Shown piece after piece: positions 1 to 37,759 of a stretch of DNA of 37,759 nt. A program made the position numbers and the translations under genes. Every line of letters starts with the position of its first letter. Position 1 is the first letter of the stretch. Origin of the DNA: Rhodocyclales bacterium RIFCSPLOWO2_02_FULL_63_24 (GTDB lineage Bacteria; Pseudomonadota; Gammaproteobacteria; Burkholderiales; Rhodocyclaceae); the NCBI GenBank assembly GCA_001828935.1, contig MHZX01000014.1:1-37759 (forward strand), written 5' to 3'. The notes below the pieces were generated by a model. That model searched no databases, was not told where the DNA came from, and saw only the letters and a program-made list of their open reading frames with translations.

Positions 1-35
1 CCAAGGGTTTTCGGGGATTGAATCATGACTTGCAT
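1..35 (-). CDS. Start of a divergent gene, possibly HipB-like HTH antitoxin/regulator (partial)
   Basis: Only the first 12 codons lie in the window (MQVMIQSPKTLG, running off the left edge). An ATG at 35 is preceded on the minus strand by GGAG at a proper distance, and a second in-frame ATG lies at 26. A perfect TATAAT sits about 30 bases upstream, so a real start is plausible. A short N-terminus of the form xIxSPxxLG is typical of HipB-type HTH antitoxins, and the operator-like repeats next door fit an autoregulated HTH gene. Twelve residues cannot establish a family, so the function is a guess. Confidence 0.4.
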   Translation of the reverse strand, partial: MQVMIQSPKTL

Positions 36-47
36 GGCGCACTCCAA

Positions 48-169
48 ATCGATGCTATCGCGTCTATTATAGGACTTTAGGTCCTTTGGGGAGGGGGGTA
101 AAAGATGCGATACCATCGATTACCGTGAGTCGCTGCCTCGGGAGATCTGTATTCGATGCGATAGCATCG
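48..169. repeat. Three copies of an operator-like motif GCGATA(G/C)CATCG
   Basis: Copies lie at 48-61 (minus strand, GCGATAGCATCGAT), 107-120 (plus, GCGATACCATCGAT) and 158-169 (plus, GCGATAGCATCG). The first and third share 12 of 12 bases in opposite orientation. The third is centred in a perfect palindrome, CGATGC-GATA-GCATCG (154-169). The first covers the predicted transcription start of the divergent gene, as expected for a repressor site. The spacing of 50-60 bases suggests cooperative or looped binding. Confidence 0.5.
66..71 (-). promoter_or_regulatory. -10 box TATAAT for the divergent left-edge gene
   Basis: The minus strand reads TATAAT, a perfect sigma70 -10 hexamer, about 30 bases before the ATG at 35. 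No good -35 is found at 16-18 bp. Just upstream on this strand is an inverted repeat (AGGAC-N5-GTCCT, 71-85) that could be a regulator site in the spacer. Confidence 0.45.
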
Positions 170-414
170 TTTTTAATTTCTATTTCTGCAGATGCATGGT
201 GCGCAAGCCAGATAGAGTCTGCTCCATTGCGGTAGGCGGTCCTACCTGAGTCCGGTTTCGTGCCGTGCCGGGTTCTGCGACCCTGGCATCGACGTCGACC
301 GGACGGCGAGGAACCAGCGTGGGGCGCGCTTCGCGGGAATTGGCACCATTTTGGCGCAGATAGTGGCTGAAAGCCGTCGATTAACGACGGTACGGGGTTT
401 GCTTAGGGACTCCG
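170..414. other. Remaining non-coding leader before the first complete gene
   Basis: This is the rest of the only gene-free stretch longer than 300 bases (36-414). It begins with a T-rich run (170-187) directly after the palindrome at 154-169; a six-pair stem plus T run could also act as a weak terminator. A perfect hairpin GGTAGG-CGGT-CCTACC lies at 231-246 with no T run after it. The sigma54-like site at 341-355 is listed separately. I see no small gene here. Confidence 0.4.
341..355 (+). promoter_or_regulatory. Candidate sigma54 (-24/-12) promoter
   Basis: The bases TGGCACCATTTTGGC match the sigma54 consensus TGGCAC-N5-TTGC at 9 of 10 defined positions, with the required GG-N10-GC spacing (GG 342-343, GC 354-355). 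Transcription would begin near 367, about 50 bases before the PAS-GGDEF-EAL gene. Sigma54 promoters need an enhancer-binding activator; the hairpin at 231-246 is a possible upstream site. This is a sequence match only. Confidence 0.4.
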
Positions 415-2541
415 GTGATGCATTCGTCCTTCGCCCCTACCCGTCGTTCCAGTCTCAATACCTCCGTGCCGGTGGATCGCGCGCGGGTGCTCGACACGCT
501 GGTAAACAACCTGCAAGGCATGGCCTATCGTTGTCTCGACGATGCCTCCTGGACCATGCTTTTCGTCAGCCAGGGCTGTCTCGAATTGACCGGACATGGC
601 CCGGAAGAGCTGGTCGAAGGCTGCGTTTCCTGGGAGGAGCTGACTTTTCCGGAGGACCGTCTGCGGGTGCGTCGCGAGATCACCGCCGCCACCGCCGCCG
701 GCCGCCGGTTCGCCGTGCAGTACCGCATCCTGACCAGCGCCGGACAGGTCAAGTGGGTGGTGGAGCGGGGCATCGCGGTCGCCGACGAGAACGGGCGGAC
801 GGTGATCGAGGGTTTCATCGAGGACGTCAGCGTCCGCCATCTGACGCTGGAGGCCCTGGAGCACGCGGAACTGCGCTACCGGCACATCTTCGAGCACGCC
901 TCGGAAGGCATCTTCCAGACCACCCGCGATGGCCGCTACCTGGCCGCCAACCCGGCACTGGCCAAGCTCTACGGCTATGCCACGCCCGAGGAACTGATCG
1001 CCGACCTGGCCGACATCGAGCGCCGGCTCTACGTCAGGGAATCGCGCCGCGACGAGTTCCGCCGCCTGATGGAAGCCCATGGCGAAGTCATCAACTTCGA
1101 GTCCGAGGTGTATTGCCGCGACGGCTCGAAAATCTGGATATCCGAAAATGCCCACATCGTGCGCGGCGCCCACGGCGAGTTGATTTGCTACGAAGGCACG
1201 GTGCAGGACGTCACCGAACGCAAGAGCTACCAGGAGCAGCTCGAACGCCAGGCCAACCACGATCTGCTGACCGGCCTGCCGAATCGCAACCTGCTGGGCG
1301 ACCGCCTCGACCAGTCCATCTCGCGGGCCGAGCGGCTGGGGTATTTCCTGGCCCTGGTCTTCATCGATCTCGACAATTTCAAGTTCATCAACGACAGTCT
1401 CGGCCATGCCGCCGGCGACCAGTTGCTGGTGGAAATCGCCCGTCGCCTGCGCGGCTGCCTGCGCACCTCCGACACCGTGGCGCGGCAGGGCGGCGACGAG
1501 TTCGTGCTGGTGCTCAACGACCATTACCAGGTCAACTCCATCATTTCGCTGCTGGAGCGGGTGCTGGTCGAAATCGGCCGCCCGGTCAGCCTCTCCGGGC
1601 GCGAGTTCCAGGTCGGCGCCAGTCTCGGCGTCGCGCTCTATCCGCAGGACGGCGGCGATGCCAGCAGCCTGCTCAAGCATGCCGACGTCGCCATGTACGC
1701 GGCCAAGGATCGCGGCCGCAACAACTTCCAGTTCTTCACCCGCGAGCTCAATCACCTGGCCGACGAGCGGCTCAACCTCGAATCGGCGATGCGCAGCGGC
1801 ATCGAGCAGGACGAGTTCGCGGTGCACTTCCAGCCCAAGGTGGACCACCGCCGCCGCATCGTCGGCGTCGAAGCCCTGGCGCGCTGGAACAGTCCGGAGT
1901 TCGGCCAGGTGGCGCCGGATCGCTTCATCCCCATCGCCGAGGAAACCGGGCTGATCGTGCCGCTGACCGAGATGATCCTGAAAAAGGCCTTCGCCGCCGC
2001 CGTCGGCTGGGCGCCGACTCACGGCCATGCCATCCAGGTGGCGGTGAACCTCTCGCCCAAGCTGTTTCTCGGCGAGGAGATCGTCAGCCGCATTGCCGCC
2101 CTGTTGCGCGAGGCCGGCCTGGCGCCGGAACGCGTGGAACTGGAGATCACCGAAAGCGTGTTCCTCGGCGACAGCGAGCGGGCGGTACGCATCCTCAGCG
2201 AATTCAAGGACCTCGGCGTCGGTCTCGCCATGGATGATTTCGGCACCGGCTATTCCTCGCTGTCCTACCTGCGCCGTTTTCCGCTCGACATCATCAAGAT
2301 CGATCGGTCCCTGGTGACGGGCGTCGAGCACGAGGAAGAGCTGGCAATGATCGCCCGCGCCGTCATCTCGCTGGGACAGAGTCTGCGCAAGACCGTGGTC
2401 GCCGAGGGCGTGGAGAACCAGGCCCAGTTCGACTTCCTGCGCTACCAGGGTTGCGACGAATTCCAGGGCTACCTGATCGCGCGGCCGATGCCGGCCGACG
2501 AATTCAGGCAACTGCTGGCGCGGAGCGGCGGCCAGCTCTAG
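415..2541 (+). CDS. PAS-PAS-GGDEF-EAL cyclic-di-GMP turnover protein, apparently intact
   Basis: A soluble 708-residue protein with no membrane segment or signal peptide. A PAS fold covers about 35-145, a second PAS about 150-270, GGDEF about 275-440 and EAL about 455-700. The cyclase motif GGDEF (359-363), the metal Asp in IDLDNF and the inhibitory RxxD (R350-D353, five residues before GGDEF) are all present. The phosphodiesterase keeps EAL (486-488), the Glu of EITES and DDFGTG (607-612). By family knowledge both making and breaking cyclic-di-GMP are possible; which dominates cannot be read from sequence. The start is GTG 415 or, more likely, the ATG directly after it at 418, with AGGGA at 405-409. 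PAS domains suggest a cytoplasmic redox, gas or small-ligand input. Confidence 0.93.
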   Translation: MMHSSFAPTRRSSLNTSVPVDRARVLDTLVNNLQGMAYRCLDDASWTMLFVSQGCLELTGHGPEELVEGCVSWEELTFPEDRLRVRREITAATAAGRRFAVQYRILTSAGQVKWVVERGIAVADENGRTVIEGFIEDVSVRHLTLEALEHAELRYRHIFEHASEGIFQTTRDGRYLAANPALAKLYGYATPEELIADLADIERRLYVRESRRDEFRRLMEAHGEVINFESEVYCRDGSKIWISENAHIVRGAHGELICYEGTVQDVTERKSYQEQLERQANHDLLTGLPNRNLLGDRLDQSISRAERLGYFLALVFIDLDNFKFINDSLGHAAGDQLLVEIARRLRGCLRTSDTVARQGGDEFVLVLNDHYQVNSIISLLERVLVEIGRPVSLSGREFQVGASLGVALYPQDGGDASSLLKHADVAMYAAKDRGRNNFQFFTRELNHLADERLNLESAMRSGIEQDEFAVHFQPKVDHRRRIVGVEALARWNSPEFGQVAPDRFIPIAEETGLIVPLTEMILKKAFAAAVGWAPTHGHAIQVAVNLSPKLFLGEEIVSRIAALLREAGLAPERVELEITESVFLGDSERAVRILSEFKDLGVGLAMDDFGTGYSSLSYLRRFPLDIIKIDRSLVTGVEHEEELAMIARAVISLGQSLRKTVVAEGVENQAQFDFLRYQGCDEFQGYLIARPMPADEFRQLLARSGGQL

Positions 2542-2576
2542 TAGCATGGCGGGATGCCTGCCGCCATTCCGTTACC

Positions 2577-3482
2577 ATGAATCCGCTGATTCTCGACGGT
2601 GCCGCCGTGCGGCGCCTGCTCACCCTCGACGCCTTGCTGCCGGCCATCGAAGCCGCGCTGATCGAGCTTTCCGCCGGCCGCGCCACGCAGCCGCTGCGTA
2701 CCGTGATGGAACTGCCGTCGCCGGGCAGCCTGCTCTTCGTCAAGCCGGCGCTGATCGGCCAGGCCTTGGCCACCAAGCTGATCACCCAGGTGCCGGACAA
2801 CGCCGCCCGCGGTCTGCCGACCATGATCGCCACCATCGTCCTGATGGACCCGCACAGCGGCGCGCCGCTGGCCGTGATGGATGCCACCTGGCTGACCGAA
2901 CTGCGCACCGCCGCCGTCTCCGCGGTCGCCACCCGGGCCCTGCGCGACCGGACGCCGAAGACCGTTGCCATCCTCGGCGCCGGCCGGCTCGCCCGTAGCC
3001 ATGCGCTGGCTTTGCGCGCCGTGGTGCCGGTCAGCCAGATCCGTGTCTGGAGTCGCAATCCGGAAAACGCCGGGCGCTGCGCCGCCGACATCGGCGGCAT
3101 CGCCAGCGCCAGCGCCGAGGCAGCGGTAAGGGATGCCGACATCGTGGTCACGGTGACCAATGCCAGCACGCCGGTGCTCATGGGCCGCTGGCTCAAGCCC
3201 GGCGCCCTGGTGCATGCGGTCGGCGCGCCGCGCCCGACCTGGCGCGAACTTGATGACGAGGCAATGCGCAACTGTGTCATCGCCGATCGGCGCGAGGCTG
3301 CCGAAACCGAGTCCGGCGACGTGATCCTCTCCGGGGCCAGGGTGCACTGCGAAATCGGCGAAGTGCTGGCCGGCCAGGTGCGGCTGGCCGAGGGCACGAC
3401 GGTGATCTTCAAGGCGTTGGGGCAGGCGGTGGAGGATGCCGTCGCGGCGCGGCTGGTGTATCAAGCGGCGGCGCCAGGATAG
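2577..3482 (+). CDS. Ornithine cyclodeaminase / mu-crystallin family NAD(P)-dependent enzyme
   Basis: A 301-residue protein with the layout of the ornithine cyclodeaminase / alanine dehydrogenase / mu-crystallin family. It has a catalytic-type Lys in ATKLIT (K67), the conserved LTELRTAA segment (R110) and a Rossmann nucleotide loop GAGRLARSH (134-142). Family members deaminate ornithine to proline, reduce ketimines or interconvert alanine and pyruvate; the substrate cannot be assigned here. The frame stays open upstream into the previous gene, but the ATG at 2577 gives the family-typical N-terminus (LDGAAVRRLL). It follows the GGDEF-EAL gene by 35 bases, so it may be cotranscribed. It is the only plainly metabolic gene in the window, which makes its place among regulators odd. 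Confidence 0.88.
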   Translation: MNPLILDGAAVRRLLTLDALLPAIEAALIELSAGRATQPLRTVMELPSPGSLLFVKPALIGQALATKLITQVPDNAARGLPTMIATIVLMDPHSGAPLAVMDATWLTELRTAAVSAVATRALRDRTPKTVAILGAGRLARSHALALRAVVPVSQIRVWSRNPENAGRCAADIGGIASASAEAAVRDADIVVTVTNASTPVLMGRWLKPGALVHAVGAPRPTWRELDDEAMRNCVIADRREAAETESGDVILSGARVHCEIGEVLAGQVRLAEGTTVIFKALGQAVEDAVAARLVYQAAAPG

Positions 3483-3595
3483 CCGCCGCAACAGCGCGTC
3501 GGCACGCCGCTGATTCAGTGCCGGGCGCCAGGTTTGAAACCCCGCAGCATGCGCCGATGGCATAGAATCAACGCCAATCCGTCGGGAGCACTGCC

Positions 3596-4603
3596 ATGAC
3601 CGCCACCGTACCGCCTTTCGCCACCTCCGCCCCGCCGCATGCCGTACTTGTGGTCGACGACGAGCCGGGCATCGTCAATGCCATTCGCCGCGAACTGTCG
3701 ACGCCGCCGCTGGGGCGCTATCGCTATGCCGTGGAAGGCTTCACCGATCCCGCCGCGGCGCTGCAGCGGGCCGACGAGCAGGAGTTCGAGGTGGTCGTCA
3801 CCGACTACCGCATGCCGGCGATGGACGGGCTCGAATTCCTCAAGGCCCTGCATGCCGTGCAACCCGATTGCGTGCGCGTGGTGCTCTCCGGCCAGACCGA
3901 CATGGCGGCGCTGGTGGAGATGATCAACCAGACCCACATCTACCGCTTCATCCCCAAGCCCTGGAGCAGTTCCTTCCTCAAGAGCACGATCATGCAGGCG
4001 ATCGATTTCCGCTCCGTCCAGGTCAACAACCGGCGCATGGCCAAGGCCTTGCGCAGCGAGGGCATCGATCTGCCGCTGGACGCCATCAACCAGGTCGACC
4101 AGATCCTGGTGGTGGATGACGAGATCGCCGTGGCCCACGCCGTGGCCCGCGACCTGACCCGCCGCAGCCGGCTCGACGACGTCTTTTCGGCGATGCGCAG
4201 CGAAATGCTGCAGCATCGGGCGCCGGAACTGGATGCCAACCGCGTCAGCGTGCAGGTCACCGATTCGCCGCTGCATGCGCTGAAGATGGCCGACGACATG
4301 ACGTTTTCCTGCGTCATCGCCGACTACCAGATGCCGGGCATGGACGGCGCCCGCTTCCTTGAAGCCTTTGCCGAAAAACAGCCCGACACGGCGTGCATCA
4401 TGCTGTCCGGCGCGGCCAACCTCGACAACATCGTGTTTGCGCTGGATATGGCGCATATCCATAACTTCATCGCCAAGCCCTGGACCGACTACGAGTTGCG
4501 CGCCATCGTGGCGCAGGCGCTGACGCGGCGCCGGCTGGATCTGGAGAACCAGGTGCTGGCCCGCATGTGCAAGGCGCGCAATCTCGATTTCACCGGCGAT
4601 TGA
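3596..4603 (+). CDS. Tandem receiver protein (REC-REC)
   Basis: A 335-residue protein made of two response-regulator receiver domains and little else. REC1 (about 15-140) has the acidic pair DD 21-22, phosphoacceptor D70 (VVTDYRMP) and K121 in FIPKPW. REC2 (about 168-310) has DD 174-175, D243 (VIADYQMP) and K294 in FIAKPW. REC2 carries about 30 extra residues (roughly 185-220) between the first helix and the second strand. There is no DNA-binding or enzymatic output domain, so it likely acts as a phosphate relay or sink, or by protein contact. The 113-base gap before it has only a lone -10-like TAGAAT at 3563-3568 and no matching -35. A similar protein is encoded at 15949-16821. Confidence 0.88.
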   Translation: MTATVPPFATSAPPHAVLVVDDEPGIVNAIRRELSTPPLGRYRYAVEGFTDPAAALQRADEQEFEVVVTDYRMPAMDGLEFLKALHAVQPDCVRVVLSGQTDMAALVEMINQTHIYRFIPKPWSSSFLKSTIMQAIDFRSVQVNNRRMAKALRSEGIDLPLDAINQVDQILVVDDEIAVAHAVARDLTRRSRLDDVFSAMRSEMLQHRAPELDANRVSVQVTDSPLHALKMADDMTFSCVIADYQMPGMDGARFLEAFAEKQPDTACIMLSGAANLDNIVFALDMAHIHNFIAKPWTDYELRAIVAQALTRRRLDLENQVLARMCKARNLDFTGD

Positions 4604-4714
4604 TCGCGATGGCGCAAGAGTCGGCGCTGATGAAACCCCTGCGCAGCAGGGCGGTCGAGCAAACTACGCTCTCCTCGCCGCTGCGGATGACGGGACGGCG
4701 TCGCTTTCCATGAA

Positions 4715-7700
4715 ATGAGGTTTTTCAACCGCCTGCGCACCCGCCTGCTGCTGATCGTGGCGCTGGCCACGCTGCCCCTGTTGCTCAACGCGCTTTATGG
4801 CTATCGGCAGGAGCGCCTCGCGGCGACGGCGAATGCAGAGCCGCAGATCCGCCAGATGCTGAGCGCTGCCCTGGCGCCCGAGGCCACCGTGCTCGACAAC
4901 CTGCGCCAGGTGCTGCGCATCATGGGAAATGCCGAAGAGTTGCAGGGAAGCGATCTCGGCCCGTGCAACGGGCTCGCCGATCGTCTGCTGCGTAGCCAGC
5001 AGAATTTCGCCAATATCGGTGCCGCGACCCTGGATGGCAAGGTGTTCTGCAGCGGGGTAGCCGCCGTCGCGGGCATCGATGTCGGCGATCGGGAATGGTT
5101 CAGGCAGGCACTGGCGCGGCGCGACTTGAGCGATGGCCAGGTGCTCGCCGACAGCGCCAGCGGCGGGCGCAGCGTGGTTTTCGGCTATCCCTTGCTGGAC
5201 CCGCAGGGACAGCCGCGCGCGATCCTGTTCGGCGCGCTGCACACCAACTGGATCGCGCGGATCGTGGACGAAACGCCGGTCGGTCCCGGTTGGTACGTCG
5301 CGGCCCACGCCATCGACGGTTACGTGATTGCCCGTCGTCCCGACGCCGAGGCCCTGGCCGGGCAGCTGCAGCCGGGCCATGAAGTGCTGCGCCTGATCCG
5401 CACCTGGCCCGGCGTCATGGTGCACGAATTGGCCGGGCCGGACGGCGTGCGCCGGCTGTACGGCGTGGCGCCGATGGCGGCAGCCAGTGGCGCCATTTAC
5501 CTGGTGATCGGCGCACCGCCCGATCTGATCTTTGCCGACATCGACGCGCGCTTCCGGCAATCGCTGCTGCTGACGCTGCTGGTCGGCCTGGCCTCGTTCG
5601 CGCTGGCCTGGCTGGCGATCAAGCGCGACATCGTCGGCTTTTCCAGTGCGATCGGACGGGCCATGCAGCGCGTCGGCGCGGGCCGGCTCGACGCTCGCGT
5701 CGAGTCGACCAGTGCCGTGGTCGAGTTGCAGTCGATCAGCGAAGGCTTCAATCGCATGGTGCAGCAGATCGACACGCTGGACACCCAGCACCGGGTGGAT
5801 ACGGCGGCGCTGCGCCAACTCAATACGGTGCTCGACGCGGTGATCAACTCGGGCGACGCCGTGATCTACGTGTTCGACCTCGCCGGCCGTTGCCTGCTGG
5901 CCAACCAGTCATTCGCGCGGATGGTCGGCAGCACGCCGGAACGCATGTTGGGACAGGTGCGCTCGGAGTTCCTGCCGATCGAGACGGCGCGCCAGCATGG
6001 CGACAATGATCGCCAGGTGGCCGCATCCGGCAAGGCCGTGACGCTGGAAGAGGAGGTTGCGCTGCCCGGCGACGCGAAGCAGACCTATCTGTCGGTGAAG
6101 TTCCCGCTGCGCAACGAGGCCGGCGCCGTTTACGCCGTCGGCGGCATCTCGACCGACATCAGCGAACGCAAGAAGCTCGAAATCGAGCGCCGGCTGGCCG
6201 CGATGGTCTTCGATGCCAGCGCTGAAGCCATCATCGTCACCGACGCCCGGCGCCGCATCCTTCAGGTCAATCCGCGTTTCTCGGAGATCACCGGCTATGC
6301 CCCGGCCGAGGTCATCGGCCGCAAGCCGGGACTGCTCAATGCCGGCGTGCAAGGTACGGCCTTCTACGCCGGCGCGTGGGCGCGGCTGAAAGCCGAAGGC
6401 GCCTGGCAAGGCGAGATCACCAGCCGTCGCCAGGACGGCTCGCTTTATCCGGCCTGGCTGTCGATCTCGGCGGTGCGGGACGCAGGCGGCGCCGTGGCCT
6501 ATTACATCGGTTTGTTCTCCGACCTGACCCAGCGCAAGGCGCTCGATCAGAAAGTGAGGCAATTGCTCAATTTCGATGCGCTGACCGGCCTGCCCAACCG
6601 TACGCTGTTCCTCGACCGCATGCAGCAGGCGCTGCATGCGGCTGCGCGCCACAAGAGCGGCGTCGCGGTGTTCTGGATCGACCTGGTGCGTTTCCGCGTG
6701 CTCAACGACACGTTCGGCCATGCCACCGGCGATCGGGTTCTGACCGAAGTTGCCCGCCGCATCGAACGGGTCGCCCGGGCGGGCGACAGCACGGCGCGTT
6801 TGTCGGCCGACGAGTTCGGCCTGCTGATGATCGGCTTCGATCGCGACAGCGATATCGGTCTGCTGGCGCAGCGGGTGCTCGACGCGATTGCCGAGCCGCT
6901 GGCACTGGACGGCAAGCGGATGGCGCTGGGCGCCAACATCGGCATCGGCGTTTACGCCAAGGACGGCGGCAGCGCCGAAGAACTGCTGAAGGCCGCCGAC
7001 GTCGCGCTGGCGCGGGCCAAACTGGCCGGGCGCGACAGCTTCCGTTTCTTTGCCGCGGGCATGGACGTCGATGCCGAACGGCGCCTGCGGCTCGAAGCGG
7101 AACTGCGCAATGCGCTCGCCGCTGGGCAGTTGAGCCTGCGCTACCAGCCGCAGATCGATCTGGCGGCGGGCCGCGTCTGCGGCATCGAGGCGCTGATGCG
7201 CTGGACGCATCCGGTGCTGGGGCCGGTTTCGCCGGTCGAGTTCATTCCCATCGCCGAGGAAGCCGCGCTGCTGCCGTCGATCGGCGCCTGGGCCTTACGC
7301 GAAGCCTGCCGCCAGAACAAGGCCTGGCTCGACGCCGGCCTGCCGCCGCTGCCGATGGCGGTGAATCTTTCGCCGCGGCAGTTCCGCCAGCCCGACCTGG
7401 CGGACAGGATCGAAAGCCTTCTGGCCGAGACCGGCTTGCCGCCGGCGCTGCTGGAACTGGAACTGACCGAGTCGGCTTTCGTCGGCGACGTGGTCGAGGC
7501 TGCCGCCATCGTGCAGCGCCTCAAGGCGCTCGGCCTGCGGCTGGCGCTGGGCGGCTTCGGCACCGGCTATTCGTCCTTGTCCAGTCTGTCCGGGTTTCCC
7601 TTCGACAAGATCAAGATCGACCAGAGTTTCGTGCGCGACATCACCACCAACCCGGCCAACGCGGCGATCGTCACCGCCAGCATCGCCATGGCACGCAGCC

Positions 7701-8263
7701 TCGACCTGGTGGCGCTGGCCGAGGGCGTCGAGACCGACGCGCAGATGAACTTCCTGCGCACCCGGCAGTGCGAGGCGATCCAGGGCTACCTGTTCAGCGA
7801 GGCGCTGCCGGCGGCGGACCTGACCGCGCTGCTGGTCGCCGGCCGCGGCCTGAAAGTCGGCGCTGGCGGGACGGCGCAGCAGCAGATTCTGCTGTTGGTG
7901 GATGACGAACCCAATATTCTCAGCGCCCTGAAACGCCTGCTGCGGCGGGACGGTTACGAAATCCTGACGGCGGAGGGCCCGCAAGCCGCCTTCGAACTGC
8001 TGGCGCGCCACGCGGTACAGGTGATCGTCTCCGATCAGCGCATGCCGGAGATGAACGGCACCGAATTTCTCGAACGCGCCAAGCGTCTCTACCCCAATAC
8101 CGTACGCATCATCCTGTCCGGCTACACCGATATCGACAGCATCACCGAAGCCATCAACCGCGGCGCGATCTATCACTTCCTGACCAAGCCATGGGACGAC
8201 GACACGCTGCGCGCCCAGGTGCGCGAAGCCTTCCGCGTCGCGCAGGGGTTTGCCCGGGCTTAG
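4715..8263 (+). CDS. Membrane sensor-HAMP-PAS-PAS-GGDEF-EAL-REC protein with degenerate catalytic motifs
   Basis: A 1182-residue protein. One TM helix at about 9-28, a periplasmic sensor of about 250 residues (Cache-like; two Cys at 84 and 112), a second TM at about 283-302, HAMP about 303-355, PAS about 370-485 and 490-610, GGDEF about 615-780, EAL about 795-1040 and a C-terminal receiver about 1057-1178 (D1107, K1158). The GGDEF motif reads SADEF (697-701), and the usual DLD metal segment reads DLV. The inhibitory RxxD (R688-D691) is kept. EAL is present (825-827), but the two metal-binding Asp of DDFGTG are Gly (GGFGTG, 946-951). By family knowledge neither activity should survive, so the protein may bind cyclic-di-GMP or act by contact. 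The ATG at 4715 is the first start giving the TM helix; its ribosome site is weak. Confidence 0.92.
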   Translation: MRFFNRLRTRLLLIVALATLPLLLNALYGYRQERLAATANAEPQIRQMLSAALAPEATVLDNLRQVLRIMGNAEELQGSDLGPCNGLADRLLRSQQNFANIGAATLDGKVFCSGVAAVAGIDVGDREWFRQALARRDLSDGQVLADSASGGRSVVFGYPLLDPQGQPRAILFGALHTNWIARIVDETPVGPGWYVAAHAIDGYVIARRPDAEALAGQLQPGHEVLRLIRTWPGVMVHELAGPDGVRRLYGVAPMAAASGAIYLVIGAPPDLIFADIDARFRQSLLLTLLVGLASFALAWLAIKRDIVGFSSAIGRAMQRVGAGRLDARVESTSAVVELQSISEGFNRMVQQIDTLDTQHRVDTAALRQLNTVLDAVINSGDAVIYVFDLAGRCLLANQSFARMVGSTPERMLGQVRSEFLPIETARQHGDNDRQVAASGKAVTLEEEVALPGDAKQTYLSVKFPLRNEAGAVYAVGGISTDISERKKLEIERRLAAMVFDASAEAIIVTDARRRILQVNPRFSEITGYAPAEVIGRKPGLLNAGVQGTAFYAGAWARLKAEGAWQGEITSRRQDGSLYPAWLSISAVRDAGGAVAYYIGLFSDLTQRKALDQKVRQLLNFDALTGLPNRTLFLDRMQQALHAAARHKSGVAVFWIDLVRFRVLNDTFGHATGDRVLTEVARRIERVARAGDSTARLSADEFGLLMIGFDRDSDIGLLAQRVLDAIAEPLALDGKRMALGANIGIGVYAKDGGSAEELLKAADVALARAKLAGRDSFRFFAAGMDVDAERRLRLEAELRNALAAGQLSLRYQPQIDLAAGRVCGIEALMRWTHPVLGPVSPVEFIPIAEEAALLPSIGAWALREACRQNKAWLDAGLPPLPMAVNLSPRQFRQPDLADRIESLLAETGLPPALLELELTESAFVGDVVEAAAIVQRLKALGLRLALGGFGTGYSSLSSLSGFPFDKIKIDQSFVRDITTNPANAAIVTASIAMARSLDLVALAEGVETDAQMNFLRTRQCEAIQGYLFSEALPAADLTALLVAGRGLKVGAGGTAQQQILLLVDDEPNILSALKRLLRRDGYEILTAEGPQAAFELLARHAVQVIVSDQRMPEMNGTEFLERAKRLYPNTVRIILSGYTDIDSITEAINRGAIYHFLTKPWDDDTLRAQVREAFRVAQGFARA

Positions 8264-8416
8264 CCGCTTGACGCGACGCCGGCGACGGCACCGAACTTGC
8301 GCTGCGTCAGCCTGCCGGAAGCGATCCAGCGTTCCGAGACCCAATTCCCGTTCGCTTCCGCGTGTCTTTCCGCTTCGGCGGTCGTCATGGTGTCTAAGAT
8401 GCCGTAACTGACTAAC

Positions 8417-8445
8417 TTGACAGATAGACCATTCAAGACTAAATT
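8417..8445 (+). promoter_or_regulatory. Strong sigma70-type promoter of the HTH-REC/FIST operon
   Basis: A perfect -35 TTGACA (8417-8422) is followed by a 17-base spacer and TAAATT (8440-8445, 4 of 6 to TATAAT). Transcription would start near 8452, about 25 bases before the ATG at 8477. The stretch is AT-rich beside the GC-rich genes. It sits in the 213-base gap after the preceding gene and is the only convincing promoter before the five-gene operon. The rest of the gap (8264-8410) shows no gene I would support. Confidence 0.65.
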
Positions 8446-8476
8446 AAAGCTGTGATGGTTGACCGGGAGCCGGGTG

Positions 8477-9040
8477 ATGGCGGACGTTCTGACAAGCAGT
8501 GAGGCGGCGCGGCTGTGCGGCGTCAGTTTCCGCACCGTAATCCGCTGGATCGAACGCGGGCAGTTGCAGGGCTACCGGCTGCCCGGGCGGGGCGACTATC
8601 GCGTGCCGGTGGCCGAATTGCGCCGCTTCATGCAGGCCAACGCGATTCCCGAGCCCCCGGAGCTGCAACGCGACCTGCCGCGACGCATCCTGATCGTCGA
8701 GGACGAGCCGGACATGGCGCGCGCCATGAGCCGGGTGCTGAAGCGCGCCGGTTTCGAAACGGCCAGCGCCGGCGACGGCTTCCAGGCCGGGTTGATGTTG
8801 CATTCCTACCAGCCTGGCCTGATGACGCTGGATTTGCGCATGCCGGGAGTGGACGGCTTTGCAGTGCTGCGGTCCTTGCGCGAGAAGCCGCTTCCATTCA
8901 GTTGCAAAGTGCTGGTGGTGTCGGCCGATACGGCGCGTCTGGACCAGGCGCGCGCCCTGGGGGCGGACGGGGTGTTGGCCAAGCCGTTTGCGAATGCAGA
9001 GTTGTTGAGTGCCGTGCGCAGCCTGTACGGTGTGGAATAG
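8477..9040 (+). CDS. Response regulator with N-terminal excisionase-type HTH and C-terminal receiver
   Basis: A 187-residue protein. Residues 4-53 form a MerR/excisionase-type helix-turn-helix (LTSSEAARLCGVSFRTVIRW, then a wing with GDYRVP). Residues 70-185 form a receiver with acidic residues in VEDEPD, phosphoacceptor D119 (TLDLRMPG) and K169 (LAKPF). The order is the reverse of most DNA-binding response regulators, where the receiver comes first. The ATG at 8477 has GGGAG about eight bases upstream; an in-frame TTG at 8459 is less likely. It is first in an operon with FIST and kinase genes, so the kinase at 10282 is the obvious candidate partner (inference). It probably controls transcription, perhaps of this operon. 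Confidence 0.87.
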   Translation: MADVLTSSEAARLCGVSFRTVIRWIERGQLQGYRLPGRGDYRVPVAELRRFMQANAIPEPPELQRDLPRRILIVEDEPDMARAMSRVLKRAGFETASAGDGFQAGLMLHSYQPGLMTLDLRMPGVDGFAVLRSLREKPLPFSCKVLVVSADTARLDQARALGADGVLAKPFANAELLSAVRSLYGVE

Positions 9041-9078
9041 CATTGTTTCCGCCGAGGCTGGCGTCGAGGAGGGGTGAA

Positions 9079-10272
9079 ATGAACATCGCAACTTCATGGA
9101 GCACTGCAACGGGAACCCGGGCCGCCTTCGATCAGGCCATGACGCGCCTTCACGACAGGATGGGAGGCTACCCCGGATATCTGCTGGTCTATTTCACCGA
9201 GAGTTATCCGGCCGAGGAGCTTCATGCGGCGCTGGCCATGCTGCCGCCCTCGGTCAAGGTTCAGGGCTGCAGCTCATGCCTTGGCGTGATGACTGAAGAG
9301 GGAATGCACGCCGAGGATGGCCGCGCCTTGGGGCTGCTGGGCATCCGCGACGAACTGGGCGCCTATGGCGTCGGCGCGGCGGCGCTGGCAGGTGATCCGC
9401 GTGCCGCCGCGCGGGCCGCCCTGGAAGCGGCCCTGGCGGATTCGGGCCGCCCCGGGGAACTGCCGGACATCGTCTGGTTGAATGCCGCGCCCGGTCACGA
9501 GGAAGCCGTGCTCCAGGGCGTCTGCGACGTGGTGGGACGCAACGTGCCGGTGCTGGGGGGTAGCGCCGGCGACAACCACGTCGCCGGGGCCTGGCGCCTG
9601 CTGACCCGGCAGGGCGCCGCCGGCGACGCCGTGGTGGTGTCGGTCATGATGCCGGCGCTGCATGTTTCCAGTTCGTTCCAGAGCGGCTATCTGCCCACCA
9701 CCAGCAGCGGCATCGTGACTTCGGCCACCGGCCGCATCGTCCATGCCATCGACGGCCGGCCGGCGGCGGCGGTTTACCGGGAATGGACCGGCAGCCTGCT
9801 CGACGGGGTGCCGGCCGCGGGCGGCAATGTCCTCTCGCTGACCACCCTGGCGCCCCTGGGGCGGATGCTGGGCACGCTCGGCGAGGTACCGTTCTATACC
9901 CTGTCCCATCCCGACGCGCTGCTGGCGGACGGTTCGCTGAGCCTGTTCGCCGAGGTGGCCGCGGGCGAACAACTGGTGCTCATGACCGGCTCCAAGGAGC
10001 GTCTGGTGGCCCGCGCCGGCCGGGTGGCCAGGTCCGCCATCGACCTCGGCGGCTTCGCCGCGGAGGCGATCCTGGGGGCAGTCGTGGTGTACTGCGCCGG
10101 CTGCATGCTGACGGTGCAGGATCGCCTGCCCGACGTGGTGGCCGAACTCAACAACGCCCTGGGAGGCAAGCCGTTCATCGGCATCTTCACCTTCGGCGAG
10201 CAGGGCTGCATGCTGGACGGCCACCCGTCGCACGGCAACCTGATGATTTCCGCAATGGTCTTTTCCGAATAG
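9079..10272 (+). CDS. FIST domain signal-transduction protein (FIST_N-FIST_C)
   Basis: A 397-residue soluble protein matching the FIST family. FIST_N spans about 30-225 (GCSSCLGV at 63-70; VLGGSAGDN at 158-166) and FIST_C about 226-395, ending in the typical HGNLMISAMVF. FIST proteins are proposed to sense small ligands, possibly amino acids, and are often encoded beside histidine kinases or GGDEF proteins, as here. The Cys residues in GCSSC (64 and 67) and CAGC (339 and 342) could support metal or redox sensing, which is speculative. The frame is open far upstream through the previous gene, but the ATG at 9079 has a strong GAGGAGGGG ribosome site. It lies 38 bases after the HTH-REC gene and 9 before the kinase. 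Confidence 0.88.
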   Translation: MNIATSWSTATGTRAAFDQAMTRLHDRMGGYPGYLLVYFTESYPAEELHAALAMLPPSVKVQGCSSCLGVMTEEGMHAEDGRALGLLGIRDELGAYGVGAAALAGDPRAAARAALEAALADSGRPGELPDIVWLNAAPGHEEAVLQGVCDVVGRNVPVLGGSAGDNHVAGAWRLLTRQGAAGDAVVVSVMMPALHVSSSFQSGYLPTTSSGIVTSATGRIVHAIDGRPAAAVYREWTGSLLDGVPAAGGNVLSLTTLAPLGRMLGTLGEVPFYTLSHPDALLADGSLSLFAEVAAGEQLVLMTGSKERLVARAGRVARSAIDLGGFAAEAILGAVVVYCAGCMLTVQDRLPDVVAELNNALGGKPFIGIFTFGEQGCMLDGHPSHGNLMISAMVFSE

Positions 10273-10281
10273 GGCACGACA

Positions 10282-11736
10282 ATGGCTGCGAGCGACGCGA
10301 CGCGCGAAATATCGCTTGAGGAACTGCGGGAGACCATGGTCGACCTGGAGCAGGCGCGCCGCCACGAGCGGCAACTTCGCTTCGAAAGCGAGGGCCTGCT
10401 GGAGGGCCTGCAAGCGCTGACCGAGGCACGCGACACGGGGCAGGTGTTCGATAAGCTGAGCCGGGTGTTGCGCCGCTTCGTGCCCTTCGAAGATGCCTTC
10501 ATGCTGTTGGCGGGAGCGAGCGGGGAACTCCGCACGGTCCGCGCCACCGCGCCGGTTTTCGAGGGTTTGCACTGGCGTGCCGGGAAGATGTTGCAGCGGG
10601 TGCTGGACGGGCAAATCGTTTGCGTATTCGATTTGGCAGAGGTGCCGGAATGGCAGGATCAACCCGCGGCGGTGCGCAACCGGGCGCGATCGGCGATCCA
10701 CGCCCCGCTGCGCAGCGAAACCCTTAACGCCGTGCTGGTGTTCGTGCATGCGCAGCCGGCATTTTTCACCGCGGATCAGGTGCGGCTGCTGGAGCGGTTT
10801 GCGCCCCTCGGCAACCAGGCGCTGATCAGCATCGAGTACCGCCAGCAACTGGAGGAGCGTGCTCGCGAGTTGCGCGCGGCCAACGACGCCTTGGAAACTT
10901 CCCATCTGCAACTGTTGCAGTCCGAGAAAATGGCCTCCATCGGCCAACTGGCGGCCGGCGTGGCCCACGAAATCAATAATCCGGTCGGCTTCGTGCTTTC
11001 CAATCTCGGCAGTCTGGCGCACTACCTGGACGATTTCCTGGAGGTGCTGTCCGCCTACGAAAGGCTGGAAGCGGAGCTGCCGCCATCGCTACCGGGCTTG
11101 TCCGCGCTGCGGGCGCTCAAGGCGCGGGTAGACCTGGGCTACCTGAGACGGGACGTCCTGCTGTTGCTGCAGGAGTCGCACGACGGCTGCACGCGGGTGC
11201 GCGATATCGTCCAGGACCTGAAGGATTTCTCCCGCGCTGGCGGCGCCGAGGTCTGGCAGGCGGCCAACGTCGAGGCCGGTCTGGACAGCACCCTCAACAT
11301 CACCGCGAACGAGTTGAAGTACAAGGCCGAACTGGTCAAGGAGTTCGCCGGCGTACCGGATATCGAGTGCCTGCCCTCGCAGTTGAACCAGGTGTTCCTG
11401 AACCTGATCGTGAACGCCGCCCAGGCGATCGAGCAGGGCGGCAAGGTCTGGGTACGCACCGGCCGCGAAGGCGATGCCATCTGGGTCGAGGTCGCCGACG
11501 ATGGCCGCGGCATCCCGGCGGAGAACCTCGGCCGTATCTTCGACCCCTTCTTCACCACCAAGCCGGTGGGGCAGGGCACCGGCCTCGGCCTGGCCCTTTC
11601 CTACGGTATCGTGCGCAAGCACAACGGCCGCATCGAGGTAGACAGCAAACCCGGCTGCGGCAGCCGCTTCCGGGTCTGGTTGCCGATCAGGCAAGTCGCC
11701 GCAGGGACCGAAGAAACGCACAGGAGAGACCCATGA
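10282..11736 (+). CDS. GAF-domain histidine kinase
   Basis: A 484-residue soluble kinase. A coiled N-terminus (about 10-45) leads to a GAF-like sensor (about 50-185), a coiled coil (185-215), the dimerisation/phosphoacceptor domain with H229 in GVAHEINNP, and an ATPase domain (about 340-470) with the N box (N374, N378), DDGRG (406-410), FFTTKPVG and GTGLGL (432-437). Its core matches that of four other kinases in the window, including the long linker [13 protein letters not shown]. It has no membrane segment, so the signal is probably cytoplasmic, possibly handed over by the FIST protein nine bases upstream. Its stop overlaps the next start by four bases (ATGA), which argues for translational coupling with the binding-protein gene. 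Confidence 0.92.
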
Positions 11737-12554
11737 AAGCGATGAAACCGTGGCAGACCATGATGCTGCTGCTGGTGCTGTTGGGAGGTGGGAATACGGT
11801 TGCGCAAACAGGAGGCCGGTTGTTGCTTAGCGGCTCCACCACCATGGCGCCGCTGATGATCGAGGTCGCCAAACGCTTCCAGACCCTGCACCCCGGGATC
11901 GAAATCCAGGTGCAACTGGGCGGTTCCGGCCGCGGCGTCAGCGACGCGCGCCAGGGCAAGGCGGACATCGGCATGGTGTCGCGCAATCTCGGCGAGGCGG
12001 AGCGCGATCTCCACGCCATACCCATCGCCCGCGACGGCGTGGCGATGATCGTGCACCGCGACAACCCGGTACGCTCCCTCAGCGACCGGCAGTTGCTCGA
12101 CCTCTACACGGGCAGGATCGCCAACTGGCGCCAGCTTGGCGGCCGCGACGCGCCGCTGCATGTGCTCGCGGCCACGCCGGAGGGCGGCTCGTCGGAACTG
12201 ATCAGCCATTACCTGCAACTGCCCTACGAACAGATCAAGGCGCAGCGGCGCATCGGCCCCAACGCGGAGCGCATCGCGGCGGTCGCCGCCGATCCCCAGG
12301 CCGTCATCTGGGTCTCGCTGGGCGAGGCCGAGCGCATGGCCGCGGCGGGCGTTCCGATCAAGCTGCTGGCGGTGGGCGGCGTCGCCGCCAGCAGCCGGGC
12401 CGTCCGCAACGGCGACTATCCGATCGCGCGCCCGCTGACCCTGGTCACGCGGGGAACGCCGACGGGAGCGGCGCGGAGCTTCGTCGAGTTTTGCGTTTCG
12501 TCCCAGATAACCGAGCATATCCTGGCTTTCGATTTCGTTCCCTACCTGGACTAA
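11733..12554 (+). CDS. Secreted PstS-like substrate-binding protein
   Basis: A 273-residue protein with an N-terminal signal peptide (hydrophobic 10-19, likely cleavage after A24 in TVAQ). The mature part resembles the phosphate-type periplasmic binding fold: SGSTTMAPL (33-41), GGSGRGVSD (63-71), SRN (83-85) and a late SFVEFCVSS segment. These glycine/serine loops bind phosphate or another oxyanion in PstS. No ABC permease or ATPase is encoded nearby, so a sensing role is more likely than transport. The start at 11733 (AGGAGA at 11722-11727) overlaps the kinase stop, and the next gene, a membrane sensor, begins 12 bases after its stop. It may present ligand to that sensor (inference). Confidence 0.88.
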   Translation: MKAMKPWQTMMLLLVLLGGGNTVAQTGGRLLLSGSTTMAPLMIEVAKRFQTLHPGIEIQVQLGGSGRGVSDARQGKADIGMVSRNLGEAERDLHAIPIARDGVAMIVHRDNPVRSLSDRQLLDLYTGRIANWRQLGGRDAPLHVLAATPEGGSSELISHYLQLPYEQIKAQRRIGPNAERIAAVAADPQAVIWVSLGEAERMAAAGVPIKLLAVGGVAASSRAVRNGDYPIARPLTLVTRGTPTGAARSFVEFCVSSQITEHILAFDFVPYLD

Positions 12555-12566
12555 GGATCCCCGACC

Positions 12567-15500
12567 ATGCCCGCCTGGTTCGAACAACTCAGCCTGCGCG
12601 CCAAGCTCGCCCTGGGCTTCGGCACCCTGATTGGCCTCATGCTGGTCGGCGGCACCACGGCTCTGCTCGGCCATGGGCGCACTCTCGCGGCGGCGGAAGC
12701 CTTTCTCGCGGGCGACAACCGCATCGCCGAACTCAGCGTGGAAAGCAGCGCCGCCATGAGCAAGGCAAGGCGCTACGAGAAGGAATTCCTGCTCAAACAA
12801 CAAGTCTTCAGCCACCAGGAAGCCAAGTCCCGCTACGTCACCCTGGTGGCAAGCCAACTCGCCGTGGTGCGGGAAAACATGACGAGTATCCGCGGCCTTG
12901 CCGGCAACGCCGAGATTACGCGGGAGATACAGGAGATCGAGGCGGTCACGCGTCGCTATGAAACCGGCTTCCTGCGGGTGGTCGAACTGTACGGCCGCCT
13001 CGGCCGGGTGGACACCGGTCTGGAGGGGCAGTTCCGCGTCCACGCCCATGCCATCGAGGAGTTACTGGCACAAGGCGCGCCGGAACATCTGCGCACCGAT
13101 CTCCTCGCCCTGCGCCGCCACGAGAAGGATTTCATCGCGCGCGGCCTGAGCCGTCACGCCGAGGCTTTCGAGGCAGCCGCCGATCGTTTCCAGGAGCACG
13201 TGGCGCGGGCCGCCCTGGCGACCGGACGCAGGGCCGAACTATTGCGCCTTGCCGAGCAGTACCGGATGCGGTTTCGTGAATACGTGGCGACCGAGGCCGA
13301 GATCGATGCGGCTACTCTGGAGTATCTGGGCGCGGTACATAAGATAGAACCCCAACTGGAGAAACTCCACGCCCGTGCCGACATGGCCGTGACGGCGACC
13401 CGCGAGACCCTGCAACGCCTGGGCCGGATCACCACCCTGACGGTGATCGGGGTGGGCCTCGCGGCCGTCCTGCTGGGGTTGCTGGTGGCCGGCTTCATCG
13501 TGCGCGATGTCAACCGTGCGGTGGCGGCGTGCGTGAATTTCGCCAGCCGGCTCGCCGGTGGCGACTGGACGGCGCGGCTGCCGCTGCCCACCGGCGCCAA
13601 CGAATTCGCGCGCTTGGCGGGCGCCCTTAACCGCATGGCCGATGCCATGCAGGAAGAGCGCCGCCGCGACGAGCGGCAGGCGGCGGAACTGCAGCGCCTG
13701 AACCGTACCCTGAACATGCTGTCGCGTTGCAATGAAGCCCTGGTGCGGGCCGAAAGCGAAGCCGGACTGTTGGATGCTGTCTGCCGGCAGATTGTCGAAG
13801 GCGGCTACCGCTTGGCTTGGGTGGGTTTCGCCCGCCATGATGAGGGCAAGAGCGTCGAGCCCGCCGCCTTCGCCGGCATCGACGGCGACTATGTGGCGGC
13901 GCTCAAGCTGAGCTGGGGCGACGACGAGCGCCGGCGCGGTCTGGGCGGGCGCGCCATCCGCGAAGGCCGGCCGGCGGTGGCGCGGCATATCCTCACCGAC
14001 GCGGCATTCGAACCCTGGCGCGACAATGCGGTGGAGCGCGGCTTCGCCTCCTGCATCGCGCTGCCGCTGAAGACCAAGAGCAAGGTGCTGGGCAGCCTCG
14101 GCATCTACTCGGCGGAAGCCGACGCCTTCGATGCGGAGGAAGTCAGACTGCTGCAAGAGTTGGCCGACGACCTGGCTTTCGGCATCGTCAGCCTGCGCCA
14201 GGCGGAGGCACGCGAGCAGGCCGAACGGGCACTCGACTACCAGGCCAACTTCGACCGCGTGACCGGCCTGGCCAACCGTAACCTGTTCGGCGACCGGCTG
14301 GCCCAGGCCATCGTACACGCGGCCCGCAGCGGCCGCCAGGTGGCGGTGCTGGTGTTGGGTCTGGATCGCTTCAAGGCGATCAACGACAGCTTCGGTCATG
14401 ACGCCGGCGACGCCTTGCTGCGCCACGTCGGCCGCCAGTTGTCGGCCAGTCTGCGCGAAGGAGACACGGTAGCGCGCTTGTCGGGCGACGAGTTTGCCGT
14501 GGCGATGGGCGACCTGGCGCGGGAGGCCGACGTGGCGCCCCTGGTACTCAAGCTGTTGACCGCGGTGCTGGAGCCGGTCAGCCTGGAGAGTCGCGACGTG
14601 TCCACCAGCGCCAGCATGGGCGTCAGCCTCTATCCCAAGGACGGCATGGAGGCCGGCGGCCTGCTGCTCAACGCCGATGCGGCGATGTCCAGCGCCAAGG
14701 CGATGGGCGGCAACCTGTTCCGCTTCTACGCGCCGGAAATGAACGAGCGCGTTTCGGCGCTGTTCGCCATGGAATCGGACTTGCGCCGTGCGCTGGAGCG
14801 CGAAGAGTTGCGGGTGTATTTCCAGCCGCGGGTGAATTTGGCCAGCGGCGAAATATCGGGCGCCGAGGCCTTGTTGCGCTGGCAGCATCCGCAGCAGGGC
14901 TTGATGCCACCGGCGGAGTTCATTCCTGTGGCCGAGACGACGGGCCTGATCCTGCCGATCGGCGCGTGGGTGATCGGCAGCGTTTGTCGCCAACTGCGGG
15001 CCTGGCTCGATGCAGGCCTGGCGGTGCCGCCGGTGGCGGTCAACCTGTCGGCGCGCCAGTTCCGTCAGGAGAACCTGGCCCAGGTGATCCGCCAGGAACT
15101 GGCGGACAACGCGCTGGAAGCGAAGTACCTGGAGATGGAAATCACCGAGAGTACCCTGATGGACGATCCGGAGGCGGCGACCGTCATCCTGCAAGAGCTA
15201 CGGGGGATAGGCATCAAGCTGTCGCTGGATGATTTCGGTACCGGCCATTCGTCGCTGAGCCGGCTGCGGCGTTTGCCCATCGACCATTTGAAGATCGACC
15301 AGTCCTTCGTCCGCGACCTGACCACCGATCCCGAAGATGCAGCCATCTGCCTGGCCATCATCGACCTGGCGCACAATCTGCGCCTGACGGTGATCGCCGA
15401 AGGGGTGGAATCCGAGGGACAGGCGAACTACCTGCGCCAACACCGCTGCGACGAGATGCAGGGCTACTATTTCGGCCGCCCCCTGCCGGTCGCGGAATTC

Positions 15501-15944
15501 GAGCAGCTGCTGATCCAGCGCAGGACTCTGGCCTTGCCGGCTCAGGCGCCGGACGAGCGCCGGACACTACTGCTGGTGGACGACGAGGCAAACATCCTGT
15601 CTGCCCTCAAACGCGTCCTGCGCCGCGACGGCTACGAAATCCTCACTGCCGGCAGCGCCCGCGAAGGCCTCGATCTCCTATCCACCCATCGGGTGCAGGT
15701 GATTCTGTCGGACCAGCGCATGCCGGAAATGAACGGCACCGAGTTTCTTTCGCGGGTTCGCGATCTTTATCCCGACACCGTGCGCATGGTGTTGTCCGGT
15801 TACACCGAGCTCAACAGCATCACCGAGGCGATCAACCGCGGCGCCATCTACAAGTTTCTTACCAAGCCGTGGGACGACGAGGCCTTGCGCATCGACGTGC
15901 GCGAGGCGTTTCGGCATCATGAGTCGGCACCGCTGAGAAGTTAG
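12567..15944 (+). CDS. Membrane helical sensor-HAMP-GAF-GGDEF-EAL-REC protein; cyclase likely inactive
   Basis: A 1125-residue protein. TM helices lie at about 12-34 and 289-312, enclosing a mostly helical periplasmic region of about 255 residues (HBM or four-helix type, as in chemoreceptors). Then HAMP (about 313-365), GAF (about 383-540), GGDEF (about 555-720), EAL (about 735-985) and a C-terminal receiver (about 1000-1115; D1049, K1100). The cyclase site reads SGDEF (639-643), and the first metal Asp is Gly (LGLDRF, G598), so synthesis is doubtful; RxxD (R630-D633) remains. The phosphodiesterase looks complete: EAL (767-769), EITES and DDFGTG (888-893). Start ATG 12567 follows AAGGA. It ends the five-gene operon and parallels the 4715-8263 protein in its C-terminal half. 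Confidence 0.92.
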   Translation: MPAWFEQLSLRAKLALGFGTLIGLMLVGGTTALLGHGRTLAAAEAFLAGDNRIAELSVESSAAMSKARRYEKEFLLKQQVFSHQEAKSRYVTLVASQLAVVRENMTSIRGLAGNAEITREIQEIEAVTRRYETGFLRVVELYGRLGRVDTGLEGQFRVHAHAIEELLAQGAPEHLRTDLLALRRHEKDFIARGLSRHAEAFEAAADRFQEHVARAALATGRRAELLRLAEQYRMRFREYVATEAEIDAATLEYLGAVHKIEPQLEKLHARADMAVTATRETLQRLGRITTLTVIGVGLAAVLLGLLVAGFIVRDVNRAVAACVNFASRLAGGDWTARLPLPTGANEFARLAGALNRMADAMQEERRRDERQAAELQRLNRTLNMLSRCNEALVRAESEAGLLDAVCRQIVEGGYRLAWVGFARHDEGKSVEPAAFAGIDGDYVAALKLSWGDDERRRGLGGRAIREGRPAVARHILTDAAFEPWRDNAVERGFASCIALPLKTKSKVLGSLGIYSAEADAFDAEEVRLLQELADDLAFGIVSLRQAEAREQAERALDYQANFDRVTGLANRNLFGDRLAQAIVHAARSGRQVAVLVLGLDRFKAINDSFGHDAGDALLRHVGRQLSASLREGDTVARLSGDEFAVAMGDLAREADVAPLVLKLLTAVLEPVSLESRDVSTSASMGVSLYPKDGMEAGGLLLNADAAMSSAKAMGGNLFRFYAPEMNERVSALFAMESDLRRALEREELRVYFQPRVNLASGEISGAEALLRWQHPQQGLMPPAEFIPVAETTGLILPIGAWVIGSVCRQLRAWLDAGLAVPPVAVNLSARQFRQENLAQVIRQELADNALEAKYLEMEITESTLMDDPEAATVILQELRGIGIKLSLDDFGTGHSSLSRLRRLPIDHLKIDQSFVRDLTTDPEDAAICLAIIDLAHNLRLTVIAEGVESEGQANYLRQHRCDEMQGYYFGRPLPVAEFEQLLIQRRTLALPAQAPDERRTLLLVDDEANILSALKRVLRRDGYEILTAGSAREGLDLLSTHRVQVILSDQRMPEMNGTEFLSRVRDLYPDTVRMVLSGYTELNSITEAINRGAIYKFLTKPWDDEALRIDVREAFRHHESAPLRS

Positions 15945-15948
15945 TTTG

Positions 15949-16821
15949 CTAAAGCCTGTCGAGCAGACTGCGATAGGTCAATGCCTCGGCGATGACGGCG
16001 CGCAGCGCGCTGGCCTCCCAGGGTTTGCCGATGAAGTGATAGACGCCGGCAATATTTATCGCGTTCATAAGTATTTCCGGATTGGCGTGGCCGGACATCA
16101 GGATACGGACGCAACGCGGGCAGACCTGTCGCAGTTGATGCAACAGTTCGATGCCGTCCATTTGCAACATGGCATAGTCGGCGATCACCAGATCCGGGCA
16201 GCGGTTCCGTGCCAGTTCCAGTGCCGTCGCCGCCGAGGTGGTGTCGATGATTTCAAACAGGGGATGGGCGCCGCCTGTGACGCGGCCACCGAGCGACAGC
16301 TCGCGGACCAGGGCTTTCAGCAGCGATGGCTCGTCATCGACCAGCAGCAGGCGATAGGGCCTTTGCAATTGCCCCGCATCGTCGCCGGCGCCCGCCAGCG
16401 CTGGCGGGCGCTGAAGGTCGCGCCGCAGCTGGCGTTGATGCAGCGCCAGTGCGATACGGCTCTTGAGGTCGTATTCATGCCAGGGCTTCGCAATCAGGTG
16501 GTCGACCCTGGCCGCGTTGATCGCGGCGATGGCGCCGTCGGCATCGATCGAACCGGTGAGCAACAGGCGCACGGCGTCGGGTTGCAAATCGCGCAGCCGG
16601 TCCAGAAAAACGATGCCATCCATGTCCGGCATGTGGTAATCGACGATGGCTGCATCGAAGTAACCGTCTGCCTCGGCGGCCCGCTGCAAGGCCTCGGTCG
16701 GCAAGCGGAAGGTTTCTATCTCGATACCCTCGGTGCCTATGTGCGGCGGCCGCAGCAGTTCGCGGCGCAATGCATTGAGGACGTGTTGATCGTCATCGAC
16801 GACAAGAAGTCGGCACAGCAT
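15949..16821 (-). CDS. Tandem receiver protein (REC-REC)
   Basis: A 290-residue protein with two receiver domains and no other output. REC1 (about 3-130) has DDD 9-11, D61 (AIVDYHMP) and K112 (LIAKPW). REC2 (about 156-285) has DD 162-163, D215 (VIADYAML) and K266 (FIGKPW). Its ribosome site AGGTG overlaps the stop of the upstream hemerythrin kinase, with seven bases between the genes, so coupling is likely and that kinase is the best candidate phosphodonor (inference). It resembles the tandem receiver at 3596-4603 but lacks that protein's long REC2 insertion. Its 3' end lies only four bases from the stop of the convergent plus-strand gene, leaving no room for a private terminator. Confidence 0.89.
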   Translation of the reverse strand: MLCRLLVVDDDQHVLNALRRELLRPPHIGTEGIEIETFRLPTEALQRAAEADGYFDAAIVDYHMPDMDGIVFLDRLRDLQPDAVRLLLTGSIDADGAIAAINAARVDHLIAKPWHEYDLKSRIALALHQRQLRRDLQRPPALAGAGDDAGQLQRPYRLLLVDDEPSLLKALVRELSLGGRVTGGAHPLFEIIDTTSAATALELARNRCPDLVIADYAMLQMDGIELLHQLRQVCPRCVRILMSGHANPEILMNAINIAGVYHFIGKPWEASALRAVIAEALTYRSLLDRL

Positions 16822-16828
16822 GTTGCAC

Positions 16829-18268
16829 CTATTCCGCTGGCGGGCCGTCGATCGGCAGCCAGAGCCGGATGCGGCTGCCGGCGCCGGGCGCGCTGTCGAC
16901 CTCGAAGCTGCCGCCGTGGGTGTGCACGATGTCCCAGGACAGCGACAGGCCGAGCCCGGTCCCTTGTCCCACCGGTTTGGTGGTGAAGAAAGGCTCGAAC
17001 AGCCGGCGTCTGGTTTCCTCTTCCATGCCGATGCCGTCGTCGGCCACTTCGATCCACACCTGGCCGTCGTGCAGCGGATCGGCCAGCCCGCTGCGCAGGG
17101 TGATGGTGCCGTGCGCGGGAATGGCCTGCGCGGCGTTGAGCAGCAGGTTCATCAGCACCTGGTTGATCTGCGCCGGGAGGCAGCGCACCGGCGGCAGCGG
17201 CTGCAATTCGCGCCGGATTTCGGTCTTGTACTTCAGTTCGTGCCAGACCACGTTGATGGTGCTCTCCAGCCCGGCCAGCAGGTCCGCCTGCTGCCACTCG
17301 GCCTGGTCGACATGGGAAAAGTCCTTGAGGTTGGCGACGATCTGGCGCACCCGCTCCAGCCCGTCGCGCGATTCGGCAAGCAGCGCGACGAGATCCTGAC
17401 GGACGAAGGGTAGTTCGATGGCTTGCGCCGCGGCCTGCGCGGGCGGGCAGTCGGCGGCGGCATCGATGACGCGCAGCAGGTCCTCGACGTAATGCCCGAG
17501 CGTGCCGAGGTTGGAGCTGACGAAGCCGACCGGATTGTTGATTTCGTGCGCCACGCCGGCGGCGAGCTGGCCAATGGCGGCCATCTTTTCCGATTGCAGC
17601 AACTGGTTCTGCGTTTCGCTCACCCTCTGCAGCGACGCCGCGAGTTCGCGCTGCTCCGCCTGCAACTTGTGGTTGGCCGCGGTCAATTCGCGGGTGCGCG
17701 CCGCCACTTCCGCTTCGAGCGAGCTGTTGGCGCGCATCAGGTCGCCGTTTATGTGTGATAACACGCCATAGAGATTGTGCAGCGCATCCAGCAGGGCGTC
17801 CGTCGAGCGCTCCTCCGCCTGCGGCTCCGCGGTCAGTGGCGCCACGCTGGGGGCGGCGCCATTGACGCGCCGGATCTCGCGTGCCATGGCCTGGTCCTCG
17901 CCGAGGATGTGATAGGAAAGCCAGGCGACGAGGAAACCGTGCAGGGTGTCGGCCGGCGCGCTCATCAGGCCGCGGGCGCGCCACATGGTCGTCAGTTGCG
18001 CGACGAAATTGCGATGGTTGTTGACGTGATGTTGGAATTGCGCCGCCGGTATTCCGGTTTCCTGCATCAGGCGCTCCTCGTCGCGGAAATGGGTATTGGC
18101 ATAGTCGGCCAACTCCCGAAAGATGTCCTCAAGCGAGGTCTTGTCGGACAGTTGCGGGTCGAGCAGCATGTCGCCGACCCGATTGACGATGTCGACCAGG
18201 CGGTGATGCTGGGTATCGACCAGTTCGATGCCGGTCGTGAAGCGCTCGTTCCAGACAAAAGCCTGCAT
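16829..18268 (-). CDS. Hemerythrin-domain histidine kinase (putative oxygen sensor)
   Basis: A 479-residue soluble protein. Residues 1-130 form a bacteriohemerythrin with a full set of di-iron ligands: H21 (or H22), H60, E64, H81, H85, H120 and D125, with the family spacing. A coiled coil (about 155-225) links it to a kinase core with H241 (GVAHEINNP) and an ATPase domain with [13 protein letters not shown] and GTGLGL. Hemerythrins bind oxygen at a non-heme di-iron centre, so oxygen or redox control of the kinase is the obvious reading. The frame is open further upstream, but the ATG at 18268 has AGGAA ahead of it and gives the proper hemerythrin start (FVWNERF). It is followed by the tandem receiver, its likely partner. 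Confidence 0.92.
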   Translation of the reverse strand: MQAFVWNERFTTGIELVDTQHHRLVDIVNRVGDMLLDPQLSDKTSLEDIFRELADYANTHFRDEERLMQETGIPAAQFQHHVNNHRNFVAQLTTMWRARGLMSAPADTLHGFLVAWLSYHILGEDQAMAREIRRVNGAAPSVAPLTAEPQAEERSTDALLDALHNLYGVLSHINGDLMRANSSLEAEVAARTRELTAANHKLQAEQRELAASLQRVSETQNQLLQSEKMAAIGQLAAGVAHEINNPVGFVSSNLGTLGHYVEDLLRVIDAAADCPPAQAAAQAIELPFVRQDLVALLAESRDGLERVRQIVANLKDFSHVDQAEWQQADLLAGLESTINVVWHELKYKTEIRRELQPLPPVRCLPAQINQVLMNLLLNAAQAIPAHGTITLRSGLADPLHDGQVWIEVADDGIGMEEETRRRLFEPFFTTKPVGQGTGLGLSLSWDIVHTHGGSFEVDSAPGAGSRIRLWLPIDGPPAE

Positions 18269-18315
18269 GCCTTGCAATTCCTTTCGACGAATCGACGGTC
18301 GGCAGGCAGCGACGT

Positions 18316-19704
18316 TCAGGACCCGCCGCTGCTGCGCTGGATCGGCACGATGACGCGGAAGCGCGTACCGACCCCCACGGTGCTGTCGACCTCTATGCGT
18401 CCGCCATGTTTCTTTACGATGCCGTAGGACAGCGAGAGCCCCAGTCCGGTGCCCTTGCCGACCGGCTTGGTGGTGAAGAAGGGGTCGAAGATCCGCCGCA
18501 GGTTCTCTTCGGGAATTCCCTCGCCGCTGTCCGCCACTTCCACCCACACCTCTTGGCCATTGCTGCCGCAGCGCAGCGTGATGGTGCCGCGCCGGCCTTC
18601 CGGCATCGCCTGGGCCGCATTGACCATCAGGTTCATGAAGACCTGGTTGAGTTGCGGCGGCAGGCACTCCACCTGCGGTATGTCGGCGTATTCCTTGACC
18701 ACCTCGGCGCGATACTTGATCTCGTTGTTCACGATATTCAGGGTCGAATCCAGGCCTGTGCGCAGATCGACCCACTCCCAATTCTGCCCGCTGTCGATGC
18801 GCGAGAAATCGCGCAGGTCCTGGACGATCCGGCGCACCCGGACGATGCCCTCCAGCGACTCTGCGAGCAACACGGGAATGTCCGTCTTCAAGTAGTCGAA
18901 ATCGACCTCGGCCTTGAGCGCCGCCACCTCCTCCAACCAGCGCGTGCAGGCCTCATCCGCGCTCGCGGCCAGTTCCGGGTTCAGCTCGAAATGTTCCATC
19001 ACGCGCAGCAATTGTTCGAAGTAGCCCTGCAGCGATTTCATGTTCGATTGCAGGAAGCCGATCGGGTTGTTGATCTCGTGCGCCACCCCCGCCGCGAGTT
19101 GTCCGATCGACGCCAGCTTCTCGGATTGCATCAGTTGCTCTTGCGCCTGCGCCAGTTCCCCGGTGCGTTTCGTCACCAGTTGCTCCAGTTCCGTCTGGTG
19201 GCGCAGCAGCGCATCCTCGGCGCGGTGGCGTTCGCTGACGTCCTGCAGCGTCTCGATGGCGCCGATCACCTGGCCCTTGGCATCGGTCAAAGGCGCGGCG
19301 GTGAAGTACAGCCAGCAGCCTCCGTCGCCGAGGAAGGGAAAATAGTCCTCGGCCTCGAAGGCGCCGGCGACCACCGGCGAGCGGGTCAGGCGCTTGTTGC
19401 GGTACAGGTTCGTGAGCTGGTCGCGCGGCGCGCCGTCGACGATGAGGTCGGCCATGGTCGGCCGCTCGACCTCGTAAAAAATCCGCCAGTGATTGGCGGT
19501 GCCGACCATGTCGGCGGCCGGCCGGCCGGTGATTTCCTGGCAGGCGCGGTTCCAGTGGGTGATCCGGTGCTGCTCGTTGATGACGAATGTCGGCACCGGG
19601 CTGCCGTCGATGATCTGCGCCAGCAAGGTCTCGGGCCGCACCTGGCCGTTGTCGGGTGTCGCATCGCGTCCGGCGTGCGGGTGCATCTCTTCGTCGCCGG
19701 TCAT
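18316..19704 (-). CDS. PAS-domain histidine kinase
   Basis: A 462-residue soluble kinase. A PAS domain (about 25-160) contains the unusual HWRIFY (72-77) and a long loop before LYFTAAPL. A coiled coil (160-195) leads to the phosphoacceptor domain (H209, GVAHEINNP) and the ATPase domain with [13 protein letters not shown] and GTGLGL. The start is uncertain: the ATG at 19704 has no clear ribosome site, and an in-frame ATG at 19686 would remove only six residues. It lies 27 bases after the REC-HD-GYP gene and 47 before the hemerythrin kinase, all on one strand. The REC-HD-GYP protein upstream is a plausible partner (inference). The ligand is unknown. Confidence 0.91.
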
Positions 19705-19731
19705 GATTGCGCTTGCGTGCCTCGCGGCGGC

Positions 19732-21075
19732 TCAGACCGATTGCGCAACATATACGGTAACCGGTTTCTGTTCGGCGGCTTCGAGCCGCTTCAACTGCTC
19801 GATTTCGCCCTGGTCGAGGACGTGGCCGCGGGCCAGCAGCAGATAGCCGTCCTGATGCAGCAAGTCGCGGGTGAGCTGCATGCCGGGCTGCAGCGATTCC
19901 GGCCGCCGCGGCAGTTCGGGGAAGTCTTCCGGCCGCGACTCGGCCAGCAGTTGCGAAAACTGGTCGACGATGCTCGGATCGTAGCGCTTGCCGCGATTGT
20001 CGACCAGGAAGCGCAGGGCGTCGGCGGCATTGAGGGCGCGCGCCACCAGCGTCCCGTTTTGCAGCGCGTCGTAGTCGTTGGTCACCGTGAGCACGCGCGC
20101 GCCCAGCGGTATCCCCATGCCGGACTTGCCGTCCGGATAGCCGCGGCCGTCGAACAGTTCGTGGTGGTGGCGAATCAGGGTCGATGCGCCGTGCAATTGT
20201 TCGATCGGCATCAGCAGCAATTCGCCCTTGGCCGGATGTTTCATGATTTCGGCGCGGGCCGCGGGGCCCAGGCTGTTGAACGGGCGCGCAATGGTGTCCG
20301 CGGCCATGCCGAGCTTGCCGATGTCGTGCAACAACGCGGCGAGGAAGCATTCCTGCACCTCTGCCTCGCTCATCTGCATGCGGCGGGCCAGCCGTCGCGT
20401 CAGCTCCGCGACTCGCCGCGAGTGGCCGGCCAGCTCGCCGCCGTGCAGTTCCATGATGCTGGAAAACACATGCACGGTATTGACGAAGCCCTGCTTCAGC
20501 GATTTCAGCGCCTGCTGCAGTTGTTCGGTGCGTTTGGCGACCGTCTGCTCCAGCCCGGCGTTGAGCTGGCGCAGTTCTTCGTTCTGGCGCTGCGTCAGCG
20601 CCACCAGACGTGCGTTTTCCCGCATCAGCTGGCGGTGGGCCAGCGCCTGCTGCACGGCGAGCAGCAGGTCGTCGTCGTCCCATGGCTTGCTGATGTAGCG
20701 CCAGATCTTGCCGCGATTGATGGCGGCCACCGTGGCGCCGGCATCGGCGTAGCCGGTCAGCAGGATGCGCTTGGTATCCGGCCAGCGGGTGAACACCTGT
20801 TCCAGGAACTGCGCGCCGTCCATCTCGGGCATGCGCATGTCGGAGAGCACCAGGTCCGCGGGCTCCTGTGCGAGCAAGGCCAGTCCTTCCGCGCCCGAGG
20901 TGGCGCTGCGGATGGCGTAACCCTGGCCGCGGAAAGCCCGTTTCAGGGCGTTGAGGATGGAAGGTTCGTCATCGACGAACAGCAGTCGCGCCGGCGCCGT
21001 CGCCTCAGCCACCGGTGTCGCGTCGTCGCCGGCGCCGGGCTTGGGGTCTGGGGTAGCGCCGACATTCAGGTTCAT
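19732..21075 (-). CDS. REC-HD-GYP cyclic-di-GMP phosphodiesterase (RpfG-like)
   Basis: A 447-residue protein. Receiver about 29-150 (D79 in LSDMRMPEMDG, K130 in YISKPW), coiled coil about 150-195, then an HD-GYP domain about 196-380 with H218, HD 250-251 (LLHDIGK), HHE 304-306 and GYP 312-314. HD-GYP enzymes hydrolyse cyclic-di-GMP at a metal centre, and the receiver should gate this by phosphorylation, as in RpfG. A C-terminal module (about 390-447, LQPGMQLTRDLL then GYLLLARG) is common in this subgroup. The frame is open upstream, but the ATG at 21075 overlaps the kinase stop by four bases (ATGA), so the two are translationally coupled and likely a cognate pair. Confidence 0.92.
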   Translation of the reverse strand: MNLNVGATPDPKPGAGDDATPVAEATAPARLLFVDDEPSILNALKRAFRGQGYAIRSATSGAEGLALLAQEPADLVLSDMRMPEMDGAQFLEQVFTRWPDTKRILLTGYADAGATVAAINRGKIWRYISKPWDDDDLLLAVQQALAHRQLMRENARLVALTQRQNEELRQLNAGLEQTVAKRTEQLQQALKSLKQGFVNTVHVFSSIMELHGGELAGHSRRVAELTRRLARRMQMSEAEVQECFLAALLHDIGKLGMAADTIARPFNSLGPAARAEIMKHPAKGELLLMPIEQLHGASTLIRHHHELFDGRGYPDGKSGMGIPLGARVLTVTNDYDALQNGTLVARALNAADALRFLVDNRGKRYDPSIVDQFSQLLAESRPEDFPELPRRPESLQPGMQLTRDLLHQDGYLLLARGHVLDQGEIEQLKRLEAAEQKPVTVYVAQSV

Positions 21076-23324
21076 GACAAGGCCTCCTCCGGTGGCTGCA
21101 CCGGCAGGGTAATGGTGAAGGTGGTGCCGGCACCGACGGTGCTGGCGACATCGATTGTGCCATGGTGTTTGCCGATAATGCCCCAGGCGATCGACAGGCC
21201 CAGTCCGGTTCCCTTGCCGACCGGTTTGGTGGTGAAGAAAGGTTCGAAGATGCGCTTGAGATTTTCCCGAGGGATTCCCGCACCGTTGTCGCTTATGCAA
21301 ATCCGGATCGTGGCGGCATCCACGCGCTCGGTACTGACGACGATTTCACCCTTGTCCGGGATGGCTTGCACCGCGTTCAGCAGCAGGTTCATGAATACCT
21401 GGTTGAGCTGCGAAGGCAGGCAGCGGATCTGCGGCAGTGTCGTGTCGTAGTGCTTGGTCACCGTGCACTTGTACTTGAGTTCGTTCCAGACGATGTTGAG
21501 CGTCGAGTCGAGGCACTGGTGGATGTCGGCCCACTGCCACTGGGTTTCGCCGACATGGGAGAAGTCGCGGAGATCCTGCACGATCTTCCTGACGCGCGCG
21601 AGTCCGTCCCGCGATTCGTTCATCAACTGGAAAATGTCGGACTTCAGGTAGTCGAAATCCTTTTCCGCTTTCAGCGCATTGATCTGGGCGAAGTCGGCGG
21701 GGTTGCCGGCCTTCGCAGCGGCGCTTTCGCAGGCGGCGGCGATCTCGAAGATATCCTTGAGGTAAACATCCAGCGTGCCCAGATTGGAATACACGAAGCC
21801 GATCGGGTTGTTCAGTTCGTGGGCGACGCCGGCGGCGAGCTGGCCGATGGCGGCCATTTTTTCGGACTGCAGCAACTGGTTCTGCGCCTCTTCCAGTTTG
21901 CGGTTGAGGGCCGTCATTTCGGCCAGCTGCTGCGCCAGTTCGGCCTCGCGCGCCTTGCGCTCGCTGATGTCCTCGATCAGGGCGACGAAGTAGTCGATGC
22001 TGCCGTCGGCCAGGCGCAGGCAGCGAGCGGCGATGTAGGCATACACGACGCTGCCGTCCTTGCGTATGAAGCGCTTGTCAATGGCGTATTCGTCGATCTC
22101 GCCCGCCATCACGCGGTCGAACTGGGCGACGTCGGCCGCCAGGTCGTCGGGATGGGTGAGCGCATCCCAGCTGGTTTGCAGCAGTTCGTCGCGCGGATAG
22201 CCGAGGATCCCGCACAGAGCCTGATTGACTTCGATCCAGCCCTTGGCCGGGCTGGTGGTGGCCATGCCGACCATGGAGCGTTCGAAGAAGGCGCGGAAAT
22301 GTTCCTCGCTGCGGCGCAGCGCGGTTTCGGTGGCAATCGCCTCGGTCACGTCGGCGCCATAGACCACCACCAGGTCGGGCTCGCCGGCCACCGGGTAGAA
22401 GCTGAGGCGAAAGGTGCGCCCGGCGCGCTGATCGACCAGGCATTCGGGCTGGCCGCCGGCGGCTACCCGGGCGACTGCGGCCAGTCGCGGCCCGGCGATC
22501 TCCGGCGCCATGCCGTCGGCCATGCGACCCCCGATCATTTTGTCGGGAGTGGTATGGAAGCGTTCGGCGCCGACGCGGTTGATGCGCAGCAGGGTGCCGT
22601 CGCTACGGAACATGGCGATGCTCTGGTCGACGCTGTCGAAGATCGCCGTCAGCATGCGCTTGCCGGCTTCGATCGTGCGGTCGGCGCGTTCCTTGACCAT
22701 GAAGACGAAGCCCAGCGAGGCAAACAGCAGGCAGGCGAAACCGACCAGGTAAGTCAGGGTCTGCACCGGCGACATGGTCAGCAGGGATTGCGCCGGCGCC
22801 GCGCCGAAGAGGCTGTCCAGGATGCGCGCGGCAAAGATCAGCGTAACCAGTATTTCGGCGCTCAGCAGCAGGTTCTGCCCCGGGCCGCGGTCAGGGTCGC
22901 GCGATCCCCGCTGCAGCAGCAGGTAAAGAATGAAAAGGTGTTGCGTGCCGTAGATCACACTGGCGGACAGAAGACGCGTCGGCGCGTCGCCGATCAGCCA
23001 GGAGAAGACTGCCAGCGCCACCGGCAAGGGCCCCCAGATCAGCCAGGCAGACAAGCGCGCATTCTTGAAGCGGACCAGCGCCAGCAGCACCAGCGCGTAG
23101 GACAGGCTCAACAGGAGATTGGCCAGCACGATCCCGATCCAGTCGGGAATCGTGCCGCGCTGGATCAGCAAGGCGTAGGCCAGTCCATGCAGCAACATGG
23201 CGCCGGCCCACAGCCGCAGCGGGTGCATGTCGCTGCCGCGCGAGACGACGCCGAAGGCAAGGCCGAGCGCGAGGCTGAGCGCGGCCATCGCGAGCAGCAG
23301 GGCGGAGACGTCGGCGTGCAGCAT
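21072..23324 (-). CDS. Multi-TM membrane PAS-PAS histidine kinase
   Basis: A 750-residue protein. The first 210 residues hold about seven hydrophobic helices (about 8-27, 37-54, 62-84, 93-111, 120-137, 152-173, 190-210), a membrane sensor resembling MASE/7TM input regions. Then a diverged PAS (about 222-333), a clear PAS/PAC (about 338-458), a coiled coil, the phosphoacceptor domain (H502 in GVAHELNNP) and an ATPase domain with [13 protein letters not shown] and GTGLGL. The H box reads HELNNP where the other four cores read HEINNP. The frame is open beyond 23324, but the ATG there begins at the first TM helix. Its last codon overlaps the start of the REC-HD-GYP gene, its probable target. Confidence 0.91.
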   Translation of the reverse strand: MLHADVSALLLAMAALSLALGLAFGVVSRGSDMHPLRLWAGAMLLHGLAYALLIQRGTIPDWIGIVLANLLLSLSYALVLLALVRFKNARLSAWLIWGPLPVALAVFSWLIGDAPTRLLSASVIYGTQHLFILYLLLQRGSRDPDRGPGQNLLLSAEILVTLIFAARILDSLFGAAPAQSLLTMSPVQTLTYLVGFACLLFASLGFVFMVKERADRTIEAGKRMLTAIFDSVDQSIAMFRSDGTLLRINRVGAERFHTTPDKMIGGRMADGMAPEIAGPRLAAVARVAAGGQPECLVDQRAGRTFRLSFYPVAGEPDLVVVYGADVTEAIATETALRRSEEHFRAFFERSMVGMATTSPAKGWIEVNQALCGILGYPRDELLQTSWDALTHPDDLAADVAQFDRVMAGEIDEYAIDKRFIRKDGSVVYAYIAARCLRLADGSIDYFVALIEDISERKAREAELAQQLAEMTALNRKLEEAQNQLLQSEKMAAIGQLAAGVAHELNNPIGFVYSNLGTLDVYLKDIFEIAAACESAAAKAGNPADFAQINALKAEKDFDYLKSDIFQLMNESRDGLARVRKIVQDLRDFSHVGETQWQWADIHQCLDSTLNIVWNELKYKCTVTKHYDTTLPQIRCLPSQLNQVFMNLLLNAVQAIPDKGEIVVSTERVDAATIRICISDNGAGIPRENLKRIFEPFFTTKPVGKGTGLGLSIAWGIIGKHHGTIDVASTVGAGTTFTITLPVQPPEEALS

Positions 23325-23458
23325 CGCGGCTGAGCTAGGGAGTCGGCGCCGGCGACACGGCGTCGTCGGCCACAGCGGATTCGAACAGCGTGGAGCGTGT
23401 TCGCCAGGCGGGCTCGGGGCTGGCTTTGCTGAGGGCGTCCGGGATGAGCATCGGGCGA

Positions 23459-23464
23459 TTGTAG
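23459..23464 (-). promoter_or_regulatory. Possible -10 box (TACAAT) before the multi-TM kinase gene
   Basis: The minus strand reads TACAAT (5 of 6 to TATAAT) about 135 bases before the ATG at 23324, in the 220-base gap between the membrane HD-GYP and kinase genes. The 17-base-spaced -35 is poor (TCGATG). The gap also contains a 62-codon open frame on the same strand (23335-23523) that I do not recognise and do not call as a gene. Confidence 0.25.
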
Positions 23465-23544
23465 TCCCGAATTTTGTGCCCATCGAAACCTGTGCCCGCC
23501 TTCGATTCCGATGCCGCACGCATGGTACGGATTGGCGCGCCCTG

Positions 23545-24810
23545 CTATCTTTCGAAGTGTTTCCGCACGCGCTCTTCCAGCAGTTGCCGGGCGTCGCTTT
23601 CGGTGCTGTCGGCCAGCCGATGGAATATTTCCGGCGCCATCGCGCGAAACACCGCCATTACCGACGGATCGAAATGACTGCCGGCATCCTTTTCCAGGAT
23701 CGCCATCACCATGTCGAAGTTCATGGCTTCCTTGTACGGGCGCTTCGAGCACAGCGCGTCGAACACGTCGGCCACGGCAAAGATGCGCGCGGCAAGCGGT
23801 ATCGCCGCGCCCCGCAGCCGGCGCGGATAACCGCTGCCGTCCCATTTTTCGTGATGGGCGGCGACCACCGCATTGGCACCGTCGAGCCAACCCATGCCGG
23901 TGACGATCTCCTCGCCCTGGGCGACATGGGTGCGTATGGTGTCCAACTCGGCCTGGTCCAGCTTGCCCGGCTTGAGCAGGATCGCGTCGGGAATCCCGAT
24001 CTTGCCGACATCGTGCAGAAAGCTGCCCGCAATCAGGGCCTGCATGTCGCTGCCGCGCAGACCCATCGCTTCGGCGATGCGTGCGGCGATCCAGGCCACC
24101 CGGAAGTTGTGGGCACCGGTGTCGGAATCGCGCTTGGCAATGGCGCGGCCCAGGGCCTCCATCATCGAAATATGCGAATCGAGCACTTCGCGCGCCTTGC
24201 GCTCGTTGTCGGCGGACAGATGTACCACCACCGGATAGAGCGCGGCGCCGCACAACAGGGAGGCGAGGCAGACCATCAATGCAACGGTCATGGAGCTGGC
24301 GTAGATGTGCTCCTGCTGCCATTTCGGCACCACGCGCACCCCCTCGAAATAGCCCGTGATCGGGCCTTGCGTATCGCCTGCCGAGCTGCGCAAGGGGACG
24401 AAAACCCTCAATATCCAGCGGCTGCCGGGAAGCTCCAGGCTTTCGTAGGAGGCGGCACTGTAGTCCGGTACGCCATGCCTGGGCAGGGAGGATTCGACGG
24501 TTGCGCCTTCGTCGGTCATGGCTTCGGCGAGCTTGCGGCCCTTGCCGTCGTAGATTTCGGCAATGTCGAACAAGCCGCCGGCAATGGTCCGGGCGGCGCT
24601 GGCGGCGTGTCCGGCTGCGTCGGCGGCCGACAGGTTCACCGCGTCGTGGTGGCGTAACAGCCGCGCCGACTCTTCGATAGCCAGGGAAACCACCACTTCC
24701 TCTTCCCCCTCGCGCGCCACGAGCCATGACACCGGGCTGGCGATCGAGGCCAGCAGGGCGCTGACGGCGGCGATGCGTATGGCGGTGCGTTTCTGGAATG
24801 GATTCATCAT
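23545..24810 (-). CDS. Membrane-anchored HD-GYP phosphodiesterase with periplasmic sensor
   Basis: A 421-residue protein. A TM helix (about 11-31), a periplasmic region of about 135 residues (33-168), a second TM (about 171-196), and a cytoplasmic HD-GYP domain (about 210-400) with H234, HD 266-267 (FLHDVGK), HHE 319-321, GYP 327-329 and the characteristic DVFDALCSKRPYK. All expected metal ligands appear present, so cyclic-di-GMP hydrolysis under control of a periplasmic signal is expected. Unlike the other HD-GYP protein here it has no receiver and so needs no kinase. Two ATG codons lie in tandem at 24810 and 24807. It has 231 bases before it and 220 after, so it is probably its own transcription unit. 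Confidence 0.92.
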   Translation of the reverse strand: MMNPFQKRTAIRIAAVSALLASIASPVSWLVAREGEEEVVVSLAIEESARLLRHHDAVNLSAADAAGHAASAARTIAGGLFDIAEIYDGKGRKLAEAMTDEGATVESSLPRHGVPDYSAASYESLELPGSRWILRVFVPLRSSAGDTQGPITGYFEGVRVVPKWQQEHIYASSMTVALMVCLASLLCGAALYPVVVHLSADNERKAREVLDSHISMMEALGRAIAKRDSDTGAHNFRVAWIAARIAEAMGLRGSDMQALIAGSFLHDVGKIGIPDAILLKPGKLDQAELDTIRTHVAQGEEIVTGMGWLDGANAVVAAHHEKWDGSGYPRRLRGAAIPLAARIFAVADVFDALCSKRPYKEAMNFDMVMAILEKDAGSHFDPSVMAVFRAMAPEIFHRLADSTESDARQLLEERVRKHFER

Positions 24811-24909
24811 GGCAGGGCCTTGTTACGTGGCGCTGGATCGGTTAGCTGGCGACCGGGAGCAAGGACTGGCGTCGCGCGGTTGAGTGCCGGTGGAGATTAT
24901 TGCGCCGGC

Positions 24910-24930
24910 CGCTTAAGCAGCCCTTAAGCG
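24910..24930. repeat. Perfect 8-bp inverted repeat in an intergenic gap
   Basis: CGCTTAAG (24910-24917) and CTTAAGCG (24923-24930) are separated by five bases. This lies between the HDOD gene (ends 25042) and the membrane HD-GYP gene (starts 24810), 100 bases before the latter. No T run follows on either strand, so an operator is more likely than a terminator. The rest of the 231-base gap shows nothing recognisable. Confidence 0.5.
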
Positions 24931-25041
24931 CATTGCCTGTCCCGTCAGGTCGACGGACGGAGCGCGAGTGGCCAAGGCTGCTGGGCGCGGCTCGCCGCCC
25001 CGGCATTCTTGATCGTCGACATGCGAGCGGTCGTCGCTTGC

Positions 25042-25887
25042 TCAGGCGCGCAGGGCGTCGATCAGCGATGCGACTTCCACCGCCGATTCGGCAAGGATGC
25101 CGCTCAGGGTTTGCTCGCCGAGCGCGACTTCGATGCGGGCTTCCATGCCTTCCCGTCCGGTGCCGGCAAGTTGCGAGAGCGGGGATTCCATCGGTGCCAG
25201 TTCGTCGGCCAGCAGCAAGGTGTCGGCGAGGCTGTGCGGAGGCATCGCCAGATAGCCGGTCCATAGGCCCTCGATCGCCTCCAGCACGGCGGCCGGGGCG
25301 CCCAGGCGCCGGAGCACGGCACGGCCCACTTCCGCCGCACCGCCTTGGTCCCATGCGACCAGGCTGCCATGCTCGCCGTCGAGCAGCCCGGGAAATTCCG
25401 CGGCGCGTGAAATCAGGTAGAAGCCGCCCACTTCATGGATGATGCCGGCGAAGAACGCGGTGTCCGGGTCGACCCGGGTCACGCGGCGGGCGATGACCTG
25501 GCAGAGCGCCGCCACGTGGGCCGTGTGTTCCCACAAGCGCACGGCCAGGCCGCGGTGCGCGGGGGTGCGCGCCATGCCTTCCATCTGCCGCACCACCACG
25601 GCGGCAGCCAGCACGCGCAGGGTGTTGAAGCCGATGCGCGCCACGGCATTCTTGACATCGGCAATGGCCCGGTCGGAGCGGTTGTAGATCACCGAATTGG
25701 CAACGGCCACGACGCGCGCCGCGAGCAGGGGATCGGCGTGCACCAGTTTGGCCAACTGGTCGACGGAACACTCCTGGTCGTCGAGCACGCGCTGCACCTT
25801 GAGCGCCATCTCGGTGGTGGTCGGGAAGATCAGTTCGTCCCCGGTCGCCGCCGCGGCGACGTGGGCCAGTATCGCGGGCACATCCAT
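25042..25887 (-). CDS. HDOD-domain signalling protein
   Basis: A 281-residue soluble protein, nearly all one HDOD domain (about 15-215). Typical elements are LIFPTTTEMALKV near the start, VHADPLLAARVVAVANS (49-65), the AVARIGFNTLR helix and HEVGGF (151-156) where active HD enzymes have HD. HDOD domains are helical relatives of HD phosphohydrolases that lack the metal site and act in regulatory complexes, often beside cyclic-di-GMP and chemotaxis genes. The frame begins upstream at 25935, but the ATG at 25887 has a good AGGAG and is preferred. It sits 75 bases after the V4R kinase gene on the same strand. Its partners are unknown. Confidence 0.87.
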   Translation of the reverse strand: MDVPAILAHVAAAATGDELIFPTTTEMALKVQRVLDDQECSVDQLAKLVHADPLLAARVVAVANSVIYNRSDRAIADVKNAVARIGFNTLRVLAAAVVVRQMEGMARTPAHRGLAVRLWEHTAHVAALCQVIARRVTRVDPDTAFFAGIIHEVGGFYLISRAAEFPGLLDGEHGSLVAWDQGGAAEVGRAVLRRLGAPAAVLEAIEGLWTGYLAMPPHSLADTLLLADELAPMESPLSQLAGTGREGMEARIEVALGEQTLSGILAESAVEVASLIDALRA

Positions 25888-25962
25888 TTGTGCTCCTTTC
25901 TGCTGCGGCCTGTCGTGCAAAGAGGAACGAAGCATGTCGCCACGGGGCAGTCCGCCGGCCTA

Positions 25963-28710
25963 CTAGTCGTCATCTGGCGTTTGCCTGATCGGCAGCCAGA
26001 CGCGGAAGGTCGTTCCTTTGCCGACCTCGCTCTCGACAGCGATTCTGCCTTGATGCTTCTGGACGATGCTGTACGAAACCGAGAGTCCCAGGCCGGTGCC
26101 CTTGCCAACGGGTTTGGTGGTGAAGAATGGATCGAAGACATGGCCGATGTTTTCCGGCGCAATGCCTTTGCCGGTATCGGCGATCTCGATCCACACCATG
26201 TCGCCTTCGGTGCCGGTCCGGATCGTGATGGTCCCCTTGGTTTCTATTGCCTGGGCCGCGTTCACCAGCAGGTTCATGAAGACCTGATTGAGTTGCGACA
26301 AGACGCACTCGACCGGCGGCAGTTCGCCGTATTCCTTTTTTACTTCGCATGTATATTTCAGTTCGTTCCAGACGACGTTGAGCGTACTGTCGAGCCCCTT
26401 GTGGATGTTGTCCATGATCCAATTGCTCTGCGACTCCACATGCGAGAAGTCCTTCAAATCCTGGACGATCTTCGTTACCCGCTCCAGGCCTTGGCGCGAC
26501 TCCGACAGCAGCACCAATACATCCTTCTTCTCGTAGTCGAACTCGATCTCTTTTTCCATCCGATGCAGCTCCGAAAACGAATCCTGGTGCTCCGGCAGCA
26601 GGCTTTCCACTTTTTCGTAGGCATTCACCACGCGCATCAGGTCATCGACATATTTTTCGAGGGACTGCATGTTCGACTTGATGAAACCGACCGGGTTGTT
26701 GATTTCGTGCGCGACTCCCGCGGCCAGCATGCCAATGGAAGCCATTTTCTCCGATTGCAGCAACTGGTTCTGCGCCTGTTCCAGTTTGGCATTGAGGGCC
26801 TGCAGCTCGCTGTTGGTGCGGGTTAGTTCGTCGGCGTATGTCCTTATCTCTTGTTCCACCCGCTTGCGTTCGGTAACGTCATGAAAAACGCCGACCAAAT
26901 ACGGCTGCCCTGCCAGGACCATGGGTGAAGAACTGACATCCGCAAGAATTACCGTTCCATCCTTGCGTTTCACCGGCAGGTCATGGGCCACGCGCAGTTC
27001 GCCTTTCGCCTGGCGCTCGAACTGCCTTTGCACGTCGGGAAGCGAGTCGGTCGGGTGGATGTCTTCCACGCCAAGTGCATAAAGCTCCTCCCGTGAGTAG
27101 CCGAGCATGTCGCAGATTCCCCGATTCGCGGTCACGAACGAGTGGGTTCGCGCATCCGCCACCAGGATGCCGTCGACAGCGGCATCGAGTATGGTGCGGA
27201 ACTTGAGTTCGGAATCCGCAAGTACCTGTGCGGCGAGCTTGCGCGCGTTGATGTCTTCGATTTTGGAAACGAAATGGACCGGGCTGCCCTGGCTGTCTCG
27301 CACCAGCGAGACGCTCAGCAATATCCACACGATATGGCCATCCTGGTGCAGGTAGCGTTTTTCCATGCGGTACGAGCCGATTTCTCCGTTGATGAGCCGG
27401 CGCACGAAATCGAGATCGGTTTGAAGGTCGTCGGGGTGGGTGATGTCCTGGAACGTCATCGACAGCAATTCCGGTTCTGAGAAACCGACGATCTGGCACA
27501 GGGCGTCATTAACCTTGAGCCAGCGCCCATCGAGACCCACCAGCGCCATGCCGATGGCCGAATGTTGAAACGCCTGGCGGAAGCGTTCCTCGCTCTCGCG
27601 CAAGGCAATTCCAGTGTTCTTCCTGTCGGTGATGTCCCTGAAGAAGCCCGCCTGGTAGGTCTTGCCGCCGATATCGAGATGCGCCGCCGTGATGTCGGCA
27701 TAAAAGACACTACCGTCTTTGCGCTGGACCGGAATGTTTTCCGCCGCGGCTTTGTTGCCCCGCGCGTGCCGTTCGAACTCGCTTACGACGTATGGCAATT
27801 CTTTTTCGGGGTGGATATCCATGACGCAAAGGTTACCGATTTCTTCCGGAGCGTACCCCAACATTCGGCAGATCGTGGCGTTGCCGAGTAGCAGTTTCTT
27901 GTCCGCTATGTCGACAAGCAGAATGCCGTCCGTAGCGTTGTCGAAAATGGCTCGGAACCGTTTCTCCGATTCGTGCAATGCCGCTTCGATTTCCTTGCGC
28001 TTGAAGAAGCCCGGCACCTCGTATCGTGTGACTGCCTTGGCCAGTTCCGGCTCCTTTCGCAGGTAGGCTGCGATATGCGCCTCGATGCGAGCGGGTGGCG
28101 CCATGATGAAGCGGCAGGCCGCGTCGCCCTTTGCCCGGCACATAATTTCGGAGGCAACCAGCCCCAGGCCGAAGCTTTCCTCGCACCAGCCCGAAGAGTA
28201 GCCGGCATTCATGATGCATACCGGGAACTCGGGTTTCCTGCCGGCGGCGAGCCAGGCCGCCGACTCGAACGAATAGGGGTGGTCGTAGATCAGGTAATAG
28301 CTCTCGTCCGGCGAAGGTGACGACTCCGGGAAGATGTCCACGAACGCCCAGCCGGCATGGGCGAAGTGGATCGGCCCCGCGGACAGCTTCTCGATCGGGT
28401 CGTGCAGATTCATCTTCTTGTGGAAGTTCCTCGCATCTTGCTTACCGATTGCGTGGGCGATGTCGAAAAGAAGCTGCCGCGCGACGTTGTTGGCCTCCTC
28501 CGTGCCCTCCTTCTCGTAGAGGCCCGCAATGATCTCGAAAAAGTCGACCGACATCGAGGCCGCCCGCACCAGGATGTAGCGCTCGCCTGCGATCTCTATC
28601 GTCCCTTGGGTCGGATCCTCCTTCCTTTCGCGGAAGAACCTGGCCACGTAGTCCTGGGCCTTCAGGAATACGGGTTCGAACTGCTGGGGCACTTTCACGG
28701 TCTTGAGCAT
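25963..28710 (-). CDS. XylR_N/V4R-sensor histidine kinase with three PAS domains
   Basis: A 915-residue soluble kinase. The first 215 residues resemble the XylR_N plus V4R input region of aromatic-responsive sigma54 activators. C165, E188, C191 and C199 have exactly the spacing (23, 3, 8) of the zinc site known in DmpR/MopR, and PVC and GY around it are also shared. AGPIHFAHAG (111-120) aligns with the phenol-contacting His segment. PAS domains follow at about 245-365, 370-490 and 495-615, then a coiled coil, H668 (GVAHEINNP) and the ATPase domain ([19 protein letters not shown]). The ATG at 28710 is chosen because AAAGGGG precedes it; one 18 bases further upstream lacks a ribosome site. Codon use looks somewhat less GC-rich than in neighbouring genes. 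Ligand unknown. Confidence 0.9.
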   Translation of the reverse strand: MLKTVKVPQQFEPVFLKAQDYVARFFRERKEDPTQGTIEIAGERYILVRAASMSVDFFEIIAGLYEKEGTEEANNVARQLLFDIAHAIGKQDARNFHKKMNLHDPIEKLSAGPIHFAHAGWAFVDIFPESSPSPDESYYLIYDHPYSFESAAWLAAGRKPEFPVCIMNAGYSSGWCEESFGLGLVASEIMCRAKGDAACRFIMAPPARIEAHIAAYLRKEPELAKAVTRYEVPGFFKRKEIEAALHESEKRFRAIFDNATDGILLVDIADKKLLLGNATICRMLGYAPEEIGNLCVMDIHPEKELPYVVSEFERHARGNKAAAENIPVQRKDGSVFYADITAAHLDIGGKTYQAGFFRDITDRKNTGIALRESEERFRQAFQHSAIGMALVGLDGRWLKVNDALCQIVGFSEPELLSMTFQDITHPDDLQTDLDFVRRLINGEIGSYRMEKRYLHQDGHIVWILLSVSLVRDSQGSPVHFVSKIEDINARKLAAQVLADSELKFRTILDAAVDGILVADARTHSFVTANRGICDMLGYSREELYALGVEDIHPTDSLPDVQRQFERQAKGELRVAHDLPVKRKDGTVILADVSSSPMVLAGQPYLVGVFHDVTERKRVEQEIRTYADELTRTNSELQALNAKLEQAQNQLLQSEKMASIGMLAAGVAHEINNPVGFIKSNMQSLEKYVDDLMRVVNAYEKVESLLPEHQDSFSELHRMEKEIEFDYEKKDVLVLLSESRQGLERVTKIVQDLKDFSHVESQSNWIMDNIHKGLDSTLNVVWNELKYTCEVKKEYGELPPVECVLSQLNQVFMNLLVNAAQAIETKGTITIRTGTEGDMVWIEIADTGKGIAPENIGHVFDPFFTTKPVGKGTGLGLSVSYSIVQKHQGRIAVESEVGKGTTFRVWLPIRQTPDDD

Positions 28711-28745
28711 ATCAACCCCTTTTGTCATGTATCGACCGGTCTGCC

Positions 28746-30794
28746 CTATGGTTCTGGACGCGCCCCAAGCAGCAACTTGAATTCCCGTGCTGTCAGGGGC
28801 TTGGCCAGCAAGTAGCCCTGGATCACATCGCAGTCATGCTTGCGGAGGAAATCCAGTTGCTCCTGAGTTTCCACCCCTTCGGCGATGACTTCGAGCTTGA
28901 AACCGTGGGCCATGCCGATGATGGTCCGGACCAGTTCGGCGCTATGGTGATCCGTGGTCACGTCGCGGACGAAGGACTGGTCCACTTTGAGGGTGTCGAA
29001 GGGCAACCGTTTCAGGTAGCTCAAGGAGGAATAGCCGGTGCCGAAATCGTCGATGGCAAGGCCGATGCCCATCCGCTTGAGCATGAGCAGCAACTCGATG
29101 CTGGCTTCTGCATCGTGCATGACCACGCTCTCGGTCAGCTCGATTTCCAGCAGGTGCGGGTCGATGCCGGTCTGTTCGAGGATGTGGGTGATGGCGTCGA
29201 ATAGACCTTCGTCCCGGAACTGGTAGGCAGAAAGGTTTACCGCCACGCGCAGCTTGTCCCAGCCTTGTCTGTGCCACTCGACGGTCTGGCGGCAGGCTTC
29301 TTCCAGCACCAGCTTGCCCAGGGGAATGATCTGGCCGGTTTCTTCCGCGATGGCAATGAAGTCCTTGGGACCCACCAGGCCGCGGCTGGGGTGGTTCCAG
29401 CGCACCAGTGCCTCCATGCCCGTGATGCGCTGGTCCCTGATGCGCATCTTGGGCTGGTAGAACACTTCAATTTCTCCGCTGCTCAGGGCGTGGCGCAATT
29501 CGTTCTCGACGACGATGCGCTCCTTGGCCCGCGCGGTCATGGCGGCGGTGAAGAAGATGTAGGTGTTGCGCCCGGCCTCCTTGGCCTGGTACAGGGCGCT
29601 ATCGGCGTTCTTCAGTAATTCCTCCGGCGTTGTGCCGTCCTGCGGGTAGGAACTGATGCCGATGCTGGCGGTCACCGTCAGTTCGTCGTCTCCGACCCGG
29701 AAAGGGGTGGTCAGGTTGGTGACGATCTTCTTGATGACGGCGGCGATCTCGTCGGTATCCTTGATCTGCGGCAGCAGCAAGGTGAACTCGTCGCCGCCCA
29801 TGCGCGCCAGCGTGTCGCCTTTGCGCAGCGTAGCCTTGAGGCGTTCTGCCACGGCGAGCAGCAGCTTGTCGCCGTGATCGTGGCCAAGCGTGTCGTTAAC
29901 AAACTTGAAGTGATCCAGGTCCATCAACAGAATGGCGGCCTGTTGTCCGGTGCGTTCGGCTTGGGCGATGGTCAGTTCCAGGTTCTCGCCGAACATCAGC
30001 CGGTTGGGCAGGTCCGTCAGTCCGTCGTGGTAGGCTTGGTAGCGTAGCCGTTCCTCGTTGCGCTTGTGCTCGGTGATGTCGCTGAACAGGGCCACATATT
30101 GAGAGACACTGCCCTGGGAATCGCGGATGACGGTAATGTTGAGCCATTCCGGATAGATTTCGCCGCTTTTGCGTTTGTTCCAGATTTCGCCGGTCCACTT
30201 GCCGTGCTGTTCCAGGGCGGACCACATCTCCTGGTAGAACGCCTTGTCGTGGTTTCCCGACTTGAGCAGCGCCGGCGTCTTGCCGATGACTTCCTCGGGG
30301 GCATAACCGGTGATGATGGAGAAGGCGGGGTTCACCGCCCGTATCAAGGTGCCATGGTCGGCGATGATGATGCCTTCCACGGTGTTCTCGTAAATCTTGG
30401 AAAATTGTGCGCCCTGTTGGGTCAGGTCGAAACGGTCGAAGGCTTCCCGCACGTTGGCTCTGAGCAGGTCATTGTCCCAGGGCTTGAACAGGAACTTGTA
30501 GATGTTGCCTTTGTTCACTGCGTCGGTAACGGCCGTGATTTCCGCATAGCCGCTCAACACCATGCGCACGCTGTCCGGGTAGAGGTCCTTGACCTTGGCC
30601 AGCAGTTCGACTCCCGTCATCTGCGGCATGCGCTGGTCCGAGAGAACGACCTGCACTTCGTTATTGGCGAGCAGCCGCAGGGCTTCTTCACCGCTGTTGG
30701 CAGTCAGTAGATTGTAGCCTTCGCTGTGGAAGAGACGGACCAGGGCATGGAGGATTGACGCCTCGTCGTCCACCAGCAACAACGTTCTGTTCAT
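28746..30794 (-). CDS. REC-PAS-GGDEF-EAL response regulator for cyclic-di-GMP, apparently intact
   Basis: A 682-residue soluble protein. Receiver about 1-122 (DDE 9-11, D53, K104), PAS about 128-245, GGDEF about 250-415 and EAL about 425-675. The cyclase has GGDEF (333-337), the metal Asp in MDLDHF and inhibitory RKGD (324-327). The phosphodiesterase has EAL (461-463), ELTES and DDFGTG (582-587). It may therefore make or break cyclic-di-GMP according to phosphorylation. AGGTG precedes the ATG. The V4R kinase gene starts 35 bases after its stop and is the obvious candidate phosphodonor (inference). The receiver resembles those at the C-termini of the 4715 and 12567 proteins, but here it is N-terminal. 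Confidence 0.94.
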   Translation of the reverse strand: MNRTLLLVDDEASILHALVRLFHSEGYNLLTANSGEEALRLLANNEVQVVLSDQRMPQMTGVELLAKVKDLYPDSVRMVLSGYAEITAVTDAVNKGNIYKFLFKPWDNDLLRANVREAFDRFDLTQQGAQFSKIYENTVEGIIIADHGTLIRAVNPAFSIITGYAPEEVIGKTPALLKSGNHDKAFYQEMWSALEQHGKWTGEIWNKRKSGEIYPEWLNITVIRDSQGSVSQYVALFSDITEHKRNEERLRYQAYHDGLTDLPNRLMFGENLELTIAQAERTGQQAAILLMDLDHFKFVNDTLGHDHGDKLLLAVAERLKATLRKGDTLARMGGDEFTLLLPQIKDTDEIAAVIKKIVTNLTTPFRVGDDELTVTASIGISSYPQDGTTPEELLKNADSALYQAKEAGRNTYIFFTAAMTARAKERIVVENELRHALSSGEIEVFYQPKMRIRDQRITGMEALVRWNHPSRGLVGPKDFIAIAEETGQIIPLGKLVLEEACRQTVEWHRQGWDKLRVAVNLSAYQFRDEGLFDAITHILEQTGIDPHLLEIELTESVVMHDAEASIELLLMLKRMGIGLAIDDFGTGYSSLSYLKRLPFDTLKVDQSFVRDVTTDHHSAELVRTIIGMAHGFKLEVIAEGVETQEQLDFLRKHDCDVIQGYLLAKPLTAREFKLLLGARPEP

Positions 30795-30967
30795 GTTTTC
30801 ACCTACGATGGCGCGGGGCTCATGAGAGGAGGAACTGGCCGCTCAACGCAACCGATTGGTGGCGCCCACCTTTCGCTTCGTCCAGCGGAGTTATGCCATT
30901 ATGCATTCGAAAATGTGGTAGGAGCCAGGGATCAAGCGTCGGCGCCGGCCGCTGTTCGTGGCGGACT

Positions 30968-31558
30968 TCAAAACAGCTCGATCTTCTTCTCGCCGGCTGG
31001 CCGCGATGGGCGCAGCAGCGATTGTTCGTAGTCGCGCTCGGCGGCGACCACCTCCTGCATGGCGGGCTGGTTGATCGGCAGCCGGCGGCAAAAGGCGTCG
31101 CCGCCGTCGGGCGTGAAGATCACCTTGCGCGACCAGGCGCCGCCGAAATCCTGCGCCAGCAGCGGAATGCCCTCGCGCTCCAGCCACTCGCGGGCGAACT
31201 CGGCATTGCGCTGGCCGATGGCCATCAGGATCGAGGTCACGATGGTGCCGCCGCCGAAGGCCTTGGCCACCAGTCGTTGCTTGGCAGCGCCCCTGTTGAG
31301 CATGGTATTGAGCAGCACTTCCATCGAGTAGTCTCCGGCCAGGATGACGTCGGCGTCATCGCCGGAGGAGGCCGTGCGGCTCGGCAGCAGGAAATGGTTC
31401 ATGCCGGCCAGGCGCAGCTTCGGGTCATACAGGCAGACCGCGACGCAGGAGCCCAGCAGCGTGGTGATCGGGCGTTCGCTTTCGACTGCCCAGCCGCCCG
31501 GATTGATATTGCGGGCGCGGCGTTCGAGCTCCTTGGGGTCGTGGTCGGTCGGCAGCAT
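30968..31558 (-). CDS. cheD: Chemoreceptor glutamine deamidase CheD
   Basis: A 196-residue protein of the CheD family, which deamidates specific Gln residues of chemoreceptors. The catalytic set is visible with the spacing of the Thermotoga enzyme: T32, C38 (LLGSCVAVC) and H55 (MNHFLLP). Further conserved parts are KAFGGG and the IGQRN segment. It lies 30 bases after cheB; the ribosome site is weak, so coupling to cheB is likely. The methyl-accepting protein at 34472 is the nearest possible substrate. The 173-base gap that follows holds no gene. Confidence 0.94.
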   Translation of the reverse strand: MLPTDHDPKELERRARNINPGGWAVESERPITTLLGSCVAVCLYDPKLRLAGMNHFLLPSRTASSGDDADVILAGDYSMEVLLNTMLNRGAAKQRLVAKAFGGGTIVTSILMAIGQRNAEFAREWLEREGIPLLAQDFGGAWSRKVIFTPDGGDAFCRRLPINQPAMQEVVAAERDYEQSLLRPSRPAGEKKIELF

Positions 31559-31588
31559 GGTCTGGTTGTTTCCGCAGGCTTCCGGCGC

Positions 31589-32668
31589 TCAACCGTAGGC
31601 GATGATCTCGGCCGGAATGGCGTCGAGCGGGACCACGCGGTCCACCCCGCCGAGCCGGATCGCTTCTTTGGGCATGCCGAACACCACGCAGGTCGATTCA
31701 TCCTCGGCCACGGTTTGGGCCCCGGCGTCGTGCATTTCCTTCAGGCCGCGCGCGCCGTCGTCGCCCATGCCGGTCATGATCACGCCCAAGGCGTTGCGTC
31801 CGGCGATCTGCGCCACGGAACGGAACAGGACATCGACCGAGGGCTTGTGCCGATTCACCAGCGGACCATCGGCGACTTCGACATAGTACTGGGCGCCGCT
31901 GCGCCTCAGCATCATGTGCTTGCCGCCAGGCGCGATCAGGGCGCGGCCAGGCAGCACGCGATCGCCGTTCTGCGCCTCGCGCACCTCCAGCTTGCACAGG
32001 CCGTTGAGGCGCTCGGCGAACATTGCGGTGAATTTCTCCGGCATGTGCTGGACGATGACGATGCCGCTGCCGACGTTGGGCAGCCTGGTCAGCACGGCTT
32101 CCAGTGCCTGTGTGCCGCCGGTGGAGGTGCCGATGGCGACCACCCGGTCGGTGGTGTCGGCCATGGCGCGGGTGCTGGCCGCCTGCGCGGCGAGCATGGC
32201 GTCGGCAGTGAGTTTGGGCGGCGGCGCCAGCGGTCGCGCTGCGCCGGGCAGGACGCGGCGCATGTTGGCGCGGGCGGCGGCGCGCACCGCCGACACCAGG
32301 TCGTTGCCGGCGTCCTGGAGGAACTGCTTTACCCCCAGCTTGGGTTTGGTGATGATTGCCAGGGCGCCCGCCGCCAGGGCATCCATGGTCGCCGCCGCAC
32401 CCTTCTCGGCCAGCGAGGAACAGACGATGGTCGGCGTCGGATGTTCGGCCATGATCTTCTTGAGGAAGGTGAGGCCGTCCATACGCGGCATTTCGATGTC
32501 GATCACCAGCACGTCCGGCCACTGCAGCTTCATCTTGTCCAGCGCATACAGCGGATCGGCGGCGGCGCCGATGACCTCGATATCGGGTTCGCGCTCCAGG
32601 GTTTCGCGATTGACCTGGCGCACGACGGCCGAGTCGTCCACGATCATGACCTTGATTTTTTCTGTCAT
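31589..32668 (-). CDS. cheB: Chemotaxis methylesterase/glutamine deamidase CheB
   Basis: A 359-residue protein. A receiver (about 5-125; D57, K108 in ITKPK) is joined by an Ala-rich linker (about 128-172) to the CheB esterase domain. The catalytic triad is S182 (GTSTGG), H208 (VQHMP) and D304 (GMGDDG), spaced exactly as S164/H190/D286 of the Salmonella enzyme. CheB removes methyl groups from receptor glutamates, activated by phosphorylation from CheA; no cheA is in this window. It begins three bases after cheR stops. Start ATG 32668 gives the standard N-terminus ([10 protein letters not shown]). Confidence 0.96.
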
Positions 32669-32671
32669 GGC

Positions 32672-33493
32672 TTAAAGCGGCAAGCGATAGACGGTGGGCT
32701 TGACGGTTTGCAGCACGTCGGTCAGGCCGTTGAGGCTTTCCGAATGGCCGACGATGAAATAGCCGCCGGGATGCAGTTGCTCGACGAGGCGGGCGACCAC
32801 CTGGCGCTTGGTGTCCGCATCGAAATAGATCATCACATTGCGCAGGAAAATGACGTGGAACTTGCCCAGCGCGGGCAGGGTCCGGTTCAGGTTCACTTGC
32901 ATGAAGCGGGTGTGGCGCTTGATCTCGGGGGCGATCATGAAACTGCCCTCCTGGCTGCGCACGCCTTTCAGGCAATACTTGCGCAGGTAGGAATCGGGCA
33001 GGCCGCGCGTGCGGTCCAGCCAGTACAGGCCGCGTTCGGCGGTGGCGAGGACGGTGGTGGAAATGTCCGAGCCGGTGACGCTCCACGATGCGTCGAGGCC
33101 AAGGGTGTCGGCCAGCACGAATGAGATGGTATAGATTTCCTCGCCGGTGGATGAGGCCGCGCTCCAGACATTGAAGGGGCTGCCGGCCGGGTGTTGGGCG
33201 ATGATGCTCTTCGCCAGGAATTCGAAGTGCGCTTCTTCGCGGAAGAAATAGGTCTCGTTGGTGGTGAGCAGGTCGACCATGGTCTGCAACTCGTTGGCCT
33301 CGCTGCCGCCGGCAACCAGCCGGTAGTATTCGCCGAAGCTCGACAGGTTGAAATGCTTCAGGCGCCGCCCGAGACGGCCCGCCAGCAACACCTTCTTCGT
33401 GTCCGCCAGGCTGATCCCGGCGATCTTGTAGATCAGTTTCTGGAACTGGGCGAATTCCGCGTCGCTGATGTCGGGGTTGTCGTAGGCTGCCAT
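32672..33493 (-). CDS. cheR: Chemotaxis methyltransferase CheR
   Basis: A 273-residue protein with the CheR layout: an N-terminal helical domain (about 5-75) and a SAM-dependent methyltransferase domain (about 76-273). Motifs are TTNETYFFRE (77-86), the SAM loop SAASSTGEEIY (111-121), TGSDIS (140-145) and FLRNVMIYFD (216-225). It methylates receptor glutamates using S-adenosylmethionine. The SAM loop reads AASSTGEE, where AxCSTGEE is more usual. The ATG at 33493 gives the normal length; the frame stays open to a TTG at 33553, and neither has a strong ribosome site. It heads the cheR-cheB-cheD operon, divergent from the FixJ-type gene. Confidence 0.94.
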   Translation of the reverse strand: MAAYDNPDISDAEFAQFQKLIYKIAGISLADTKKVLLAGRLGRRLKHFNLSSFGEYYRLVAGGSEANELQTMVDLLTTNETYFFREEAHFEFLAKSIIAQHPAGSPFNVWSAASSTGEEIYTISFVLADTLGLDASWSVTGSDISTTVLATAERGLYWLDRTRGLPDSYLRKYCLKGVRSQEGSFMIAPEIKRHTRFMQVNLNRTLPALGKFHVIFLRNVMIYFDADTKRQVVARLVEQLHPGGYFIVGHSESLNGLTDVLQTVKPTVYRLPL

Positions 33494-33551
33494 GAGGATT
33501 GGAGGACGGTATGGGTCGTCGGCAACGGTGACCGCGAAACCGGGTTTTGTC

Positions 33552-33580
33552 AAACGACGCTAAAATGCCGGCCGTCGTTT
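33552..33580. repeat. 8-bp inverted repeat between cheR and the FixJ-type regulator
   Basis: AAACGACG (33552-33559) and CGTCGTTT (33573-33580) form a perfect inverted repeat with a 13-base spacer. Arm centres are 21 bases apart, two helix turns, as expected for a dimeric DNA-binding protein. It lies in the 224-base divergent gap, so it may control cheR, the FixJ-type gene or both. I could not fix a convincing promoter in the gap, although TTGACA occurs on the minus strand at 33548-33553. Confidence 0.45.
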
Positions 33581-33717
33581 CAATAGTCGCAAACAGAATA
33601 TATCTTGTGTATCCGTGGATTACGCGACAAACTGCGGAACCTACGTAGGGGCAAGGGGTATCGACTGTTCATGGGCAAGAACTCCCGTCTTCATCAATGC
33701 GATAACTGATTGGCATC

Positions 33718-34392
33718 GTGATGCACAGCAAGCCAGGCGAGCCGATTCTGCCCCGGGTCTATCTGATCGACGATGATCCGGTGATCACCTTCCTTCTCGC
33801 CGATCTGGTCGAATCGGTGGAATTGCCCTATGCCGTGTTCAACAGCGCAGCCAGTTTTCTGCAGCAGGATCTGTCGATCCTGGCCGGCTGCATCGTGACC
33901 GATGTGCGCATGCCGGGCATGAGCGGACTGGAATTGCAGGACGAGCTTCGGCAGCGCCAGATCGACATGCCGATCATCTTCATTTCCAGCTATCCGGAAG
34001 TGCCGTCCGTGGTCCGCGCCATGCGCGGCGGCGCGCTGGATTTCTTCCAGAAGCCGTTCTCCACGCAACAGGTGCTGGATCGCATCCAGCAAGGTTTGCG
34101 CATCGACAAGGAACGTGCCGAAATCCAGGCCCGGAGCCGCGAAATCGGCGAGCGCATGGCGTTGCTGACGCCGCGCGAGCGCGAGGTGCTGGCAGGGGTG
34201 TTCGAGGGCAAGCTGACGAAAACGATCGCCCAGGAGCTCAACATCAGCCAGCGCACTGCCGAAACCTATCGACACCTGATCATGCAGAAACTGCGGGCAG
34301 GATCGCTTGCCGAACTGGTGCGGATGGCGGTGGAATTTATCCCTGGAAAACCCGGGTATTCGGCGCATAAGTCCGATTCCATTGAACAGTAA
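33718..34392 (+). CDS. FixJ/LuxR-type two-component response regulator
   Basis: A 224-residue protein. Receiver about 12-130 (DDD 18-20, D62 in VTDVRMPGMSG, K112 in QKPF), a linker helix, then a LuxR-type helix-turn-helix (about 147-206; LTPREREVL, TIAQELNISQRTAETYRHLI). It resembles the FixJ/StyR/TodT subgroup, which activates transcription when phosphorylated. The start is GTG 33718 or the adjacent ATG 33721; no strong ribosome site is visible. Neighbours are the chemoreceptor gene 79 bases downstream and the hybrid kinase beyond it, one of which may lie in its pathway (inference). The target genes are unknown. Confidence 0.92.
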   Translation: MMHSKPGEPILPRVYLIDDDPVITFLLADLVESVELPYAVFNSAASFLQQDLSILAGCIVTDVRMPGMSGLELQDELRQRQIDMPIIFISSYPEVPSVVRAMRGGALDFFQKPFSTQQVLDRIQQGLRIDKERAEIQARSREIGERMALLTPREREVLAGVFEGKLTKTIAQELNISQRTAETYRHLIMQKLRAGSLAELVRMAVEFIPGKPGYSAHKSDSIEQ

Positions 34393-34429
34393 AATAAAAA
34401 AATTGCGCTCACTCGAATTCAAGATTTGA

Positions 34430-34443
34430 GGGATGTGACTTGC
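34430..34443 (+). promoter_or_regulatory. Weak candidate sigma54 promoter before the chemoreceptor gene
   Basis: GG (34430-34431), ten bases, then GC (34442-34443) within a perfect TTGC -12 element; the -24 side is only partly matched (GGGATG against GGCACG). It lies about 30 bases before the ATG at 34472 in an AT-rich 79-base gap. No clear sigma28 (flagellar) promoter is seen. Confidence 0.25.
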
Positions 34444-34471
34444 GCAGCAATAATTTCATCGGGGGGTCGCA

Positions 34472-36118
34472 ATGCACAATATTTCCATCGGCAAGCGCAT
34501 TTTCATTCTCATGGTGGTCAGCAGTCTGCTGCTGTTGACCGTCGCCGGCATCGGCTGGCGCAATGAAAGCCATGCCGTTGCCTCGCTCAAGACCGTGTTC
34601 GAGGATCGTGTCACGCCGCTGCGCGATTTGGCGAAGATAGGCGAATTGCTCGGCGACAACACCACCGAGTTGCTGCTGGTTATCCAGCATGATCCCAAAG
34701 GTCCGCTCGCCGCCGCCCACGATCACCCGGTGGATATCCACCTGGAAAACTTCGGCAAGCGTCGCGCCGAGATCAACGCCTTGTGGGACAAGTACATGGC
34801 GACCCGCATGAGCGAAAGGGAAAAACAACTGGCCGCCGATTTTGGCGCCAAGCGCAAGATATGGGTCGAGCAGGCCGCCAGCCTGATGACGCGCCTCAAG
34901 GACGGCGACTATTCGCCGGAACTGGTCAAGGAACTGCTCGCCGCGCGCAAACAGCATTCGGTGGCCGCCATCGAGGCCCTTGGCAACTTGTCGGCCTATC
35001 AGGGGCAGGCGGCGCGCGAGATCTATGAAGCCGAACTCGCCACCCATGATGTCGGCACCCTGTTGTTCGTGCTGATTGTCGTCGGCGGCCTGGCTGGCAG
35101 CGGCGCCTTTGCCTGGGTTCTGACCCGCGCCATTACCACGCCCATCAATACCTCGGTCGATATTGCCGAAGCCATCGCCAGCGGCGACCTGACGCACGCG
35201 GTGCCGCAGGGCGGCCGCGATGAAGCTGGACGATTGCTGGCCGCCTTTGCCCGCATGCAGGACGGTCTGCGCAGCATGGTCAGCGCTTCGCAGCGAAGTG
35301 CCCAGGAACTCGGACGTGCCGCGCAAGACATGGCGGCAGCGGCGCAACAGTCGGCCAACGCCTCGGCGGCGCAGAGTTCGGCTGCATCGGGCATGGCCGC
35401 TTCGGTCGAAGAGATGTCGGTCTCGATCGACCAGGTGCGCGACCACGCGCGCGACGCGCGCAGCATCGCCACCAGCGCCGGCGATGAATCGCGCGCAGGC
35501 GGCCAGGTGGTGCACTCCAGCGCCGAGGAAATGCGCGAGGTCGCCGCAGCGGTCAATGTTGCCGCCGGCACCATTCGCGAACTCGAAAACTATTCGAACG
35601 AGATTTCCGCCGTGGTGAACGTGATTCGCGAGGTTGCCGATCAGACCAACCTGCTGGCGCTCAACGCCGCCATCGAGGCCGCGCGTGCCGGCGAGCAGGG
35701 GCGCGGTTTCGCGGTCGTTGCCGACGAAGTCAGAAAGCTCGCCGAGCGCACTTCCGAGTCCACGCACACCATCGGCAGCGTCATCAACAAGGTCCAGGCC
35801 GGCGCCCGGCGCGCTGCGCAGGAAATCGAAAGCGGTGTGGCGCGCGTCGGTGATGGCGTCAAGCTGGCCCATCAGGCCGGCGATTCGATCACCGGTATCC
35901 AGGCCGGGGCCGAGCGGGTGGTTACCGCCGTCGGCGACATCGGCAGTGCGCTCGATGAGCAGGCTGCCGCGGCGCAGGAGATCGCCCGTGGCGTCGAGCG
36001 CATCGCCAGCATGTCGGAAGAAAACAGCGCCTCGGCACGCCAGACTGCGGCCGCGGCCGGACACTTGCACACGCTGGCGGGCGAACTGGAACGCTCGGTC
36101 GCGCGCTTCCGCGTCTGA
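34472..36118 (+). CDS. Methyl-accepting chemotaxis protein
   Basis: A 548-residue chemoreceptor. TM helices at about 8-28 and 194-217 enclose a helical periplasmic domain (about 30-192, four-helix-bundle type). HAMP (about 218-270) and the cytoplasmic signalling coiled coil follow, with the hairpin tip near 385-424 ([19 protein letters not shown], then [15 protein letters not shown]). The C-terminus is SVARFRV, with no NWETF-type tether for CheR or CheB. The run GGGGGG is a serviceable ribosome site. The adaptation genes cheR, cheB and cheD lie nearby on the other strand, but no cheA or cheW is in the window. The ligand is unknown; the long charged loop near 73-95 is rich in His and Asp. Confidence 0.95.
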
Positions 36119-36133
36119 GAAGCGCGTCGCGGC

Positions 36134-37759
36134 CTAGCCGGTCGCTGTCGGCGTAGCGCGGAGCCCGCGCAGTTCCGCTGCGGCACCTTCGAAATCGAAG
36201 GCCTCGATCCGTGCCAGCAAGGGCCTGGCGGCTTCGCCGAAGGCGGCGCGCAGAAGCCCGGCTTGGTCCTTGGCTAGGTAGCCCGCGGCAATGTCGCCCT
36301 GTTCCAGGAGATTTTCCAGGCGCCTCAGCACGTCACCCAGGCGCGCGGTGTCGACCTGCGTCTCGGTGGTCGCTTCGCCGAGACCTCCGGCGGCCTGTCG
36401 GATGCCGGCGACCAGGCTGGACAGTTCGGCGGCAAGGATGGCGCAGAGCCGGCGGATTTCTGCGACCTCTGCCATGTTGCGCAGCGCCGACAGGATTTCG
36501 CCTGCGGTGGCCGCGACCTTCTGCGCCCCCAGCATGCCGGCCGAGCCGCGCAGGGAATGCGCGATCGGTTCGATTGCCGCCAGGTCGCCGACCGCCAGCA
36601 TTTCCGAGATACGGTCCGCATGCTGGTGGTAGCCGTCGGCAAACAAGTCCAGCAGCTTCATGTACTTCGCCAGGTTGCCGCGCATCACCGCCAGGCCGTA
36701 ATCGAGGTCGAGGCCGGGAATGCCGGTCAGGCGCTGTCGCAGGTCTCCATCGTCGGCGGCTGCGGCAAGTGGGGCGGATGGGGCTTCCGGTTTTTCCGGC
36801 GTCGTTTCCGGCAACCACTTCAGCAAGCTGGCATAGAACTTCGCCGGGTTCACCGGTTTGGCGACGAAGTCGTTCATGCCCGCCTCCTTGCAGGCCGTGC
36901 GGTCTTCTTCGAAGGCATTGGCGGTCATCGCCAGAATCGGCGTGGCGGCGCGGCCGGGCAGGGCGCGAATCGCACGGGTGGCGTCGAGCCCGTTCAGTTG
37001 CGGCATCTGCACGTCCATCAGGATCAGGTCATACGCCGTGGCGCCGGCCATGCTCACGGCCTCGCGACCGTTTTCCGCCGTGTCGGCGTTGAGTCCTGCG
37101 GCGTGGATCAGTTCCAGGGCCACTTCGCGGTTGACAGCATTGTCTTCGGCCAGCAGCAGCCGCGCGCCGCCATGGCGGCGACGCAGCCAGGATTCGACTG
37201 CGTCGTCGGGGCCGGCCTCCTCCTGGTCGGGCGACATGACGCCGTGGCCGCGCTGCAGCCGAGCGGTAAACCAGAAGGTGCTGCCCTCACCCGGCGTGCT
37301 GTCGGCGCCGACTTCTCCCCCCATCAGTTGCGCCAGCCGCCGCGTGATGACCAGCCCGAGTCCGGTGCCGCCGTATTTGCGCGTGGTCGAGGTGTCGGCT
37401 TGTTCGAAGGCATGGAACAGGCTGGAGATCCTTTCCGGAGTGATGCCGATACCCGTGTCCGCGACTTCGAAACGGACCATGAGCTCGTCTGCCGATTCCC
37501 CGGCAGGATTGTCGGTCGCGCACAGACGCGCGCGCAGGGCGATGGAACCTCGCTCGGTGAACTTTATGGCGTTGCCGGCGAAGTTGAGCAGCGCCTGGCG
37601 CAAGCGGGTCGGATCGCCGCGCAACCAGAGTGGCACCTCGTCACAGTCGACCGTGAGCGAAATCCCTTTGGCGCGGGCCTCCTCGCCGATCAGGGAACGC
37701 GTGTGATCGAGAATCGCCGCCAGCGAAAAATCGGTTTGTTCCAGCGCCAGCTTGCCGGC
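36134..37759 (-). CDS. Hybrid histidine kinase (ATPase-REC-HPt), N-terminus outside the window
   Basis: The frame is open to the window edge, giving 541 C-terminal residues; the GTG at 37636 is internal (Val), not the start. Counting from the edge, the first 40 residues ([17 protein letters not shown] onward) are the linker after the phosphoacceptor helix, whose His lies outside. Then the ATPase domain (about 45-170; [20 protein letters not shown]), a receiver (about 197-320; D249 in [10 protein letters not shown]301 in VAKPV) and an HPt domain (about 345-450; H401 in AHSLRGSAG). This is a BarA-type phosphorelay kinase of a different core family from the other five. It converges with the chemoreceptor gene, 15 bases apart. 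Its final phosphate acceptor could be the FixJ-type regulator (inference). Confidence 0.93.

Follow-up and report, generated by a model that had tools for sequence, protein, structure and literature searches.

The window, i.e., the whole stretch of DNA that was analysed (37,759 nucleotides), makes up the entire contig G000:C14; the draft genome to which it belongs has 147 contigs. Five plus-strand frames, P0001 to P0005, are separated by 38, 9, -4 and 12 bases (Table 1), and the genes, spacings and domains given in a preliminary description of this DNA agree with the open frames and with Pfam. That description also placed the five genes under a sigma-70 promoter. One matching site is indeed present in an AT-rich setting (47% G+C in 8380-8476, against 65% for the window), but a single promoter-like site in 8100-16300, counting both strands, is close to the 0.8 (sd 0.9) expected by chance. 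The site is therefore plausible from its low-G+C setting and, with a count within the chance expectation, not proven. The overlap and the tight spacing of the frames suggest a single transcript for all five genes.

Table 1. Features of the five-gene locus, in window coordinates
Feature	Position	Strand	Basis or remark
Candidate sigma-70 promoter TTGACA-17-TAAATT	8417..8445	+	Motif scan; low-G+C setting
HTH_17-receiver protein P0001, 187 aa	8477..9040	+	Pfam HTH_17 + Response_reg
FIST/FIST_C protein P0002, 397 aa	9079..10272	+	Pfam; subfamily separate from the NosP-like FISTs
Histidine kinase P0003, 484 aa	10282..11736	+	Pfam GAF + HisKA + HATPase_c
GAF-type N-domain of P0003, residues 42-195	10405..10866	+	HMM of FIST-partner domain
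PstS-like binding protein P0004, 273 aa	11733..12554	+	Pfam PBP_like_2
Membrane c-di-GMP protein P0005, 1125 aa	12567..15944	+	Pfam HAMP + GAF + GGDEF + EAL + Response_reg
Periplasmic helical sensor of P0005, residues 35-284, TorS/McpS (HBM) like	12669..13418	+	Structure model
GAF domain of P0005, no match to FIST-partner HMM	13752..14186	+	Pfam
GGDEF + EAL of P0005, intact SGDEF, RxxD, EAL, DDFGTG	14244..15482	+	Pfam; motif reading
C-terminal receiver of P0005	15570..15893	+	Pfam

The FIST protein belongs to a subfamily with a recurrent partner. The gene after FIST is readable at 14 of 15 subfamily loci, always on the same strand, and encodes a kinase at 10 of them and a GGDEF-EAL protein at four; at L004 the contig ends after FIST. 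An HMM of the GAF-type domain, made from 11 partners, found the domain in the held-out L004 (1e-26). At 12 further loci outside its training (11 genomes and 8 genera, with four loci from one genus), the gene downstream of FIST carries the domain at 10, in nine cases with a match of 1e-13 or better. The HMM did not see the domain at L045, L046, L047 and L048 among the first 16 loci, nor at L124 and L125 among the later 12. It matched nothing else in the window and nothing in the other sets scanned, which comprised 34 NosP-like FIST loci, 13 binding-protein loci and five receiver-tail loci. Hence, the GAF-type domain accompanies the FIST subfamily through changes of output, as expected of a sensor and its receiver domain. 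This conserved pair, a FIST protein followed by a partner with a GAF-type N-domain and an interchangeable output (kinase or GGDEF-EAL), constitutes module A. Its conservation lends support to the earlier proposal that FIST would act on the kinase. The HisKA match of P0003 reaches 24.7 bits, below the cut-off of 26.9, and its motifs look intact (H229 within HEINN, N and G boxes). These kinase boxes, like the GGDEF/EAL motifs and receiver aspartates below, are read in their customary sense.

Module B is likewise a conserved pair; here a PstS-like binding protein has as its neighbour a membrane c-di-GMP protein whose sensor is helical and TorS/McpS-like. The N-terminus of P0004 resembles, by eye, a signal peptide. 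Relatives of P0004 adjoin an HBM-type protein in 3 of 13 loci (G023, G162 and G256), and in one more (G092) the relative lies 256 bases from a four-helix-bundle GGDEF protein; these loci were drawn from 12 of 14 genomes other than the window's own, leaving out G216 and G140. In G023 and G162 the binding protein adjoins a membrane GGDEF-EAL protein without FIST. In G256, HBM-HAMP and GGDEF alone lie in two separate, overlapping frames, so that a frameshift or a split gene is possible. Within the genus, a P0004-like binding protein occurs in 2 of 31 genomes, the window's own and G023. In P0005, hydropathy of the first 420 residues gives the two membrane segments claimed earlier, at 14-34 and 285-316. 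The sensor between them, folded from one sequence, has TorS and McpS as its first structural matches, in a fold class where helical bundles often reach similar Z, and the model displays the helical bimodular fold by which an HBM sensor is recognised. The Pfam HBM model is not among the P0005 matches at E<=0.1, and a sequence search of the PDB with the sensor gave no match at E<=5. Recurrence of the pair without FIST, together with the modelled sensor, supports the earlier suggestion that the binding protein may act on the periplasmic sensor of P0005.

The catalytic half of P0005 has counterparts of another kind. Its RxxD motif corresponds to the I-site, and the receiver aspartates look intact. 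Among the four binding-protein-linked HBM-type proteins, only the one in the window has a receiver tail. Receiver-tailed GGDEF-EAL proteins without an HBM match number six in G092, two in the genome of L003 and two more in the window's genome. In a tree of catalytic halves (28 rows; duplicates, segments above 520 aa and frames in which GGDEF or EAL was not nearly complete are excluded), P0005 falls together with a receiver-tailed protein from the genome of L003 (94/78) and the HBM-only proteins are placed elsewhere (94/92), with many forks open. These comparisons give P0005 the look of a chimera, with the front half of the binding-protein-linked sensors and the back half (GGDEF-EAL-REC) of the receiver-tailed enzymes.

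The preliminary description had regarded the five genes as a self-contained signalling system. Their order recurs in none of the 15 FIST-subfamily loci and none of the 13 binding-protein loci, and we rejected a conserved five-gene system, having found no second example. BLAST at 1e-4 gave no match to the binding protein, the HBM sensor or the HTH domain in the 15 FIST-subfamily loci (38-79% identical), three of which are shorter than 5 kb and some others cut on one side. At the nearest FIST relative, L003, a receiver-like frame, with 202 bases of its tail present, lies before the FIST-kinase pair, and the frames after the kinase, the first of which we take to be nifB, do not encode the binding protein. 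Modules A and B lie apart in all other loci examined, and their join is seen in this genome only.

For the first gene, P0001, 299 further genomes of the order gave no relative at E<=1e-30, in a search that scored the 11 best first-look candidates per genome and could have let a distant relative escape. A relative of 35.6% identity is located on a Methylomagnum plasmid, where a receiver gene and then a kinase gene follow downstream. In comparison with the other receivers, that of P0001 shows no more than about 20-32% identity. The HTH-REC protein is probably a regulator recruited locally, and the part of the earlier circuit in which the kinase phosphorylates this receiver finds no backing in these figures. 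The other part, transfer to the C-terminal receiver of P0005, fares better. Both the window and G092 have kinases like P0003 close to receivers of the P0005 family; the row of genes in G092 consists of two receiver-tailed enzymes, an HDOD protein, a GAF kinase (63%) and one more receiver. Because of this proximity, phosphotransfer from P0003 to P0005 is our best guess, and since P0005 carries a receiver of this family, both modules plausibly converge on it.

From the computed gene order, domains, pair conservation, sensor fold and pattern of halves, we infer the contacts, phosphotransfer and ligands of a composite operon, whose single c-di-GMP enzyme takes its input from two independent sensor pairs; we give this reading a probability of roughly 60%. 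FIST would sense a cytoplasmic ligand and act on the GAF-type N-domain of P0003, setting its balance between kinase and phosphatase, and P0003 would in turn phosphorylate the C-terminal receiver of P0005. P0004 would bind a periplasmic solute and dock on the helical sensor of the same protein. P0005 might then integrate both inputs by shifting between cyclase and phosphodiesterase.

The two modules could also be unrelated neighbours, which we consider possible though clearly the less probable arrangement. FIST and P0003 would then signal to another receiver protein, such as the Cache-PAS-GGDEF-EAL-REC protein at 4715-8263, and P0004 and P0005 would form a periplasmic pathway of their own, with the receiver answering another kinase. 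In favour of this, the window contains five kinases of the P0003 kind (P0003 included) and several receivers of the same family. The neighbours P0006, whose receiver is 72% identical to that of P0005, and 28746-30794 compete as receivers for P0003, and the separation of the modules in all other loci points the same way. However, the indications of one five-gene transcript, and the restriction of the receiver tail to the window's protein among its HBM-type counterparts, argue against mere adjacency.

A further reading takes FIST as a heme NO sensor of the NosP type with NahK- and NarR-like partners, and the remaining genes as accessories. FIST-kinase-c-di-GMP regulator operons are described, namely NosP-NahK-NarR in Legionella pneumophila and NosRPK in Burkholderia pseudomallei, and, in the available excerpts of these reports, nosP often adjoins genes for a kinase and a receiver-bearing c-di-GMP protein (PMC11237717, PMC12570481, PMC8846402). 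The parts at our locus are as in these operons: the receiver of P0005 scores 170.8 bits against the receiver part of the NosR model (cut-off 400), and P0003 has HEINN, as does NosK. P0002 itself, which exceeds the Pfam cut-offs (FIST 85.6 bits, FIST_C 73 bits), matches the NosP model NCBIfam NF041558 weakly, with 43.9 bits against a curated cut-off of 450 and over 100 positions only (residues 140-239). Moreover, Cys67, His277 and Cys342 occur in 16 of 16 subfamily members and in 0 of 29 NosP-like proteins, a comparison set that has no protein above the NosP cut-off (L007 scores 74.7 bits). These 29, kept from 34 loci for a FIST frame of 300-520 aa, have A23 S5 D1 at position 67, G23 A6 at 277 and Arg at 342 throughout, and differ from the subfamily at many further positions; further comparisons used 21 of the 29. 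On the model score and the differing conserved residues we did not adopt a straight NosP assignment, and this reading seems unlikely.

C339 and H385 of the subfamily are common to all 29 NosP-like proteins, and M302 and M389 to most. Retention in the 12 later relatives is 9 of 11 for C67 (relatives with that position occupied), 11 of 12 for H277, 8 of 12 for C342 and complete, at 12 of 12, for both C339 and H385. A metal site C67/C339/C342/H277/H385 looked strong on 16 sequences; it is weakened by the counts for C342 and C67, and we retain it as a lead only. The FIST structure model, made from five sequences, has a mean pLDDT of 55.7, with residues 195-306 below 50, and a PDB sequence search with FIST gave no match at E<=1.

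Among 31 genomes of the genus only the window's has the FIST subfamily; eight others are FIST-positive, with proteins at 27-33% that are NosP-like in the cases tested. In even samples, and with the window's own genome included, a FIST match at E<=1e-30 occurs in 6 of 300 genomes of the order, 6 of 369 of the class and 13 of 398 of the phylum; one alphaproteobacterial and two Acidimicrobiales MAGs also carry the subfamily. The nearest named relative (79%) lies on a contig of Candidatus Accumulibacter adiacens, of a lineage known for wastewater phosphorus removal, and the window may belong close to this genus. Plasmid records hold one full-length relative (41%) and seven partial ones, and the phage records searched for the subfamily gave no match.

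The ligand of P0004 may not be phosphate, as hinted by the loss of a stretch of arginine and SGT that we take to be the phosphate motif of PstS. P0004 has AATPEGGSSEL where L087, L088 and L092 have RDxSSGT; the stretch is also lost in the four sensor-linked relatives, two of which, L082 and L083, retain the arginine. It is very unlikely that P0004 is an ordinary phosphate-binding transport protein with an incidental c-di-GMP part: its PstS-like character (TIGR02136 148.8 bits, below the cut-off of 206.6; a PDB phosphate-binding protein at 5e-36) and the related L084, which adjoins ABC permease and ATPase genes, agree with such a role, but no ABC transporter gene adjoins P0004, the motif is lost, and 3 of 13 relatives have an HBM-type protein as neighbour.

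If the composite operon is real, P0005 is a natural integrator of periplasmic solute and cytoplasmic FIST signals, and shows that integrators may arise when a sensor half is fused to a catalytic half with a receiver tail. Together, the FIST subfamily and its partner domain make up a sensor pair that can be tested, and the conserved Cys/His set together with the absent NosP signature makes the question of its ligand a direct one. Tentatively, we go one step further: the subfamily and its cognate GAF-type domain could be an undescribed plug-in cytoplasmic sensor module that drives kinases or c-di-GMP enzymes and has a Cys/His pocket of its own (C67, H277, C339, H385) for a ligand different from NO. 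Here an acquired receiver might have connected it to a GGDEF-EAL enzyme under binding-protein control, so that one protein would integrate signals from two compartments.

The preliminary description did not recognise the circuit as one already described; it is nearer to known systems than that, operons of FIST, kinase and c-di-GMP regulator being on record. A literature search of titles and abstract beginnings returned nothing on the FIST-GAF pair or on the five-gene operon. As far as the excerpts of the published accounts go, our locus resembles NosP-NahK-NarR and NosRPK in uniting FIST, kinase and receiver-bearing c-di-GMP protein in one operon, and NosRPK also in the shared HEINN. It differs from the NosP systems in the score and conserved residues of P0002. 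Unlike NosK, for which those excerpts give no recognised sensory domain, P0003 has a GAF-type input domain, and P0005 is a membrane protein that has a periplasmic sensor and bears its receiver at the C-terminus, whereas the receiver of NosR is N-terminal. In Vibrio cholerae, MbaA is controlled by the binding protein NspS (PMC8967002), a pair found also in Sinorhizobium meliloti according to an abstract. There, too, a binding-protein gene overlaps or adjoins that of a GGDEF-EAL protein; in contrast, the binder here is PstS-like rather than a polyamine binder, the enzyme bears a receiver, and the operon includes a FIST-kinase pair. PstS of Pseudomonas aeruginosa docks on the sensor domain of CtpL (PMC4926252), an HBM receptor (PMC6381276), a known precedent for a PstS-like protein with an HBM-type sensor. 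As these partial sources describe it, however, the output of CtpL is chemotaxis and pstS adjoins its transporter genes, and P0004 lacks the arginine-SGT stretch. TorT-TorS, as summarised in excerpt, likewise sets a binding protein on a helical sensor, and the sensor model of P0005 has its best structural match in TorS; while TorS is a histidine kinase, P0005 has a GGDEF-EAL-REC output. Beside these systems, the locus is composed of ordinary parts, one unusual join and one under-described sensor pair.

The GGDEF-EAL protein encoded upstream of the five-gene operon reads SADEF where the GGDEF motif is expected and GGFGTG where DDFGTG is expected, and because of these replacements both its GGDEF and its EAL domain may be degenerate. 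Its receiver shares 72% identity with that of P0005, the membrane c-di-GMP protein of the operon. Downstream, kinases resembling the operon's histidine kinase (P0003) are densely clustered with receivers.

Further genes around the operon (REC, receiver domain)
Feature	Position	Strand	Setting	Basis
Ornithine cyclodeaminase/mu-crystallin family gene	2451-3482		amid signalling genes	
Cache-HAMP-PAS-PAS-GGDEF-EAL-REC protein	4715-8263		upstream of operon	domain matches, motif reading
REC-REC, hemerythrin-kinase, PAS-kinases, REC-HD	15949-30794	-	cluster	
REC-PAS-GGDEF-EAL	within 15949-30794	-	adjoins XylR_N/V4R-like PAS kinase (V4R match below V4R cut-off)	domain matches

In another genome of the genus, a 37-residue fragment (G001:C1:470446-470556, L065), contained in a 104-aa frame, matches residues 60-96 of the P0005 sensor at 70% identity and is perhaps a remnant. 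In G023 (L080 5140-12218), which shares the PstS-like binding protein, the binding-protein gene is preceded upstream by a second GGDEF-EAL gene, and the catalytic halves of its product and of the neighboring HBM-type protein are very close. On the Candidatus Accumulibacter adiacens contig, a receiver-like tail (L003 1-113) lies 5' of FIST; judged by eye, this tail looks internally shortened relative to the window's receivers.
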